Below are positions 1-64,000 of a stretch of DNA of 64,000 nt, piece by piece. The position numbers and the translations under genes are program-made. Position 1 is the first letter of the stretch. The number at the start of each line of letters is the position of its first letter. The DNA is from Acidobacteriota bacterium. Its GTDB lineage: Bacteria > Acidobacteriota > Vicinamibacteria > Vicinamibacterales > CAVVIG01. Where the stretch lies: positions 124,001 through 188,000 of the forward strand of contig QHWB01000032.1 of assembly GCA_003222395.1 (NCBI GenBank), written 5' to 3'. Under the pieces are notes generated by a model. That model saw only the letters and a program-made list of their open reading frames with translations, ran no database searches and had not been told where the DNA came from.

Positions 1-1317
1 CGCCATGATGTCCCGGCCCGGCACCGGGATGAGCGACCCGTTGTGCGCGACGCAGTTCTCCTGCTCGGTCTGGGCCGCCGGCATCTTGTAATAGCCGCGG
101 AACTGCAGCTTGCGATCGACGATGTCGAAGATCGCGTCGGCGCCCCACGTCGGCGGATCGGTGGCGCGGCAGCGCGGCCGCGTGCCGCCGCCCCACTCGT
201 CGGTGAAAATCACTTTCGTGCCGTCGTTGTTGAACGTCGCCGAGTGCCAGTAGGCGAAGTTCTTGTCCGTCGCCTGATCGAGGCGCACCGGATGTTCCGG
301 GTCGGAGATGTCGAGCAGGATGCCGTTGCCCGAGCAGGCGCCCGCCGCCAGACCGACTTGCGGGAATACCGTGATGTCGTGACACTGATTGGTTTCCGGC
401 GTCTTCTGCGTGCCGGGTCCGTGTTCGCCGCCGGACCACAGTCCGTTGATCGCGCCGGTCGTCGGATCCGCGAAGATGCGCGGGCGGTTGACGATTTTCG
501 CGTTCTGCGGCGCCGCGAGCGGCACCTTGATCACGTCGACGCTGAAGAGCGCCGTGTTCGGATCTTCACCGGGCTTGAGCCCCGAGCAGCCGGCGAGCTC
601 TTCCGCCGATCGGACCAGGCTGGTCCCCGAGCCGTACACATAGAGATTGCCCGGATCCTTCGGATCGGGCACGAGCGTATGCGTGTGCGATCCGCGGCAC
701 GTCTGAATCGCCGCGATCTGGCGCGGCCTGCTGAGATCGCTGATGTCGAAAATGCGGATGCCGCGGAACCGTTCGGCGCTGACCTTGTCCTGAATACCCT
801 GCGTGCCGCAGTCGATGCGGCCGCGCGTCTGCTCGACCGACATGAACAGCAGGTTGCCGTGCACCGACACGTCGCCCTGCCCGCCGGGACACACCGCCGA
901 CGCGAGCAGCCTCGGCTTCCTGGCGATCTCGACGTCGTAGGTATTGAAGCCGTGGAAGTTGCCCATGAAGAGGTGCGTGCCGCTGAACGCGAGGTCGGAG
1001 TTGGCGAATCCGAGCATGTTCGCGAACCGCGGGTCGGGCGGTTCATTCGGATCTGGCGGAGGCAGGTTGGGGTCGCGTTCTGGCGGCGTCGGCGTGCCGC
1101 CGGGCGCCTTCGGATCGAAAAATCCTTCGGGCTTGGGCAGCGTGGCGACGCGCTCCATGTTCTTCGCGGCCTCGCCGGCATCGCGCAGTCCGGCCTTGAG
1201 GCCGACGCGCGGATCGGCGGCGGGCGTCGACCCGCGGCGCTCCTGCGCGCCGCCCGTGACGCCGACACACACGAGCAGAAGCGACATGTACAGAAGGATG
1301 TTTCCGATAGATCTCAT
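1..1317 (-). CDS. LVIVD repeat-containing secreted protein (3' end outside window)
   Basis: The frame is open from an ATG at 1317 to the window edge, giving 439 codons with no stop. The N-terminus is a Sec signal peptide (MRSIGNILLYMSLLLVCVGV, cleavage near GGAQ). A Pro-rich stretch follows, then repeated beta-propeller-like units such as FRGIRIFDISDLSRPRQIA and GILLDISDPEHPVRL, which match the LVIVD repeat family of surface or periplasmic beta-propellers. Aromatic and His residues are plentiful (FAYWHSATF, GSHTHTLV). The start codon overlaps the stop of the upstream DUF305 gene by four bases (ATGA), so the two are probably translationally coupled. No enzymatic function can be assigned; a scaffold or binding role is the family expectation. 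Confidence 0.85.
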   Translation of the reverse strand, partial: MRSIGNILLYMSLLLVCVGVTGGAQERRGSTPAADPRVGLKAGLRDAGEAAKNMERVATLPKPEGFFDPKAPGGTPTPPERDPNLPPPDPNEPPDPRFANMLGFANSDLAFSGTHLFMGNFHGFNTYDVEIARKPRLLASAVCPGGQGDVSVHGNLLFMSVEQTRGRIDCGTQGIQDKVSAERFRGIRIFDISDLSRPRQIAAIQTCRGSHTHTLVPDPKDPGNLYVYGSGTSLVRSAEELAGCSGLKPGEDPNTALFSVDVIKVPLAAPQNAKIVNRPRIFADPTTGAINGLWSGGEHGPGTQKTPETNQCHDITVFPQVGLAAGACSGNGILLDISDPEHPVRLDQATDKNFAYWHSATFNNDGTKVIFTDEWGGGTRPRCRATDPPTWGADAIFDIVDRKLQFRGYYKMPAAQTEQENCVAHNGSLIPVPGRDIMA

Positions 1318-1970
1318 CGCTGATGCTCCTTCATCAGTGTGTTGAGCATGGCCCCCATCCGATCGATTTCGGCGGTCTGGTCCGCCTCGACGTCCGACGC
1401 GAACGCGAAGACCTCCGATTCCTGAGCCGCGCCGGGGCTCGCGAACAGGTCCTTCACCATCGTCAGCGCGCCCTCGTGATGTCGAATCATGTATTCGAGA
1501 AAGAGCCGATCGAACTCGACGCCCTTTGCCGCCTCGAGGCGCGCCATGTCGTCCGGCGTGAGCATGCCCGGCATCAGCGCGACTCCGTGCGTGTGATGCT
1601 CGCGGCCGGTCGGCACCTGCTGTCCGCGATCCGCGAGCCATCGCTGCATCATCTTGATCTCGTCGACCTGCGACAGCTCGATGCGCAGCGCGAGCTTCTT
1701 CATAACGTCGCTGCCGCTGTGGGTGCGCAGGAGATCGGTCATCTCGATCGCCTGCGTGTGATGGCCGATCATCCCCTGCATGAACTTGATGTCGGCGCCG
1801 ATGTACTGCACCTGCGAAAGATCGATCGCCTGCTCGGCGCCGATCACCCGCGTCGGCTCGCCCGGAGCGCCCGGCTGGACGATGGGCGGACGCGCCTCAA
1901 CGGCCGTAACGCCAGCGGTGCGGCACGCCGCGAACGAGACCAGCGCCGGAAGCAGAGCGACGACGCGCAT
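1314..1970 (-). CDS. DUF305 family lipoprotein
   Basis: The protein is 218 aa from the ATG at 1970. This start is preferred over an upstream in-frame one because it begins with a clean lipoprotein signal: MRVVALLPALVSFAAC with lipobox SFAAC. The mature part has the two DUF305 signatures: MQGMIGHHTQAIEM in the first half and EYMIRHHEGALTM in the second. The paired HH...E/M residues are typical of this ferritin-like four-helix family, often found near copper or silver resistance genes. A His-rich loop (GREHHTHGVALMPGM) lies between them. It is coupled by ATGA overlap to the LVIVD gene. The metal ligand role is inferred from family and motif only. An upstream start giving 249 aa is possible but would bury the signal peptide. 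Confidence 0.88.
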   Translation of the reverse strand: MRVVALLPALVSFAACRTAGVTAVEARPPIVQPGAPGEPTRVIGAEQAIDLSQVQYIGADIKFMQGMIGHHTQAIEMTDLLRTHSGSDVMKKLALRIELSQVDEIKMMQRWLADRGQQVPTGREHHTHGVALMPGMLTPDDMARLEAAKGVEFDRLFLEYMIRHHEGALTMVKDLFASPGAAQESEVFAFASDVEADQTAEIDRMGAMLNTLMKEHQR

Positions 1971-2134
1971 CAGGTCGATGTGCGCCCATCGTACACGAGC
2001 CGCCGATCGCCGCTCGGGGTTCGCGCGTAAGGAATTCATGCGGTTCGCGCCACGTGCCTTCATCGAATGGATGGTCTCGAACCGTCACGCAAGCACGCAA
2101 TAGTCGGGCTAATGGTACGTCGTTTGCGTCGACG

Positions 2135-3646
2135 ATGTTTATGCATCTCCGCGCAATCGCTGGTGCGGCATTCCTGACCGTTGTCTGCGCATGCGGGCCG
2201 ACGATGCCTCCCACGTCGGCGCCGAAGCCGGCGGATCCGACGTTCGATCCGTTTCGAACCGTCCTGCAGCAATACATCGATCAGACCCAGCCATATCGCA
2301 AGCAGGCGGCGCAAGCTCAGGAAAGTACGCCGGGGAAAGCGACGCCGACGACCGCCGCCGCTACCGCCGTGCGGACGCGGCAGAACGATCTGGGAGACGC
2401 GCTGCGAACGAAGCTGCGTCCGAACGCGCATCAGGGCGAGCTGTTCACGCCCGACCTCACAGACGCGTTCCGGCATCGGATCGCGGCCGCCTTCGATTCG
2501 CCGAAACGGGATCTGCTGCTCGACGACATGGCCGAGCAGCTGACCACTCCGGCGCCGACGCAGACGGCGCGGATCAATCAGCGTCTCGAGGCGCCGCGGA
2601 TTCCGCCGCGGCTGATGGAGCTGCTGCCGCCGCTGCCCAAGCAGCTCGAGTACGACTTCACCGATCGCACGCTCGTCCTGCGCGACGTCGACGCGGACGT
2701 CGTCGTCGACTATCTGCCGGACGCGTTTCCGGTGAAGGCGACTGCAAGCGTGCCGACGGTGCCGCCGCAGCCGATCGTCGGCGGCGCCACGTCGCCGCTG
2801 CCGATGCCGCAGCTGCGCGGCGGAACCGTGTTCGCGCTCATTGGCGACAGCGGATCCGGCGATCAGCCGCAGGAAGCGGTCGCCCAGGCGATGCTCACCT
2901 ACTTCAACACCGCACGGCGCTTCTCGTTCGTGCTGATGCTCGGCGACAACCTGTATCACGACGACTACGAGAACGAATTCCTGGTTCCGTACAAGGCGCT
3001 GCTCGATCGCGGCGTCAAGTTCTACGCGGCCATCGGCAACCACGATCGCGACCTCGAGATCCACTTCAAGCCGTTCAACATGAGCGACAAGGATCGGTAC
3101 TCGTTCGACGAAGGGAACGCGCGATTCGTCGCGTTGAACAGCAATCATCCGGGCGATCCGGACCAGATCAGATGGCTCGACGGCGTGTTCACGGATGCGG
3201 GCGACAAGTGGCGCATCTGCTTCTTCCACCATCCGCTCTATTCATCCGGACAGCACGCATCGGAAAGCCACGACGTGATCCGGCCGGCGTTCGAGCCGGC
3301 GCTCGTGCGCAATCACGTCGACGTCGTGTTCGGCGGACACGAACATCTCTACGAGCGCGTACGGCCGCAGGAAGGCGGCATCCGGTACTTCGTGTCGGGA
3401 GGCGGCGGCAGGAGCTTGTACGACTATCGAAAGAGTCCGTTCGACGAGATCGGCGTCTCGGAACATCACTTCATGGTCGCGGAGATTGCCGGCGATCGGC
3501 TCTTCTTCGAGGCGATCAGCCAGCAGCAGAAAGTGATCGATTGCGGAGTGCTGTATCGGCGCGCGGGCGCGAAGCCCGACAACGACACGACGAAGTGGCT
3601 CTCACAGTGCGAGGCGAGCCGTCCGCGGATTGTGACGACGCAATAG
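2135..3646 (+). CDS. Metallophosphoesterase (calcineurin-like / purple acid phosphatase-like), secreted lipoprotein
   Basis: About 503 aa starting with MFMHLRAIAGAAFLTVVCAC, a signal peptide ending in a plausible lipobox (VCAC). An alternative ATG lies two codons downstream. Residues 30-230 are a Pro/Ala-rich low-complexity region. The calcineurin-like phosphoesterase core follows with its metal-binding blocks in order: GDSGSGD (about 237), GDNLYHD (about 270), GNHDRD (about 301), FFHHPLY (about 365) and GGHEHLYER (about 400). All Asp/Asn/His ligands of the dinuclear centre are present, so it should be an active phosphohydrolase. The arrangement resembles purple acid phosphatases; the substrate cannot be predicted. 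It is transcribed divergently from the DUF305 gene. Confidence 0.87.
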   Translation: MFMHLRAIAGAAFLTVVCACGPTMPPTSAPKPADPTFDPFRTVLQQYIDQTQPYRKQAAQAQESTPGKATPTTAAATAVRTRQNDLGDALRTKLRPNAHQGELFTPDLTDAFRHRIAAAFDSPKRDLLLDDMAEQLTTPAPTQTARINQRLEAPRIPPRLMELLPPLPKQLEYDFTDRTLVLRDVDADVVVDYLPDAFPVKATASVPTVPPQPIVGGATSPLPMPQLRGGTVFALIGDSGSGDQPQEAVAQAMLTYFNTARRFSFVLMLGDNLYHDDYENEFLVPYKALLDRGVKFYAAIGNHDRDLEIHFKPFNMSDKDRYSFDEGNARFVALNSNHPGDPDQIRWLDGVFTDAGDKWRICFFHHPLYSSGQHASESHDVIRPAFEPALVRNHVDVVFGGHEHLYERVRPQEGGIRYFVSGGGGRSLYDYRKSPFDEIGVSEHHFMVAEIAGDRLFFEAISQQQKVIDCGVLYRRAGAKPDNDTTKWLSQCEASRPRIVTTQ

Positions 3647-3689
3647 CCGCGTGTCGCGCGAGCGCGTTGACGTTTTCCTGATGTCGGCC

Positions 3690-3698
3690 TGCTATAGT
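3690..3698 (+). promoter_or_regulatory. Extended -10 promoter just before a GTG start
   Basis: TGCTATAGT fits an extended -10 (TGn followed by TATAGT). It ends 9 nt before the GTG at 3708, so transcription would start within a few bases of the start codon. TTGACG at 3667-3672 is a possible -35, but its 20-nt spacing is long. Sequence-based prediction only. Confidence 0.5.
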
Positions 3699-3707
3699 CG
3701 TGCTGCC

Positions 3708-4256
3708 GTGCTTAGCAGGTCGCTGACTCGCGCCGTGTTCTCGGCGGTCCTTCTTCTGGGGATTGTCGCCGGCGCCGTCCGCTCGCCGTCGATTCCCTCC
3801 GGTAGTCACCACACCGGGTTCAACGGCATCCGCAGCGCACCGGACCGGCGCCTGCCAGCCTCGATTGCGGCGGTCGAGCTCTCCGCCGGCCGCCTTCTGA
3901 CGGCGATCGTCGCCGCAGACATCGACGCGGACGGCGATTTGGACGTCGTCGCGAGCGACAGCGCGCTGGAGCTGTACGTCTGGGTCAACGACGGCGCCGG
4001 CCACTTCACGCGCCGCGATCCGATTCAATCCCGGAGCTGGCATCCGCTTCCGGCCGATCCGGCCGTCGACGGCCGTGCGGTCAGCATCGAATCGTTCACC
4101 CAGAGCAATCCGCCGTCGGTCAGCGCCGACTGGCGTCTCACCGCATGGTCGCTCGACGCGTCGACGTTCTCGCTGACGCGGCTGGCGGCGGCGCCGTCCA
4201 CGGACCACCGCTCCACGCGCGTCCCTCGCGCGCCTCCTCTCTCGATCACGCTGTAG
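3708..4256 (+). CDS. FG-GAP/VCBS-type small secreted protein at head of metal-efflux operon
   Basis: About 182 aa from the GTG at 3708; in-frame alternatives exist at 3651 and 3681. The GTG is preferred because an extended -10 box lies immediately upstream and because it gives a compact signal peptide (MLSRSLTRAVFSAVLLLGIV). The segment IVAADIDADGDLDVVASDS is one FG-GAP/VCBS repeat with a DxDxDGDxD calcium-binding loop, followed by LYVWVNDGAGHF. Intact propellers have about seven such repeats, so this protein holds only one and cannot fold as a full propeller alone. It lies 51 bp upstream of the TolC-like gene, so it is probably the first gene of the efflux operon. Function unknown. Confidence 0.7.
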   Translation: MLSRSLTRAVFSAVLLLGIVAGAVRSPSIPSGSHHTGFNGIRSAPDRRLPASIAAVELSAGRLLTAIVAADIDADGDLDVVASDSALELYVWVNDGAGHFTRRDPIQSRSWHPLPADPAVDGRAVSIESFTQSNPPSVSADWRLTAWSLDASTFSLTRLAAAPSTDHRSTRVPRAPPLSITL

Positions 4257-4281
4257 TCAGCTTTCAGCTGATAGCTCGTTC
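4255..4281 (+). repeat. Stuttering spacer repeat (AGCTTTCAGCT / AGCTGATAGCT)
   Basis: The spacer holds two overlapping, near-palindromic copies of an AGCT-NNN-AGCT word (AGCTTTCAGCTGATAGCT). It is one of several unrelated, word-like degenerate repeats in short spacers of this window. Confidence 0.5.
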
Positions 4282-4307
4282 TCCTTTTTTGTTCGAAGAG
4301 AGGTGCT

Positions 4308-5600
4308 ATGCGTTTCGAACGGCGCGCCTGTGCGCGTACTTCGATTTTCTGCGTTCTTGTGCTGAGCGCGTCCGCCGCGGCGAAGGCGCAGCCGGCGGCG
4401 ATCGATATCGACCGGGCCGTGCGCGAAGCGCTGGATCGCAACCTGACGCTGCTGGCGGAGCGCTATTCGATCGGCATCGCCGACGCGCGCCTGCTGGCGG
4501 CGCGGCTCCGGCCGAACCCAGTGTTCACATACAACTCGATGCTGCCGGACGCGACGATCTACAACAACAACATCAATCCGGTCGAGACGGTCTTCCGCAC
4601 CGACGTCATCGTGGAAGGCGGCGGCAAGCGCCAGCAGCGGATCGAGGTTGCGGAACAGGCGCGTTCGATCGCCGAGCTGCAGCTGCTGAACACGATGCGC
4701 ACGATCGTGCTCGACGTGCAGAGCGCCTTCGTCGACGTCGTGCTCGCGAGAGAAAACGTCGCGCTCGCGCAGGAGTCGCTGCAGGCCTTCAACGCGCTCG
4801 TTCAGGTGAACGCCGTGCGCGTTCGCGCCGGCGATCTGTCGCAGATCGAGCTCACCCGGTCGCGGCTCGCGGCGCTGCAGTTTCAGAACGACGTGCGGCA
4901 GCAGGAGTCGAAGCTCGTCGTCGCGCGCAACAGGCTGAAGACGCTGATCGGCCGCACGGGTCCGGAGCCCGTCGACTTCGTCGGCGATTTCCGCCGCGGC
5001 GCCGACGGGTTGGATCTCGGGGTGCTGCGCGACCGCGCGCTCCGGCTGCGGCCCGACGTTCAGGCCGTGCGGCGCGATCAGGCGCGATCGACGGCCGATA
5101 TCCGCCTGCAAATCGCCCAGGGCAAGATCGATTACACGATCAGCGGCGAATTCCACCGCCAGCGCGCGCCGTCGGGCACGGGCAATCAATACGGCGTGTA
5201 CCTCAGCGTGCCGATCCCGATCTTCAACCGTAACCAGGGAGAGATCGAGCGGGCGCGGCAGGAGGAACATCAGCTCGAGGCGAAGATCCGCGCCGTCGAA
5301 GCCGACGTCTCGGCTGAAGTCGAAGCCGCGTACGAAACCTACGCCTCGTCGCGCGACGTCGTGAACACGATCGAAGCGGCCATGCTCGCGCAGGCGCGCG
5401 ACGTGCGGACCACGACCGCCTATTCGTACCGCCGCGGCGAAGCGAGCTTCGTCGAGTTCCTCGACGCCACGCGCGCGTTCAACGACACGATGCACAGCTA
5501 CAACGAGGCGCGCGCCGAGTACGCGCGCAGTCTCTACACGCTCGACTCGGCAACCGGCGCGTCGGTATCGACGCTCGCGCCCCTGAAGGTGACGCCATGA
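4308..5600 (+). CDS. TolC-family outer membrane efflux protein (CzcC-like)
   Basis: 430 aa with a signal peptide ending near AAAKAQ, then two homologous TolC halves: long amphipathic helices with recurrent ALAQESLQAF and RLAALQF stretches and short strands (NPVFTYNS; GVYLSVPIPIFNRNQGEI). The PIPIFNRNQGEIERA block is diagnostic of heavy-metal CzcC/CusC-like outer membrane factors. It would form the outer-membrane channel of the tripartite pump encoded by the next two genes. Its stop overlaps the start of the adaptor gene (ATGA at 5597), consistent with one operon. Confidence 0.93.
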   Translation: MRFERRACARTSIFCVLVLSASAAAKAQPAAIDIDRAVREALDRNLTLLAERYSIGIADARLLAARLRPNPVFTYNSMLPDATIYNNNINPVETVFRTDVIVEGGGKRQQRIEVAEQARSIAELQLLNTMRTIVLDVQSAFVDVVLARENVALAQESLQAFNALVQVNAVRVRAGDLSQIELTRSRLAALQFQNDVRQQESKLVVARNRLKTLIGRTGPEPVDFVGDFRRGADGLDLGVLRDRALRLRPDVQAVRRDQARSTADIRLQIAQGKIDYTISGEFHRQRAPSGTGNQYGVYLSVPIPIFNRNQGEIERARQEEHQLEAKIRAVEADVSAEVEAAYETYASSRDVVNTIEAAMLAQARDVRTTTAYSYRRGEASFVEFLDATRAFNDTMHSYNEARAEYARSLYTLDSATGASVSTLAPLKVTP

Positions 5601-6916
5601 AGCACGTGATCGGTCTGCTCGCCACGCTGGCCGGCCTCGCAGCCGCAACCGGCTGCGACGGTCGCGCCGCGACGCCCGCCGAAACGACGGGCCGGCCCGC
5701 GGCGGCGCCCGGCGTCGTAGAGGTTCCGCCGGACTCGCCGATGCTCGCGCAGCTGAAACGCGACACCGTGAAGCTCGTCGATCTGCCGACCGACGAGGTC
5801 GTCGCGCCCGGCAAGATCGAAGCGAACCCCAACCGGGTGTCGAAGGTGGTCCTTCCGGTCAGCGGACGAATCACGTCGGTGCTCGTCAAGACGGGTGACG
5901 CGGTGGAAGAGGATCAGCCGCTCCTCACGATCGCCAGTCCCGACGCCGACAGCGCCATGTCGGCGTACCTGTCGGCGCAGGCGACGGTCACGCAGGCCGA
6001 GGCGGCGCTCGGCAAGGCACAGGCCGACTTGGATCGCGCGTCCGATTTGTTCGAGCACAACGCCGTGGCCAAAAAGGACGTACTGAACGCTGAGAGCGCC
6101 CTCACGCAGGCGAAGGCAGCCGTCCAACAGGCGCATGCGTCGCGCGAGCAGACGGTGAGGCGGCTCAGCGTCCTCGGCCTCACGGCGAGCGAATCGCGGC
6201 AACAGGTCGTCGTCCGGTCGCCGCTGGCCGGAAAGGTCCTGGAGCTGACCGTCGTGCCCGGCGAGTACCGCAACGACACGAGCGCGAGCGTCATGACGAT
6301 CGCCGATCTGGCGACCGTGTGGGTGACGTCGCAGGTACCGGAAAGCTACATCCGCTTCGTGCAGATCCGCGAGCGCGTCGAGATCAGCCTCGTCGCCTAC
6401 CCGGGCGAGGTGTTCGAAGGGCGCGTGTCGCGCATCGCCGACGTCGTCGATCCGCAGACGCGCACCGTGAAGGTGCAGGCGGAAATGGACAACCGCGCCG
6501 GACGCTTCCGGCCCGAGATGTACGGCAGCATCCATCACATCGAGGCCGTGGCGAAGACAGTGGTCGTTCCCGCCGGAGCGGTGGTCGAGAACAACGACGG
6601 GCGCAGCATCGTGTTCGTCGAGACGTCGTCCGGGCGCTTCGAACAGCGTCAGGTGTCGGTCGGCAAGCGCGCGGGCGACGTCGTGAGAGTCGTGAACGGC
6701 GTGACGCCGGGCGATACGGTCGTCGTCGACGGCGTGATGCTCCTCAAAGGCATGCTGAGGCCGAGCGCCCGCGGCCCGCACGAACCCTGCGGGGTCCCCA
6801 ACGCGGCAGCCGCGTTGGGGTGCCGTAGCGAGTCAGCGCCTGCGGCACGCCGAGAGAATGCCCGCCGCAGCGCCATTGCGAGCGGGGGTGGGGTCCCCGC
6901 GAGCCTTAAGAGATGA
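5597..6916 (+). CDS. RND efflux periplasmic adaptor (CzcB-like membrane fusion protein)
   Basis: 439 aa. It begins with a lipoprotein signal (MKHVIGLLATLAGLAAATGC). Next come a barrel-sandwich half with VVLPVSGRITSVLVKTGDAV, a coiled-coil hairpin (AQATVTQAEAALGKAQADLD), the second lipoyl half (VRSPLAGKVLELTVVPGEY) and the membrane-proximal beta-domain (GDTVVVDGVMLLKGML). The last ~50 residues (from about ARGPHEP) do not resemble the family. They are translated from a two-hairpin repeat element that sits before the next gene, yet the frame stays open and ends in an ATGA overlap with the permease gene. The metal specificity is unknown; the adjacent permease is of the heavy-metal type. Confidence 0.93.
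   Translation: MKHVIGLLATLAGLAAATGCDGRAATPAETTGRPAAAPGVVEVPPDSPMLAQLKRDTVKLVDLPTDEVVAPGKIEANPNRVSKVVLPVSGRITSVLVKTGDAVEEDQPLLTIASPDADSAMSAYLSAQATVTQAEAALGKAQADLDRASDLFEHNAVAKKDVLNAESALTQAKAAVQQAHASREQTVRRLSVLGLTASESRQQVVVRSPLAGKVLELTVVPGEYRNDTSASVMTIADLATVWVTSQVPESYIRFVQIRERVEISLVAYPGEVFEGRVSRIADVVDPQTRTVKVQAEMDNRAGRFRPEMYGSIHHIEAVAKTVVVPAGAVVENNDGRSIVFVETSSGRFEQRQVSVGKRAGDVVRVVNGVTPGDTVVVDGVMLLKGMLRPSARGPHEPCGVPNAAAALGCRSESAPAARRENARRSAIASGGGVPASLKR
6790..6911 (+). repeat. Two-hairpin leader element, copy C (inside efflux operon)
   Basis: The element contains a perfect 11-bp hairpin, CCCCAACGCGG (6796-6806) with CCGCGTTGGGG (6810-6820). Downstream is GCGAGCGGGGGTGGGGTCCC, whose G-run and C-run pair imperfectly, ending one base or so before the permease ATG at 6913. 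The G-rich hairpin core (GGGG-TGGG-CCCC) recurs at 30.8, 57.4 and 63.9 kb, each time in sense orientation just upstream of a start codon. CGCCTGCGGCA and ATGCCCGCC are shared with the 63.9 kb copy. Here it overlaps the 3' end of the adaptor reading frame. Confidence 0.6.
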
Positions 6917-9900
6917 TCGCGAAACTGCTGCGCCTCGCGCTCACCCAGCGATTTCTCTCCGTCGTGCTCGGCGTCGGGCTGGTGGCGCTCGGCGTCTGGG
7001 CGTTCATGCAGCTGAGCGTCGAGGCGTACCCGGACATCTCCGACACGCAGGTCGTCGTCATCACGCTGTATCCGGGCCATGCGGCGGAAGAGATCGAGCA
7101 GCAGGTGTCGGTGCCGATCGAGCGGGCGTTGAACGGCGTTCCGAACGTGATCGCGCGCCGGTCGCGCACGATCTTCGGCCTGTCGGTCGTCGAGCTGACG
7201 TTCGAGTACGGCACCAACGATTACTTCGCGCGCCAGGTGGTGCTCGAGAAGCTGCGCGACGCGACGCTGCCCGACGGCGTCACGCCGTCGCTCGGTCCCC
7301 TCTCGACGCCGATCGGCGAGCTCTATCGGTACACGCTCGACGGACGGAACTACGACTCGCAGCAACTGCGCGAGATCGAGGACTGGATCGTCGAGCCGAG
7401 GCTGCTGCAGGTCGCAGGCGTGACCAACATCACGCCGTTCGGCGGGACGATCAAGCAGTACCAGATCGAGGTCGATCCGGTTGCTCTCGGCAAGTACGGA
7501 CTGTCGATCAAGGACATCGCGCAGGCCGTCGACTCGAACAATCAGAACGCCGGCGGCGCGCTCCTCGACAACCGGCAGCAGGGGCTCGTGGTGCGCGGCG
7601 TCGGACTCATTCAATCGATCGCGGACATCGAGAACGTGGTCGTGTCCGCCAGCGGCGGGGTGCCGGTGTTCGTCCGCGACGTCGGGCGGGTGCACGTCGG
7701 CCCCGCGCCGCGCTCCGGCATTTTCGCCGTCGGCACCGAGACCGACCACGTCGAAGGCATCGTGCTGATGCGCCGCGGCGAGAATCCGAGCCAGGTGCTG
7801 AAGGGCGTCCACGAGGCGATCGACGAGCTCAACGGCACCATGCTGCCGCCCGGCGCGGCGATCGTGCCGATCTACGATCGCACCGATCTCGTCGACAACA
7901 CGCTGCACACCGTGACGCACACGCTCGTCGAGGGACTCGTGATCGTGGTCGCGGTCCTCTTCCTGTTCCTCGGCAGCGTGCGCGCCGCGGTGCTGACCGC
8001 GATCACGATTCCGCTCTCGCTGCTCTTCGCGTTCGTCTGCATGCACTTCAGCGGCATCCCCGCCAACCTGCTCAGCCTCGGCGCAATCGACTTCGGCATC
8101 ATCGTCGACGGCACGCTCGTGATGGTCGAGCACATCGTGCATGCGCTGTCGCACCGCCAGCCGCGAGCGGGCGAAGGCGCGCTCGACGTCATCCGCGACG
8201 CGGCGCTGGAGGTCGAGCGGCCGATCTTCTTCTCGCTCCTGATCATCGTGTCGGCCTACATCCCCCTCTTCACGCTCGAGCGCGTCGAGCGCCGGCTGTT
8301 CACGCCGATGGCCTTCACCGTCTGCTATGCGCTGATCGGATCGATGCTGATCGCGCTGACGCTCATTCCCGTCCTCGCGACGTATCTGTTCCGCCGCACG
8401 ACGAAGACCTGGGACAATCCGGTGCTGACGTGGCTGGCCGCGCGTTACGAGCGCGCGCTGGCGTGGTCGATCGCGTTTCCGACGCGCGTGGTCGCCATCG
8501 CCGTCGTCGTCGTCGCGGCGGCGGGACTTCTGTCGCTGCGCCTCGGCTCCGAGTTCCTGCCGCAGCTCGATGAAGGCGTTCTCTGGATCCGCGCGAACTT
8601 TCCGGCAGGCATCTCGCTCGACAAATCGGCGGACCTCGCGTCCACCATTCGATCGCTGATCGGCCAATCCGCCGAGGTGAAAACAGTCAGTTCACAGACG
8701 GGCCGGAACGACGACGGGACCGATCCGTACGGCCCGAACAGGAACGAATTCTTCGTCGCGCTGGCGCCGTACGACACGTGGCCGCACGGAAAACGGAAAT
8801 CGGATCTGATCGAGGAACTGAACGCGCGGCTGCGCAGCGCGGTGCCTGGAGCGTTCTTCAGCTTCACGCAGCCGATTATCGACAACGTCACGGAGGCCGT
8901 CACAGGATCGCCCGCCGACCTCGCCGTGATCATCACCGGGCCGGATCTTGCCGAGCTGCGCAGACTCGGACAGGACGCGCTGGGCGTCCTGCAGAAGGTG
9001 CCAGGCGCCGCCGACACCGGCATCGAGCAGGAAGAGGATCAGGCGCAGCTCCGGATCCGGATCGATCGGCAGGCGGTCGCGCGCTACGGCATCAACGTGC
9101 GCGACGTCCAGGACGTGATCGAGCTGGCGATCGGCGGCCGCACGGTCAGCACGTTCTTCGAAGGCGAGCGGCGCTTCGACATCGCCGTCCGTTACGTGCC
9201 GGAAGCGCGCACCGATCCGTCGGCCATCGGCACGATTCTCGTGGCCACGCGCGACGGCGGGCACGTCCCCCTGTCGCAGCTCGCGGAGATTCAGGTCGTC
9301 AACGGCGCGAGCATCATCGCGCGCCGCGAGAACCACCGCCAGATTTCGGTGCGCACGAACATCCGCGGCCGCGACCAGGGTGGATTCGTGCAGGAAGCGC
9401 AGGAGCGGTTCGCCGCCGCGGTGAAGCTCCCGGACGGTTACCGCGTCGAGTGGGGCGGACAGTTCGAGAACCTCGCGCGCGCGCGCCGGCGGCTCGCGTT
9501 CATCCTGCCGATCACGATCCTCGTCATCTTCTGTCTGCTGTTCTTCACGTTCGGATCGGTGAGCTACGCCGGTCTCGTGCTGCTGAACGTGCCGTTTTCG
9601 CTCGTGGGCGGCATTCTCGCCCTCTACCTTCGCGGCATCAATCTGAGCGTCTCGGCCGCCGTCGGCTTCATCTCGCTGTTCGGCGTGGCGGTGATGAGCG
9701 GGGTCGTCGTCGTGTCGGAGATCAGCGCGCGGCGCGCGGATCGCCGCGTCCGCGGGCGCGACGCCGTCGTGCAGGGATCGCTCGCGCAGATGCGTCCGGT
9801 GCTGATGATGATCGTCGTCGCGATGCTCGGCATGGTGCCCGCCGCCTTCGCGACCGGCGTCGGCTCCGACGTGCAGCGGCCGCTCGCAACCGTCGTCGTC

Positions 9901-9993
9901 GGCGGGCTGCTCTCCACGCTGGTGCTCACGCTGCTGGCGCTGCCGGCGCTCTACTGGCTGATCGCCGGCCGTGCGGAAGGCGAACCATCATGA
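6913..9993 (+). CDS. Heavy-metal RND efflux permease (CzcA/CusA-like)
   Basis: 1026 aa, the normal length for the HME-RND family, which exports divalent or monovalent metal cations using the proton gradient. Twelve TM segments are evident (TM1 FLSVVLGVGLVALGVWAFMQ). The TM4 signature DFGIIVDGTLVMVEH (about residues 393-407) keeps the two Asp and the Glu of the proton relay typical of heavy-metal pumps. Two large periplasmic loops (about 35-335 and 555-870) contain YPDISDTQVVV and the porter domains. The second half has LFGVAVMSGVVVVSEI in TM10. The start overlaps the adaptor stop (ATGA) and the stop overlaps the DUF190 start. The actual metal (Co/Zn/Cd versus Cu/Ag) cannot be decided from motifs alone. 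Confidence 0.95.
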   Translation: MIAKLLRLALTQRFLSVVLGVGLVALGVWAFMQLSVEAYPDISDTQVVVITLYPGHAAEEIEQQVSVPIERALNGVPNVIARRSRTIFGLSVVELTFEYGTNDYFARQVVLEKLRDATLPDGVTPSLGPLSTPIGELYRYTLDGRNYDSQQLREIEDWIVEPRLLQVAGVTNITPFGGTIKQYQIEVDPVALGKYGLSIKDIAQAVDSNNQNAGGALLDNRQQGLVVRGVGLIQSIADIENVVVSASGGVPVFVRDVGRVHVGPAPRSGIFAVGTETDHVEGIVLMRRGENPSQVLKGVHEAIDELNGTMLPPGAAIVPIYDRTDLVDNTLHTVTHTLVEGLVIVVAVLFLFLGSVRAAVLTAITIPLSLLFAFVCMHFSGIPANLLSLGAIDFGIIVDGTLVMVEHIVHALSHRQPRAGEGALDVIRDAALEVERPIFFSLLIIVSAYIPLFTLERVERRLFTPMAFTVCYALIGSMLIALTLIPVLATYLFRRTTKTWDNPVLTWLAARYERALAWSIAFPTRVVAIAVVVVAAAGLLSLRLGSEFLPQLDEGVLWIRANFPAGISLDKSADLASTIRSLIGQSAEVKTVSSQTGRNDDGTDPYGPNRNEFFVALAPYDTWPHGKRKSDLIEELNARLRSAVPGAFFSFTQPIIDNVTEAVTGSPADLAVIITGPDLAELRRLGQDALGVLQKVPGAADTGIEQEEDQAQLRIRIDRQAVARYGINVRDVQDVIELAIGGRTVSTFFEGERRFDIAVRYVPEARTDPSAIGTILVATRDGGHVPLSQLAEIQVVNGASIIARRENHRQISVRTNIRGRDQGGFVQEAQERFAAAVKLPDGYRVEWGGQFENLARARRRLAFILPITILVIFCLLFFTFGSVSYAGLVLLNVPFSLVGGILALYLRGINLSVSAAVGFISLFGVAVMSGVVVVSEISARRADRRVRGRDAVVQGSLAQMRPVLMMIVVAMLGMVPAAFATGVGSDVQRPLATVVVGGLLSTLVLTLLALPALYWLIAGRAEGEPS

Positions 9994-10331
9994 ACAGTCC
10001 CGTCAAGCTGCTGCTGCTCTTCCTCAACGAATCGGACGCGTTGAGTGGCCGTCCGCTCTACGAGGTGATCGTCGAGCGCCTGCGCCAGCTCGAGATCGCC
10101 GGCGCGACGGCGACGATCGGTCTCATCGGGTTCGGGCATCACCAGCGGCTGCATCACAAAGGACTGTTCGGCATCGCCGACGATCGGCCGGTGACCATCG
10201 TGGCCGTGGAGGAAGAAGCGAAGCTGCGCGCGATCGTGCCGGAAATTCGCGGCATGCTGCGCGAAGGACTGATCGTGCTCGTCGACGCGGAGCTGCTCGC
10301 CGATATGGCCGCGAATGTGGCCGATGCCTAG
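9990..10331 (+). CDS. DUF190 family protein
   Basis: 113 aa starting at an ATG that overlaps the permease stop codon (ATGA). It has the DUF190 features: LLLFLNESDALSGRPLYEVIVERL, then GATATIGLIGFGHH, and a C-terminal ferredoxin-like strand/helix pattern related to PII-like proteins. DUF190 genes frequently accompany metal RND systems and fluoride exporters. A PII-like regulatory or sensing role is the usual proposal but is unproven. Soluble, no signal peptide. Last gene of the efflux operon. Confidence 0.88.
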   Translation: MNSPVKLLLLFLNESDALSGRPLYEVIVERLRQLEIAGATATIGLIGFGHHQRLHHKGLFGIADDRPVTIVAVEEEAKLRAIVPEIRGMLREGLIVLVDAELLADMAANVADA

Positions 10332-10387
10332 CGCGTCGCGCTGCCGACGCCTGATCGGTCACGTGCGGCGGTGGACGGAGCGTCCGG

Positions 10388-10504
10388 TCAGAACTTGACC
10401 TGCGCGGAGAGCAGTAGCTGCCGGGCGGAGCGCGCGGTCACGGGCTGGCGGAACAGCGGCGATTCGAGCGTGCCGACGTAGGTCCCATAGTTCACGGAAA
10501 GTAG
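10388..10504 (-). pseudogene. C-terminal remnant of a second TonB-dependent receptor
   Basis: Directly downstream of the receptor stop, in a shifted frame on the same strand, the DNA encodes SVNYGTYVGTLESPLFRQPV followed by TARSARQLLLSAQVKF and a stop. This is a classic outer-membrane barrel C-terminus ending in Phe, typical of Oar-like receptors. No start codon or upstream part remains. It is most simply the tail left after recombination or deletion between two tandem receptor genes. The upstream limit is approximate. Confidence 0.72.
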
Positions 10505-10508
10505 CGGC

Positions 10509-13271
10509 TCAGAAGCTCCATCGCACCCCCAGCTGCAGCTGCCGCATGTCTCCGACGGCCAGCACCTGCCTGAATGTCGGCGACGGCGTCGCGCCGTTGC
10601 CGATGGTGTTGTTCACGTTGACCACGTTCGTCTGATTGAACACGTTGAAGCCCTCGAGCATCAGCTCCACGCGGTGCGTGTTGAACGTGACGGCCCGCGA
10701 CACCCTGACGTCGAACGACGTCGTGCCGCACGTCGCGGCCAGGTCCGAGAAGCACGGCAGCCGTCCCGTATTGCGTCCGACGCCGGCAGGCCGATCGTTG
10801 AACGTCCCGTCACCGTTGTTGTCGGCGCCGGTGACGATGTTGAACGGCGCCGCCGATGCGTACTGATAGAGCCACCCAATCTGGAAGCCGCCGAGCGCGC
10901 GGCGCACCGACCCGCTCGATCCGTCGCCCAATGTTCCGCTGACGACAAGACGGCCGCGCTGATCGTTGTCCGACGGTCCTTTGTCGGCGAGCACGTCGTT
11001 CTGCGTCTGCGGCGTCTGGAAGAACGCGTTGCCCGCATCGTCCTCGCTCTTCGACAAGGTGAACGACACGCGGATCCTTCCCCACCGCAGGCCGCGCGTC
11101 TCGACCGACGCCGTCGCGCCGCTGAACCACGAATCGCCGATCGAGTCGTACTGCGAGATGTTCGCGAAGTTCGGATTCGGCCGTCCCGCCGCGGTCAGCA
11201 CGTTGACGTTGTGCGACATCAGAACGTTGTGGCCGCGCAGATACGTGTAGCCGATCTGCGCCGACAGCACGTTCGCGATCGCGCGCTCGACCTGCACGGC
11301 CGCCTGCTCGCTGCGCTGCGCCTGCACGTCAGGATTCATGTTGCTGATCGAGACGAGCAGGCCGGAGGGAAAGGCCGACAGCACGTTCGGCCACCCGGGC
11401 GCACCCGGCTGACCGGCCGACAACACGGCCGTCTGATAGATCCGGCCGTCGCGTTGGATCGCGTTCGAGGTCGCCCGCAGCGGCACGCGATCGAAGTACA
11501 CGCCGCCGCTCGCACGGTACACGGTCTTGCCGTCGGCCGGCGCATACGCCGCGCCGATCCGCGGCGACACGTTGTTCCGGTCCGGGTTGATCGGGCTCGG
11601 CAGCCATTGCACGTCGTAGCGGAGGCCCGCATTGATCGTCAGGTCCCCGCGCCGACGCCATTCGTCCTGTGCGAAGACGCCGAGGTTCGGATTCGACTGC
11701 AGCAGCGACGTCTGGCCGAAGGCCTGCTGAAACTGGGAGTAGACGCCGCGCTGAAAGCTGGCGAGTGAGGTGAAGGTATAGGAGCCCGCCGTCGCGCCTG
11801 GAAACGTGATGTTGATGCGGTTGTAGAGCACGTCGGCGCCGGTCTTGATCAGATGCGAGCCTCGCTGCAGCGTCAGCGTATCGATCCCTTCGACGACGTC
11901 GGCGTCGCGAGCGGTCGGCGACGAGGTCCAGTTGCCGAAGGCGGCGACGCCGGAGATGCTCACCGCGGGACCGATCGTGTCGTTGACCGCGCTCCCCAGG
12001 CGGCTGCGTGTGTACTGCACGCGCGCCTCGTTGATCGTTCCCGACGAGAACGTCGTGAGGTAGTTGGCGGCGACGGCGTGATCGGTGTCGTCGAGCGCCT
12101 GGCCGCGGCTGACGTCGTTCAGCGCGCCGATGTTGCGCGCATTCGGGCTGCCGACGTCGTACAAGTTGTAGCGGAGTTGCAGCCGCGACGCGCCGCTCGC
12201 CTGGTGATCCACGCGCCCGAACACGTTGGTGGTGTCGTAGCCGGTCGTGTAGTTGCCGGTCGCAATGCGCGGACCCCGATAGCCGACGGCATCGAGCGTC
12301 GTGTTGATCGCCGACACGGCCGACGGCGCGATTGTGACGATCGCCGTGAGGTCGCGCTGCGTTCGCTCGACGTTGCCGAACCAGAAGGTGCGATCCTTCG
12401 CGATCGGTCCTCCGAAGCTGAATCCGTACTGGTTCTGCTTCAGCGGATCCTTGCGCGTTGCGAGCGGGTTCTTCACGTCGAGCGCGTCGTCGCGAAAGAA
12501 TTCGTACGCGCGGCCGCTGTTGCGATTCGTTCCCGACTGCGTGACGAGGCTGACGACGCCGGCCGACGCCCGGCCGAATTCGGCCGTGCCGCCGGAGGTC
12601 ACGACCTCGAACTCGCGCACGACTTCTTCGCTCAGCGAGATGCCCGCGAGATCGGCGGCGTCGTCGTTGGCGGAAAGGCCGTCCACGACGACGTTGTTGT
12701 TCAGATTGCGCTGGCCGCCGATGGAAACGCCCGTCGCCGGCACCGCCGACGTTTCCGCGAACCGATCCGTGTTGCGCAGGTTGGTGCGCGAGACGTTCGG
12801 CGCGAGCAGGGCGAGGTCGAGATAGTTCCGGCCGTTCAGCGGCAGCGTGTCGACTTCATGAGGGGTAATCGTCGACGCGACCTCCGTCCGCCGCGCCTCG
12901 ACGAGCGGCGCGGGCGCCTCCACCTGCACCGACTCTTCGAGCGCCACCTTCAGCATGATCGGCACGTCGATCTGATCGCCGACCGAGAGCGTCAGGTTCG
13001 CGTTCGCCGTCGTGAAGCCGGAGAGCTGAACCGCAAGATGATAATTACCGACTGGCAGGTACAGCAGCCGGAAGCGACCGCGTTCGTCGCTGACGCCGCG
13101 CCATATCTGATTGGTATCGTGATTCCGAATCGTCACCGTCGCGCCCGGCACGACGGCTTCGCTCGCATCGCGCACCGTCCCGGTGACGTTGGCTGACGTC
13201 ACCGTCTGCGCCGCCGCGAGCGCGCACCACACATACACCGACACGATTGCCAGGAACGCGGATCGCACCAA
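10509..13271 (-). CDS. TonB-dependent receptor with carboxypeptidase regulatory-like N-terminal domain (Oar-like)
   Basis: 920 aa. Signal peptide MVRSAFLAIVSVYVWCALAA, then a CarboxypepD_reg-like Ig fold (about 25-105: NVTGTVRDASEAVVPGATVT, DERGRFRLLYLPVGNYHL). A plug domain follows (about 120-240: VDTLPLNGRNYLDLALLAPN, FEVVTSGGTAEFGRASAGVV), then a 22-strand-type barrel to the C-terminal Phe (QLQLGVRWSF). Acidobacteria carry many such receptors, usually for oligosaccharides, siderophores or metals; the ligand is not deducible. Upstream on the same strand is a small Cys/His-rich protein gene 87 bp away, probably co-transcribed, and the neighbourhood suggests a metal-related role. A second receptor tail lies directly behind the stop. 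Confidence 0.92.
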   Translation of the reverse strand: MVRSAFLAIVSVYVWCALAAAQTVTSANVTGTVRDASEAVVPGATVTIRNHDTNQIWRGVSDERGRFRLLYLPVGNYHLAVQLSGFTTANANLTLSVGDQIDVPIMLKVALEESVQVEAPAPLVEARRTEVASTITPHEVDTLPLNGRNYLDLALLAPNVSRTNLRNTDRFAETSAVPATGVSIGGQRNLNNNVVVDGLSANDDAADLAGISLSEEVVREFEVVTSGGTAEFGRASAGVVSLVTQSGTNRNSGRAYEFFRDDALDVKNPLATRKDPLKQNQYGFSFGGPIAKDRTFWFGNVERTQRDLTAIVTIAPSAVSAINTTLDAVGYRGPRIATGNYTTGYDTTNVFGRVDHQASGASRLQLRYNLYDVGSPNARNIGALNDVSRGQALDDTDHAVAANYLTTFSSGTINEARVQYTRSRLGSAVNDTIGPAVSISGVAAFGNWTSSPTARDADVVEGIDTLTLQRGSHLIKTGADVLYNRINITFPGATAGSYTFTSLASFQRGVYSQFQQAFGQTSLLQSNPNLGVFAQDEWRRRGDLTINAGLRYDVQWLPSPINPDRNNVSPRIGAAYAPADGKTVYRASGGVYFDRVPLRATSNAIQRDGRIYQTAVLSAGQPGAPGWPNVLSAFPSGLLVSISNMNPDVQAQRSEQAAVQVERAIANVLSAQIGYTYLRGHNVLMSHNVNVLTAAGRPNPNFANISQYDSIGDSWFSGATASVETRGLRWGRIRVSFTLSKSEDDAGNAFFQTPQTQNDVLADKGPSDNDQRGRLVVSGTLGDGSSGSVRRALGGFQIGWLYQYASAAPFNIVTGADNNGDGTFNDRPAGVGRNTGRLPCFSDLAATCGTTSFDVRVSRAVTFNTHRVELMLEGFNVFNQTNVVNVNNTIGNGATPSPTFRQVLAVGDMRQLQLGVRWSF

Positions 13272-13358
13272 ACACCTCCCGCGGCTCCGAAAGGACCGCT
13301 TTATCCCGGTTGTCGATACGAGTTCGCCCGAGCCCGTTCGGACCCGGCGAGGGAGGCG

Positions 13359-13721
13359 TCAGCTTCGCGGAGGCGGAAGGTCGGGCCGCTCGGCGCGCGA
13401 AAGCGTCGACGGCGCGGCTGGACGGATCGACTCGATGATCGACGAAATGGAACCGACGGAAGCGACCGGCGGCAGAACGCCGGCGGCGGTGAGCGTGAGC
13501 AGCTCGGAATCGTGATGCCCGCACGCGTTCTGCATGCGGCAGCTGCGATCGCCCTTGCGCGAGTGATGCATCGGACAAAACTGTCCAGGCCCGACGCCCG
13601 GACAGCAGCTCGGATCGTCGATGCCGAAGGCCGGACAGCACAGCGCGAGCGGCGCCGCCACCGCGATCAGCTGGCACACGAGCCAGCACCACGCGATCGA
13701 TCGCAGAAGCCTTCGCACCAT
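13359..13721 (-). CDS. Small secreted Cys/His-rich protein, putative metal binding
   Basis: 120 aa. It has an N-terminal hydrophobic segment (WCWLVCQLIAVAAPLALCC) followed by many Cys and His residues: CCPAFGIDDPSCC, FCPMHH, CRMQNACGHHDSEL. The CPMHH and CGHH motifs are potential soft-metal ligands. The C-terminal 40 residues are Pro/Ala/Ser-rich. It is not a family I can name. Its position between a TonB receptor (same strand) and a divergent outer-membrane protein, next to metal efflux and Nramp genes, suggests a copper- or other metal-related periplasmic role. That is inference. A predicted promoter shared with the divergent gene would allow co-regulation. Confidence 0.72.
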   Translation of the reverse strand: MVRRLLRSIAWCWLVCQLIAVAAPLALCCPAFGIDDPSCCPGVGPGQFCPMHHSRKGDRSCRMQNACGHHDSELLTLTAAGVLPPVASVGSISSIIESIRPAAPSTLSRAERPDLPPPRS

Positions 13722-13756
13722 CGACGATTCAGTTTATTCTAACTGGACGCTCAAGC
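13722..13756. promoter_or_regulatory. Bidirectional promoter with overlapping -10 boxes
   Basis: Only 35 bp separate two divergent starts. TATTCT (13735-13740, plus) and TAGAAT (13741-13736, minus) are overlapping -10 candidates. Each lies 14-16 nt from its start codon, giving very short leaders. Shared control of the Cys/His-rich gene and the outer-membrane protein gene is implied. Confidence 0.45.
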
Positions 13757-14923
13757 ATGTTGCAAAATCGCATCCGATTCATTGGATTCGCCATTGTGGT
13801 CTATTGTGCTGCGGCGGGACGCGCCAGCGCGCAGGACTGGACGTGGACCACCGACGCGAGCGCCTTCTTCGGCTACAACTACCAGCAGCGAAAATTCGCC
13901 GACTTCAGCGCATGGGAATCACAGAATTGGTTCATGCTCGACGGTACCCGCGAGCTGGATTCTGGACGGTTGTCGCTCGTCGCGATGCTGTCGCTCGAAC
14001 CGCTCACCGTCAATGCCGCCGGGTCGCCGCAGCTGTTCCAGACGGGCGAGTCGTATCAGCGGCAGCCACTCTCGAACAATCAGCATCCGCACGATCTCTT
14101 CATGGCGCTCGGCGCCACGTATCGCGTCGAGCGGCCGCGGCTCGCGTATCTGTTCGGTGCGCATCTGGTCGGTTCGCCGGCGCTCGGGCCGACGGCGTTC
14201 ATGCATCGCGAATCGGCGCGCGACAACCCGCAAGTGCCGCTCACGCATCATCACCTCGATTCCACGCACATTACTTATGGCGTGCTGACCGCGGGGGTCC
14301 AAACGGGAGCATTCACCTTCGAGACATCCGCGTTTCGCGGCGCCGAGCCCGACGAGAACCGCTACAACATCGAGGCGCCGCGGCTCGATTCGTATTCCGG
14401 CCGGGTCGGGTGGACGAAAGGCGCCTGGCAGGCGCAAGTCTCGGCCGGGCATCTCCACGTTCCCGAATGGTTCGAGCCGTACGACGAAACGCGGCTGACA
14501 GCCTCGATTGGGTTCGACGGGGCGATGGGCTCGCGTCCGTTCTCGGCCCTGCTGGCGTGGGGAGAGAACCGTCAGGAGATCGTGAAGAACGGCGTGTCGG
14601 ATTCGTTTCTGCTGGAGTGGGACCTCCGCGCGACCGCGATGACGTCGTTTTATGGCCGCGCGGAAGTTGCCGGGAAGGAGATCCTCGGCCTCGGGTTCCA
14701 CCCGTTCGGCTTCGCGCATCCGCACCTGTATTCGCACATCGACGCGCTGACGCTCGGCGCCGTGCGCGATCTCGTGAGCGCCAGCGGCGGGCGGATCGGC
14801 GTCGGCGCCGACGTCACGCTCTACCACATGTCGCCCGATGTCATCGACTACTGGGGAGGCTCACACTCGTATCACGTGTTCCTCCGCTTGCGGCCCGGAT
14901 CGACCGCGCATCATCACCACTAG
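13757..14923 (+). CDS. Predicted outer-membrane beta-barrel protein, His-rich C-terminus
   Basis: 388 aa with a signal peptide (cleavage near GRASAQ/DW) and a repeated alternating aromatic/polar strand pattern (ASAFFGYNYQQRKFADF, SRPFSALLAWGEN, SYHVFLRLRPG). Conserved-looking blocks are ESQNWFML, NNQHPHDLFM, PLTHHHLDSTHITYGV and FRGAEPDENRYNIEA. It ends in HHHH. I recognise the general type as uncharacterised outer-membrane proteins seen in bacterial metal-resistance neighbourhoods, but no function is established. The many His residues (QHPHD, THHHLD, terminal His run) could coordinate metal. It is divergent from the Cys/His-rich protein and TonB receptor genes. Confidence 0.8.
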   Translation: MLQNRIRFIGFAIVVYCAAAGRASAQDWTWTTDASAFFGYNYQQRKFADFSAWESQNWFMLDGTRELDSGRLSLVAMLSLEPLTVNAAGSPQLFQTGESYQRQPLSNNQHPHDLFMALGATYRVERPRLAYLFGAHLVGSPALGPTAFMHRESARDNPQVPLTHHHLDSTHITYGVLTAGVQTGAFTFETSAFRGAEPDENRYNIEAPRLDSYSGRVGWTKGAWQAQVSAGHLHVPEWFEPYDETRLTASIGFDGAMGSRPFSALLAWGENRQEIVKNGVSDSFLLEWDLRATAMTSFYGRAEVAGKEILGLGFHPFGFAHPHLYSHIDALTLGAVRDLVSASGGRIGVGADVTLYHMSPDVIDYWGGSHSYHVFLRLRPGSTAHHHH

Positions 14924-14964
14924 AGTTGTCGTAAACTTCTGAGTTCAGGCCTTGGGCATCGACG

Positions 14965-16203
14965 ATGTCTCTCGTCGCCCTCTCGGACATACTCGGCGCA
15001 CCCGTCCGCGACGCCTCCGGTGCCGTGCGGGGACGCGTGCGCGAGATTTCGGTCGCCCCCCAGGAGCATCCGACCCGCATCGCGCATCTCATCGTCCGCA
15101 CCGCGGACGGTGAGCGCTTCCTGTCTCTTACCGATCTGAAATCGGCCGGCGCGACGGTGAGGACGACGACCGACGCCTCGCGCTGGGAGCGCTACATCCC
15201 ATCGGACGGCGTGCTGCTCCTCAAGCGCGACCTGCTCGATCAGCAGATCATCGACATCCACGGCCGTAAGGTCGTCCGCGTCAACGACGTCGAGCTCGAA
15301 TCGACACCCGTCAACAGCCATCTGCTCCTGAACATCGTCGCCGTCGACGTCGGCGCCCGCGGCGCGATCCGCCGCCTCTCGAAGGGGCTGATGCCGTCGT
15401 TCACGCTCCGCGCGCTGCTCGACAAGATTCCGCCGCGCGTCATTCCGTGGGAGTACGTCGACCTCATCGAGACCGACCCCGCGCGGCGCGTCAAGCTGAA
15501 GATCGCCTACGAAGGGCTCGCGAAGCTCCACCCGGCCGACATCGCCGACATCGTCGAAGACCTGCCGCCGGCCGAACGTGAGGCGGTCTTCGAGACGATC
15601 GACGAGGAAGTGGCGGCAGAGACGCTCGAAGAGCTCGACCCCGACATCAAGAAGTCGGTCGTCGAGTCGCTCGACAAGGACCGCATCGCCGACATCGTCG
15701 AGGAAATGGATCCCGACGCGGCGGCCGATCTGCTCGGCGATCTGCCCGCAGAGCGATCGGGCGAGATCCTCAAGGAGATGCAGCCCGAGGAGCGGCAGGA
15801 GGTGACGCAGCTCCTCGAGTTCGCCGAACACACCGCGGCCGGCCGCATGACGACCGAGTTCATCGCGGCGCCCGAAACAGCCGTCGTCGACGACGCCATC
15901 GAGGCGTTGAAGCGATTCGAAGGGAGCCGTGAAGCGCTCGCGACGATCTACCTGACGGGCCCGGGCCATCGGCTCGTCGGATCCGTGCCGCTCGTCAGGA
16001 TCGCCATCTCGTCTCCCGGCGCGCAGCTGTCCGATTTGAGCGAGCCGTACGTCGCCTGCGCGCCGGACACGCCGGAGGACGAAGTCGCGGCGCTCTTCGA
16101 CAAATACAACCTGATCACGCTCGCCGTCGTCGACGAACATGGACGCCTGACCGGCATCATCACCGCCGACGACGTGATCACGATGCTGCGACATCGTCAC
16201 TGA
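14965..16203 (+). CDS. PRC-barrel / MgtE_N / CBS domain protein without membrane part
   Basis: 412 aa, fully soluble. Residues about 1-75 and 85-160 look like two PRC-barrel-like units (LGAPVRDASGAVRGRVREIS; LDQQIIDIHGRKVVRVNDVE). Then comes an MgtE N-terminal superhelical domain (about 185-290: LHPADIADIVEDLPPAERE, MDPDAAADLLGDLPAERSGE) and a CBS pair (about 295-412, ending LAVVDEHGRLTGIITADDVI). In MgtE the N and CBS domains sense cytosolic Mg2+ and gate a membrane pore, but here the pore domain is absent. Ten bases downstream is an Nramp-like transporter gene, so this protein is a strong candidate for a Mg2+-responsive regulatory partner of that transporter. Confidence 0.9.
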   Translation: MSLVALSDILGAPVRDASGAVRGRVREISVAPQEHPTRIAHLIVRTADGERFLSLTDLKSAGATVRTTTDASRWERYIPSDGVLLLKRDLLDQQIIDIHGRKVVRVNDVELESTPVNSHLLLNIVAVDVGARGAIRRLSKGLMPSFTLRALLDKIPPRVIPWEYVDLIETDPARRVKLKIAYEGLAKLHPADIADIVEDLPPAEREAVFETIDEEVAAETLEELDPDIKKSVVESLDKDRIADIVEEMDPDAAADLLGDLPAERSGEILKEMQPEERQEVTQLLEFAEHTAAGRMTTEFIAAPETAVVDDAIEALKRFEGSREALATIYLTGPGHRLVGSVPLVRIAISSPGAQLSDLSEPYVACAPDTPEDEVAALFDKYNLITLAVVDEHGRLTGIITADDVITMLRHRH

Positions 16204-16213
16204 AACGCACGCG

Positions 16214-17458
16214 ATGGACTTCCTTCGCAAGGAGTGGCGAAGCCGGCTCGTTCTCTTCCTCGCAGTCGTCGGACCCGGATTCATCACGGCGAACGTGGAC
16301 AACGACGCGAACGGCATCGCCACCTACTCGGTCGCGGGGGCGCAGTTCGGCTACTCGCTGCTGTGGACGATGATTCCGACGATCGTCGCGCTGGTCGTCG
16401 TGCAGGAAATGTCGGCCCGCATGGGCGCCGTCACGGGCAAAGGGCTCAGCGATCTCATTCGCGAGGAATTCGGCCTGCGGACGACGTTCATTCTGATGCT
16501 CGCGCTCGTCGCGACGAACTACCTGAACATCGTCGGAGAATTCGCCGGCGTCGCGAGCAGCTTCGAGCTGTTCGGCATCTCCAAGTACATCGTCGTGCCG
16601 CTGGCGGCGTTGATCGTCTGGGCGATGGTCGTTCACGGCACGTACAGCAGCGTGGAGAAGATCTTTCTCTCCGCGTCGCTCTTTTATGTCGCCTACGTCG
16701 TGTCGGGCGTGCTGGCGCATCCGGACTGGAAAGCGGCGGCGCTCTCCACCGTCACGCGTCCGGCGAGCATCGGCTTCCGGAATTACGGCTACCTCTACAT
16801 GGTGATCAGCCTCGTCGGGACCACGATCGCGCCGTGGATGCAGTTCTATCTGCAGGCATCGATTGTCGAAAAAGGGGTGACGGTCCGCCAGTACGCGGCG
16901 TCGCGCCTCGACGTGATCGTCGGGTGCCTCTTCGCCGGCATCGTCGCGTGGTTCATCGTCGTCGCGTGCGCCGCGACGCTGCACACGGTGGGCAAGTACA
17001 ACATCGTGACGGCGGCCGACGCCGCGCAGGCGCTGCGGCCGCTCGCCAGCGAGTACGCGTATCTGCTCTTCGCGGCAGGACTGTTCAACGCGTCGCTGTT
17101 CGCGGCGTCGATTCTGCCGATCTCGACGGCGTACGCGGTGTGCGAAGGACTGGGACTGGAGTCGGGACTCGACAAGCGGTTCGACGAGGCGCCGACGTTC
17201 TACTGGCTGTACACGCTGCTCATCGTAGTGGGCGCCGGCGCGCTCATGCTGCCGCGCTTCCCGCTCTTTCGGGTGATGGTCGCGTCGCAGATGCTGAACG
17301 GCGTCCTGTTGCCGTTCGTGCTCGTGTTCATCGTGGTCCTGATGAACGATCGCGAGCTGATGGGCGAGCACGTCAACTCGCGCGGCTACAACATCGTGGC
17401 GTGGGCGACCGTGGCGGTGATGATCGCGTTGACGGTCGCGATGATCTTCTGGCGCTAG
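16214..17458 (+). CDS. Nramp-family divalent metal transporter, non-canonical (NRMT-like)
   Basis: 414 aa with about 11 TM segments. The TM1 region reads GPGFITANVDNDANGIATYS, keeping the GPG...D...N core but not the canonical DPGN context. The TM6 region reads GTTIAPWMQFYLQASIVEKG, where classical Nramp proteins have an MPHN-type motif. Loss of that TM6 pattern is what distinguishes Nramp-related magnesium transporters from Mn/Fe transporters. Coupling to a soluble MgtE_N/CBS sensor gene 10 bp upstream fits Mg2+ or Mn2+ transport. Substrate remains inference. The stop overlaps the convergent cytochrome gene by a few bases. Confidence 0.9.
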   Translation: MDFLRKEWRSRLVLFLAVVGPGFITANVDNDANGIATYSVAGAQFGYSLLWTMIPTIVALVVVQEMSARMGAVTGKGLSDLIREEFGLRTTFILMLALVATNYLNIVGEFAGVASSFELFGISKYIVVPLAALIVWAMVVHGTYSSVEKIFLSASLFYVAYVVSGVLAHPDWKAAALSTVTRPASIGFRNYGYLYMVISLVGTTIAPWMQFYLQASIVEKGVTVRQYAASRLDVIVGCLFAGIVAWFIVVACAATLHTVGKYNIVTAADAAQALRPLASEYAYLLFAAGLFNASLFAASILPISTAYAVCEGLGLESGLDKRFDEAPTFYWLYTLLIVVGAGALMLPRFPLFRVMVASQMLNGVLLPFVLVFIVVLMNDRELMGEHVNSRGYNIVAWATVAVMIALTVAMIFWR

Positions 17459-17829
17459 CGCTGACGGAGGTGCAGCACGAGCTGCCAGCGCTGCAACTCC
17501 GGGAGAAAGCTGAACGCCGGCATGCCGGACCGGCTGTTGCCGGTGCTGATCTTCCAGAACAGCGCGCCGTCGGTTTGCGCCTGCACGTCGGCCTGCGACA
17601 GATCCGGTGCGTCTTCGGTGCCTCGCGCATCGGCGCCGTGGCACGTGGCGCATCGTTCCTGAAACAGCTTCGCGCCGCCCGCTGCGGCGTCAGGGCGATT
17701 GGCGAGCGGGTTTTGCTTCGCGCTGGCGTTCGGCGGCACCATCCAGCCGTTGTCCCGCTCGCGCACCTGCGCAGTTGCGACGACGAGCGACGCATACACG
17801 ACGATCACGGCAGCGAGGATCGCTCTCAT
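17455..17829 (-). CDS. Periplasmic c-type cytochrome (single haem)
   Basis: 124 aa from an ATG at 17829 that overlaps the stop of the upstream outer-membrane gene (ATGA). Signal peptide MRAILAAVIVVYASLVVATA; haem-binding motif CATCHG near residue 61; likely axial Met in SRSGMPAFSF near the C-terminus. The length and layout are those of a class I cytochrome c of the cytochrome_CBB3 type. Translational coupling to a barrel protein suggests a functional pair. The electron partner is unknown. Confidence 0.85.
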   Translation of the reverse strand: MRAILAAVIVVYASLVVATAQVRERDNGWMVPPNASAKQNPLANRPDAAAGGAKLFQERCATCHGADARGTEDAPDLSQADVQAQTDGALFWKISTGNSRSGMPAFSFLPELQRWQLVLHLRQR

Positions 17830-18677
17830 CGGCGACCTCGCAGCGACAGCTCGTACGACCAGCCGACGCGGAGCAGATACCGGTCGCTCGCTTCCGTCAG
17901 GCCGAAGCCGGTCGACGCCTTCAACGTCGAGCGATCGCTGACGCGCCACGCGACAACCGGAGCCAGATAATGCCGCGTCTCCCTCAACGTGTAGTCGTGC
18001 GACGTGCCGAGGCCGCCGAACAGCTCGACGCCGGCCACGAGAGTCTCGCGACAGAAGCGGCAGGAGATGCCGCTCGCGAGACCGCCGAGCGATCGCGAGA
18101 CGCCGACGCTGTATCCGAACTCCAGTCCCTCGTCTTCGGTGAGGTTCTTTTCGAACGTCACGTTCTCGGACACGTTCCAACCCGAGATCGCGCTCGACAG
18201 AATCAGCTTCGTCTCGAGCTCGTGCATGTGCTCCTGCCGGAGATCGGCGATCGGCTCGAACGAGAGCGGGCCGGCGCCGACGATTTCCTTCTGGATCCGG
18301 CTCGCCTCGTTGATGCTCTCGTATTCGACGTAGAGAACCGGGTTAATCCGGTGCTCGCTCCTGAGCGGACGGAACCGGTTCTCCCAGCGCCAGCCGCTGA
18401 ACCCGGAACCGTCGCCGCGAGCGCTGACGCCTTCAAGGTAGAGCTCTGTCGTCCACCATCCTTTAACGCCGTATTCGAGCTCGAGCCACGGCGCCAAGTA
18501 GGTCGGGTGGCCCCCCCGCGGCATCCCCGAGGTGTTGGCGAGGGCGATTTCGAGGTTGCCTGGTTCCTCGAGGTAGTGATCGTAGGTGACGAAGTACGGG
18601 CTGTCCTGCGCGCGGGCGGCCGCGGCATTCACAAGAACGAGCGCAGTCAATAAGGACCAGATGCGGCGCGGCGACAT
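17826..18677 (-). CDS. Predicted outer-membrane beta-barrel protein
   Basis: 283 aa with a signal peptide (cleavage near ARAQDS). The mature chain has alternating strands (YLAPWLELEYGVKGWWTTEL, HYLAPVVAWRVS, RYLLRVGWSYELSL) typical of a porin-like or transport-related barrel. A short Cys pair occurs at ISCRFCRE. A good Shine-Dalgarno (AGGAG) precedes the ATG at 18677. A 15-bp perfect palindrome lies about 26 bp upstream of the start. Downstream, the gene is coupled by ATGA to the cytochrome. Family not recognised beyond the barrel architecture. Confidence 0.8.
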   Translation of the reverse strand: MSPRRIWSLLTALVLVNAAAARAQDSPYFVTYDHYLEEPGNLEIALANTSGMPRGGHPTYLAPWLELEYGVKGWWTTELYLEGVSARGDGSGFSGWRWENRFRPLRSEHRINPVLYVEYESINEASRIQKEIVGAGPLSFEPIADLRQEHMHELETKLILSSAISGWNVSENVTFEKNLTEDEGLEFGYSVGVSRSLGGLASGISCRFCRETLVAGVELFGGLGTSHDYTLRETRHYLAPVVAWRVSDRSTLKASTGFGLTEASDRYLLRVGWSYELSLRGRR

Positions 18678-18702
18678 ATGACTCCTCGGCGGTGTTGTAT
18701 CC

Positions 18703-18717
18703 TGAGACCGAGTCTCA
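18703..18717. promoter_or_regulatory. 15-bp perfect palindrome, candidate operator
   Basis: TGAGACCGAGTCTCA is a 6-3-6 inverted repeat 26 bp upstream of the start at 18677. The reverse strand reads TTGAGACTCGGTCTCA, which loosely resembles Fur-family 7-1-7 boxes. The regulator is unknown. Confidence 0.45.
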
Positions 18718-18880
18718 AGATTGCTAGGCCATGCTACCGGGAGATATCCGACCAGTCAAGTCGCCTTTCCAATTTTTTCGAAATCTTCTTCGCGGGACTG
18801 CACGCTATTTGGCGCTCGATGATCGGACGACTGGCGGAATCCCTAACAAACGCGTCGTTCTCGGGTCGGGCGCAGGCAGC
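18718..18880. other. Intergenic region, nothing recognised
   Basis: Between the palindrome and the 3' end of the aldehyde dehydrogenase gene I see no credible open reading frame, terminator hairpin or repeat. It is somewhat more AT-rich than its neighbours (for example CCAATTTTTTCGAAATC), fitting a promoter or spacer. Confidence 0.4.
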
Positions 18881-20341
18881 TTACTGGTTCAGATCGACCC
18901 AGACGCTCTTGAGCTGCGTGTAGTGCTCGAGGGCATGGACGCTCATCTCGCGGCCGAAGCCGCTTTGCTTGTATCCGCCGAAGGGAGCGGCCGTGTCATA
19001 GATGTTGTAGGTGTTGATCCAGACGGTGCCGGCCTGCAGCTTGCGCGCCACGTAGTGCGCCTTCTTGATGTCTTTGGTCCAGACCGCGGCAGCGAGGCCG
19101 TACGGCGAATCGTTCGCGCGCGCGATCGCTTCGTCGACGTCGGCGAACTCGATTGCCGCGAGCACCGGCCCGAAGATCTCCTCGCGCGCGATCGTCATGT
19201 CGGGCGTCACGTTGTCGAACACCGTCGGCTGCAGGAAATAGCCTTTTCCCGTGCCGATGTCGGCGCGGCCGCCGCCGGCGACGAGCTGCGCGCCTTCCTT
19301 CTTCGCCGTCTCGATGTAGCGCAGATCCGTTTCGAGCTGCTTCTTCGACGAGATCGCGCCGAGACGCGTTTTGGGATCCAGCGGATCGCCCGGCGCCATC
19401 TTCTTCGCACGCGCGGCGACCTTGTCGACGAACTCGTTCTTGATCGATTTGTCGACGAGAAGCCGCGATCCGGCTGCGCAGACTTCGCCTTTGCCATAGA
19501 AGATGCCCGTCGTCGCGCCCCGGATCGCGGCGTCGAGATCGGCATCGGGAAAGACGATGTTCGGCGACTTGCCGCCGAGCTCGAGGGTGATGCGCTTCAG
19601 CGTCTCCGACGATCCCTTCATGATCTGCCGTCCGGTCGACGTGTCGCCGGTGAACGCGATCTTGTCGATGCCCGGATGATCGACGAGCATCTGCCCGACC
19701 CTCGATCCGGGACCGGTGATCACGTTGAGGACGCCGGAAGGCAGTCCCGCCTCTTTCGCGATGTCGGCGAGCGCCAGCGCGGTCAGCGGCGTCTGCGTCG
19801 CCGGCTTGATGATGACCGTGTTGCCGCACGCGAGCGCCGGCGCCACTTTCCACGCCGTGAGCAGCAGCGGGAAATTCCATGGCACGATGGCTGCAACGAC
19901 CCCGATCGGCTCACGCAGCGTGTAGGTGAGGTAGTTCCCTTTGACGGGAATCGTCTCGCCGTGAATCTTGTCGGCCCAGCCGGCGTAGTACTGAAAGCAC
20001 TCCGCCGCCGCCGGCACCTCGATCTGACGCGATTCGAAGATCGGCTTGCCGTTGTGCAGCGTCTCGAGGCGCGCGATCTCGTCCGCTCGCTCGAGCAGCT
20101 TCTCGCCGATCTTCCACACGATGCGTCCGCGATCGCGCGCCGACAGCCTGCTCCACGGTCCGTCGAGCGCCGCGCGAGCGGAGGCAACCGCCGCATCCAC
20201 GTCCGCCTGCTCCGCCGACGCGACTTCGGCGATGACGTCTTCGGTCGCCGGGTTGACGACCTCGATCGTCTTCGCGCCCGCGGCGTCGCGCCACTCGTTG
20301 TTGATGAACAGCTGCTTCTGCATCACGGTGGTTATCGTCAT
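18881..20341 (-). CDS. NAD(P)-dependent aldehyde dehydrogenase
   Basis: 486 aa, full length for the ALDH superfamily (ALDH1/betaine aldehyde dehydrogenase type). Visible motifs are the PWNFPLLLTAWKVAPALACG substrate/cofactor loop (about 160-180), IKPATQTP, catalytic Glu in TLELGGKSPN (about 253) and catalytic Cys in GKGEVCAAGSR (about 287). EEIFGPVLA and PFGGYKQSGFGRE lie near the C-terminus. An alternative start (MQKQLF) is six codons in. It is the last gene of the boxC-boxB-hydrolase run on this strand, so it could oxidise the ring-opened semialdehyde of the benzoyl-CoA pathway, the role of BoxD. Its sequence type is general, however, and that assignment is inference. Confidence 0.92.
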   Translation of the reverse strand: MTITTVMQKQLFINNEWRDAAGAKTIEVVNPATEDVIAEVASAEQADVDAAVASARAALDGPWSRLSARDRGRIVWKIGEKLLERADEIARLETLHNGKPIFESRQIEVPAAAECFQYYAGWADKIHGETIPVKGNYLTYTLREPIGVVAAIVPWNFPLLLTAWKVAPALACGNTVIIKPATQTPLTALALADIAKEAGLPSGVLNVITGPGSRVGQMLVDHPGIDKIAFTGDTSTGRQIMKGSSETLKRITLELGGKSPNIVFPDADLDAAIRGATTGIFYGKGEVCAAGSRLLVDKSIKNEFVDKVAARAKKMAPGDPLDPKTRLGAISSKKQLETDLRYIETAKKEGAQLVAGGGRADIGTGKGYFLQPTVFDNVTPDMTIAREEIFGPVLAAIEFADVDEAIARANDSPYGLAAAVWTKDIKKAHYVARKLQAGTVWINTYNIYDTAAPFGGYKQSGFGREMSVHALEHYTQLKSVWVDLNQ

Positions 20342-20389
20342 TGGTTTCCTCGAAATTCGACCACGAAAAGCACGAAATGTGATCGTGCC

Positions 20390-21091
20390 CTACGAAGCCG
20401 TTTCTCCGGGTTGCAGCTCCACCACCTGCACGCGCTGACCGACGAGCTCGCGCAGCTTCGCCGGCGTGCCGGTGAGCACCGGAAACGTACCGTAGTGCAT
20501 CGGCACGACTTGTTGCGCGCCGAGCCACTCGCACGCCTTCGCCGCCTGCTCGGGGCCCATCGTGAAGTGATCGCCAATCGGCAGGAACGCGATCTGCGGA
20601 CGATACAGCTCGCCGATCAGACGCATGTCGCCGAACAGCGCCGTGTCGCCGGCGAAGTAGATCGTCGTCCGGTCCTCGAAGCGGACGACGTATCCCGTTG
20701 CGACGCCGGCGTACGTAATCTTCCCGTCTTCGTCGACCGAGCTGCTGTGAAACGCCTGCACCATCGTCACCGACAGGCCAAGCACGTTGAGCGTCCCTCC
20801 CGGATTCATACCGGTGACGTTCTGCAGCCCCTTCTTCTGGAAGAAGACCGACAGCTCGTACGGCGCGACGACCTGCGCGCCGCTCGCCCGAGCGATTGGA
20901 ACGACGTCTCCGGCGTGATCGGAGTGGCCGTGCGTCACCAGGATGAGGTCGACGCTGCCGATGTTCTTCGCCGATGCAGGAGAGCTCGGGTTGCCCGTGA
21001 CCCACGGATCGAACAGGACGCGTTTGCCCGCAGGCGACTGGATCAGAAACGTGGCGTGGCCCAGCCACGTGAACGAGAGCGCCTTCGCCAT
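20390..21091 (-). CDS. UPF0173-type metal-dependent hydrolase (metallo-beta-lactamase fold)
   Basis: 233 aa. The N-terminal FTWLGHATFLI and metal-binding THGHSDHAGD motif (about residues 53-62) identify an MBL-fold hydrolase. Further ligands are in YFAGDTALFGDM and the C-terminal VVPMHYGTFP, matching the UPF0173 family. It lies 6 bp downstream of boxB and 48 bp upstream of the aldehyde dehydrogenase, so it is probably co-transcribed with the box genes. Hydrolysis of a thioester or lactone intermediate is possible but not shown. Confidence 0.9.
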   Translation of the reverse strand: MAKALSFTWLGHATFLIQSPAGKRVLFDPWVTGNPSSPASAKNIGSVDLILVTHGHSDHAGDVVPIARASGAQVVAPYELSVFFQKKGLQNVTGMNPGGTLNVLGLSVTMVQAFHSSSVDEDGKITYAGVATGYVVRFEDRTTIYFAGDTALFGDMRLIGELYRPQIAFLPIGDHFTMGPEQAAKACEWLGAQQVVPMHYGTFPVLTGTPAKLRELVGQRVQVVELQPGETAS

Positions 21092-21097
21092 GGCGCG

Positions 21098-22516
21098 CTA
21101 TTGTTCGGTGCGGACGTACTCGAAATCAACCGGCTTTTGATTGATCCCGCGTCGAGGCGGCGCGATGTAATTCGCGAACCTGCCCGGCTGGTACACGGGC
21201 TCGGCCATGATGCTCAGGAGGTACTCGCTGTCGGCCGCACACGGCAGCCATTCGTTCCTGCGCTTCTCCCACTGCTCCTTCGACATCGGCACGCCGTTCG
21301 GATCGAAATGGAACCCGGAGTACATCCCGATGTGCCGGTTGAACTTCCGATCCGGCAGCCGCAGCCGCTCGGAAACCCCGGCGTGCTCGAGAATGCGGTT
21401 CCAGCGCTCGACGCCGGCGGCGCAATCGCCGACGTACCAATCGCGCAGCACTTCGTTCATCGCGTTGCGCATCAGCACGTCCCTGGTCGCCGGCCGGCCA
21501 TCTTCGAAGAACTCCATCCGGTAACAGGCGTCCTTGACGACGTGTTCGTCGAACGTGTCTTCCTTCGCGCGCCCTTTCAAGCCGTTCGCGAAATATGACG
21601 CTGCGTTGCTCGACACCTCGCCGCCGTGCAGATCGAGGCTCAGGCTGAACCACTGATTCAGATGTTTCTGGATCGTCGGGATGTCGATGCCGCCCACCTT
21701 TCGCACGTCCTCCGAGAATCCCGCCTCGCGCATCAGCTCGCACGTCCGCTGCAGAATCCGCGACACGCCGGTCTCGCCGACGAACATGTGATGCGCTTCT
21801 TCGGTGAGCATGAAGCGGGTCGTCCGCGACAACGGATCGAGCGAGCTCTCCGACAGCGACATGAGCTGCGATTTGCCGTCGCGGTCGGTGAACATCGTGA
21901 ACATGAAGAAATCGAGCCAGTTGTCGATCGGCTCGTTGAAGGCTTCCAGAATGCGAGGCTTGTCGCGGTTCCCGCTTTGCCGATCGAGCAGTTCTTCGGC
22001 TTCATCGCGTCCGTCGCGTCCGAAGTACGAGTGCAGCAGGTAGACCATCGCCCACAGGTGACGTCCTTCCTCGACGTTCACCTGAAACAGATTGCGCAGA
22101 TCGTAGAGGCTTGGGCATCGGTGGCCGAGCCACCGCTGCTGCTCGACGCTTGCAGGCTCGGTATCGCCCTGCGTCACGATCAACCGCCGCAGCTGATTCC
22201 GGAACTCGCCGGGCACTTCGTGCCACACCGGCTGGCCGAAGAAGTCGCCGAACCCGATGCGCCGATCGGGAATCGGATCGGCGAGGAAGATGCCCCAACG
22301 ATATTCCGGCAGCTTGACGTACTCGAAGTGCGCCCACCCGCTCGGATCGACGCTGACCGCCGTGCGAACGTAGACCTGGTGGTAATCCTGGAACCCCTGC
22401 GGTCCCATGTCGCGCCACCACTGGATGTACTTCGGTTGCCAATGCTCGAGCGCGCGTTGCAGGCGCTTGTTGCTCGAGAGGTTCACGTTGTTCGGAATCT
22501 TCTCGGCGGAGATCAT
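21098..22516 (-). CDS. boxB: Benzoyl-CoA 2,3-epoxidase subunit BoxB
   Basis: 472 aa from the ATG at 22516, which has a GAGGAG-type ribosome site; a longer upstream reading lacks similarity. BoxB is the di-iron monooxygenase that converts benzoyl-CoA to 2,3-epoxybenzoyl-CoA with O2. Sequence support: NVEEGRHLWAMVYLL (about 148-162) and TEEAHHMFVGETG (about 236-248) provide the ExxH di-iron ligands. WRDMGPQGFQDYHQVYVRTA near the N-terminus and FNRHIGMYSGFHFDPNG near the C-terminus are strongly BoxB-like. It follows boxC by 17 bp. Its reductase partner BoxA is not encoded in this window. Confidence 0.95.
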   Translation of the reverse strand: MISAEKIPNNVNLSSNKRLQRALEHWQPKYIQWWRDMGPQGFQDYHQVYVRTAVSVDPSGWAHFEYVKLPEYRWGIFLADPIPDRRIGFGDFFGQPVWHEVPGEFRNQLRRLIVTQGDTEPASVEQQRWLGHRCPSLYDLRNLFQVNVEEGRHLWAMVYLLHSYFGRDGRDEAEELLDRQSGNRDKPRILEAFNEPIDNWLDFFMFTMFTDRDGKSQLMSLSESSLDPLSRTTRFMLTEEAHHMFVGETGVSRILQRTCELMREAGFSEDVRKVGGIDIPTIQKHLNQWFSLSLDLHGGEVSSNAASYFANGLKGRAKEDTFDEHVVKDACYRMEFFEDGRPATRDVLMRNAMNEVLRDWYVGDCAAGVERWNRILEHAGVSERLRLPDRKFNRHIGMYSGFHFDPNGVPMSKEQWEKRRNEWLPCAADSEYLLSIMAEPVYQPGRFANYIAPPRRGINQKPVDFEYVRTEQ

Positions 22517-22533
22517 GTATGTAGCTCTCCTCG

Positions 22534-24165
22534 TTACGTCCTCTTCCAATCGAACTCCGGCCGTCCCTGTTGCCCGTACACTCTCAGCGCGCCTTTTTCG
22601 CCGACCGCATTCGGCCGCTGGAAAATCCAGTTCTGCCATGCCGTGAGGCGCCCGAAGATTTTCGTTTCCATCGTCTCGGGGCCGGCGAAGCGGAGGTTGG
22701 CCTCGAGTCCGGTCATCGCGTCGGGCGAGAACGCCGCGCGCGCTTCGACCGCCATCCGCACTTCGTCGTCCCAGTCGATTTCATCCGGCGCGAACGTGAC
22801 GAGGCCGGCTTCTTCGGCGTCGCCGGCGTTTAGCGGGCCGTCATGCGCGCGCAGCTCGTCCACTTTCCCGGGATCGGCGAGGAAGCGCGTCTGCAGACGT
22901 GTGAGCCCATTGCTCATCGGCAGCGGGCCGAAGTTCATCGGCGACAGCATGACGACGTTTTCTTCCTTGTCGTCGTGGAACATGTACGAGCGATCGGCAG
23001 CGAGCGCCAGCTCGAAGAGCGATCCGCCGAACGCCGATCCGTCTTCAATCAGCGCGAAGAAGCTGCGCGACGTGAGATCGAGGCGTTTCAGCGTTCGCTT
23101 CATCAGCAGGGTGATCTCGCGCACGAGCCAGTGCGACCGATGATCGACGAGTGTCTTGTCGATCGCGACGACCGTGTCGATGTCACCTTCGGTCCGGATC
23201 ACGACCGTTCCGATTTCGGGCTCGTTGATTCGCAGCCTCAGCAGCGCGTCGTCGAGCTCGCGGAAGGCGCGCAGCGGCCAGAACTGATCGCCAGCCTTGA
23301 CGATCGCATCCGGCGTCGAGAGCTGCGGCCCGCTCGGGGCATGCACGGTGAGATCCGCCGTGCGCTTCGCGCGGTTCAACGCGACGGTCACCGCCGAGTA
23401 CGTGATCGCGGATTCGGAAACCGTCGGATTGAGCGGGTTCAGCGTGATGCCGGGTCCGGTCGCGGGCCTGTCGGAGATCGCCGCCAGCTCGCGCGCGCGC
23501 TTCTGAACCGCGTCCCTGAACTGGCTCGTCGGAAAGACGCGATCGACCAGCTTCCACTCGACCGCGCGCTTTCCCTTGATGCCTTCGACGAGCGTACTGA
23601 AGAAATCGGCGAGGTCGCGGCGGACGTGGCGCTTGTCGACGACGCGCGTCAGTCCGCCTGTGCCGGGCAGCACGCCGAGCAGCGGCGCCTCGGGCAGGCT
23701 CACCGCCGAATTGCCGTCGTCGACCAGCACAATCTCGTCGCACGCCAGCGCAAGCTCGTACCCGCCGCCGGCGCAGATGCCGTTGAGCGCCGCGAGGAAC
23801 TTGATGCCGGAATGCTCGCTCGCGTCCTCGATGGCCAGTCGCGTCTCGTTCGTGTACTTGCAGAAGTTCACCTTCCAGCCGTGCGACGACTCGCGAAGCA
23901 TCATGATGTTCGCGCCGGCGCAGAAGATGCGCTCCTTCAGCGACGTGATGACGACTGCGTGCACCTCGGGGTGCTCGAAGCGGACGCGCTGAATCGCATC
24001 GGCCAGCTCGATGTCGACGCCGAGATCGTAGGAATTGAGCTTCAGCTTGTAGTCGGGCGAGAGACCGGCGTCTTCACGCACGTCCATCGAAAGCGTGGCG
24101 ATCGGGCCGTCGAACGTCAGTTTCCAGTGCTGGTAGGCCTCGGGGCGTGTATCAAATGTGATCAT
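22534..24165 (-). CDS. boxC: 2,3-epoxybenzoyl-CoA dihydrolase BoxC
   Basis: 543 aa, the expected size for BoxC, which opens the epoxide ring and releases formate. It begins MITFDTRPEAYQHWKLTFDG. The first crotonase-fold half contains ERIFCAGANIMMLRESSHG (oxyanion region), NGICAGGGYELALACDEIVL and PLLGVLPGTGGLTRVVDKRH. A second, degenerate enoyl-CoA-hydratase-like half covers about 280-540. The start lies 4 bp from a perfect palindrome that probably binds the divergent TetR regulator. First gene of the boxCB operon. Confidence 0.95.
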   Translation of the reverse strand: MITFDTRPEAYQHWKLTFDGPIATLSMDVREDAGLSPDYKLKLNSYDLGVDIELADAIQRVRFEHPEVHAVVITSLKERIFCAGANIMMLRESSHGWKVNFCKYTNETRLAIEDASEHSGIKFLAALNGICAGGGYELALACDEIVLVDDGNSAVSLPEAPLLGVLPGTGGLTRVVDKRHVRRDLADFFSTLVEGIKGKRAVEWKLVDRVFPTSQFRDAVQKRARELAAISDRPATGPGITLNPLNPTVSESAITYSAVTVALNRAKRTADLTVHAPSGPQLSTPDAIVKAGDQFWPLRAFRELDDALLRLRINEPEIGTVVIRTEGDIDTVVAIDKTLVDHRSHWLVREITLLMKRTLKRLDLTSRSFFALIEDGSAFGGSLFELALAADRSYMFHDDKEENVVMLSPMNFGPLPMSNGLTRLQTRFLADPGKVDELRAHDGPLNAGDAEEAGLVTFAPDEIDWDDEVRMAVEARAAFSPDAMTGLEANLRFAGPETMETKIFGRLTAWQNWIFQRPNAVGEKGALRVYGQQGRPEFDWKRT

Positions 24166-24169
24166 TGAA

Positions 24170-24185
24170 TTGAACGCTCGTTCAA
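24170..24185. promoter_or_regulatory. Palindromic operator between boxC and tetR-type gene
   Basis: TTGAACGCTCGTTCAA is a perfect 7-2-7 palindrome, typical of TetR-family operators of the GAACGnnCGTTC class. Its left end (TTGAAC) is also a possible -35 with TATAGA 17 bp downstream. In the other direction TATAAA (24196-24191) could serve boxC. Bound repressor would block both genes. Confidence 0.75.
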
Positions 24186-24200
24186 ACTACTTTATAGAGC

Positions 24201-24857
24201 GTGGCATCGGGCGAGTCAACAGCCGATCGGCGCCGGCCGAGCTTGCGCGCGGCGCGGCGGCGGCCGAAGCGGCCGCGCAATGCCGACCCCGAGGCGTCCA
24301 CCCGCGTCGACATCCTGAAAAGCGCCGCCAAAGCGTTCCGCCGCCTCGGGTATCACGGCGCCACCGTGGAGGAAATCGCCACGGCGCTCCACATGAAGAA
24401 GGGCAATCTCTATTACTACTTCAAGAACAAAGAGGAGATTCTCTTCGCCTGCCACCAGTACTCGCTCGATCGGCTGATGCAGCTGCTCGACGACATCGAG
24501 CACAGCAGGATGCCGCCCGAGGACAAGCTGCGCCGGCTGGTGAGCGCGTTCGTCCACACGATCCTCGACGAACTGCACGGTACGGCGCTGTTCCTCGACC
24601 TCGAGGCGCTGACGCCCGCGCATCTGAAGGCGGTCATCGTCCGGCGCGACCGCTTCGATCATGGAATCCGTCAGGTGCTCGAGGAAGGGATGGCGAGCGG
24701 ACGCTTCGCGAAGAGCGATCCGAAGCTGCTCACGTTCGCGGTGATGGGCGCCGTCAACTGGATTCCGCGCTGGTTCGACCCGGATGGACCGGCAACGTCG
24801 CAGGAGATTGCCGATCGCTTCGCCGATTTCTTCATCAACGGCCTGAAGCAGGCCTGA
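24201..24857 (+). CDS. TetR/AcrR-family transcriptional regulator
   Basis: 218 aa with GTG at 24201. An Arg-rich N-terminal tail is followed by the TetR HTH (about 35-80: ILKSAAKAFRRLGYHGATVE, EEIATALHMKKGNLYYYFKN, KEEIL) and an all-helical ligand-binding domain. It is divergent from boxC across 35 bp carrying a perfect palindrome, so it most likely represses boxCB and itself, with benzoyl-CoA or a related acyl-CoA as inducer (inference). If the TATAGA at 24193 is the real -10, the GTG is too close and initiation may be further downstream, for example at TTG 24243. Confidence 0.92.
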   Translation: MASGESTADRRRPSLRAARRRPKRPRNADPEASTRVDILKSAAKAFRRLGYHGATVEEIATALHMKKGNLYYYFKNKEEILFACHQYSLDRLMQLLDDIEHSRMPPEDKLRRLVSAFVHTILDELHGTALFLDLEALTPAHLKAVIVRRDRFDHGIRQVLEEGMASGRFAKSDPKLLTFAVMGAVNWIPRWFDPDGPATSQEIADRFADFFINGLKQA

Positions 24858-24860
24858 AGG

Positions 24861-24940
24861 TCTGCGCTACCGTGCGCGTAGCTGCGCTACCGTGCGCGTA
24901 GCTGCGGTACCGTGCGCGCAGCGCAGCCCTTCAGGGCTGC
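24861..24940 (+). repeat. Three 20-bp direct repeats plus hairpin
   Basis: Three tandem near-identical 20-bp units (GCTGCGCTACCGTGCGCGTA type) lie at 24861, 24881 and 24901. They are followed by a perfect hairpin GCAGCCCT/AGGGCTGC (24923-24940). The hairpin overlaps the stop codon of the convergent permease remnant and may act as a bidirectional terminator. The upstream GGCCTGAAGG...GCGCTAC words recur near 30.2 kb. Confidence 0.6.
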
Positions 24941-26327
24941 TTCAGCGCTCTGACCGGATTCAACCGCACGATGCGCAGCGCGGGGATGAGGGTCCCGATC
25001 GTTGCGACGAGTAGCGCCGCGGAAGCCGCTGCCGCGAACGTCAGCGGATCGCGGACCGACACACCCCACACCAGATGCTGCAGCACGGCGGCCGCGGCGC
25101 GCGCGCCGACCAATCCGATCGACACGCCGATGACCGCAAGGACGAGGCCCGGCGCTGCGGCGGCGATCACCGCCTGCCGCTCCGTCGCGCCGAGCGCCAT
25201 CCTGATCGCGAGCTCGCGTCTGCGTTCCGCGACCGAACTCGCGACGAGCCCGTAGAGACCAACCGCGGCGAGCAACAGCGCGAGTGCCGCAAAGGCGCCG
25301 AGCAGCACCGCCTGCGCACGCTCGGCAGCGACCGCTTCTTCGCGCACGTCGTCCAGCGTTCGAAACTTCGCGAACGGCAGCATCGGATCGATCGACTGCA
25401 CGGCGCGCTGCATGTCGGGCGCGACGGTGTCACGGGCGCCGGCGAACAGTTGATTCACCCGTGCGGCGGTGCGATAGCGCGCGTCGTCGAGCGAGAGGGT
25501 CGCTCTCATCACGTGCGTGCCGTCGAACCCGGCCCGCCGGCGCAGCAGATGGTCGAGCGTCCGAATCAGCAGTCCCGCGCCCACGAGCAGCACGACTCCT
25601 ATCGCCACTTCCACAACGACCATCGCGCGCCGCGGCCACGTCCGGGCCGCGCCGGCGATCGACCCGCTGCCCGACGCGACGAGCGTCTCGCGGAGGTTGA
25701 CGCGCGCCGACTGCACAGCGGGCAGAAGGCCGAAGGCGACACTCGTCGCGAGCGCAGTCGCCGCGGTGATGGCCAGAATGCGGCCGTCGAGCGTCAACTG
25801 TGCCGTGACGCCGAACGCGTCTCCGAGCAGAGACCCGAACGCCCGCGAGCCGACGTACCCAATCCCGATGCCCAGCGCGCCGCCGCACAGCGCGAGCACC
25901 ACGCTCTCGATCAGCAGTTGACGAACGATCGCGGCGCGGCCGCCGCCCAGCGCGAGCCGCATGGCGAACTCCGGCGCACGCTCGGCGCCGCGAGCGATCA
26001 GCAGCCCGGCGACATTGACACAGCCGATCAGCAGCACCGCCGCCACTGCACCCCACAGAATCAGAATCGGCTGGCGCACTCGTTCGGTTTCGCCGCGTTG
26101 AAGCGGGATGATGTGCTCGCGCGCGGGCGCCGTCCGGTACAGATCGTCCATCACCGGCTGCGCGACCGCTGCGATCTCCGACTCCGCCTGCGCCCACGTC
26201 ACGCCCGGTTCGAGCCGCCCGATGATCTCGTAGTGCCGATGCAGAACGCGAGCGTGAGGATCGCGCTGACCGCGAACACCGGCCTCCTCAGCATCAGCCG
26301 GATGGCGTAGCGGGTGTCTCGCAGCAT
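24931..26327 (-). pseudogene. Decayed MacB/FtsX-type permease (acidobacterial duplicated orphan permease)
   Basis: The start is MLRDTRYAIRLMLRRPVFAV (ATG at 26327), then SAILTLAF, after which the frame breaks. The other frame resumes at HRHYEIIGRLEPGVTWAQAE, the far end of the first periplasmic domain. The TM block follows (LILWGAVAAVLLIGCVNVAG, ERAPEFAMRLALGGGRAAIV). The second half begins normally but jumps from RTAARVNQLFAGA straight to RDTVAPDMQRAVQSIDPMLP, losing the second periplasmic domain. It ends normally at RIVRLNPVRALKQP. Intact relatives are about 800 aa; roughly 450 codons remain. Two domain-sized deletions plus a frameshift make it a pseudogene. Confidence 0.82.
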
Positions 26328-26333
26328 GGATGT

Positions 26334-27971
26334 TCAGACGGTCTTGACGGCTCGCGCGTCCACGGCGAGCTCGCGCAAGCGGAACCGCTGAATCTTCCCG
26401 GTCGCCGTCTTCGGCAGCTCCGGCAGAAACGCCACCCACCGCGGCCGCTTGTACTCGGCGAGCCGTTGCCGCACGAACTGCTGTAGTTCCTCCGCCAGCT
26501 CGGGCGTCGCTCGGGCCGCGTCGCGGAGGACGACGAACGCCATCGGTTTCACGAGCGCATCGCGATCCTCACGACCGACGACGCCGCATTCGAGCACGGC
26601 CTGATGAGCCATCAGCGCGTTCTCGACTTCCACCGGGCTGACCCACAGTCCGCCGACCTTCATCATGTCGTCGGAGCGGCCGGCGTACCAGAAATAGCCG
26701 TCGGCATCCTGCGTGTACTTGTCGCCGGTACGGATCCAATGCCCTTCGATGGTGTTCTTCGTTTTCTCGTGCTGATTCCAGTATCCGGCGCAGATCGAAT
26801 CGCCGTGGACCCACAGGTTGCCGATCTCGCCCTCGGCGATCGGCCGGCGATCATCGTCGAGCAGCCGCGCCTCGTAGCCGTCGACGATCCGGCCGCTGGA
26901 TCCCAGACGGATTGCGCCGGGACGATTCGAGATGAACATGTGCAGCGTTTCGGTCGACCCGATGCCGTCGATGACGTCGACGCCGAAGCGCTGTTTGAAT
27001 CGTTCGTAGATCGCCGGCGGCAGCGCCTCGCCGGCCGACACAGCCAGCCGGATGCTCGAAAGATCGAAGTCGGGGCCGACCTGCGTGCCGCCCCCGCGCG
27101 CCTGTCCCGAGCCTGTCGAAGGATGCGCGAGCATCATCGCGTATCCCGTCGGCACCGAGTAGAAGAGCGTCGGACGATGCTTCTCGATGACGGCGTAAAC
27201 ATTCTGCGGCGTGGGCGGGCCTGGAAACAGAATGGTGGTGGCGCCGACCGAGAACGGAAAGTAGAGAGCGTTGCCGAGACCGTACGCGAAGAACAGCTTC
27301 GCGACGCTGAAGGTGCGATCGGCGCTGCGGATGCCGAGGACGCCCCCGCCGAAGAGCGTCGCGCAGATCACCATGTCGTGATGCAGGTGGACGCACCCCT
27401 TCGGCATCCCGGTGCTGCCCGATGAATAGAGCCAGAAGGCCGGCGCGTCGCGGCTGGTCGGCTCCGCCTCGACCTCGTCGGCGCCCTGCGCCAGCAATAC
27501 GCCGAGCGGCGTGTGCGTGTGCGTCGACTCGGCGTTGCCGGCGACGATGATGTGGCGCAGCGAGCGGCGCGATGCCAGCGGGATCGATTCGATGTGCGGC
27601 AGAAGCGGCGCGCTGACGACGAGGACGCCGGCGCGCGAGTCGCGGATGACGAACTCGTAGTCGGCGGGCCTCCACAGCGTGTTGAGCGGCACCGGGATCG
27701 CGCCGATTTTCATCGCGCCGAAGAAGCCGGAGACGAAGTCGGGACCGTCGTGCAGCAGGAGCAGCACGCGCTCTTCCGGCCGCACGCCGAGACGCAGCAG
27801 CGCCGATCCGAATCGATTCACCTTGCGGAGCACTTCGTCGTACGTGACGATTTCGTCGCCGCACTCGATGGCGACGCGGCTTCCCCGTCCGTCGCTGACG
27901 TTGCGATCGACGAAATATGTCGCCGCGTTGAACGTCTCCGGGATGCCGACCGACTCGGCGGTGGCGATCAT
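26334..27971 (-). CDS. Benzoate-CoA ligase family protein
   Basis: 545 aa from the ATG at 27971 (MIATAESVGIPETFNAATYF). It activates benzoate (or a similar aromatic acid) with ATP and CoA to the acyl-CoA that feeds BoxB. ANL-superfamily motifs: P-loop YSSGSTGMPKGCVHLHH (about 180), GSTETLHMFISN (about 345), GDKYTQDADGYFWYAGRSDD (about 420) and the C-terminal catalytic Lys in LPKTATGKIQRFRL. AYGLGNALYFPFSVGAT is benzoate-ligase-like. A small repeat (27098-27124) inside the gene inserts STGSGQARGG in frame near residue 285. Its start overlaps the thioesterase stop (ATGA). Confidence 0.9.
   Translation of the reverse strand: MIATAESVGIPETFNAATYFVDRNVSDGRGSRVAIECGDEIVTYDEVLRKVNRFGSALLRLGVRPEERVLLLLHDGPDFVSGFFGAMKIGAIPVPLNTLWRPADYEFVIRDSRAGVLVVSAPLLPHIESIPLASRRSLRHIIVAGNAESTHTHTPLGVLLAQGADEVEAEPTSRDAPAFWLYSSGSTGMPKGCVHLHHDMVICATLFGGGVLGIRSADRTFSVAKLFFAYGLGNALYFPFSVGATTILFPGPPTPQNVYAVIEKHRPTLFYSVPTGYAMMLAHPSTGSGQARGGGTQVGPDFDLSSIRLAVSAGEALPPAIYERFKQRFGVDVIDGIGSTETLHMFISNRPGAIRLGSSGRIVDGYEARLLDDDRRPIAEGEIGNLWVHGDSICAGYWNQHEKTKNTIEGHWIRTGDKYTQDADGYFWYAGRSDDMMKVGGLWVSPVEVENALMAHQAVLECGVVGREDRDALVKPMAFVVLRDAARATPELAEELQQFVRQRLAEYKRPRWVAFLPELPKTATGKIQRFRLRELAVDARAVKTV
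27098..27124 (-). repeat. Intragenic short dispersed repeat (TTCGACAGGCTCGGGACAGG type)
   Basis: On the coding strand the segment reads CCTTCGACAGGCTCGGGACA followed by GG. I recognise this as a widespread short bacterial repeat word whose in-frame translation is the stock STGSGQA. Here it is embedded in the benzoate-CoA ligase gene without breaking the frame. Confidence 0.65.
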
Positions 27972-28417
27972 GGCCGGCCCGCGCCAGGCGCCTCCGATCG
28001 AAGGGTGAGCGCAGGCGCCAGAAGCGACGAGATTTCGGTCGGAAACGATCGCGCCGCAAACGTGCGTGCGTCGACGCACGCCACGCGGTACGACGCGTCG
28101 CAGATGAGACGATCGGTGCCGCGCTCGCGGACGTCGAACGCGTATTCGATGCGCCGATCGGTCATCGACGACACGCCGACGCCGATCGACATCTCGTCTC
28201 CGAGCTTGGCCGGCGATCGAAACCGCGATTGCAGCGAGGTTCGTGGCATGAAGACCTCGAGCTCGCGCAGCAGCACGGTGCGGTCGTGTCCGAGGCGCCG
28301 GAACAGCTCCTCTTCGGCGTTCTCGAAGTACCGAAAGAAGACACCGAACCACACGATCCCGGCGGCGTCGGTATCGGCCCACATGACGCGGGCGTCGACG
28401 TGATGGAAGAGCGGCAC
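27968..28417 (-). CDS. Acyl-CoA thioesterase, 4HBT hotdog family
   Basis: 149 aa from GTG at 28417. The hotdog-fold signature VMWADTDAAGIVWFGVFFRY carries the catalytic Asp of the 4-hydroxybenzoyl-CoA thioesterase type (WADTDAAGIV). EVFMPRTSLQSRFRSPAKLG and DRRIEYAFDVRERG follow. GTG is chosen because the first strand (VDARVMW) must be included and because a -10 box lies 8 nt upstream. It overlaps the benzoate-CoA ligase start (ATGA). A benzoyl-CoA thioesterase would relieve CoA trapping, as known for box clusters; the specificity is inferred from context. Confidence 0.88.
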   Translation of the reverse strand: MPLFHHVDARVMWADTDAAGIVWFGVFFRYFENAEEELFRRLGHDRTVLLRELEVFMPRTSLQSRFRSPAKLGDEMSIGVGVSSMTDRRIEYAFDVRERGTDRLICDASYRVACVDARTFAARSFPTEISSLLAPALTLRSEAPGAGRP

Positions 28418-28438
28418 GGGTCGATATAATAGACGACC
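28418..28438. promoter_or_regulatory. 21-bp symmetric bidirectional promoter, leaderless in both directions
   Basis: The entire gap between two divergent GTG starts is 21 bp. On the plus strand TATAAT (28425-28430) ends 8 nt before the lipA GTG. On the minus strand TATTAT (28431-28426) ends 8 nt before the thioesterase GTG. Transcription from either should begin at or within about two bases of the start codon. No Shine-Dalgarno can fit. Confidence 0.6.
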
Positions 28439-29350
28439 GTGGCTCGCGTCATTTCGCTCACGCCCGGACAACCGCATCAGCCGCGGCAGCCCAAGCCGGA
28501 ATGGCTGAAGGTGCGCGCGCCGGGATCGCCGAGCTACCTCCGGCTGAAGGCGCTGATGCGCGACCTCGGGCTCCATACCGTGTGCGAAGAGGCGCAGTGC
28601 CCGAATATCGGCGAGTGCTGGAACCACGGCACGGCGACGTTCATGATTCTCGGCGACGTGTGCACGCGCGCCTGTTCGTACTGCGCCGTGTCGCACGGCC
28701 GTCCCGACGCGGTCGATGTCGCCGAGCCGGCCCGCGTCGCCGAGGCGATCAAGACCCTCGACCTCAGTTACGTCGTCATCACGTCGGTCGATCGCGACGA
28801 TCTCGACGACGGCGGCGCGTCGATGTTCGCCGCCACGATTCGCGAGACGCGCCGACGCCTGCCCGAATGCCGAATTGAAGTGCTCATCCCGGATTTTCAG
28901 GGCAACGAGGCGGCGCTCCGGGACGTGCTCGATGCGCGGCCCGACATCCTGAACCACAACACCGAAACGGTTCCGCGGCTCTATCGGATGGCGCGATCCG
29001 GCGGCCGCTATCAGCGCACGCTCGAACTGCTCGACCGATCGCGCCGCTACGCGCCGGACGTGCCGACGAAGACGGGTCTCATGGTGGGCCTGGGTGAAGA
29101 GCACGACGAGCTCGTCTCCACCTTCAGGGATCTGCGCGAGGTCGGCTGCGGCATTCTGACCATCGGCCAGTATCTGCGTCCGTCGCCCGCGCACGCGCCG
29201 ATGATCCGCTACTACCACCCTGATGAATTCGGCGCGTTGAAGCAGATCGCGCTCGATCTCGGCTTCGTTCACGTCGAATCCGGTCCGCTCGTCCGCAGCT
29301 CGTACCACGCGCACGAAACCGCCGACGCGTACGAACGCGCCGCGAGGTAG
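28439..29350 (+). CDS. lipA: Lipoyl synthase LipA
   Basis: 303 aa, GTG start. A radical-SAM enzyme that inserts two sulfurs into octanoyl groups on lipoyl domains, here relevant to the pyruvate dehydrogenase E2 encoded 10 kb away. The auxiliary cluster ligands are in CEEAQCPNIGECW (about 49-61). The radical-SAM cluster ligands are in CTRACSYCAVSHG (Cys about 76, 80, 83). Further LipA signatures are VDRDDLDDGGA, LNHNTETVPRLY, KTGLMVGLGEEHDE and TIGQYLRPS. Predicted leaderless from the bidirectional promoter. Its TAG stop is followed in the same frame by the YitT-like gene. Confidence 0.96.
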   Translation: MARVISLTPGQPHQPRQPKPEWLKVRAPGSPSYLRLKALMRDLGLHTVCEEAQCPNIGECWNHGTATFMILGDVCTRACSYCAVSHGRPDAVDVAEPARVAEAIKTLDLSYVVITSVDRDDLDDGGASMFAATIRETRRRLPECRIEVLIPDFQGNEAALRDVLDARPDILNHNTETVPRLYRMARSGGRYQRTLELLDRSRRYAPDVPTKTGLMVGLGEEHDELVSTFRDLREVGCGILTIGQYLRPSPAHAPMIRYYHPDEFGALKQIALDLGFVHVESGPLVRSSYHAHETADAYERAAR

Positions 29351-29353
29351 CCT

Positions 29354-30193
29354 CTGCGCCGCGAAGCGGTCAACGCGCTCTTCATCGCGGCGGGCATCCT
29401 CTCGGCGGCGATGGGCCTGAAGGGGTTCCTGCTCTCGAGCAACTTCATCGATGGCGGCGTCACCGGCGTCTCCATGCTCTTGTCCAAAACGACGGCAATG
29501 CCGCTGTCGGTCTGGCTGCCGCTCATCAACGCGCCGTTCATCGCGATCGGCTACCGGCAGATGGGCGCGGCGTTCGCGATCCGCAGCGCGGCCGGCATCG
29601 CCGGACTGTCCGGCGCCCTGGCGGGCATCCAGTTTCCCGACGTCACGCCCGATCGCGTGCTCACCGCCGTATTCGGCGGCTTCTTCATCGGCGCCGGCAT
29701 CGGCCTCGCCGTGAGGGGCGGCGCGGTGCTCGACGGCACCGAAATCGCCGCGCTCGTCGTCAGCAAACGCAGTCACCTGTTCAGGGTCGGCGACGTCATC
29801 CTCGTCTTCAACATCGTTCTGTTCCTCGCCGCGATGTCGGCGCTCGGCGTCGAGCCGGCGCTGTATTCCATCCTGACGTATGTCACCGCGGCGAGGACGC
29901 TCGACTTCGTCATCTACGGCCTCGAGGAATTCACGGCGATCACGATCGTGTCGGCGCAGAATCCGGCGATCCGCGATCGCATCATGCGCGAGCTGGGACG
30001 CGGCGTCACCGTGTACAAAGGATACGGGGGCTTGAGCGGCGCCGAGCAGGACATCCTCTACTGCGTCGTCACGCGTCTCGAGATCGGGAAGGTGAAAACG
30101 ATCGTCGCCGCGCTCGACGCGAGCGCGTTCGTCGTCTCGCATCCGCTGGCGGATGTGTCGGGAGGGACCGTCAAGCGGGCTGCGCTGCATTGA
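29354..30193 (+). CDS. YitT family membrane protein (DUF161 + DUF2179), probable CTG start
   Basis: 279 aa if initiated at CTG 29354; the first ATG in frame is 29411 and would remove half of TM1 (NALFIAAGILSAAMGLKGFL). A GAGG Shine-Dalgarno at 29344-29347 sits exactly 6 nt before the CTG, and no RBS precedes the ATG. The N-terminal part is a multi-TM YitT/DUF161 domain (SSNFIDGGVTGVSMLLSK; FIGAGIGLAVRGGAVLDGTE). The C-terminal ~85 residues are a DUF2179 domain (GRGVTVYKGYGGLSGAEQDI). Substrate unknown. It lies immediately behind the lipA stop and in the same frame. Confidence 0.88.
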   Translation: MRREAVNALFIAAGILSAAMGLKGFLLSSNFIDGGVTGVSMLLSKTTAMPLSVWLPLINAPFIAIGYRQMGAAFAIRSAAGIAGLSGALAGIQFPDVTPDRVLTAVFGGFFIGAGIGLAVRGGAVLDGTEIAALVVSKRSHLFRVGDVILVFNIVLFLAAMSALGVEPALYSILTYVTAARTLDFVIYGLEEFTAITIVSAQNPAIRDRIMRELGRGVTVYKGYGGLSGAEQDILYCVVTRLEIGKVKTIVAALDASAFVVSHPLADVSGGTVKRAALH

Positions 30194-30202
30194 TTGTTCG
30201 GG

Positions 30203-30292
30203 TAGCGCGAGGCGTTCAGCGAAGCGTCGCGCGTCGCTCGCCTGAAGGCCGGCATACGTCGACGCTCGCCTGAAAGGCTCGCGCTACGTAGT
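30203..30292. repeat. Degenerate dispersed repeat in spacer
   Basis: The spacer between the YitT gene and coxG consists of interleaved words GTAGCGCGAG, GCCTGAAGGC, GCTCGCCTGAAAGGCTCGCG and GCTACGTAG, forming weak hairpins. CCTGAAGG with GCGCTAC is shared with 24.85-24.87 kb. It may terminate both convergent genes. Confidence 0.45.
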
Positions 30293-30727
30293 CGCCGACA
30301 TCTCTTTCGACAACTGATTGAAAAAATCGCCGGCGAGCTTGCGCGCCGTCGCCTCGATCAGGCGCGAGCCGACCGCGGCAATCAGCCCGCCGACCTGGAC
30401 GTCCGCCTCGCATCCGACGCGCGTCGCCGCCTCGCCGGGCGACAGAACGATCGCCGCCGATCCGCGGACGAATCCAGGACCGCCTTTGCCTTCGAAGCTG
30501 AGCGTGAGCGACTCCGGCGGGTGTTTGTCGCTGATGGCGGCGATGCCGGCGTAGACGCCTTTGATACCAGGGACGCCGATCTTCAGCGTCGCCTCGTAGG
30601 CGTCGGGCGCGGTTGCGGTCAGCGATTCGCAACCGGGAATGCAGCGCCGCAGAATCGCCGGATCGCCGAGCGCGTCGAACACCCGCTGGCGATCCGCGGG
30701 AACGGAGTGGGAGACGGTGAGCTTCAC
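30284..30727 (-). CDS. CoxG-like SRPBCC protein
   Basis: 147 aa from GTG at 30727 (KLTVSHSVPADRQRVFDALG); another in-frame GTG eight codons upstream is possible. The SRPBCC/CoxG fold is indicated by DPAILRRCIPGCESL, YEATLKIGVPGIKGVYAG, EGKGGPGFVRGSAAIVL and DVQVGGLIAAVGSRLIEATA. CoxG proteins help anchor or assemble aerobic CO dehydrogenase at the membrane. It is downstream of coxM with a two-hairpin element in the spacer. The C-terminal membrane anchor seen in some CoxG is absent. Confidence 0.88.
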   Translation of the reverse strand: MKLTVSHSVPADRQRVFDALGDPAILRRCIPGCESLTATAPDAYEATLKIGVPGIKGVYAGIAAISDKHPPESLTLSFEGKGGPGFVRGSAAIVLSPGEAATRVGCEADVQVGGLIAAVGSRLIEATARKLAGDFFNQLSKEMSATT

Positions 30728-30753
30728 TTTTCTGACGCGCGGGGGCCACACCT

Positions 30754-30840
30754 TCTTTTCTCGCGGCGGGGACCCACCCCCGCCGCTGTTGCTCGGCGCC
30801 TTACCGCGCCTCGCAACGGCTCAAGGCTGCCGCGTGCGAA
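30754..30840 (-). repeat. Two-hairpin leader element, copy A
   Basis: On the coding strand of coxG, a first imperfect stem (GTTGCGAGGCGC with GCGCCGAGCAAC) is followed by a 9-bp stem GCGGCGGGG...CCCCGCCGC with a short TGGG(T) loop. A purine-rich run (GAGAAAAGAAGG) and the start codons of coxG come next. The first ~60 nt are almost identical to the 57.4 kb copy, including CAGCCTTGAGCCGTTGCGAG. It lies 14-30 nt from the gene start. Confidence 0.65.
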
Positions 30841-30878
30841 AGACCCCGGCCTCGAGCGTAGACTCTCGGCCGCGGGTG

Positions 30879-31712
30879 TTACCGTGACAGAGCCCGCTCT
30901 AACGCTCTGCGCGTGTTCACCCGCGCCAGATGCGCGCGGAACTGCGCCGACGCATGAATATCGCCGAGCGGCTCGACACCATCGGCCGCGTGTGCGGCAG
31001 CGAGCTCGATCGCATGAGCGGTCCTCTGATTGCCGATCGTCTGCTCGACCGCAGTCGCCCTGTACGCCTTCGGCGCGACGCCGGTGACACCGACGCGCAC
31101 GCCGGACGGCGACGCGACGACGGCGACGCCGGCGAGCGCGAAGCCGCTCGCCTTCTGCTCGGTCTTGATGTATGCGACGGACGGCGATGTAACCGGCACG
31201 CGGACCTCGGTCAGGATTTCGTCCGCGGCAATCGCCGTCTGCAGCAGATCGACGAAGAACTGATCCGCACGGACGGTCCGTTTGCCTCGCGGTCCGACGA
31301 GATCGATTTCCGCCTCGAGCGCCAGAATCGGCGCAGGATAATCGGATGCGGGATCGGCGTGAACGAGGCTGCCGCCGATCGTTCCTTTGTTGCGCACCTG
31401 GAGGTCGCCGATGTGAGAGGCGGTCTCGGACAACAGCGGACACTTTTCCCGCAGCAGCTTCGAGGTCTCCACCTCGGAGTGCGTGGTCGTCGCGCCGATG
31501 GCGATGGTGCCGCCGGCTTCGCGAATGTAGCTGAGCGTCGCGATGCGTCCAATGTCGATGACGACGTGCGGCTGCGCAAGCCGCAGCTTCATCGCCGGAA
31601 TCAGGCTGTGTCCGCCGGCCAGTACCTTCGCGTCGTCTCCGTGTTTCTGCAGCAGCGCGACAGCTTCGTCGACGGATGAGGGGCGCACATAATCGAAATT
31701 TGCGGGGTACAT
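30879..31712 (-). CDS. FAD-binding subunit of molybdenum hydroxylase (CoxM-like)
   Basis: 277 aa; the ATG at 31712 is preferred over 31730 because of the strong AGGAAAGAGGAGAG ribosome site just before it. FAD motifs AGGHSLIPAMKLRLAQP (about 33-49) and TIGGSLVHADPASDYPAP (about 110-127) are those of CODH medium subunits. The C-terminal CO_deh_flav_C domain covers about 170-277. It lacks the ~40-residue iron-sulfur insertion found in 4-hydroxybenzoyl-CoA reductase, arguing against that function. Encoded after the large subunit with a 78-bp repeat-bearing spacer. Confidence 0.9.
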   Translation of the reverse strand: MYPANFDYVRPSSVDEAVALLQKHGDDAKVLAGGHSLIPAMKLRLAQPHVVIDIGRIATLSYIREAGGTIAIGATTTHSEVETSKLLREKCPLLSETASHIGDLQVRNKGTIGGSLVHADPASDYPAPILALEAEIDLVGPRGKRTVRADQFFVDLLQTAIAADEILTEVRVPVTSPSVAYIKTEQKASGFALAGVAVVASPSGVRVGVTGVAPKAYRATAVEQTIGNQRTAHAIELAAAHAADGVEPLGDIHASAQFRAHLARVNTRRALERALSR

Positions 31713-31742
31713 TCTCTCCTCTTTCCTCACGCGCGGATTCTC

Positions 31743-31790
31743 GAACCCAGAACCAGAACCAAGAACTCCGAACGCCGGAACCCCGAATCC
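31743..31790 (-). repeat. Stuttering spacer repeat (GGTTCTGGTTCTTGG-like)
   Basis: The spacer between coxL and coxM is made of degenerate GAACC/CAGAACC/AAGAAC words (CCAGAACCAGAACCAAGAAC). The reverse strand, GGTTCTTGGTTC and GGGTTC, matches the segment at 56060-56088 closely. Confidence 0.55.
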
Positions 31791-34133
31791 CTAGACCGTC
31801 GCCACGGTTCGCGTCTGCATGGCGCGCCAGATCCGCTCGGGCGTCATCGGCAGATCGAGATGAACGACGCCGAGCGGCGTGAGCGCGTCGATTACGGCGT
31901 TGGCGATGGCCGGCGTCGCGCCGATAGTGCCCGCCTCGCCGACACCTTTCACGCCGAGCGGATTCACCGGAGACGGCGTCACCGTGCTGCCGAGCGTGTA
32001 CTCGGGGATGTCGGTCGCGCGCGGGATGGCGTAGTCCATGAACTCGCCGGTGAGCAGCTGGCCGTTCTCGTCGTAGATCGTCTGCTCGAACAGCGCCTGG
32101 CCGATCGCATGCGCGATGCCGCCCTGCACCTGTCCTTCGACGAGCAGCGGATTGATTTGATTGCCGCAGTCGTCTACCGCGACGTACTTCGTGATCGCCA
32201 CTTCGCCGGTGTCGCGATCGACTTCGACGGCGCAGATGTGCGTGCCGAACGGGAACGTGAAGTTCTCCGGCTCGAAAAAGCTCGAGGCCTCGAGCCCCGG
32301 CTCGAAGCCGGCAGGCAGATTCTTCGCGAGATACGCTTCGGCGGCGAGCTCGCTCCACGCGATCTCACGAGCCGTGATGCCAGGCGCCTTGAATTTTCCG
32401 TTCTCGAAGACGACGTAATCGTCGAGCGTCTCGAACAGGTGCGCCGCGAGCGTCTTCGCTTTCTTGATCACCTTGTCGACCGACATCACGATCGCGGTGC
32501 CGCCGACGGCAGTGCCGCGGCTGCCGTACGTATCGCGGCCGTAGTGCGCCACGTTGGTGTCGCCCTTGAGGACCGCCACGTCCTCGATCGGCACGCCAAG
32601 CCGATCGGCGACGATTTGCGCGAAGCTCGTTTCCTGCCCCTGCCCGTGCGGCGTGACGCCGGTGATGACCGTCACCTTGGCCGAGATTTCCATCCGCACG
32701 CAGCCCCACTCCCAGCCGCCGGCCGGCATCGCCTTGGACGGTCCCATCGCACAGATCTCGACGTAGGTCGAGACGCCGACGCCGAACAGCTTGCCTGCGG
32801 CGCGCGCCGCCTTGCGGTCGGCCATGAGCGCATCCCAGTCCGCCAGCTGCTTCGCCTTCGCCAGCGTGCCCTGATAGTTGCCGCTGTCGTACGTGACGCC
32901 GCACGAGGTCGCGAACGGAAAATCGCCCGGCGCGGGAAAATGTTTCAGCCGGAGGTCGAGGCGATCGATCTTCAGCTCGTTCGCCACGACGTCCATCAGC
33001 CGTTCGATCAAGTACGTCGCTTCGGGTCGGCCGGCGCCGCGGTACGCGTCGGTCGCCATCTTGTTCGTGTAGACGCCGACGACCTCGAACCTGATCGCCG
33101 GAATCTTGTAGCAGCCCGTGAGCACGAGGCCCGTGAGCGTCGGCACGGCAGGCGTGAGCAGCTGCAGGTACGCGCCAAGATCGGCAACCGACGTCGCCTT
33201 CAAGCCGAGGATTCTGCCGTCGTTCTTCACCGCCACTTCGTAGTCGCCGATCTGATCGCGGCCATGAATCGTGGACGCGGCGTTCTCGCGGCGCGACTCG
33301 ACCCACTTCACTGGCGCGCTCAAGCGCATCGCGAGATGCGCGCACAGCGCCTCTTCGGCGTACACGTTCAGCTTCGCGCCGAACCCGCCGCCGACTTCAG
33401 GCGCCACGATGCGCAGCTTCGTTTCGGGGATGCCGAGCATGTTCGGCAGCAGCGTCCGCAGCAGATGCGGGATCTGCGTCGACGTCCAGAGCGTCAGCGT
33501 CCCTTCGCCACGGTGGTAGGACGCGACGACGGCGCGCGGCTCGATCGGCATCGGCGTCAGCCGCTGATGATAGAGACGGTGCTTGATGATCCGGTCGGCG
33601 TTCCGGAACGCCGCGTCGATGTCGCTGCCGCCGTTCACGACATGCGTGAACGCGACGTTGGCGCCCATGTCCGGATGCGTCAACGCCGATCCGCTCTTCA
33701 GCGCTTCCATGGCGTTGACGACGGCCGGCAGCGGGTCGTAGTCGACCTCGATTTCGTCGATCGCGTCGCAGGCGATGTACGGGTCGGTCGCGACCGCGAC
33801 GGCGACGGCGTGACCGACGAAGTAGACGCGATCGCCGGCGAGCACGGTGTGGCGCGGCGCTTTCAGATCGGGGATGGCTGCCGCGCACGGCACCGCGCCG
33901 CACGAATCGTTGACGTCGGCGCCGGTGAAGACCGCGACGACGCCCGGGATGGCTTTCGCGGCCGACGTCTCGATGCGGCGGATGCGCGCGTGCGCGTGCG
34001 GACTGCGCAGGATGCACGCGTGCAGCAAACCGGCGAGCCTGAGATCGTCGGTGTAGGTGCCGAGCCCCTGGATGAGGCGCGGATCCTCGACGCGCTTCAT
34101 CGCACGGCCGATGTACGGAGTCGCGTCAGACAT
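31791..34133 (-). CDS. Molybdopterin-binding large subunit, form II CO dehydrogenase / xanthine dehydrogenase family
   Basis: 780 aa starting MSDATPYIGRAMKRVEDPRL at 34133. The aldehyde-oxidase N-domain (LIQGLGTYTDDLRLAGLLHA) is followed by the Mo-cofactor domain. The active-site loop TDAYRGAGRPEATYLIERL (about 355-375) is the AYRGAGR signature of form II, not the AYxCSFR loop of proven form I CO dehydrogenases. GVGQET-like GHGQGQETSFAQ and the catalytic Glu in GVKGVGEAGTIGATPAIANA (about 735) are present, so it is an intact hydroxylase. The substrate could be CO, an aldehyde or an aromatic or heterocycle. It overlaps coxS by 8 nt. Confidence 0.9.
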   Translation of the reverse strand: MSDATPYIGRAMKRVEDPRLIQGLGTYTDDLRLAGLLHACILRSPHAHARIRRIETSAAKAIPGVVAVFTGADVNDSCGAVPCAAAIPDLKAPRHTVLAGDRVYFVGHAVAVAVATDPYIACDAIDEIEVDYDPLPAVVNAMEALKSGSALTHPDMGANVAFTHVVNGGSDIDAAFRNADRIIKHRLYHQRLTPMPIEPRAVVASYHRGEGTLTLWTSTQIPHLLRTLLPNMLGIPETKLRIVAPEVGGGFGAKLNVYAEEALCAHLAMRLSAPVKWVESRRENAASTIHGRDQIGDYEVAVKNDGRILGLKATSVADLGAYLQLLTPAVPTLTGLVLTGCYKIPAIRFEVVGVYTNKMATDAYRGAGRPEATYLIERLMDVVANELKIDRLDLRLKHFPAPGDFPFATSCGVTYDSGNYQGTLAKAKQLADWDALMADRKAARAAGKLFGVGVSTYVEICAMGPSKAMPAGGWEWGCVRMEISAKVTVITGVTPHGQGQETSFAQIVADRLGVPIEDVAVLKGDTNVAHYGRDTYGSRGTAVGGTAIVMSVDKVIKKAKTLAAHLFETLDDYVVFENGKFKAPGITAREIAWSELAAEAYLAKNLPAGFEPGLEASSFFEPENFTFPFGTHICAVEVDRDTGEVAITKYVAVDDCGNQINPLLVEGQVQGGIAHAIGQALFEQTIYDENGQLLTGEFMDYAIPRATDIPEYTLGSTVTPSPVNPLGVKGVGEAGTIGATPAIANAVIDALTPLGVVHLDLPMTPERIWRAMQTRTVATV

Positions 34134-34608
34134 GGGCGGCCTCCGTCGCGTGCGACGCGGCGTAGCTGACCGCGTCGATGATGTGCGTGTAGCCGGTGCA
34201 GCGGCACAAGTTGCCGCGCAGGCCGCTGGCAATCTGGCCGCGCGTCGGCGCCTTCTGCTTGGTCAGCAGGTGCACGGCGGCCATGATCATGCCGGGCGTG
34301 CAGTAGCCGCACTGCAGCCCGTGGCACTCCCAGAAGCCCTGCTGCACGGGATGCATGACGCCGTTGGCGGCGAGGCCTTCGATCGTCGTGATTTCGGAAC
34401 CGTCGGCCTGCACGGCGAACACCGTGCACGACTTGACGGCCTTGCCGTCGACGAGCACGGTGCATGCGCCGCAGATGCCGGTCTCGCAGCCGACGTGCGT
34501 ACCCGTGAGGCCGCAGACGTCGCGCAGATAGTGCACGAGCAGCACGCGCGGCTCGATGTCGTGTTGGCGTGGCGCATTGTTGACGCGGAGCCGAACTGGA
34601 ATGGTCAA
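34126..34608 (-). CDS. [2Fe-2S] small subunit of molybdenum hydroxylase (CoxS-like)
   Basis: 160 aa from TTG at 34608, chosen because GGGAGGT lies 4-5 nt upstream; a longer ATG frame from 34638 has no RBS. The plant-ferredoxin-type cluster motif is GCETGICGACTVLVDGKAVKSC (Cys at about 43, 48, 51 and 63). The helical-domain cluster is in LQCGYCTPGMIMA and LCRCTGYTHI. Both clusters are complete, so electrons can pass from the Mo site to FAD. It is first in the S-L-M-G operon and 105 bp downstream of the sigma-54 regulator gene on the same strand. Confidence 0.93.
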   Translation of the reverse strand: MTIPVRLRVNNAPRQHDIEPRVLLVHYLRDVCGLTGTHVGCETGICGACTVLVDGKAVKSCTVFAVQADGSEITTIEGLAANGVMHPVQQGFWECHGLQCGYCTPGMIMAAVHLLTKQKAPTRGQIASGLRGNLCRCTGYTHIIDAVSYAASHATEAAHV

Positions 34609-34637
34609 GCAGACCTCCCGCGTGATTTGGGGCGCCA

Positions 34638-34666
34638 ATGCTCGATTAAAACGGGAGTCGTGTCAA
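34638..34666 (-). promoter_or_regulatory. Possible sigma-70-type promoter for the cox-like operon
   Basis: On the minus strand TTGACA (34666-34661) is followed after 17 nt by GAGCAT (34643-34638), about 30 nt before the TTG start of coxS. The -35 is perfect and the -10 poor. I found no convincing sigma-54 GG-N10-GC element here despite the adjacent sigma-54 activator gene. Confidence 0.3.
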
Positions 34667-34713
34667 GGGAGAACGCGGCGACAATGAGGCAGCTGTTCCC
34701 GGTTCAGCGGAAC

Positions 34714-36273
34714 CTACGATCGGAACCGTCTCGCGTCGATGCCGTAGGTTCGCACTTTGTAATTGACGATGCGCTCGGTGGTGTCCAGCAGGCGCGCCGC
34801 CTTGGCCCGATTCCCTCTCGTCGTCTTCAGCGCATCCTGAATCAGATCTTTTTCGTACGACGACACGGCGTCCTTGAGCGCCATGCGCGTCACCGTGCCC
34901 GAGGCCTCGGCCGTCTGCAGCGACGGCGGCAGATGATGACCGTGGATGACTTCGCCGTCGCACATCAACACGGCGCGCTCGAGCGTGTTTTCCAGCTCGC
35001 GCACATTTCCCGGCCAGTGATAGCTGGCCAGCATGTCGATCGCGGGAGTCGAAATGCGCTTGATGCTGCGGTGGTGCTCGCGCGCGAACTTTTCGAGGAA
35101 ATGATCGACGAGCAGCAGCATGTCCGGCTTCCGCTCGCGCAGCGGCGGGACGAACATGGTGAAGACGTTCAGCCGGTAGTAGAGGTCCTCGCGGAACGTG
35201 CCGGCGGCAATCGCCTTCTCGAGATCCTTGTTCGTGGCGGCGATGAGCCGCACGTTCGCTTTCACGGTCTCGGTGCCGCCCACGCGCTCGAACTCGCGCT
35301 GCTGCAGGACGCGGAGCAGCTTCACCTGCGTCGCCAGGTTGATGTCGCCGATCTCGTCGAGGAACAGCGTGCCCCCCTCGGCGAGCTCGAAGCGGCCCTT
35401 CTTGCGCGCTTCGGCGCCGGTGAACGCGCCCTTTTCGTAGCCGAACAGCTCCGATTCGATGAGGCTCTCTGGCAGCGCGGCGCAGCTCACCTTCACGAAC
35501 GGCTTGTTCGCGCGCAGCGAGTTGTAGTGGATCGCGTGCGCGATCAGCTCTTTGCCGGTGCCCGACTCGCCGCGAATCAGCACCGTCGTGTTCGTCCCGG
35601 CGACCTGCGCCACCTGCTCGTAGATCTGCCGCATCGGTCCGCTGCTGCCGACCAGATGCGAGAAGTCGTACCGCTCGCGAAGCTCCTGCCGCAGATGCGT
35701 GTTCTCGTCGACGAGCCGCCGCTTGTCCTCGTCGATCAGCCGGTGGATTTTGATCGCCTGCGCGATCATCGACGCGACCACGCCGAGGAACTTCACGCTG
35801 CGGTTGAACGTGCGCTCCGGATCGAATTTGAGGTCGATTGCCAGCGCCCCCACTGCGCGCCGGTTGAGGACGATGGGGACGCAGATGAAGCTCAGTTCCT
35901 CGTGCGCGAGCTCGGGACGCCGCGCCGCGCGGTGCAGGAAGGCCGGCTCGCGGCTGACGCGCGGCACGACGATCGGCTTGCCGCTCTGCACGACGCGCCC
36001 CGTGATCCCCTCGCCGACCTCGTGGCTGACCGCGCGCGACGAGTCGCTCATGCCGTCGGAGGCTTCGACATGCAGCGCGCCGCCGGCATCGAGCAGCGCC
36101 ACGAGGCCGCGGACGGCGCCGTACTGATCCGTAAGTACCTCGAGCACCCGGTGCAGCGAGGCCTTGAGGTTGAGCGTGCCCGAAAGCGCCTGCGAGACGT
36201 CGAGGAGGGTCGACAGGCGTTGCGCCTCGCGTTGGCGCGGATCGGCACGAGCGACATTTTTGTTGATCGGCAT
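34714..36273 (-). CDS. Sigma-54-dependent transcriptional activator with GAF domain (NifA/FhlA-like)
   Basis: 519 aa from ATG 36273 ([20 protein letters not shown]); an upstream in-frame ATG at 36456 would add 61 non-conserved residues. N-terminal GAF domain (about 20-175: [39 protein letters not shown]). The AAA+ domain (about 205-430) has Walker [12 protein letters not shown], the sigma-54 contact loop [17 protein letters not shown], Walker [12 protein letters not shown] and the Arg finger in YYRLNVF. A C-terminal Fis-type HTH ([20 protein letters not shown]) follows. No receiver domain, so it senses a ligand through GAF. It probably controls the adjoining molybdenum hydroxylase operon. Confidence 0.92.
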
Positions 36274-36471
36274 ATCGAAGGAGACGTTTCTGTTGGCCTC
36301 AACGGGCGGCCGGCACGGCCGCCACGGCCTGAATCCTACAGCGCTGTCTGACACATCGTCCAGCCTGACAAAAATGTCTGAAACCTGAAACCGTATCGAT
36401 GAAATCAGGCCGAAAAACGCACATCCATGCGGTGGTGTGCATCTTGCTCTCCACACGGCAGCGAGGACATG

Positions 36472-36666
36472 ATGGATTTCGAAGGAGTCGTACGGCGAGT
36501 TCGCCAGGAATTTCTCGAGATGCCGGGGCTGCGGCTCACTCCCGCGCAGGCCGGCCGGCTCTGGGGCCTCGACGGGGATATCTGCCTCGCGGTCATTGAA
36601 ACGCTCGTGGCGGCGGCCTTCCTCCGACGCACACCGGCGGGCGCCGTCATGCGGCTCGAGGCGTGA
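36472..36666 (+). CDS. Small winged-helix-like hypothetical protein
   Basis: 64 aa; a GAGG ribosome site lies 5 nt before the second of two adjacent ATGs (36469, 36472). The sequence [19 protein letters not shown] is followed by [35 protein letters not shown] and AGAVMRLEA. The helix-turn-helix-like pattern ([12 protein letters not shown]...[12 protein letters not shown]) plus a short terminal wing suggests a mini winged helix. I do not know a named family. It is divergent from the sigma-54 activator across 198 bp that hold no other gene. Confidence 0.65.
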
Positions 36667-36748
36667 CGGTCACGAGCGGACGACGACGGCCACCCGCGCG
36701 GTCGCCCGGCGGCTGAGGATCAACGACTGCCGCCAACGATCAGCAGCC

Positions 36749-36778
36749 ACGAACGACCAACGACCAACGACCAACTAC
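36749..36778 (+). repeat. Stuttering spacer repeat (ACGACCA units)
   Basis: Tandem ACGACCA/ACGACCAACT units (AACGACCAACGACCAACGAC) immediately before the ATG at 36781. Another member of the word-like repeat class seen in several spacers of the window. Confidence 0.6.
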
Positions 36779-36780
36779 CC

Positions 36781-37323
36781 ATGTGTCCCGTCTCAGCAGT
36801 GGTGTGCCTGCTGCTCGCCTGCACACCAGCCATCGCCGAAGACACGCTGCACGCGCACGTCCGCTCCGACGCCGCCGACATCCGCGCGCTCATTCAGGAT
36901 GCCGCGGACCGATCGCCGACGGTGCGCGCGCTCCTCGAGGAGATCGACCAGTCGAACGTCATCGTGTACGTTCACGTGCGGATGTTTCCGTCGCAGCTGC
37001 TCGAAGGACGCATCGGCTTCGTCGCGAGCACGCGCCTCACGCGGTTTCTCGCCATCGAGCTCGCGTGCCCGCGCACTCGCGACGCGCAGATGGCGACGCT
37101 CGCCCACGAACTGCATCACGCCGTGGAAATCGCGCGCGCGCCGTGGGTCGTCGGCGCCGACACGCTGGCCCGCTATTACGAAACGATCGGCGTCGTCACC
37201 GATCCCGGTCGCGATCGGTTGACGTTCGAGACGGAGGCGGCGCGCGAAACGGCGGCGCGCGTGCGGCGAGAGCTCATGGCGTCTCCGCCGGCGATTACAA
37301 ATCCGTACGACCGCCGCCGTTAA
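36781..37323 (+). CDS. Secreted small protein with HExxH motif, putative zinc peptidase-like
   Basis: 180 aa. Signal peptide MCPVSAVVCLLLACTPAIA. The central helix TLAHELHHAVEIARAP (about 100-115) contains HELHH, a zincin HExxH motif; a third ligand is not evident (candidates are Glu residues near ETEAARETAARV). The first half (DAADRSPTVRALLEEIDQSN; VIVYVHVRMFPS) is a conserved-looking alpha/beta lead-in. Small size argues for a minimal metallopeptidase or a degenerate relative. No named family recognised. It sits 33 bp upstream of a barrel protein gene. Confidence 0.75.
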   Translation: MCPVSAVVCLLLACTPAIAEDTLHAHVRSDAADIRALIQDAADRSPTVRALLEEIDQSNVIVYVHVRMFPSQLLEGRIGFVASTRLTRFLAIELACPRTRDAQMATLAHELHHAVEIARAPWVVGADTLARYYETIGVVTDPGRDRLTFETEAARETAARVRRELMASPPAITNPYDRRR

Positions 37324-37344
37324 CTGCTGCCATGTCAGTCGCGC

Positions 37345-37350
37345 TAAAGT
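37345..37350 (+). promoter_or_regulatory. -10-like box 6 nt before a start codon
   Basis: TAAAGT (37345-37350) ends 6 nt before the ATG at 37357, the same geometry as at lipA, the thioesterase, the MoxR and the YpdA-like genes. No clear -35 is seen. Prediction only. Confidence 0.35.
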
Positions 37351-37356
37351 GCCGGT

Positions 37357-38034
37357 ATGCGAACCATTGAGGCATTGGCTGCATGCGTGATTGTGGCGAC
37401 CGCGGCAGCTGCGTCGGCGCAGGAGAGCGCCGCAACGGTGAGCGCGTCAGTTGCCGCGACGAATATGGAGTCGCGGACCGAGCTCACCTTCGCCGGAACG
37501 TTCGGCTACCGCTTCACGCGCACGCTTGGTCTCGAAATCGAGGCGACGTACGTGCCGTCGCTGAAGTCGTCGTTCCCGGGCGTGACGGTCCAGAATTTTT
37601 CGACGGCTGCCAGAACCGCGCTCGCCGATTCCATCGGAGCGATCGGGCTGGTGTTTCCCGGGCCGACGTACGCCAATCCTTCGGGACGCGTCGTCGTGCT
37701 CTCGAACGACATCCGCATCGAGCTGCCGACGACAGCGCCGAGGCTCACACCATATTTCGTGGCGGGCGGCGGCGTCGCGCACGTGCGGCGTCGAGCGGAT
37801 CTGACGTTCCCCGTGCCGCTCCCGTTGGCAGGCACGATCGCGCTGCCGATCCGTCCGGTCGTCGAACCGGTCTCGTTTGCCGAGACCGACCTCGCCCTGA
37901 CGCTCGGCGGAGGACTCAACGTCCGCATTGTCTCGGGCGTCAGCGTCGACGCGGACCTGCGGTTCTTTCGACTGCTTGGCGATGAGGATCGCAACGTCGG
38001 CCGCTTCGGCACGTCCGTGCGGTATCGATTCTGA
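37357..38034 (+). CDS. Outer-membrane beta-barrel protein
   Basis: 225 aa. Signal peptide MRTIEALAACVIVATAAAASAQ, then an eight-strand OmpA/OmpW-like barrel with FAGTFGYRFTRTLGLEIEAT and LTPYFVAGGGVAHVRRRADL. The final strand GRFGTSVRYRF ends in Phe, the usual BAM recognition terminus. Function unknown. Its start is directly preceded by a -10-like TAAAGT and has no Shine-Dalgarno, suggesting a leaderless transcript. Confidence 0.82.
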   Translation: MRTIEALAACVIVATAAAASAQESAATVSASVAATNMESRTELTFAGTFGYRFTRTLGLEIEATYVPSLKSSFPGVTVQNFSTAARTALADSIGAIGLVFPGPTYANPSGRVVVLSNDIRIELPTTAPRLTPYFVAGGGVAHVRRRADLTFPVPLPLAGTIALPIRPVVEPVSFAETDLALTLGGGLNVRIVSGVSVDADLRFFRLLGDEDRNVGRFGTSVRYRF

Positions 38035-38042
38035 GGCGGCCT

Positions 38043-38096
38043 GACCGACCTGATCTACCTGATCTATCTGATCTACCTGACCTACCCGAGCCCGAC
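38043..38096 (+). repeat. Stuttering spacer repeat (CTGATCTAC units)
   Basis: About five degenerate 9-10-bp units (CTGATCTACCTGATCTATCT, CTGATCTACCTGACCTAC) fill the gap between two convergent genes. No terminator hairpin is visible apart from it. Confidence 0.65.
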
Positions 38097-39521
38097 CTAC
38101 TGTTCCTGCGCCACTCTTTTCGGGCGGTACACGTGCGTCGCCTGACCGAAGAACACTTCAGCCGACTCCATCAGCGTTTCGGTGAGCGTCGGATGGGGAT
38201 GAATCGAGAGCTTGAGATCGGTCGCGGTAGCGCCCATCTCGATGGCGAGGACTCCTTCGGCAATCAACTCGCCGGCGCCGGGTCCGACGAGTCCGACGCC
38301 GAGAATCCGTTCGCTCTCCGCGTCGAGGACGAGCTTCGTCAGGCCGTCGGTGCGATCGAGCGTGATCGCGCGGCCCGACGCGGCCCACGGAAACTTCGCG
38401 ATCGTGACGTCGCGGTTCTCCTTTGCGGCTTGCGTCTCGGTGAGCCCCGCCCACGCCAGTTCGGGATCGGTGAACACGACCGCGGGAATCGCGCGCGGCG
38501 CAAAGGCGACGTTTTCTCCCGCCATCACCTCGACGGCCACGCGCGCCTCGTGCGACGCCTTGTGCGCGAGCATCGGCTCGCCGACGACGTCGCCGATGGC
38601 GAAGATCGACGGCTCGTGCGTGCGCCGCTGCTCGTCGACCATGATGAAGCCGCGCTGATCGACCTGAACCTGCGTGCGCTCGAGTCCGGGAACGTTTGAG
38701 TTGGGCTGGCGGCCGACCGACACCAGCACGCGGTCGTACATCTGTTCACCGGGGTTGGCCTTTCCTTCGAACGACACGCGCACGCCGGCGCCGTCCGGCG
38801 TCATCTTCACCACGCGCGTCTCCAGCATCACGCTCTTCATCGTCTTCGCCACGCGCTTGGCGAGGACGTCGACGAGATCGCGATCGGCGCCGGGCAGCAG
38901 ACCGGGCGTCATCTCGACGACGGTAACCGCGCTGCCGAGCGTGGCATAAACGGTGCCGAGCTCGAGGCCGATATAGCCGCCGCCGACCACGAGCAGCGTT
39001 TTCGGAATGTCCGGCAGATCGAGCGCACCGGTTGAATCCATCACGCGCGCGTCGTCAACCTTGAGCATCGGCGGAATCGCCGGCACCGATCCAGTCGCGA
39101 GGAGCGCGTGCTCGAACTGCACCTGCTCCTGCCCGCCGCTCGCGAGCTTCACGCGCAGCGTATGCGCGTCGACGAGCTCGGCGAATCCCTGGAGATACTG
39201 AATCTTTCTCGCCTTGACGAGCTGCCCGGTACCGCCGGTCAGTCGCTTGACGACGCTGTCCTTGAAGTCACGGAGCTTGGCGAGGTCGATCTTCGGTTCG
39301 GCGAACTCGACGCCCCACGCCTTCGCGTGACGCGATTCGTCGACGACCTTGGCGACGTGCAGCAGCGCCTTGGACGGAATGCATCCGCGGTACACGCACA
39401 CGCCGCCAGGGTTCGGTTCGGTGTCGACGAGGACGACGTGGAGACCGAGATCGGCGGCGAGAAACGCGCCCGCGTATCCGCCCGGACCACCGCCGACGAC
39501 GACGAGCTGTGTTGAGATCAT
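38097..39521 (-). CDS. lpdA: Dihydrolipoyl dehydrogenase (E3)
   Basis: 474 aa, normal for the family. FAD motif VVVGGGPGGYAGAFLAADLG, redox-active disulfide in GGVCVYRGCIPSKALL (about 39-54), NAD motif LLVVGGGYIGLELGTVYATL, second FAD motif IFAIGDVVGEPMLAHKASHE and the catalytic His in LSIHPHPTLTETLMESAE. It reoxidises lipoyl groups of the pyruvate dehydrogenase E2 encoded upstream. A 115-bp spacer with a long inverted repeat separates it from aceF. Confidence 0.96.
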   Translation of the reverse strand: MISTQLVVVGGGPGGYAGAFLAADLGLHVVLVDTEPNPGGVCVYRGCIPSKALLHVAKVVDESRHAKAWGVEFAEPKIDLAKLRDFKDSVVKRLTGGTGQLVKARKIQYLQGFAELVDAHTLRVKLASGGQEQVQFEHALLATGSVPAIPPMLKVDDARVMDSTGALDLPDIPKTLLVVGGGYIGLELGTVYATLGSAVTVVEMTPGLLPGADRDLVDVLAKRVAKTMKSVMLETRVVKMTPDGAGVRVSFEGKANPGEQMYDRVLVSVGRQPNSNVPGLERTQVQVDQRGFIMVDEQRRTHEPSIFAIGDVVGEPMLAHKASHEARVAVEVMAGENVAFAPRAIPAVVFTDPELAWAGLTETQAAKENRDVTIAKFPWAASGRAITLDRTDGLTKLVLDAESERILGVGLVGPGAGELIAEGVLAIEMGATATDLKLSIHPHPTLTETLMESAEVFFGQATHVYRPKRVAQEQ

Positions 39522-39535
39522 GACTGGGCAGGCCG

Positions 39536-39612
39536 GGCGGGAGGGGCAGGACGGGCGGGATTTGCACGAAAGCGCTGATCAGCACCGAACACCGCGTCCT
39601 GCCCCTCCCGCC
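39536..39612 (-). terminator. Long inverted repeat in aceF-lpd spacer (attenuator or processing hairpin)
   Basis: GGCGGGAGGGGCAGGAC (39536-39552) is perfectly complementary to GTCCTGCCCCTCCCGCC (39596-39612), a 17-bp GC-rich stem with a 43-nt loop. There is no U-tract. Flanking DNA repeats related GGGCAGG/GGGCGGG words. In the middle of an operon it could attenuate or stabilise transcripts; the role is inferred. Confidence 0.5.
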
Positions 39613-39636
39613 GTTCCTGCCCGTCCCGCCCGACGA

Positions 39637-41175
39637 TCATCCCTGTAGAGCGAGAACGAACGGCTCCTCAATCGCTTGGACGACCCAGCGCAGGAACCGG
39701 ATCCCGTCGGCGCCGTCGATGGCGCGGTGATCGTACGACAGCGAGAGCGGCAGCATGACCCGCGGGACGAACTGATTGCCGTCGAATTTCGGCTGCGTCG
39801 AGGCGCGCGAGATGCCGAGGATGGCGACTTCCGGCGCGTTGACGATCGGCGTGAAGTAGGTGCCGCCGATGCCTCCGAGATTCGAGATGCTGAACGTGCC
39901 GCCCTGCATCTCCTCGAGCGCGATCTTGCGGCTGCGCGCCTTCTCGGAGAGCTGAACGAGCTCCACCGCGATCTGGATGATGTTCTTCTGATCGGCGTTG
40001 CGAATCACCGGCACCAGCAGCCCGCGATCGGTGTCGACGGCGACGCCGATGTTGACGTACTTCTTCACGATGATCTCGTCGTTCTCGAGATCGATCGACG
40101 TGTTGAACTGCGGGAACACCCGGAGCGCCGATGCCACCACCTTGACGGCGACGGCCGTGACGGTCAGATTGCCTCCGGCCGCCTCGGTCTGCTTCGCGTA
40201 CTTCTTGCGCAGCTCCTCGAGTGCGGTGGTATCGGCCACGTCGAATTGCGTGACGTGCGGAATCGCCGCCCATGCCGCCGCGAGATGCTCGGCGGTCCGG
40301 CGCCGCACGGCGCGCATCGGCTGACGCTCGACGGCACCCCACCGCGAGAAATCGGGCAACGCTTCCGACGCGACGCCGCCGCTGCGAGCGGCGCCGGCGA
40401 CGAGCCGCTTCGCGTGGTTCTTCACGTCCTCGACCGAAATCCGTCCGGCGTCGCCGCTGCCCGCGACCTGGTTGATGTCGACGCCGAGCTCGCGCGCCAT
40501 GCGGCGCACCGACGGCGCCGCCGGGGCGGTCGGCGTCTCCGGCGTAGCGGGCGGCTGTTCGGCCGGCGGCCGCGCGCCGCGCGAGATATCGACGACCTTC
40601 GCGCCGCTCTTGTCGCCGGCCGTCTCGCGCTTCGTCGGTTCGCGCTGCTCCTCGCCGCCCGCTTCAGGAACGTTCTCGGATTTGGCGGCGACGGTCTTCG
40701 TGGCCTGCGTCTCGCGCGGTGGCTGCGACTCGCGCGCCGGCTGCGGTTCGCGCGCTGGCTGCGACTCTCGCGGCGGCTGCGGTTCCCGCGGCGGCTGCGA
40801 CTCTCGCGGCGGCTGCGACTCGCGCGCCGGCTGCGGTTCCCGCGGCGGCTGCGCCTGGCGGCGCGGCTCCGGCTCGGGGGGCTGCGACTCGCGGGCCTGC
40901 TGCGGCTCGGCAGCGGGCTCCGCCTTGTTCGACGCCTCACCCTCGTCAACTGTCAGAATCGCCTGTCCGACTTTCACCTTGTCGCCGGCCTTGACCTTGA
41001 TGTCTTTGACTTGTCCGGCGACGGACGAGGGCACCTCGATCGTGGCCTTGTCGGTTTCGAGCTCGAGAACCGGCTGTTCCTTCGCGAGGGTGTCGCCCTG
41101 CTTCACCAGCACTCGAAGGACGTCGCCGGCCTGAATGTTCTCGCCCAGCTCAGGGAGCGTGAAATCAGTAGGCAC
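39637..41175 (-). CDS. aceF: Pyruvate dehydrogenase E2, dihydrolipoamide acetyltransferase
   Basis: 512 aa. A single lipoyl domain (about 1-80, modified Lys in ELETDKATIEVPSS) is followed by a linker of ~120 residues. The linker is built from degenerate RESQPPREPQPAR units encoded by a DNA minisatellite at about 40729-40866. Next are an E1/E3-binding domain (VRRMARELGVDINQVAGSGD, about 220-250) and the catalytic domain (about 275-512) with FSISNLGGIGGTYFTPIVNA and active-site His in SYDHRAIDGADGIRF. It accepts acetyl groups from AceE. The 15-bp gap to aceE indicates one operon. Confidence 0.95.
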   Translation of the reverse strand: MPTDFTLPELGENIQAGDVLRVLVKQGDTLAKEQPVLELETDKATIEVPSSVAGQVKDIKVKAGDKVKVGQAILTVDEGEASNKAEPAAEPQQARESQPPEPEPRRQAQPPREPQPARESQPPRESQPPREPQPPRESQPAREPQPARESQPPRETQATKTVAAKSENVPEAGGEEQREPTKRETAGDKSGAKVVDISRGARPPAEQPPATPETPTAPAAPSVRRMARELGVDINQVAGSGDAGRISVEDVKNHAKRLVAGAARSGGVASEALPDFSRWGAVERQPMRAVRRRTAEHLAAAWAAIPHVTQFDVADTTALEELRKKYAKQTEAAGGNLTVTAVAVKVVASALRVFPQFNTSIDLENDEIIVKKYVNIGVAVDTDRGLLVPVIRNADQKNIIQIAVELVQLSEKARSRKIALEEMQGGTFSISNLGGIGGTYFTPIVNAPEVAILGISRASTQPKFDGNQFVPRVMLPLSLSYDHRAIDGADGIRFLRWVVQAIEEPFVLALQG

Positions 41176-41190
41176 GAGTTGATCGTTTCA

Positions 41191-43872
<2,682 letters not shown>

Positions 43873-43989
43873 GAAACGGATCCTTTCACGTCGCCGGAAC
43901 TGTCCAGTCGAACCGTCGGCTGACCAACGCGTTCGCTACAGCATAACCACTAATTGTACCGCGTCGGAGCGAAACTCGTATAGGGTGAG

Positions 43990-46038
43990 ATGATGAAACG
44001 ACTGCTGTGTGTGTTCGTCTTCGTCTCGTGTCCGCTCGCCGCGGTGATCACGTACGCGCAGACGCGCACCGCCGCGACGGCCGGCGTGACGAGCGGCCCG
44101 TCGCAATCAGGGCTGCAGCTCGACGCGCTGGATCGGAGCGCCGATCCGTGCACCGACTTCTTCCAGTTCGCCTGCGGCAGCTGGGTCGCGAACAACCCGA
44201 TTCCCGCCGATCGTTCGAGCTGGGGGCGGTTCGACGAGCTGCAGGATCGCAACAACGAGACGCTCAAAACCATTCTGGAGAGCGCCGCCGGCGGAGGCGA
44301 TCCCCAGTCGCAGAAGATCGGCGACTACTACGCGTCGTGCATGGACGAGAAGGCGATCGACGCGAAAGGGATCGCGCCGCTCGATCCGCTGCTGAAGAAA
44401 ATCGGCGCGGTGACGACGGCCAGCGAGCTCGCGCCGATCGTCGCGGAGCTCCACACGATTGGCGTCGACGTCTTTTTCGGCTTCGGATCGGAAGCGGACT
44501 TCAAAGACGCCTCGCTCGAGATGGCGATTGCCGACCGGGGCGGCATGGGTCTCCCCGAGCGCGACTACTACTTCAGAGACGATGCGAAGTCGAAGGAGCT
44601 GCGGGAGCAGTACGTCGCGCACGTCGCGAAGATGCTGTCGCTCCTCGGCGTGCCGCAGGCGCAGGCCGACGCGTCGGCGCAGGCAATCATGCGCCTCGAG
44701 ACGGCGCTCGCCAAAGGCGCGCTCGACGTCGTCTCGCGGCGCGACCCGACGAAGATTTATCACAAGCTGACGCCCGAAGAGCTGCAGACGCTGACGCCGC
44801 AGTTCCCGTGGCAGCAGTACTTCAAGGGCATCGGGGCGCCGCCGATCTACGCGCTCAACGTCACCGAGCCCGATTTCTTCAGGGCGCTCGGACAGACGCT
44901 CGATTCGACGTCGGTCGACGATCTGAAGGCGTACCTGCGGTGGCACGTCGCGCACTCGTCGGCGCCCGTGCTGGCGAAGCCGTTCGTCGACGAAAACTTC
45001 AAGTTCTACGGCACCGCGCTGACCGGCGCGAAGGAGCTGCGGCCGCGGTGGAAGCGCTGCGTCCAGTACACGGACGGCGATCTCGGCGAAGCGCTCGGGC
45101 AGGCTTTCGTGAAGGAAAAGTTCGGCCCCGAGGCGAAAGCCGACACGCTGAAGATGGTGCACGAGATCGAAGCGGCGCTCGAGAAAGACCTGAATACGCT
45201 CACGTGGATGACCGATGCGACCAAGCGTGAGGCGATGACGAAGCTCCACGCCGTCGCCGACAAGATCGGCTACCCGGACAACTGGCGCGACTACAGCGCG
45301 CTGCGCATCGCCCGCGGCGATGCGCTCGGCAACTCTCAGCGCGCGAACGCGTTCGAGTTCCGCCGCCAGTTGAACAAGATCGGCAAGACGGTCGACAAGA
45401 GCGAATGGGGCATGACGCCGCCGACCGTCAACGCGTACTACAACCCGCTCCAGAACAACATCAACTTCCCCGCCGGCATCCTGCAGCCGCCGTTCTACAG
45501 CGTCAAGAGCGACGCCGGCGTCAACTACGGCGGCGTGGGCGCCGTCGTCGGCCACGAACTGACGCACGGCTTCGACGATCAGGGACGGCAGTTCGACGCG
45601 CGCGGCAATCTCAAGGAGTGGTGGACCGCGCAGGACGCGAAGGCGTTCACCGACCGAGCCCAGTGCCTCGTCGACGAGTACGGCGGCTTCACCGCGATTG
45701 ACGACGTGAAGGTGAACGGGAAGCTGACGCTGGGCGAGAACACCGCGGACAACGGCGGGCTGCGTCTCGCGCTGATGGCCTACATGGCCGGCGTCGTCGC
45801 GCCGGCGAAGACGCTGGACGGCTTCACGCCCGAGCAGCGCTTCTTCCTCGGGTGGGGTCAGATCTGGTGCGCAACCCGGCGTCCGGAGGCGATGCGCATG
45901 ATGGCGCAGACCAACCCGCACTCGCCCGAAAAATATCGCGTGAACGGCGTCGTCTCGAACATGCCGGAATTCCAGAAGGCGTTCTCGTGCAAGGCCGACA
46001 CGCCGATGGTGCGGCAGACGCAGTGCCGGGTCTGGTGA
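43990..46038 (+). CDS. M13 family zinc metallopeptidase (neprilysin/PepO-like)
   Basis: 682 aa, signal peptide MMKRLLCVFVFVSCPLAAVI. The M13 N-domain (SADPCTDFFQFACGSWVANN, about 50) and catalytic domain are both present. The zinc site HELTHGFDDQGRQFD (about 522-536) supplies two His and the catalytic Glu, and the third ligand is Glu in LGENTADNGGLRLA (about 583). NAYYNPLQNNINFPAGILQP is the substrate-edge motif and CRVW the conserved C-terminus. A secreted or periplasmic oligopeptidase. A TATAGG box ends 5 nt before the start. The stop overlaps the glycosylase start (GTGA). Confidence 0.95.
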   Translation: MMKRLLCVFVFVSCPLAAVITYAQTRTAATAGVTSGPSQSGLQLDALDRSADPCTDFFQFACGSWVANNPIPADRSSWGRFDELQDRNNETLKTILESAAGGGDPQSQKIGDYYASCMDEKAIDAKGIAPLDPLLKKIGAVTTASELAPIVAELHTIGVDVFFGFGSEADFKDASLEMAIADRGGMGLPERDYYFRDDAKSKELREQYVAHVAKMLSLLGVPQAQADASAQAIMRLETALAKGALDVVSRRDPTKIYHKLTPEELQTLTPQFPWQQYFKGIGAPPIYALNVTEPDFFRALGQTLDSTSVDDLKAYLRWHVAHSSAPVLAKPFVDENFKFYGTALTGAKELRPRWKRCVQYTDGDLGEALGQAFVKEKFGPEAKADTLKMVHEIEAALEKDLNTLTWMTDATKREAMTKLHAVADKIGYPDNWRDYSALRIARGDALGNSQRANAFEFRRQLNKIGKTVDKSEWGMTPPTVNAYYNPLQNNINFPAGILQPPFYSVKSDAGVNYGGVGAVVGHELTHGFDDQGRQFDARGNLKEWWTAQDAKAFTDRAQCLVDEYGGFTAIDDVKVNGKLTLGENTADNGGLRLALMAYMAGVVAPAKTLDGFTPEQRFFLGWGQIWCATRRPEAMRMMAQTNPHSPEKYRVNGVVSNMPEFQKAFSCKADTPMVRQTQCRVW

Positions 46039-46793
46039 GGCCGCAGAGCCGGGAAGCGCCGGACGGGCGGAGAAGCATCTGCGACGCTTGGCGGCTTTCA
46101 GAAGTCGCCGCGGCGATCATCGGCTGCAATCGGTGCCCTCGCCTGCGAAGCTATTGCGCCGAGATCGCACGCACGAAGCGGCGCGCGTTTCGGCACGAAG
46201 TGTACTGGGGCAAGCCTGTTCCAGGCTTCGGCGACCCGCATGCGCGCCTCCTGCTGATCGGTCTGGCGCCGGCCGCGCACGGCGCCAATCGCACCGGCCG
46301 CGTGTTCACCGGCGACGGCGTCGGCGGCTCGGGCGACTTCCTGATGTCGGCGCTCCATCGGGCCGGCTTCTCGAACATTCCCACCTCCCACCATCCTCAG
46401 GACGGTCTGGCGCTGAAGGACGTGTTCATCGCGGCAGCCGTCCGCTGCGCGCCCCCCGACAACAAGCCGACGCCGGAAGAAATCGCGCACTGCCTTCCGC
46501 ATCTCGACGCCGAGACCGCCGCGCTGCCGCACGTCCGCGTCGTCGTCGGTCTCGGCCGCATCGGGTTCGACGTGTACCTGCAGCTGCTGAAACATCGCGG
46601 CATCGCCGTGAAACCGAAGCCGGAATTCGGACACGCGCGCGCGCACACTCTTCCAAACGGTCAGACGTTGATTGGCTGCTACCACCCAAGTCGGCAGAAC
46701 ACGAATACCGGAAAACTCACCTTGACGATGATGGATGAGGTGTTCCGCCTCGCGCGAAGGCGATTAAGGTCGAGTGGCGCGTCGAATAACTAA
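46035..46793 (+). CDS. Uracil-DNA glycosylase, family 5 (UdgB type)
   Basis: 252 aa from GTG 46035, which overlaps the M13 stop; a later start is possible. Excises uracil or hypoxanthine from DNA. Fe-S ligands lie in IIGCNRCPRLRSYC (about 32-45) with further Cys at VRCAPPDNKPTPEE and HCLPHL. The motif A region GLAPAAHGANRTGRVFTGDG is family-5-like (GLAPAxHG with Ala in place of the Glu/Asp of other families). The C-terminal active-site loop is IGCYHPSRQNTNTGKLT. Coupling to a secreted peptidase gene is probably positional only. Confidence 0.93.
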   Translation: MRPQSREAPDGRRSICDAWRLSEVAAAIIGCNRCPRLRSYCAEIARTKRRAFRHEVYWGKPVPGFGDPHARLLLIGLAPAAHGANRTGRVFTGDGVGGSGDFLMSALHRAGFSNIPTSHHPQDGLALKDVFIAAAVRCAPPDNKPTPEEIAHCLPHLDAETAALPHVRVVVGLGRIGFDVYLQLLKHRGIAVKPKPEFGHARAHTLPNGQTLIGCYHPSRQNTNTGKLTLTMMDEVFRLARRRLRSSGASNN

Positions 46794-46874
46794 GCGATCG
46801 CGGATCGAGCAGAACGCGCGGCGAAAAATCATGTGGCGTCCGACTTGCAGCGGCTCATCGCGGGAGGTGAGCTC

Positions 46875-47093
46875 ATGGAAACGCTGCTCGGGTACCTCTA
46901 CCCGCCGTTCCTTGCGCTGCAGCAGGTTCCCGACAAAACGATTCAGGTCACCGTGCAGAACAGCGGACGCGTCTGGTATCAGAATCCGATCTGGATCGCG
47001 ATCGGCATTCTCGCCGTCGTGATGGTTCTGCTGCTGATCGTGATCGCGGTGCGCGGCAGCAGCAGCGGCGGCACGACGATCGTCAAGGACTAG
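46875..47093 (+). CDS. Small single-pass membrane protein, unknown function
   Basis: 72 aa from ATG 46875, chosen because GGGAGGTG lies 5 nt upstream; a GTG at 46833 without RBS is the alternative. The N-terminal 30 residues (METLLGYLYPPFLALQQVPD) are amphipathic. The segment NPIWIAIGILAVVMVLLLIV is one clear TM helix, followed by a short polar tail (RGSSSGGTTIVKD). No family recognised. Confidence 0.72.
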   Translation: METLLGYLYPPFLALQQVPDKTIQVTVQNSGRVWYQNPIWIAIGILAVVMVLLLIVIAVRGSSSGGTTIVKD

Positions 47094-47096
47094 ACC

Positions 47097-47368
47097 GATC
47101 CACCTGCACGCAGGCATGCAGGCGCCGTCGAAGACGGTCGACGTGGCGCCGCAGTACCTTCGCTCGCGCGGGCGGCGCACGTGGAAGGCGTCGTGATTCT
47201 CGAGGCCGTGATCGACGCGGACGGATCGGTCACCTCCGTGAAGATGCTCCGATCGATCCCGTTAGTCGACGACGCGGGCGGAGGTTCACACCCGCGCGAT
47301 TGAACGGTCAGGCGGTGTCCGTCGTGATGACTGTCACCGTCAACTTCACGCTGCAGCCTTACCGCTGA
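47097..47368 (+). pseudogene. Remnant of a TonB-type C-terminal domain gene
   Basis: Three frames together spell a TonB C-terminal domain. The first part is GMQAPSKTVDVAPQY; after a frameshift near 47158 comes SLARAAHVEGVVILEAVIDA followed by DGSVTSVKMLRSIPLVDDA. After a deletion near 47278 comes RFTPARLNGQAVSVVMTVTV and NFTLQPYR with a stop at 47366. The conserved AALDAVRQW helix of the family is missing. The N-terminal part of an energy transducer is absent. The end overlaps the convergent nuclease gene by about 10 bp. Confidence 0.8.
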
Positions 47369-50300
47369 TCGTGTGGCACGACGACGCCCGTCGTGCCATT
47401 CGCCACGTTGCCGGACGCGTCGCTGCACGCAACCGCGATCGCGTAGATGCGCCCCGGTCCATTCCCATTCCGATCCGCACGCAGCGTGACCGAGAGACCG
47501 CCCGGTAAGGACCAGGCGCCGCTCGCATCCTCATTGCTCGTGACGCCCGTGACGACGCACGCCGGACTGGGATCGGCAAGGTCGGCGACTGCCACGCTGA
47601 TCGTGATTGAGGTCATCTTCTTGTTCGGCGGCCATAGCGAGGTGCGGCTCGGCGTGACGGACGCGATCCTCGGCGGCGTCGTGTCGACGGCACGGAACGT
47701 TCCCGTCGCCGTCGAGCCGAGCAGGAACTCCGATGGATTCCCGGCATAGGACGCGGTTACGTCGTACGTCCCAACGCCCCGGGTCAGCGACACACTGGCC
47801 ACGCCCTGTGCGTCCGTTATCGCTTCGAACAGCGATGAGCCGACATGAATGGACAACGGCGCACCGGCAACAGGTGTTCCGTCGAACCGGTGCAGGATGA
47901 ACGGCAGCGTCGCCGGCGATCCCGCTTCCGCGGTCGTGTCGTTGTAGCTCACCGTTGTCGTCGGGAACCTGAAGTACGACACGACCGGATCGTGGTCCGA
48001 CGCGCGCAGCGGAGAATTCGCGTCGTTGCGGAATATCTCGGGGAAGTCGGCGTTGGTGCGGCCGTACTCGATGCCGGTCGCCACTGGCAGGATGTTCTGG
48101 GTGACGAGGATGTGGTCGAGTTCCTGCGCATTCCCGTCGAACACGAACGAATAGCGCTGGTCGGCCGCGGCGAAGTCGATCAGATCCGCCAGATTCGGAT
48201 TCACGAGATCGGGGCTCGCGAGTGTCACGAAATCGGCCGGCGACGGGGCCCCCTTGATGGTTCCAATCGAATCGACGTAACCGTCGTTGATCTGGAATGC
48301 GTTGTAGTCGCCGACCGAGACGATACGCTCGTTCGGGTTCGCCGCCTGACGCGCCTGAATGAGGTTCGCGAGGAATTCCGCCTGCGCCTGCCGCTTGTGC
48401 CTGACCCGGTCGCCGTCCGCCGGGTCGTTGATGCCGGACAACGAACGCAAGTGGTTCACGATGACGGTGACCGGGACCGAACTTGTACTGGCCTCCGGCG
48501 CAAGCGTCGCGCGCAGGATGAGCGGCGGTCGATCATTCAGCAAAGACTCCGATGGGTTTCCGTCCGGACCTGTAAACACGAACGTCGTATCTTTGCCTTC
48601 CTGAGTGACGTCGACGACGGCAACGCGAGACGATTTGACGAGGAAGCCCGAGTCGATGCCACCGATGTCGTTGCCTTCTGTCAGATAGGCCTGGTAGTTC
48701 GGATTCGGATCGCTGTTCGCGACGGCGTCTTTATTCACCTTGTCAGCAATCGCCTGCAGCACGCTCGCGTTCTCGATCTCCTCGAGGCCGATGATGTCGG
48801 GCGACAGCATCACGTTGCGGATCTCGAGCGACGCCTTGTTCAACCGGTTGTTGAATGCCGTTTCCGTCAGCACGGCATCGCTGGTGCCGGGATCGTTCGC
48901 CGTGTCGAAGAAGCGCTCGAAGTTCGCTGTGGCGATCGTGAACTCGTCCGGTCGCGGCATCCGAGCGGGAATCGGCGCCGTGAGCAGGCCGCTCACCGAC
49001 GCCTGAGAGCCCGCGTCGACGTCGATCGTGTAAGTCCGGAAACCGAAGTCGAGCGGTCCCGTGAGGTTCTGGACAATGGCGCCGGTGGTGACGTTGAGAA
49101 TCGGACCGCCAAGCGCTCTCGAATCGACTCGCAGCCGCTCCGGATTTGCATCGAAACGCGGAACCGTCAGCGGCGCGCCCGGCGGCAACGGATCGAAAAT
49201 TTCGATGCCGGCTTCGCGGAACGGCCGCGCAATGCCGGTGATGACGCCGTAAAAGACGCCGTTCGATGTCGATGTCGCACTGGCTTCGCTGACGGTTCCC
49301 TGCGTCGGCGCCGTCGCGGTCAGCGAATCGACGTGGACGCGCATACCCTCGAACCGTTCGAGCTGATCCGGCGCACCCGAGGTATCGGCTGCCGCCGTGA
49401 GGACGACGGGCGCCGGCAGCGCGTTGCTCGCCGAGAGCAGCGAGACCGACGCATTCGTAATCTCCGTCGCCGGAGGACTGTTCGGATCGGCGCTCGGAAT
49501 GAATTCCTGCACGCGGCCGGTGACGAGGAGGAGATTTCCGATCGACGCCGCCGGCGGCGCCGACGATGTAAAGACGAAAATGCCTTCCGACGTACTCGGA
49601 TCGCCGTCGTACTCGTTCTCCGGACTCTGAATGAAGAAGCCGTTCGACTTCACGCCGGTGACGATGCCCGAGGTCGTCACCACCTGACCGGCGAGCGGCG
49701 AGGTGTCGAACGAACTCTGAATGTCGTGGATGGGCGTCGGCGGGGCAAGGACCGCCAGCAGGATCGTCGTTGTCGCAACGCGGTTCTGTTGATCCGCGAT
49801 CGAGGCCGGAAGCGTTTTGTTGCCGGGCGCCGTGCTCGCCGATACCGTCGCGGTGAGCGAAAACACGCTGTCGTTCGGCCGCAGGTCGCCATGGCTGCCA
49901 TCGTCGAAGAACGCCTGCGAAGGGGCGCCGCCAATCGCGCTCAGGTCTGCGGACACCGCGACGCCAGTACTCGTGGGGTTCGCACCCGGCGTCACCATCA
50001 CGGTCAGCAGGGCCGAACCGCCCGGCAACACACTGGCGGGCGACGCGGCGCCGACGCCGGATGGATTGGTCGGCGTGACGACCGGACATGGCGCGGCATT
50101 CGTTGCGCTGTTGTGCGGCACGGGAGCGCCGGCAGTGAAGTCGAGGCTGTTCCCATCGGTGTCGGAACATGCGTTGCCGGCGCGAAGCGCTGCCGTCGTG
50201 TTGCTCGGCGTCACCGTCGGACCGGCGCCTTCGAAACAGGTCGCGGTGCTCCCGTAGCCGACGAAGTCGACGACCGTCGCGGCAAACGGACATCCGGAGC

Positions 50301-50715
50301 CGGCAAGTAACGTCGTGGTGTTGACCAGCGCGACTTTCCCGCTCGTCGCACTCATCGCGATGTTGCCGGTCGCGTCAGGCGCCGGGAGATCCGTCGTGCC
50401 GCCCGCGCCCGCGGCCTCCTGGACAAGGAGGTAACCGCCCGGAGGAACCGTCACCGGCGGCAGATTCGTTCGCTGCCACGTCGTGCCGGCGGTCGCGGCG
50501 TACTGGACCGACCAGCCGCTGACGTTCACCGCCACCGTCCCGCGATTGAATAGCTCGATAAAATCATTTTTCAGCGTGGCGCCGCTGTTGCCGCCACCGC
50601 CGTACACCTGACTGATGACAACGCCGGCCGAGATCGCGTTCAAGGGCGCGGATGTCCGGGCGATCGCTGCCGCAATCGCGATAGCGATCACATGAAGGGT
50701 CACTAGTTTTTTCAT
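47359..50715 (-). CDS. ExeM/NucH-type extracellular endonuclease with lamin-tail domain
   Basis: 1118 aa from ATG 50715 (MKKLVTLHVIAIAIAAAIA). Lamin-tail domain (about 30-150: GVVISQVYGGGGNSGATLKN, DFIELFNRGTVAVNVSGWSV); Ig-like stretch (about 210-310); nucleic-acid-binding OB-like region (about 330-470: TTSGIVTGVKSNGFFIQSPE); endonuclease/exonuclease/phosphatase domain (about 600-930). The last has LEEIENASVLQAIADKVN, VIVNHLRSLSG, RIVSVGDYNAFQINDG and ASDHDPVVSYF, which contain the metal and catalytic residues. C-terminal Ig/big repeats follow. A secreted DNase for nutrient DNA or matrix turnover. No C-terminal sorting signal seen. Confidence 0.92.
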   Translation of the reverse strand: MKKLVTLHVIAIAIAAAIARTSAPLNAISAGVVISQVYGGGGNSGATLKNDFIELFNRGTVAVNVSGWSVQYAATAGTTWQRTNLPPVTVPPGGYLLVQEAAGAGGTTDLPAPDATGNIAMSATSGKVALVNTTTLLAGSGCPFAATVVDFVGYGSTATCFEGAGPTVTPSNTTAALRAGNACSDTDGNSLDFTAGAPVPHNSATNAAPCPVVTPTNPSGVGAASPASVLPGGSALLTVMVTPGANPTSTGVAVSADLSAIGGAPSQAFFDDGSHGDLRPNDSVFSLTATVSASTAPGNKTLPASIADQQNRVATTTILLAVLAPPTPIHDIQSSFDTSPLAGQVVTTSGIVTGVKSNGFFIQSPENEYDGDPSTSEGIFVFTSSAPPAASIGNLLLVTGRVQEFIPSADPNSPPATEITNASVSLLSASNALPAPVVLTAAADTSGAPDQLERFEGMRVHVDSLTATAPTQGTVSEASATSTSNGVFYGVITGIARPFREAGIEIFDPLPPGAPLTVPRFDANPERLRVDSRALGGPILNVTTGAIVQNLTGPLDFGFRTYTIDVDAGSQASVSGLLTAPIPARMPRPDEFTIATANFERFFDTANDPGTSDAVLTETAFNNRLNKASLEIRNVMLSPDIIGLEEIENASVLQAIADKVNKDAVANSDPNPNYQAYLTEGNDIGGIDSGFLVKSSRVAVVDVTQEGKDTTFVFTGPDGNPSESLLNDRPPLILRATLAPEASTSSVPVTVIVNHLRSLSGINDPADGDRVRHKRQAQAEFLANLIQARQAANPNERIVSVGDYNAFQINDGYVDSIGTIKGAPSPADFVTLASPDLVNPNLADLIDFAAADQRYSFVFDGNAQELDHILVTQNILPVATGIEYGRTNADFPEIFRNDANSPLRASDHDPVVSYFRFPTTTVSYNDTTAEAGSPATLPFILHRFDGTPVAGAPLSIHVGSSLFEAITDAQGVASVSLTRGVGTYDVTASYAGNPSEFLLGSTATGTFRAVDTTPPRIASVTPSRTSLWPPNKKMTSITISVAVADLADPSPACVVTGVTSNEDASGAWSLPGGLSVTLRADRNGNGPGRIYAIAVACSDASGNVANGTTGVVVPHDQR

Positions 50716-50769
50716 GAAGGCGAGGATCTTAACCGAACCACGCAACGCCACCGTGTACTTATTGCCGTG

Positions 50770-51732
50770 CTAGCTCGTTGTGAGGATGCGTGTGAGCGTC
50801 GCGGCGTCGATGTTGCCGCCGCTCATCACGCAGGCGACCTTCCTGCCTGCGAGCTGATCGCGCAATTTCATCGCGGCTGCGAGCGCGGCAGCGCCGGCGC
50901 CTTCGGCGAGATTGTGCGTCGCGCGAAGAGCGAGGCGCACGCCGGCGGCGAGCTCGTCCTCGCCGAGCTCGACGATGTCGTCGAGCTCTCGTTCGAGAAT
51001 GCCGAAGGTGAGATCGAACGTGACGCGCGTGGCCATTCCTTCGGCGAACGTGTCGGCTTTCTCGCCGACGACGCGCGTGTGCGATTTCCACGATCGCGCG
51101 AAGGCATCCGCCTTCTGCGCCTGCACGCCGATGACTTTCGCGCGGCTGCCCAGCGCGGTGCGGACGATCGAGCAGCCGCACGCGCCGCTGCCGCCGCCGA
51201 TCGGCACGACGATGACGTCGACGTCAGGCAACTGTTCGAAGAGCTCGAGCGCGTAGGTGGCGACGCCGGCGATGAGCATCGGCTCGTTGGCCGAGTGCAC
51301 GTAGCGCAGCTTCCTATCGTGCTGCATCTGCTCGACCGTCTCCCGCGCTTCGTCGAAATCGCGCCCGCGCTCGATCAGCTCGGCGCCGAGCGCGCGCATC
51401 GCCGCGTTCTTCTCCGGATTGTTTCCAAGCGGCGTCACGATTGTGCACGGCACCCCTTCGCGCCGGCAGGCAAGCGCAATCGATTGCCCGTGATTGCCGG
51501 TCGTCGCGGTGATGACGCCGCGGCGCTCGCCCGGCGAAAGGCTGCCAATCAGATTCACGCCGCCGCGCACTTTGAACGCGCCGGTCGGATTGTGGTTCTC
51601 GTGCTTGACGAAGATGTCGAGACCCGTTTCCTGCGACAGCAGCGCATGCCGCATCAGCGGCGTCGGCGTGACGACGCGATACACGCGCTGACGCGCGGCG
51701 TACACATCTTTCAACGTGGGAGCAGTCAGCAT
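50770..51732 (-). CDS. PLP-dependent threonine/serine dehydratase family protein
   Basis: 320 aa, fold-type II PLP enzyme. Schiff-base Lys in ENHNPTGAFKVRGGVNLI (about 52), substrate loop TATTGNHGQSIALACRRE, and phosphate-binding glycine loop VVPIGGGSGACGCSIV (about 186). Length without a C-terminal ACT domain is that of catabolic threonine dehydratases or serine racemases; the true substrate is open. It follows the GDPD gene by 18 bp on the same strand. Confidence 0.9.
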   Translation of the reverse strand: MLTAPTLKDVYAARQRVYRVVTPTPLMRHALLSQETGLDIFVKHENHNPTGAFKVRGGVNLIGSLSPGERRGVITATTGNHGQSIALACRREGVPCTIVTPLGNNPEKNAAMRALGAELIERGRDFDEARETVEQMQHDRKLRYVHSANEPMLIAGVATYALELFEQLPDVDVIVVPIGGGSGACGCSIVRTALGSRAKVIGVQAQKADAFARSWKSHTRVVGEKADTFAEGMATRVTFDLTFGILERELDDIVELGEDELAAGVRLALRATHNLAEGAGAAALAAAMKLRDQLAGRKVACVMSGGNIDAATLTRILTTS

Positions 51733-51750
51733 GACCCTAGCGCGGACCTT

Positions 51751-52485
51751 TCAGGCGACCGCCCGGCGAGCGATCGGGACGATCACATCAGGCCGATCGG
51801 TGATCAATCCGTCGACGCCCCACTCGAGCAGGCGGCGCGCGTCGGCTTCAGTATCCACGGTCCACACCTGAACCGCCAAACCGGCGGCGTGCGCATCGTC
51901 GACGAATCGCGGCGACACGACGCGCGTCCGCCCGGCGACTTCCGGGACCTGATAGCCGTCGTACGCGGGACGTGCGACAGGCCAGCGGCACCACGACCGG
52001 TACAAGGCCCAGCGGACTTCTTCGCGCGCGGCGCTGGTGGCGATCGCCGGTTCGAGGGCGCGTACCGCGTACAGAACGCGTCGTCCGAACGATCCAACGC
52101 AGATGCGCTCGACGGCGCCGGCCCCGCGCACAACTTCGACGACCGCGCGCGCCATTTCCGGACGATTCTCTTTCAGCTCGATGATGACGCGCGCGTCGCG
52201 GTGCCGCGCCAGCACGTCGGACAACAGCGGAACGGCCGCCTCGGTCAGCTCATCTGCGCTGCGGCGCCCGATCGGTCCGGTGAGCGCCGTCGTGCGATCG
52301 AGTGTCCCATCGTGATGCACGACCACGCGGCCGTCGCGCGAGAGGCGCACGTCGAGCTCCAGTCCGTCGGCGCCGAGCGCGAGGCCGTTGTCGAACGCCG
52401 CCATCGTGTTCTCCGGCGCCAGCGCCGCGCCTCCTCGGTGCGCGAAGACGAGTGGCCGCGTCGATTCAAAGAACCGGTGCCTCAC
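51751..52485 (-). CDS. Glycerophosphodiester phosphodiesterase (GDPD)
   Basis: 244 aa from GTG 52485; a longer frame would run into the divergent MoxR gene. Motifs: FAHRGGAALAPENTMAAFDN (catalytic His and metal Glu at the N-terminus), GADGLELDVRLSRDGRVVVH HD metal site, ARVIIELKEN, AVQVWTVDTEADARRLLEWG and DGLITDRPDV. No signal peptide, so cytoplasmic hydrolysis of glycerophosphodiesters is expected. Likely co-transcribed with the dehydratase. Confidence 0.92.
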   Translation of the reverse strand: MRHRFFESTRPLVFAHRGGAALAPENTMAAFDNGLALGADGLELDVRLSRDGRVVVHHDGTLDRTTALTGPIGRRSADELTEAAVPLLSDVLARHRDARVIIELKENRPEMARAVVEVVRGAGAVERICVGSFGRRVLYAVRALEPAIATSAAREEVRWALYRSWCRWPVARPAYDGYQVPEVAGRTRVVSPRFVDDAHAAGLAVQVWTVDTEADARRLLEWGVDGLITDRPDVIVPIARRAVA

Positions 52486-52536
52486 CTGCCGAGTGTCACT
52501 CCAAGCACCCCGATGCGACAAACCATCGCCGCGAAT

Positions 52537-52545
52537 TGATAGAAT
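52537..52545 (+). promoter_or_regulatory. Extended -10 promoter 6 nt before an ATG
   Basis: TGATAGAAT is an extended -10 (TG-n-TAGAAT) ending 6 nt before the ATG at 52552, so the transcript should begin at or next to the A of the start codon. No Shine-Dalgarno is present. Confidence 0.5.
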
Positions 52546-52551
52546 CCATTC

Positions 52552-54042
52552 ATGGCCGCCATCCATACCCTCGGTGAGCTGCGGCGGTCGAGCCGCCGCT
52601 CACGTCCGGTCAAACAGGAGATCCGCGACAACCTCGTGCGCAAGCTCCAGACGGGCGAGATGCTCTTTCCCGGCATCATCGGTTACGACGACAGCGTCAT
52701 CCCGCAACTCGTCAACGCAATTCTTTCGAAGCACAATTTCATCCTGCTCGGACTGCGCGGCCAGGCCAAGAGCCGGATTCTGCGCGGGCTGGTCGATCTG
52801 CTCGACAACGAGATTCCGGTCGTTCCGGGCTGCGAGATCCACGACGATCCGCTCGCGCCGCTGTGCGCGGCGTGCCGCACGCGCGCCGCGACGGAAGGCG
52901 ACGAGATGCTCATCACGTGGCTGCCGCGGGAAGCGCGCTACGTGGAGAAGCTGGCGACGCCCGACGTGACCATCGCCGACATGGTCGGCGACATCGATCC
53001 GATCAAAGCGGCGCAGGCGGGCCTCAACCTCGCCGATGAGCTGACGATGCACTACGGCCTGCTGCCGCGGGCGAACCGCGGCATCTTCGCCATCAATGAG
53101 CTGCCGGACCTCGCCGGCAAGATTCAGGTGGGTCTCTTCAACATCCTGCAGGAAGGCGACGTTCAGATTAAGGGCTATCCGATCCGGCTGAAGCTCGACG
53201 TGCTGCTCGTCTTCACGGCGAACCCGGAAGATTACACGGCGCGCGGGAAGATCATCACGCCGCTGAAAGACCGCATCGGATCGGAAATCCGCACGCACTA
53301 TCCGGCGACGCGCCACAACGCGATGGCCATCACGCGGCAGGAAGCCTGGACCGAACGCGTCGGCGCGCTCAAAGTCGACGTGCCCAACTACGTACGCGAG
53401 GTCGTCGAGGAAGTGGCGTTCCAGGCGCGCGCCGACCGCAAGATCGACAAGCGGTCCGGCGTCAGCCAGCGCCTTCCGATCACGACGCTCGAGCTCGTCG
53501 TGTCGAACGCAGAGCGCCGCGCCCTCGCCAACGGCGAAGGGACCGTCGCGCCGCGCGTCACCGACATCTACGCTGCGCTGCCGTCGATCACCGGCAAGTT
53601 CGAGCTCGAGTACGAAGGCGAGCTGCGCGGCGCCGAACAGGTGGCGCGCGATCTCATCCGCTCGGCGGTCGGCAGCGTCTTCACCGGCCTCTTCGACGGC
53701 GTCGACACGCGGACCGTCGTCGAATGGTTCGACCTCGGCGGATCGCTGCCGCTCGGCGACAGCACGTCGGCCGACGACGTCATCGCCCAGACGCGATCGG
53801 TACAGGGGTTGCGCGAGTTGGCGGAGCGCACCGGTCTGGCGAAGGGCGCGCCGGCGCCGCTCGTCGCGTCGGCCATCGATTTCGTGCTCGAAGGCCTGTA
53901 CGCACAGAAGAAGATCGGCCGCAGCGATGAACGCGGCTACTCTGCCGCCGAGTCGACGCAGCGCCGGCCATCGCGCCGCGACGAACAGGTGATGGAAGAG
54001 GAAATCAGGATTCCAGGGGCGAAGAAGAAGTATTACAACTAG
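52552..54042 (+). CDS. MoxR/magnesium-chelatase-like AAA+ ATPase
   Basis: 496 aa. Walker [16 protein letters not shown] (about 63-77) and Walker [21 protein letters not shown] (about 178-197) define the AAA+ core. [20 protein letters not shown] (sensor 1 and Arg finger region) and a long C-terminal helical part (about 300-496) follow. It resembles the BchI/ChlI branch more than short MoxR proteins. Paired 9 bp downstream with a VWA protein, as in chelatase and MoxR-VWA systems that remodel or metallate partner proteins. Predicted leaderless. Confidence 0.9.
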
Positions 54043-54051
54043 TACGAATCA

Positions 54052-55323
54052 GTGAAATACAGATACACGAAATACACCGGCGATGAGCTCGACGATCTGG
54101 ATCTCGAGGATCTGGTCGCGAAGCTCTCCGACCTGCTGCTGGCGAGTGGCTTCGGCAATCCGTACGGAACCGACGAAGACGAGCGCACGATGCAGGCGCT
54201 GCACGATGCGATTCTCGATGCGCTGTTCAACGGCGGCGTGCTGCCCGAAGAAACAATCGAGCGGCTGCTCGGCGATCCGTCGGACGGCGATCAGGCAGAC
54301 GCGCGGTCGAAGCTGGAGGAACTGATCCAGCAGATCATCGAGCGCATGGCACAGGAAGGCTACATCTCGATGCCGCCGGACCTCGAGGCCGAGCGAGAGC
54401 GGCGGCAGGGGCGGAGCGGATCTGGCCGCGGTCAGGACGCGCCGCCGGTCACCTTCGAAGTGACCGACAAGGCGCTCGACTTCCTCGGGTATCGAGCGCT
54501 GCGCGATCTGCTCGGCTCGCTCGGCAAGAGCAGCTTCGGCCGTCACGACACGCGAGAGCAGGCGACCGGCGTCGAAGTGATGGCCGCGCCCAAGCCGTAC
54601 GAGTACGGTGATACGCTGAACCTCGATCCGGCGGCGACGCTGCTGAACGCCGTGCAGCGGCAACACGAACACGGCGAGGACACGTCGAGGATTCGCGTCA
54701 CGCACGCGGATCTGATGGTGGCACAGGGCGAGTATCAGAGCTCGTGCGCCACGGTGCTGATGCTCGACTGCAGCCACTCGATGATCCTCTACGGGGAAGA
54801 TCGATTCACTCCCGCCAAGCGCGTCGCGCTCGCGCTCGCGCAACTGATCAAGACGCAGTACCCGGGCGATGCGTTGAAGGTCGTCCTGTTCCACGACTCG
54901 GCGGAGGAAATTCCGCTCGCGGAGCTCGGACGCGTGCGCGTCGGCCCGTACTACACGAACACGCGCGAAGGATTGCGGCTGGCGCGGCGCATTCTCGATC
55001 GGCAGCGCAAAGACATGCGCCAGATCATCATGATTACCGACGGCAAACCGTCGGCGCTCACCCAGGCGGACGGCCGCATTTACAAGAACGCCTTCGGGCT
55101 CGACCCGTTCATCGTCGCCGAGACGTGTGCCGAGGTGGCCGCCTGCCGAAAGAGCGGCATCATGATCAACACCTTCATGCTTGCGCGCGACTACGATCTC
55201 GTCAGCTTCGTCCGCCGCGTCGCGGCCATCTGCAAAGGCAAGGCGTACTTCACGACGCCGTATACGCTCGGCCAGTATGTCCTGATGGACTACATGGACA
55301 AGAAGACCAAGACGATTCACTGA
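54052..55323 (+). CDS. VWA domain protein partner of the MoxR-like ATPase
   Basis: 423 aa from GTG 54052. Acidic helical N-terminus ([20 protein letters not shown]) and an Arg/Gly-rich linker near 125. The C-terminal VWA domain (about 235-420) has a complete [22 protein letters not shown] (DxSxS-like DCSHS), Thr in YTNTREGL, and [13 protein letters not shown]. Cytoplasmic, no signal or TM. With the ATPase it forms a chelatase-like two-component machine; the target is unknown. Confidence 0.92.
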
Positions 55324-55325
55324 CG

Positions 55326-55409
55326 CTGAGATTTCAGATTGCAGATTGCCGATCAATCAATCTGCAATCGATCTGCAATCAATCTGAAATCTGAGATCTG
55401 AAATCTGCA
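55326..55409 (+). repeat. AT-rich stuttering repeat (AATCTGCAAT / TCTGAAATCT words)
   Basis: The entire 84-bp gap consists of permuted words AATCTGCAAT, CAATCTGAAATCTGA, GATCTGAAATCTGC and their inverse TTTCAGATTGCAGATT. They form weak hairpins and run directly into the ATG at 55410. It is conspicuously AT-rich in a GC-rich genome. Confidence 0.65.
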
Positions 55410-56042
55410 ATGTCCGATCTATTGCCCTTGTTCCCGCTTCCCAACGTCGTTCTCTTCCCGAACGTCTTCCTCCCGCTGCACATCTTCGAGCCGCGCTACC
55501 GCGAGATGGTGGCGGACGCGGTGGCGAGCGATCGATTGATTGGCATGGTGCTGCTGCGTCCGGGCTGGAACGACGACTACGAGGGCAGGCCGCCGGTGTA
55601 TCCGGTCGGCTGCAGCGGCGTCCTCACACACGTGGAGCGACTGTCGGACGGCCGGTACGACATCGTGCTGCGAGGCCTCGAGCGCTTTCGAGTCCTCGAA
55701 GAGGAGCACAGCAAGAGCTACCGGCGCGCCATCGTCGAGCCGCTGCGCGAACCGCCGCCTGCGTCCGAGGACCGCCAGATCATCCGAAACTGTCGATCGA
55801 AGCTGGAAGCGATGCTCGTCCCGGCCGTCGAGAAGGCCGGCGCGGACGCCAGGATGCCGGCGGCGATGTCAGACGAGGATTTGGTGAATGCGCTCGCGCA
55901 GTACCTCGATCTCGAGCCGCTCGAGAAGCAGGCGCTGCTCGAGCAGCGCGGCCTCCGGTCGCGCGCGCAGTCGCTCGTCGAGCTCCTGGAGATGAAGATG
56001 CTGGCGTCGAAGGTCCCAAGGGGATCGAGCGTCGCGCACTGA
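55410..56042 (+). CDS. Lon N-terminal substrate-binding domain protein
   Basis: 210 aa, Lon_substr_bdg (PUA-like) domain alone: LLPLFPLPNVVLFPNVFLPL at the start, HIFEPRYREMVADAVASDRL, then GCSGVLTHVERLSDGRYDIV and a helical C-terminus. No protease or ATPase part. Stand-alone Lon-N proteins are thought to be adaptors or substrate binders. It follows the MoxR-VWA pair on the same strand, so it may supply substrates or act independently. Confidence 0.92.
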   Translation: MSDLLPLFPLPNVVLFPNVFLPLHIFEPRYREMVADAVASDRLIGMVLLRPGWNDDYEGRPPVYPVGCSGVLTHVERLSDGRYDIVLRGLERFRVLEEEHSKSYRRAIVEPLREPPPASEDRQIIRNCRSKLEAMLVPAVEKAGADARMPAAMSDEDLVNALAQYLDLEPLEKQALLEQRGLRSRAQSLVELLEMKMLASKVPRGSSVAH

Positions 56043-56054
56043 GCGCGGCAGAGC

Positions 56055-56813
56055 TCACCCGGGTTCGGGGTTCTTGGTTCCAGGTTCGCGTCGACCGAAA
56101 ACTAGACCGCACTCGATATCCGACCTCGCCGCATCCCGCAGCCGCCCGATTTCGCGACGACCGGTTCCGGAGGGCGCCACCGCCGGGTGAATGATCACAT
56201 CGATGGGACCTCGACGGAACAGTCGTGCTCCGGGACCCATCACCGTGCGCGTCCCACGAACGGTGATCGGCACGACGTCACGTCCGGTCGCGACCGCCGC
56301 GCGAAAGGCTCCCGCACGAAACGGTTCGAGGTCGGGTCCGCGAGCCCTGTGTCCCTCCGGATAAATCAACACTGACGATCCATCCCGCAGCGCTGCTTCG
56401 ATGACATCGACCGAGCCGGCGCGCGTCGCCGCGCTCCGACGATCGACGGTGATGTATCTCGCCTTCCGAATCGCGGTGCCGACGACGGGCCACGCCGCGT
56501 ACCGGCGAGCGACGACGAAGCGGTACGCCGACGGGATAGCCGCCATCAGGACGATCGAGTCGAGATAGCTCGTGTGGTTGCTGACGAACACGACCGGCCG
56601 ATCGCCAGGCACGTGAGCGGCGCCGCTGACTCGCAGCCTGCACCCGCTCGCGGCAAGCAGCCATCGCGCCCACCGTTTCGACCACAAGTCGGACCGTCGC
56701 CCCGGCGGAAGCAGCAACAGCACCAGCCATGCAGGAGGCACGCTGATCGCGAGGAGCGCCACGACGTAGACCGTGAACGCGAGCGCCGCAATGCGCTCCG
56801 GCTGCCGCCTCAT
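56055..56813 (-). CDS. 1-acyl-sn-glycerol-3-phosphate acyltransferase family (PlsC-like)
   Basis: 252 aa. An N-terminal TM segment (AALAFTVYVVALLAISVPPA) and VFVSNHTSYLDSIVLMAA (catalytic NHx4D-type motif, about 83). ARYITVDRRSA and LIYPEGHRARGPDLEPFRAG (block with EGHR in place of EGTR) follow. The C-terminal residues REPGTKNPEPG are encoded by a stuttering repeat (56060-56088), so the original end was probably nearby. The ATG overlaps the GNAT gene stop (ATGA). It probably O-acylates the product of the GNAT partner or lysophosphatidate. Confidence 0.9.
   Translation of the reverse strand: MRRQPERIAALAFTVYVVALLAISVPPAWLVLLLLPPGRRSDLWSKRWARWLLAASGCRLRVSGAAHVPGDRPVVFVSNHTSYLDSIVLMAAIPSAYRFVVARRYAAWPVVGTAIRKARYITVDRRSAATRAGSVDVIEAALRDGSSVLIYPEGHRARGPDLEPFRAGAFRAAVATGRDVVPITVRGTRTVMGPGARLFRRGPIDVIIHPAVAPSGTGRREIGRLRDAARSDIECGLVFGRREPGTKNPEPG
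56058..56090 (+). repeat. Stuttering repeat at PlsC 3' end (GGTTCTTGGTTCC words)
   Basis: GGGTTCGGGGTTCTTGGTTC and CAGGTTCG are degenerate GGTTC repeats matching the reverse strand of the coxL-coxM spacer (31743-31790). They encode the last residues and stop of the PlsC-like protein. Confidence 0.55.
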
Positions 56814-57376
56814 GCGCCGGTATGCCGGAACAGCGCGTGCGCTCGCGGCGCGAACCGTTCGAGCGTCAGCATCATCGGTTGGAACTGCGCCTCCGGCGTG
56901 CCGATGAGGGGACCGAACGGCTCGAACCCGAGGTGGGCGTACAGCTTCTGCTGTTGGACGATCCCGGAGATGACGGCGAGGTCGTAGCCGCAGGCGATCG
57001 CGTAGCGCCACACGGCGTCGAGCAGAAGGGGCAGCAGCCGGCCGCGGCGATCGCGGCGGTCGATCGCGAGCAGCCGCAGCTCGCACACCGACCGGCGGGG
57101 AGGCAGGTACGCGTCGAGGTCCGCGAGCCGCTCGTCCAGAGAAAACGGACGCGTACCGCGAATCGCCACCATGCCGACGAGGCGTCGATCGCGCAGGCCG
57201 ATGACGTACGTGTTTTGGGAATCGAAGCGGTCCACGAGCCGTCGGGTCGGCACGGCCGCGTACCGCGGGATTTCTTCCGCGAACGTCTCGTGGTTGAGCG
57301 CGTAGATCTGCTCGAACTCGAACGGTTCGGTGGCGAGCTTGATGTGCAAGGCGTTCTGCTTATGGCGCATATTCAA
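56810..57376 (-). CDS. GNAT-fold N-acyltransferase (FeeM/ornithine-lipid-type)
   Basis: 188 aa (ATG 57376; ATG 57370 also possible). It opens with IKLATEPFEFEQIYALNHET, then RRLVDRFDSQNTYVIGLRDR and LVGMVAIRGTRPFSLDERLA. The GNAT acyl-CoA/ACP site is in RLLAIDRRDRRGRLLPLLLD and the final strand/helix in YAHLGFEPFGPLIGTPEAQF. These blocks resemble long-chain N-acyl amino acid synthases rather than ribosomal acetylases. Coupled to a PlsC gene by ATGA, as in N-acyl amino acid lipid pathways (OlsB-OlsA, GlsB-GlsA). The product amino acid is unknown. A two-hairpin element directly precedes the start. Confidence 0.8.
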   Translation of the reverse strand: MNMRHKQNALHIKLATEPFEFEQIYALNHETFAEEIPRYAAVPTRRLVDRFDSQNTYVIGLRDRRLVGMVAIRGTRPFSLDERLADLDAYLPPRRSVCELRLLAIDRRDRRGRLLPLLLDAVWRYAIACGYDLAVISGIVQQQKLYAHLGFEPFGPLIGTPEAQFQPMMLTLERFAPRAHALFRHTGA

Positions 57377-57446
57377 TCGCGGCGGGGACCCACCCCGCCG
57401 CTGTTGCTCGGCGCATGCGCGCCTCGCAACGGCTCAAGGCTGTTGG
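57368..57446 (-). repeat. Two-hairpin leader element, copy B
   Basis: On the GNAT coding strand: CAGCCTTGAGCCGTTGCGAG, then GCGC...GCGCCGAGCAAC closing the first stem. Next is a perfect 9-bp stem GCGGCGGGG-TGGGT-CCCCGCCGC at 57373-57395, only a few bases before the start codon. Nearly identical to copy A at 30.8 kb over about 60 nt. Confidence 0.68.
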
Positions 57447-57460
57447 CACGCTCTTGTCCT

Positions 57461-58576
<1,116 letters not shown>

Positions 58577-58611
58577 ATCCACTGATAATAACTTCTCTCG
58601 AGAGGGCCCGC
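58577..58611. promoter_or_regulatory. Compact divergent promoter region
   Basis: The 35-bp gap contains TATTAT on the minus strand (58590-58585), 8 nt before the reductase ATG. GATAAT on the plus strand (58584-58589) lies 22 nt before the peptidase ATG, followed by a GAGAGGG ribosome site. The -10 boxes overlap, so the two genes may be co-regulated. Confidence 0.45.
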
Positions 58612-60849
58612 ATGCTGTACCGACTTCCGATTGCCGCCGCGTGCGCCGTCGCATTTACCGTTGCGCTGCCCAACGCCGCGAATCACCGGTTCATTACCGA
58701 AACCGATCTGTACAAGTTCACGTGGATCGCGGATCCGCAGATCTCGCCCGACGGGTCCGCCGTGGCCTTCGTGCGCGTCGTCGTCAACGAGAAGGAGAAC
58801 CGCTACGAGACGTCGCTCTATACGGTGCCGACCAGCGGATCGGAATCGCCGCGACGGCTGACGGCGGGCACTCGGGACGTCAGTCCGCGCTGGTCGCCGG
58901 ACGGAAAGAAGATCGCGTTCATCCGGACGCCTGCGAGTCAACCGAACGGTTCCGCGAGTCAATCGACCGATCCCGCCCAATCGGGCGGTTCAGACAGTGC
59001 CAGGCAGCAATCGAGCCAGGTGTTTCTCCTGCAGATGGACGGCGGTGAAGCGCGTCCGCTGACCGATTTGTCCGGCGGCGTCACCGCGCTCGCGTGGTCA
59101 CGCGACGGCAAAACGATCGCATTCACCGCGACGAACGGGCGGGACGGGCAGGAGGGGCGGGAAAGACAGGAGGGGCGCGAGAGGCCGGAGGGGCGCGAGA
59201 GGCAGGAGCAGGAGGCGCCGAAGAGTGATGTCAGAGTGATTACGCGGGCCGTGTACCGCGCCAACGGCAATCCAACCTACGTCGACAACGAACGTCACTC
59301 GCACATCTTCACCGTACGCGCGCCGGACGATGGCGCCGACAAGCCGGTGCCGACGCAGATTACCGACGGCGACTTCGACGAGCAGGGCATCGAGTGGTCG
59401 CCGGACGGATCGAAGATCTACTTCACGTCGGTCCGCGTGCCCGAGCCGTACTACGACGAGAACGACGGTGAGTTGTTCAGCGTCGGGGTGTCCGGGGGAC
59501 CGCTGACGAAGGTGGCGAGCATCGAGGGCGGCATCGGCAGCATTTCGGTGTCGCCGGATGGTAAGCGGATCGCGTTCGTCGGCACCGAACGCGGCAGGCC
59601 GATCCGTTCCTACAGTCAGCCCGACCTGTGGGTGACCGAGGCGACGCCGAACAGTGCGCCGAAGAATCTCACGGCGAAGTACGACTTCGACATCGCCGGC
59701 GGCATCGGTGGCGATCAGGCCGCGCCGCGCGGGCAGAATCGCAAGCCGATCGTCTGGTCATCTGACGGCAGAAAGATCGCCGTCGTCGCGGCCGAGCGTG
59801 GCAGCTCGAACCTGAAAATCGTCGACGTCGCAACCGGCCGCGTCAATCCGCTCACGGACAGCACGCAGGACGTGATCGCCTACAGCGCGACGCCGCAGGG
59901 CAACAAGTTTGCGGCGACGTTCTCGACGCAGACGAACATCGGCGACATATTCTTTCTGGACTACTCGCCGACGTCGCAGGAGCCGCATCGCGCACAGATC
60001 ACGCACGTGAATGACGATCTATTCAAGGACATTCGGCAGAGCGAGCCGGAGGAAGTCTGGTACCGCACGTTCGATGGCAAACAGATCCAGGGATGGATTC
60101 TCAAGCCGCCCGACTTCGATCCGTCGAAAAAGTACCCGCTGATTCTCGAGATCCACGGCGGGCCGCACTCCGCCTACGGCAACGTCTACACGCACGAATT
60201 TCAGTGGATAGCGGCGAAAGGGTACGTCGTCCTGTTTACCAACCCGCGCGGCAGCACTACGTACGGTCAGGAGTTCGGCAACATCATCCAGTACCACTAC
60301 CCGGGCGACGACTACAAGGATCTGATGGCCGGCGTGGACGAGATGCTGAAGAAGGGGTACATCGACGCGAATCGACTCGGCGTCACCGGCGGCAGCGGCG
60401 GCGGACTGCTGACCAACTGGACGATCACGCAGACGCAGCGCTTCAAGGCGGCCGTCGCGCAGCGCGACATCGCCGACTGGTACGGATTCTGGTTCACTGC
60501 CGACTTCACGCTGTTCCAACCGACATGGTTCCACAAGGCGCCTTGGGAGGATCCACAGGATTTCGCGGCAAGGTCACCGATCACGCACGTCGCCAACGTC
60601 ACGACGCCGCTGATGCTCGTGCTCGGCGATCAGGACTACCGCACGCCGCCGGCTGACGGCGGTGAGATGATGTTCCGCGCGCTGAAGTATCGCAGGATTC
60701 CGACGGTCATGGTCCGCTTCCCGCGCGAGACTCACGAGCTGTCGCGTTCGGGCGAGCCGCGCCACCGCGTCGAGCGCCTGCAGCACATCGTCGGGTGGAT
60801 GGACCAGTGGCTGATGGGTAAGAAGAACGCGATGTACCCGACGCAGTAG
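58612..60849 (+). CDS. S9 family prolyl oligopeptidase-like serine peptidase
   Basis: 745 aa, signal peptide MLYRLPIAAACAVAFTVALP. WD40/PD40-like beta-propeller (about 40-440: ISPDGSAVAFVRV, SPDGKRIAFVG). C-terminal alpha/beta hydrolase (about 490-745) with nucleophile Ser in LGVTGGSGGGLLTNW (about 595), Asp in LVLGDQDYRTPPADG (about 672) and His in FPRETHELSRSGEP (about 707). An in-frame tandem repeat (QEGRERQEGRERPEGRERQE, about residues 180-199) is inserted between propeller blades. The 3' end overlaps the convergent PIG-L gene by 143 bp. Confidence 0.93.
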   Translation: MLYRLPIAAACAVAFTVALPNAANHRFITETDLYKFTWIADPQISPDGSAVAFVRVVVNEKENRYETSLYTVPTSGSESPRRLTAGTRDVSPRWSPDGKKIAFIRTPASQPNGSASQSTDPAQSGGSDSARQQSSQVFLLQMDGGEARPLTDLSGGVTALAWSRDGKTIAFTATNGRDGQEGRERQEGRERPEGRERQEQEAPKSDVRVITRAVYRANGNPTYVDNERHSHIFTVRAPDDGADKPVPTQITDGDFDEQGIEWSPDGSKIYFTSVRVPEPYYDENDGELFSVGVSGGPLTKVASIEGGIGSISVSPDGKRIAFVGTERGRPIRSYSQPDLWVTEATPNSAPKNLTAKYDFDIAGGIGGDQAAPRGQNRKPIVWSSDGRKIAVVAAERGSSNLKIVDVATGRVNPLTDSTQDVIAYSATPQGNKFAATFSTQTNIGDIFFLDYSPTSQEPHRAQITHVNDDLFKDIRQSEPEEVWYRTFDGKQIQGWILKPPDFDPSKKYPLILEIHGGPHSAYGNVYTHEFQWIAAKGYVVLFTNPRGSTTYGQEFGNIIQYHYPGDDYKDLMAGVDEMLKKGYIDANRLGVTGGSGGGLLTNWTITQTQRFKAAVAQRDIADWYGFWFTADFTLFQPTWFHKAPWEDPQDFAARSPITHVANVTTPLMLVLGDQDYRTPPADGGEMMFRALKYRRIPTVMVRFPRETHELSRSGEPRHRVERLQHIVGWMDQWLMGKKNAMYPTQ
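59139..59213 (+). repeat. Purine-rich tandem repeat inside S9 peptidase gene
   Basis: Degenerate G/A-rich 18-nt units (GGGCAGGAGGGGCGGGAAAG, CAGGAGGGGCGCGAGAGG) encode the (QEGRER) repeats. Related GGGCAGGA/GGGCGGGA words occur at 39530-39632 and 60866-60965. Confidence 0.7.
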
Positions 60850-63712
60850 GCAGGAGGAGCACCGGCTTTCCCGCCTGTCCTGCCCTTCCTGCCTGTCCTG
60901 CCCTTCCTGCCTGTCCTGCCCTTCCTGCCTGTCCTGGCCTTCCTGCCTGTCCTGCCGTTCCTGTCCCTCCCGCCCTCGGAAGCGCGAGAATGTTCGCGAG
61001 CAGCTGATACGCGCCATCGGTCCCGGCTGGCAGCTGGCGCCACAATCCCAATCCGAGATAGATCCATCGTCCCTTCCCGACGCGCGCCTCGACGAACGAT
61101 CCGAGCTTCTCGCCAGGGTTGTCCTGGAACGAATCGGTCATCGAGACGAGATCGACATACTTCGGATCCTTCTCGCCGAGGAAGTACAGCCCCCGCTCCT
61201 GTACCCAGTTGGCCCACGTCGGCGGACCGATCTTGTTGGGAAAGTTGAAAACGGGATGACTGGGCACGAGCGGTTTGACGGGCGCGCGCTCGTCCGATAC
61301 GCGGCTCGTGCTCACCACAGCCGGATACGGGCCGAACTGCTGCTGGTTGAATTCGAACTTGTTGTACTGCACGACCGCTGTACCGCCGCGCTCGGCGTAA
61401 TCGAGCAGCCTCCGATTGTAGGCGCGCAGATCGCCGCGGCGCTCGTAAGCGCGGACGCCGGTGATGATGACGTCGTACTTGGAGAGATCGCCCCAGGCGA
61501 GGTCATCCTGATCGATGAAGGCGAGCTTGGCACCGAGCTGCTCGATTGCCGGCGGCACCTGGTCGCCGGCGCCGGCAACGTAGCCGACGGTCACATTCGG
61601 CACCGTCTTGACGTCGACGACTTTGACCGCGATCTCGGCCGGTTTGATCACCTGGCGCCGCTGGACGTGCGGGTATTCGATCTCCTGATAACCGTTCGTG
61701 AATGTCGCCCCGCGTGCGGCCGCCGACGTGACCGACGCGGCGAGCGCGTACTCGCCGGCTTTGACGCCAGAAGGCGGCGTCACCTGAAAGCGCACAGTCA
61801 ACGCTTCGTCTTCGTGCGCGAAGGCGATCGAGGCGCTCGCGGGCGACGCTTTCCATCCGGACGGCGGCTCGAGCGCGACCGTCGCATCGGCGGTGCCCTT
61901 CGTGTCGTTGGTCACCGCCACGTGCACTTCGCGCGTCGTGCCGGCCGGAGATGAGGCCGGCAGCACGGCCAGCGCCGGCGTCACCCGCACCGAGAACGCC
62001 GGCACCACGTTCAGCTCCATGCGCTTGTCGCCGTTGTAAATGTCCCTCACATACCGGTATTGGATCGGCAGCTCTTTGGTCACGTCGACATCGCCGGCTT
62101 TCACATGGAACGTCGCGCGGAATGGCGTCGGCGCGAAGGGCACGCCGAAGGGCACATCGGGATCGAACGTGTTGATCGCCGGCTTGGACGGGTCCTTCCA
62201 GTAGACGTCGGAAAAATACGGCGTCGTCAACTTCGCGTTCCTCGGCACGCGGGTGTCCGAGCTGCACGTGTAGACCGCATCCTTCTTCAGGTCTCCTGGG
62301 GCGCACGGCGACGCGCCCTCGAGGCCGGCGATGGCGACGCGGCTCACCGCGACATCCGTTCGGCCGCGGTTGGCCGCAAGCAGCGACAGCTTCACCCCTT
62401 GTCCGCCAACCACGAGTCCATCGTCTGCGACGGCGTCGAACGTGAGGCCGTGCGCCGCGAGAACGGCATCCGAGTAGTCGCGCTCCTTGACGCCGAGCCG
62501 GAAGTCGATCTCGTAGCGAGCGGCGTCGCTGAGAGACATCGATGCGAGGCGGGCGCGCAGCGATCGGATTGCGGCGAGACCCGCTTCGATCGGAGCGGCG
62601 GTCGCCGCGTCGTTGCCTTCGTCGAAGGCGCGCTTCGCGCGCTCGGCCTGGTCGACGATGGCGGCCACTGCAGACCTCAGCGAATCCGGTGGGTTGGCGC
62701 CGGCGAACTGCACGATGCCCGCGAGGCTGGTGTCGATGGCGTCGAAGAGCCCGGCTTCGTCCTTTTGCATCTGACCGGGAATCGTCGAGTCGACGAGTTG
62801 ATACGACGGCGTGCCACCCCCGAATCCGCGGCCGCCGCCAAATCCTGGCAGCGCCGGCAGACCGCCGGTACCCTGGCACTTGTGATTACTGTGCGCGTCG
62901 GCGCCGATCTCCGCGTATGTGCGGCCAAGGAGCTCGTCGTACGCTGCGGTGCTCACGCGCGTGACTTTCAGTCGTGGCGTTTGCGATTCGGGCGCGATCG
63001 GTGGCGGTGCCTGCCCTGAGCCGCGTCCGCCTCGTCCAAAGCGTCCGCCGGCCGGGACGACGCCGAATCCTGCGGCGAAGTACAGCTTCTTCGGCTGCCA
63101 CGCGTGCAGCCCCTGGCGAACCTGCTCCGGATACCGATTCGGATCGCCCGCGGCGCGATACGCCTCACGCGCCAGGATCGTCGTCGCTTCATGCGCGCGG
63201 TCGCCGCCGCGCCCCTGGATGTTCATCGTGACGACGACGTCGGGTCGCAGCATGCGGATCAGGCGAACGTAATCGCCAGTGATTTCGTCGCGCCCCCACC
63301 TGTTGATCACTTCCTCGGGATCGAACGAGTAGCCGTAATCGATCGCGCGCGTGAAGTACTGCTCCGCGCCATCGATGCGATGCGCCGACAGCAGCTCGGA
63401 GGTGCGCAGCACGCCGAGGTCGCGGAAGAGCTCGGGGCCGATCTCGTTCTGACCGCCTTCGCCGCGGTTGTTCTGCACGTCGATCGATCGCAGCCCCATA
63501 CCGTGTGTGAACAGCGCGAACAGCGCGTTGGTCTCGTCGTCGGGATGTGCGGGCATCTGCATGAACGTGCCCGACACATTGAGCTTTCTGATGGCGAGGC
63601 CGAGCGCCACGTGTCCGTTCTGCGGCGACACGACCGAGTAGGTCATCCGGTTCTGCGCGTGAACGGTCGGAATGAGAACGGCGGTCGCGAGAAAAACGAG
63701 GACGCGTTTCAT
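60707..63712 (-). CDS. Large PIG-L family deacetylase-like protein with repeat-derived C-terminus
   Basis: 1001 aa from ATG 63712 (signal MKRVLVFLATAVLIPTVHAQ). The PIG-L/LmbE domain (about 45-260) has the zinc motif MPAHPDDETNALFALFTHG (about 57) and NNRGEGGQNEIGPELFRDLG. A long C-terminal half contains Ig-like modules (about 560-720: TLAVLPASS-type strands) and a ThuA/glutaminase-like block (DVIITGVRAYERRGDLRAYN). The family core appears to end near YQLLANILALPRA. Beyond it the frame runs through an 18-bp minisatellite (GQAGRAGQAGRAGQAGK) and then antisense to the S9 gene until 60707. A secreted hydrolase, substrate unknown. Confidence 0.88.
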   Translation of the reverse strand: MKRVLVFLATAVLIPTVHAQNRMTYSVVSPQNGHVALGLAIRKLNVSGTFMQMPAHPDDETNALFALFTHGMGLRSIDVQNNRGEGGQNEIGPELFRDLGVLRTSELLSAHRIDGAEQYFTRAIDYGYSFDPEEVINRWGRDEITGDYVRLIRMLRPDVVVTMNIQGRGGDRAHEATTILAREAYRAAGDPNRYPEQVRQGLHAWQPKKLYFAAGFGVVPAGGRFGRGGRGSGQAPPPIAPESQTPRLKVTRVSTAAYDELLGRTYAEIGADAHSNHKCQGTGGLPALPGFGGGRGFGGGTPSYQLVDSTIPGQMQKDEAGLFDAIDTSLAGIVQFAGANPPDSLRSAVAAIVDQAERAKRAFDEGNDAATAAPIEAGLAAIRSLRARLASMSLSDAARYEIDFRLGVKERDYSDAVLAAHGLTFDAVADDGLVVGGQGVKLSLLAANRGRTDVAVSRVAIAGLEGASPCAPGDLKKDAVYTCSSDTRVPRNAKLTTPYFSDVYWKDPSKPAINTFDPDVPFGVPFAPTPFRATFHVKAGDVDVTKELPIQYRYVRDIYNGDKRMELNVVPAFSVRVTPALAVLPASSPAGTTREVHVAVTNDTKGTADATVALEPPSGWKASPASASIAFAHEDEALTVRFQVTPPSGVKAGEYALAASVTSAAARGATFTNGYQEIEYPHVQRRQVIKPAEIAVKVVDVKTVPNVTVGYVAGAGDQVPPAIEQLGAKLAFIDQDDLAWGDLSKYDVIITGVRAYERRGDLRAYNRRLLDYAERGGTAVVQYNKFEFNQQQFGPYPAVVSTSRVSDERAPVKPLVPSHPVFNFPNKIGPPTWANWVQERGLYFLGEKDPKYVDLVSMTDSFQDNPGEKLGSFVEARVGKGRWIYLGLGLWRQLPAGTDGAYQLLANILALPRAGGTGTAGQAGRPGQAGRAGQAGRAGQAGRAGQAGKPVLLLPTASGTSRSSYPSATGPSTRRCAAGARRGGAARPNATARESRAGSGP
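60866..60965 (+). repeat. 18-bp minisatellite between convergent genes
   Basis: About five near-perfect copies of CCTGTCCTGCCCTTCCTG in tandem. On the minus strand they encode the collagen-like GQAGRA repeats at the C-terminus of the PIG-L protein. Strong purine/pyrimidine strand asymmetry. Confidence 0.85.
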
Positions 63713-63856
63713 ACTTCGGGATTCTACCCTCATCCATCAGAAGTCCCCCTTCATCGGATTGCCTGAGCGCTCGCGTCGCGTGTTAGCGATGATGCCCGAG
63801 TGACGGACGGACGCAAACAGTGGCATCCGCCTTCAGTCGGATAAGCCAAGCTTGAA

Positions 63857-63950
63857 AGCGAGAAGCGCCTGCGGCAATGCCCGCCCGCAACGCGCCTTCG
63901 AGCGTTGCGGGCAAGGCATCAGCGCGCGGGGGTGGGGCCCCGCGCGAAAG
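63857..63950 (+). repeat. Two-hairpin leader element, copy D
   Basis: A perfect 11-bp stem GCCCGCAACGC (63883-63893) with GCGTTGCGGGC (63902-63912) is followed by a 9-bp stem CGCGCGGGG with CCCCGCGCG. An A/G-rich run (GAAAGTAAGAAAGGA) leads into an ATG at 63970. CGCCTGCGGCA and ATGCCCGCC are shared with copy C at 6.8 kb. Same orientation as the following start codon. Confidence 0.65.
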
Positions 63951-63969
63951 TAAGAAAGGACAGCGGGAC

Positions 63970-64000
63970 ATGACATTCTTCACATGGTTGGCGACGCTGG
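63970..64000 (+). CDS. Start of a possible gene cut by the window edge
   Basis: ATG at 63970 opens a frame reading MTFFTWLATL to the end of the window. An AAAGGA ribosome-site-like run lies about 9 nt upstream, immediately after the two-hairpin element. The hydrophobic start would suit a signal or TM segment. Too short to identify. Confidence 0.35.
   Translation, partial: MTFFTWLATL

Follow-up and report, generated by a model that had tools for sequence, protein, structure and literature searches.

The 64,000-nucleotide stretch analysed here (hereafter the window), from an Acidobacteriota bacterium of the order Vicinamibacterales, carries four copies of a small two-hairpin element, each placed before a gene start, which raises the question of whether the element is a structured leader RNA or a piece of mobile DNA. 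The original prediction took it for a mobile or recurrent 5' RNA element that always lies upstream of a start codon and always in sense. A search for the hairpin tip GGGGTGGGKCCCC with at most one mismatch returned exactly four sites in the window, against 0.07 expected, at 6885 (+), 30768 (-), 57384 (-) and 63929 (+), which confirms the four predicted places. The same four were the best matches in the window of a covariance model built from type A copies (described below) elsewhere in the genome (E 6e-8 to 9e-3). Two weak matches of the type A model, at 35886-35943 and 43392-43498 (+) with E of 0.03 and 0.19, are possibly relics or chance. According to reading and gene calls, all four copies are in sense and point at a start on their own strand, as predicted for the window. 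When folded against 200 shuffles, copies 2, 3 and 4 were beaten by only one or two of them (z -3.8, -3.3 and -3.2), and copy 1, in the stretch as folded, was no better than its shuffles (z -0.7, 42/200).

Copy 1, on the plus strand, is preceded on its 5' side by a perfect accessory hairpin, CCCCAACGCGG..CCGCGTTGGGG (6790..6823), and inserts resembling this hairpin recur elsewhere in the genome (L001, L027 and L072). The copy itself has a head of type C, AGCGCCTGCGGC (6835..6846), a hairpin 2 that reads GCGAGC GGGGGTGGGGTCCCC GCGAGC (6878..6904), and a tail CTTAAGAG (6905..6912) that joins ATG 6913 with a gap of 0 nt; the gene that follows, 6913-9993, was named an RND permease in the original prediction, and the copy overlaps the readable 3' end of an upstream ORF, 5597-6916. 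Copy 2, on the minus strand, is nested within an outer half hairpin, whose 3' half TGTGGCCCCCGCGCG with the tail CAGAAAA (30728..30751) abuts GTG 30727, the start of gene 30284-30727, again with a gap of 0 nt. The inner unit is of type B and consists of the head CAGCCTTGAGCC (30818..30829), a hairpin 1 of GTTGC GA GGCGC..GCGCC GA GCAAC (30788..30817, by reading and folding) and a hairpin 2 (30763..30786, by tip search and folding). Copy 3, also on the minus strand, has a type B head (57431..57442), a hairpin 1 (57403..57430, by reading and folding), a hairpin 2 (57379..57401, by tip search and folding) and a tail GATTGAAT (57371..57378) that runs up to ATG 57370 of gene 56810-57370 with a gap of 0 nt. 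Copy 4, on the plus strand, shows the type C head AGCGCCTGCGGC (63864..63875), a hairpin 1 of GCCCGCAACGC..GCGTTGCGGGC within ATGCC..GGCAT (63877..63919, by folding and the covariance model), a hairpin 2 (63923..63946, by tip search, folding and the covariance model) and the A-rich tail AAAGTAAGAAA (63947..63957), from which 12 nt separate ATG 63970, the start of a gene that is truncated by the window end and absent from the gene calls. The predicted stem 1 of 10-11 bp needs correction in copies 2 and 3, where it is composed of 5 bp, a GA/AG internal loop and another 5 bp; stem 2 of copy 1 also holds a GA/AG mismatch. Other repeats of the window are an array of 9-bp tandem repeats, TTCCTGCCT/GTCCTGCCC, at 60850-60984, to which inverted stretches near 39526-39632 and 59136-59171 are related, and an 18-bp tandem array of nine registers at 40669-40902, within the called gene 39637-41175.

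The element is far from confined to the window. The exact tip occurs 127 times in this genome of 7.74 Mb (62 and 65 times on the two strands), and the reversed control pattern does not occur in it at all. A covariance model built from 31 type A copies gave at least 147 matches at E <=0.01 in the same genome, a lower bound since 150 of 16,085 candidates were scored. Among 149 genomes of the order Vicinamibacterales, this one included, 48 carry the tip, with up to 328 copies; the carriers belong mainly to three families (f1, f12 and f15), together with a single genus of a fourth (f10), and copy number can differ strongly within a genus, two genomes of g16 having 328 and 23. In a wide scan that covered contigs of at least 3 kb from the 84,980 genomes of a species collection, and in which the pattern was the tip followed by 12 nt and RAAATG, all 47 stretches found came from records of Acidobacteria/Vicinamibacterales. 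The repeat is thus a high-copy, patchy and lineage-limited family in Vicinamibacterales.

Copies range roughly from 75 to 110 nt, and at least five types of 5' head, plus rarer ones, were distinguished by eye and pattern: A YGACGTTCTGTTCTRRATACGC, B CAGCCTTGAGCC, C AGCGCCTGCGGC, D ACCGCGGCGAGC and E ATCCGGAGCG. Every head has a hairpin 1 of its own and is followed by a shared part, namely hairpin 2, a variable stem topped by GGGG-TGGGG-CCCC with a loop that is mostly GTGGGG, and then an A-rich tail, which varies little in length and usually ends at ATG. The left ends of type A follow KYKG-YGACGTTCTGTTC with a weakly conserved flank (60 heads), while those of type C read AGCGCC with no flank preference (56 heads). 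Of 220 elements, 134 have mismatched GA/AG steps (CGAG..CGAG) in their stems, compared with 11 of 220 after shuffling, and Watson-Crick pairs replace such a step in five type A copies.

The compensatory base changes on which the prediction depended are present. Two-sided changes were found in 9 of the 21 pairs of the 31 type A copies, and four of five covariation measures were unmatched by any of 500 shuffles; the fifth, which counts further pair types, was not exceptional (82/500 shuffles). The first six outer positions of stem 2 pair above every shuffle in 99 copies of this genome, and in 17 copies of relatives pairing exceeded the shuffle mean at positions 1-5 and every shuffle only at positions 1 and 5. 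Of the 647 type A cells, 85% pair and none shows a one-sided change of the G-U type. This absence favours an origin of the covariation at the level of DNA rather than RNA only, a point that is only suggestive and is tempered by the G-U pairs seen in free folding (5.5%, against 10.6% in shuffled sequence). It bears on the alternative that the repeat is a cis-acting 5' leader RNA which would aid or control translation or mRNA stability, its hairpins insulating the start and its A-rich tail serving as a ribosome landing site. We consider this alternative unlikely; the TACG and GNRA-like sequences among the hairpin loops would suit it, but a complete lack of one-sided changes is unusual for a helix selected as RNA.

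Copies are also found inside one another. Type C is nested in the loop of type A at six loci (L064, L080, L083, L087, L090 and L091), and type B occupies the tip of an A, C or D unit at three (L014, L026 and L043); these nests lack GGGG or TGGGG from the host tip, and clean insertion is therefore not proven there. Tandem arrays with shared flanks occur at L010, L013, L020, L056 and L057. Such slippage-like growth could be taken to indicate that the repeat arises by recombination or template switching at palindromes with no dedicated enzyme, its position before starts being what is left after purging elsewhere, and two-sided arm changes with no intermediates would fit arm-to-arm correction. We nevertheless give this explanation hardly any credence, as neither the near-constant distance from hairpin 2 to ATG nor the ATG at places other than starts, both described below, is explained by it.

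Ribosomal operons allow the same junctions to be compared among relatives. In 27 family genomes, of which 25 gave an rplP match and 26 an rplE match, 11 copies with at most two mismatches were found (15 readings minus one chance match in a coding region and three reverse-strand duplicates). Eight of the 11 end exactly at ATG, at rplP (G000, the present genome, and G039), rpsQ (G005 and G137), rpsN (G000 and G120) and rplR (G117 and G104), where the G117 locus stops within the gene and its rplR identity comes from the first residues; of the other three, two in G049 do not end in this way and one forms the inner member of a paired copy. Different head types are carried by G000 and G120 at the rpsN junction, and these copies are best read as separate gains. 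At the rplP junction the heads of G000 and G039 differ and hairpin 2 and tail are nearly identical, so that these two may share common descent rather than represent separate gains. Empty junctions exist in other genomes, for instance TAG-CT-ATG at rpsQ in two genomes, and in most genomes a short spacer or an unrelated hairpin occupies these ribosomal junctions. At rpsN, G128 is empty with a 30-nt spacer, while in its congener G120 a stretch of 32 nt precedes the element, which is followed by ATG. The contrast of filled with empty junctions in the 27 genomes is one between species or genera; empty sites at strain level whose flanks could be aligned were not seen. ATG stood at one end in 63 of 100 copies of this genome, and no target duplication was established. 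Taken together, the stem covariation, the nested types and the filled and empty junctions in relatives are signs of mobility, and with the copy number they bear out the predicted recurrent, structured and mobile element.

Several other features were observed in these ribosomal spacers. In the rplF-rplR spacer of G005 (L145), GGGCCCCACGAGAGACTAGAAG lies immediately 5' of ATG and resembles a decayed 3' half of the element. The rpsC-rplP or rpmC-rpsQ spacers of many family genomes (among them L115, L121, L124, L125, L108 and L105) hold other long inverted repeats, which are built from short tandem units, such as TAATCGGGTAATTGGG.. with its complement or GCTGATGGCTGATGG..CCATCAGCC, and which leave a few tens of nucleotides before ATG. 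The rplE-rpsN spacer of the present genome (L088 and L130) contains the rplE 3' end TGCAATTCATCGGCATGCCGTTCCG twice with a short insert between, and a similar duplication of the genome's own rplE end, with another insert, is seen in G099 (L139).

The position relative to genes was assessed with gene calls from our own simple hexamer finder, in which SD-like motifs receive a small bonus and starts are approximate. For 100 unique copies of this genome (the listed places after removal of duplicates, with 27 further tips left out and copies inside called genes included), the neighbours in the direction of the element were (+,+) in 53, (-,-) in 11, (-,+) in 15, (+,-) in 9 and one-sided in 12; the 31 copies of G104 and G120 gave 13, 4, 7 and 1 in the same classes, the rest lying inside genes or at edges. 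A wider set comprised 144 outermost copies, 92 from this genome, 29 from G104 and G120 and 23 from MAG loci, after 13 inner or tandem units and three contig-edge copies had been dropped; the 23 MAG copies are those in 47 loci that do not match the scan pattern, by which many ATG-ended copies were removed. Of these, 93 face a start, 27 face a stop, 22 are intragenic and 2 are far from genes. The excess in sense just upstream of starts is therefore real (53:11 in this genome and 93/144 of outermost copies), and the claim that the element is always upstream and always in sense does not hold genome-wide. For the leader RNA alternative, the sense excess between co-directional genes is a point in favour, intragenic copies being included in that count, and the 27 stop-facing and 22 intragenic copies are a point against. 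One copy (L009, G000:C14 near 70895) was read as pointing at the 3' end of an apparent tRNA gene on the opposite strand.

Many copies have an ATG at their 3' end. It follows the tail in 63 of 100 copies of this genome, against 14% at random places. In a set of 131 copies, 81 bear the ATG, and 61 of these have it at an offset of 13-15 nt past CCCC. The preference extends beyond start contexts, as ATG follows the tail in 11 of 18 stop-facing and 10 of 17 intragenic copies of this genome (21/35 together; p 4e-6 and 2e-5), and 5 of these 21 open a coding-like ORF. None of nine stop-facing copies of other genomes has ATG after the tail, and the ATG preference outside start contexts thus rests on this genome. 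The ATG at the element end is a coding start in 44 of the 93 start-facing copies. Of the 69 ATG-ended copies that lie outside genes and no more than 400 nt from the next gene, 44 coincide with a coding start (25/48 in this genome, 8/10 in G104 and G120, and 11/11 in MAGs). The expectation is 23% if every intergenic ATG is equally likely, a figure obtained from a 184-kb portion of the present genome that has 69 start ATGs and 232 further ATGs between genes. This 2.8-fold surplus over the equal-ATG expectation means that start regions are favoured as targets or that such insertions are retained by selection.

Once exact-start copies were removed, the ratio in favour of facing a start was 49:25, which does not depart significantly from a neutral 55% (p=0.06), the neutral expectations being derived from the same 184-kb portion. 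Most of the sense bias is thus explained by preferential joining to ATG in a compact genome. That copies not exactly at a start lack significant orientation bias also counts against a leader RNA. An upstream spacer of 10-58 nt remains 5' of the head in 26 of the 39 exact-start copies with a placeable upstream stop (28 further copies could not be placed). It was also considered whether the element replaces the native spacer, which is unneeded given these 26 copies and the native spacers of few nucleotides that exist at rpsQ.

The copies at exact starts, which include ribosomal protein genes and, at L228, an apparent rpoB-rpoC junction where the element was read as ending exactly at the start, would be expected of a leader RNA that acts on translation. 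Tails at coding starts are also richer in A than those at other ATGs (0.61 in 30 copies against 0.50 in 42, p=0.002, with loci selected for RAAATG tails excluded), and the A content upstream of 83 native starts is 0.27. This difference is consistent with tails at starts being selected for initiating translation, or with the remaining tails having decayed. GGAG, GAGG or AGGA occurs in only 16 of 80 native ATG starts and in 2 of 80 in a control window, and with so few SD-like motifs an insertion before a start, which would make an SD-free leader, may be tolerable. From these sequence features, help in translation initiation appears possible.

Other results weigh against the leader RNA alternative. 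The downstream genes look unrelated and comprise an RND permease, a CoxG-like protein (both names from the original prediction), ribosomal proteins (by tblastn) and rpoC, secE, trpF and IscA (by eye), and among them a coherent set of the kind that lies downstream of a riboswitch or leader regulator was not found. Moreover, at the ribosomal loci that were compared, most genomes lack the element at the same genes. The Rfam 15 covariance models gave no match in the window at gathering score, and at seven element loci the only matches with E <=0.1 were three sub-threshold microRNA matches over another hairpin, which supports the original view that no known RNA family is involved and offers the leader RNA alternative no family to belong to. 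These microRNA matches, which fall on an AT-rich hairpin located downstream from rpsN, were taken as chance. An intrinsic terminator was rejected by reading, as no T-run follows hairpin 2 on its 3' side in sense. Of the predicted 5' RNA element, a role in translation is possible in view of the A-rich tails at starts, and ligand sensing found no support; the regulatory-RNA reading possibly holds mainly as a secondary role.

This genome has a single match to Y1_Tnp, which is RAYT-like. This gene, in L103 (G000:C106:57566-60883, at about 800-2100), adjoins a truA-like gene and sits amid more than 10 tandem copies of a GGTAGCGCGAGCCTTTCAGGCGAGCGTGGATATCACC-like repeat, apparently a GTAG REP array. 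An ordinary REP family mobilised by the host RAYT, a Y1 HUH transposase, would agree with the size, palindromes, high copy number and patchiness of the element as well as with this single match. We regard it as quite improbable, and mobilisation by the host RAYT was rejected, because the Y1 gene lies among its own, different GTAG-type repeats, with no tip at its locus; because a tip-like motif was found at only 2 of 29 Y1 loci of the family, with one mismatch each (flanks of up to 1.5 kb per side); and because Y1 matches are absent in G104, G117 and G018 despite 134, 52 and 33 copies. G104, which is 97% complete, has no match to Y1, Y2 or IS110 transposases. In a scan of 27 family genomes for Y2 (IS91/Helitron-like) and IS110, no Y2 was found in the present genome or in G120. 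In addition, no neighbour resembling a transposase was recognized by eye, from first residues, beside the head-less copies among 221. By their presence in these genomes, the three tested transposase families (Y1, Y2 and IS110) do not seem to explain the repeat. One contig stretch of the present genome (G000:C23:7474-24666) shows six IS110-type transposase matches in about 17 kb and is apparently IS-rich.

We therefore regard the element as probably a lineage-specific, non-autonomous, REP/MITE-like mobile palindrome of Vicinamibacterales whose 3' end is joined preferentially 5' of ATG. It would spread by insertion, the 3' end being joined just 5' of ATG at a near-constant distance from hairpin 2. 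The substrate may be a folded single strand that presents hairpin 2, with strand joining at ATG, and the enzyme would be supplied in trans; recognition of a folded single-strand hairpin and strand joining are features of HUH systems. With about 7% intergenic DNA, many of the tolerated ATG sites would be start codons, from which an accumulation in sense before starts would follow. An element before a start would make up the 3'-terminal part of the 5' leader, and the A-rich tail may let insertions at start codons keep translation going in a genome where SD motifs at starts are rare.

A stronger version, which is possible though rather doubtful, is that an ATG-recognising insertion machinery is at work, in which the element brings its own hairpin and A-rich translation initiation region and repeatedly takes over the leader ends of essential genes (ribosomal proteins, rpoC) with expression surviving, and the enzyme would belong to a class not yet linked to such repeats. 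If true, a start-codon-seeking repeat would be rewriting 5' leaders genome-wide. A repeat that often ends exactly at starts in sense, even those of ribosomal protein genes, shows that small mobile DNA can reshape 5' leaders by another route than known REP families. Two questions would become testable, namely how ATG can be recognised selectively by a transposition system, and how SD-poor genes cope with a strong hairpin situated some 10 nt from AUG. We suggest that this repeat be masked when starts and leader RNAs are annotated in Vicinamibacterales.

The preferred reading, a REP/MITE-like mobile palindrome, can be placed beside known repeat families. Full-text searches of the published literature showed no paper on this repeat. 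As described in excerpts of Di Nocera et al. (2013; PMC3733652), GTAG REPs lie predominantly downstream of coding regions, and the element resembles them and their RAYT systems as a short, high-copy palindrome with variable stems, patchy, sometimes intragenic and often clustered distribution. Unlike the GTAG REPs of those excerpts (PMC3733652), it has two different hairpins in fixed order and sits before starts. A GTAG/GGAG foot was not seen in the left ends of type A (60) or C (56), the other heads being judged by eye, and RAYT association is lacking, the RAYT of this genome having a separate GTAG-like array. CGTC REPs, in the same excerpts (PMC3733652), have stems of 8-9 bp, loops of 4-5 nt and tails that are mostly CCA, form mostly head-to-head dimers and are without a known transposase. 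The element shares with them GACG/CGTC at the left end, in type A only, and differs in its other heads, which lack CGTC, in its hairpin 2 loop of mostly GTGGGG, in its A-rich tail and in copies that are single, nested or head-to-tail. The element is neither a GTAG REP nor a CGTC REP, where the CGTC class is defined from its description in the excerpted source (PMC3733652).

Interspersed copies at polymorphic insertion sites, as in MITEs, were found among the family genomes, the polymorphism being between species. MITEs derived from IS200/IS605 have hairpins near their ends and a short flanking target at one end, with no target duplication. The element is like them in its end-near hairpins and in an apparent flanking target at one end, and no duplication was established for it; it differs in that no transposase gene was seen between these ends and in that its preferred flank would be ATG, which reads CAT on the opposite strand. 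BOX/RUP of pneumococcus, Rickettsia palindromic elements and Correia elements are likewise small interspersed repeats that lie close to genes or within them. The sequence and structure of all of these differ from the present repeat, and we know of no exact abutting of start codons for BOX/RUP, Rickettsia palindromic elements or Correia elements. The repeat behaves like REPs and MITEs, and its habit of ending at start codons is unusual.
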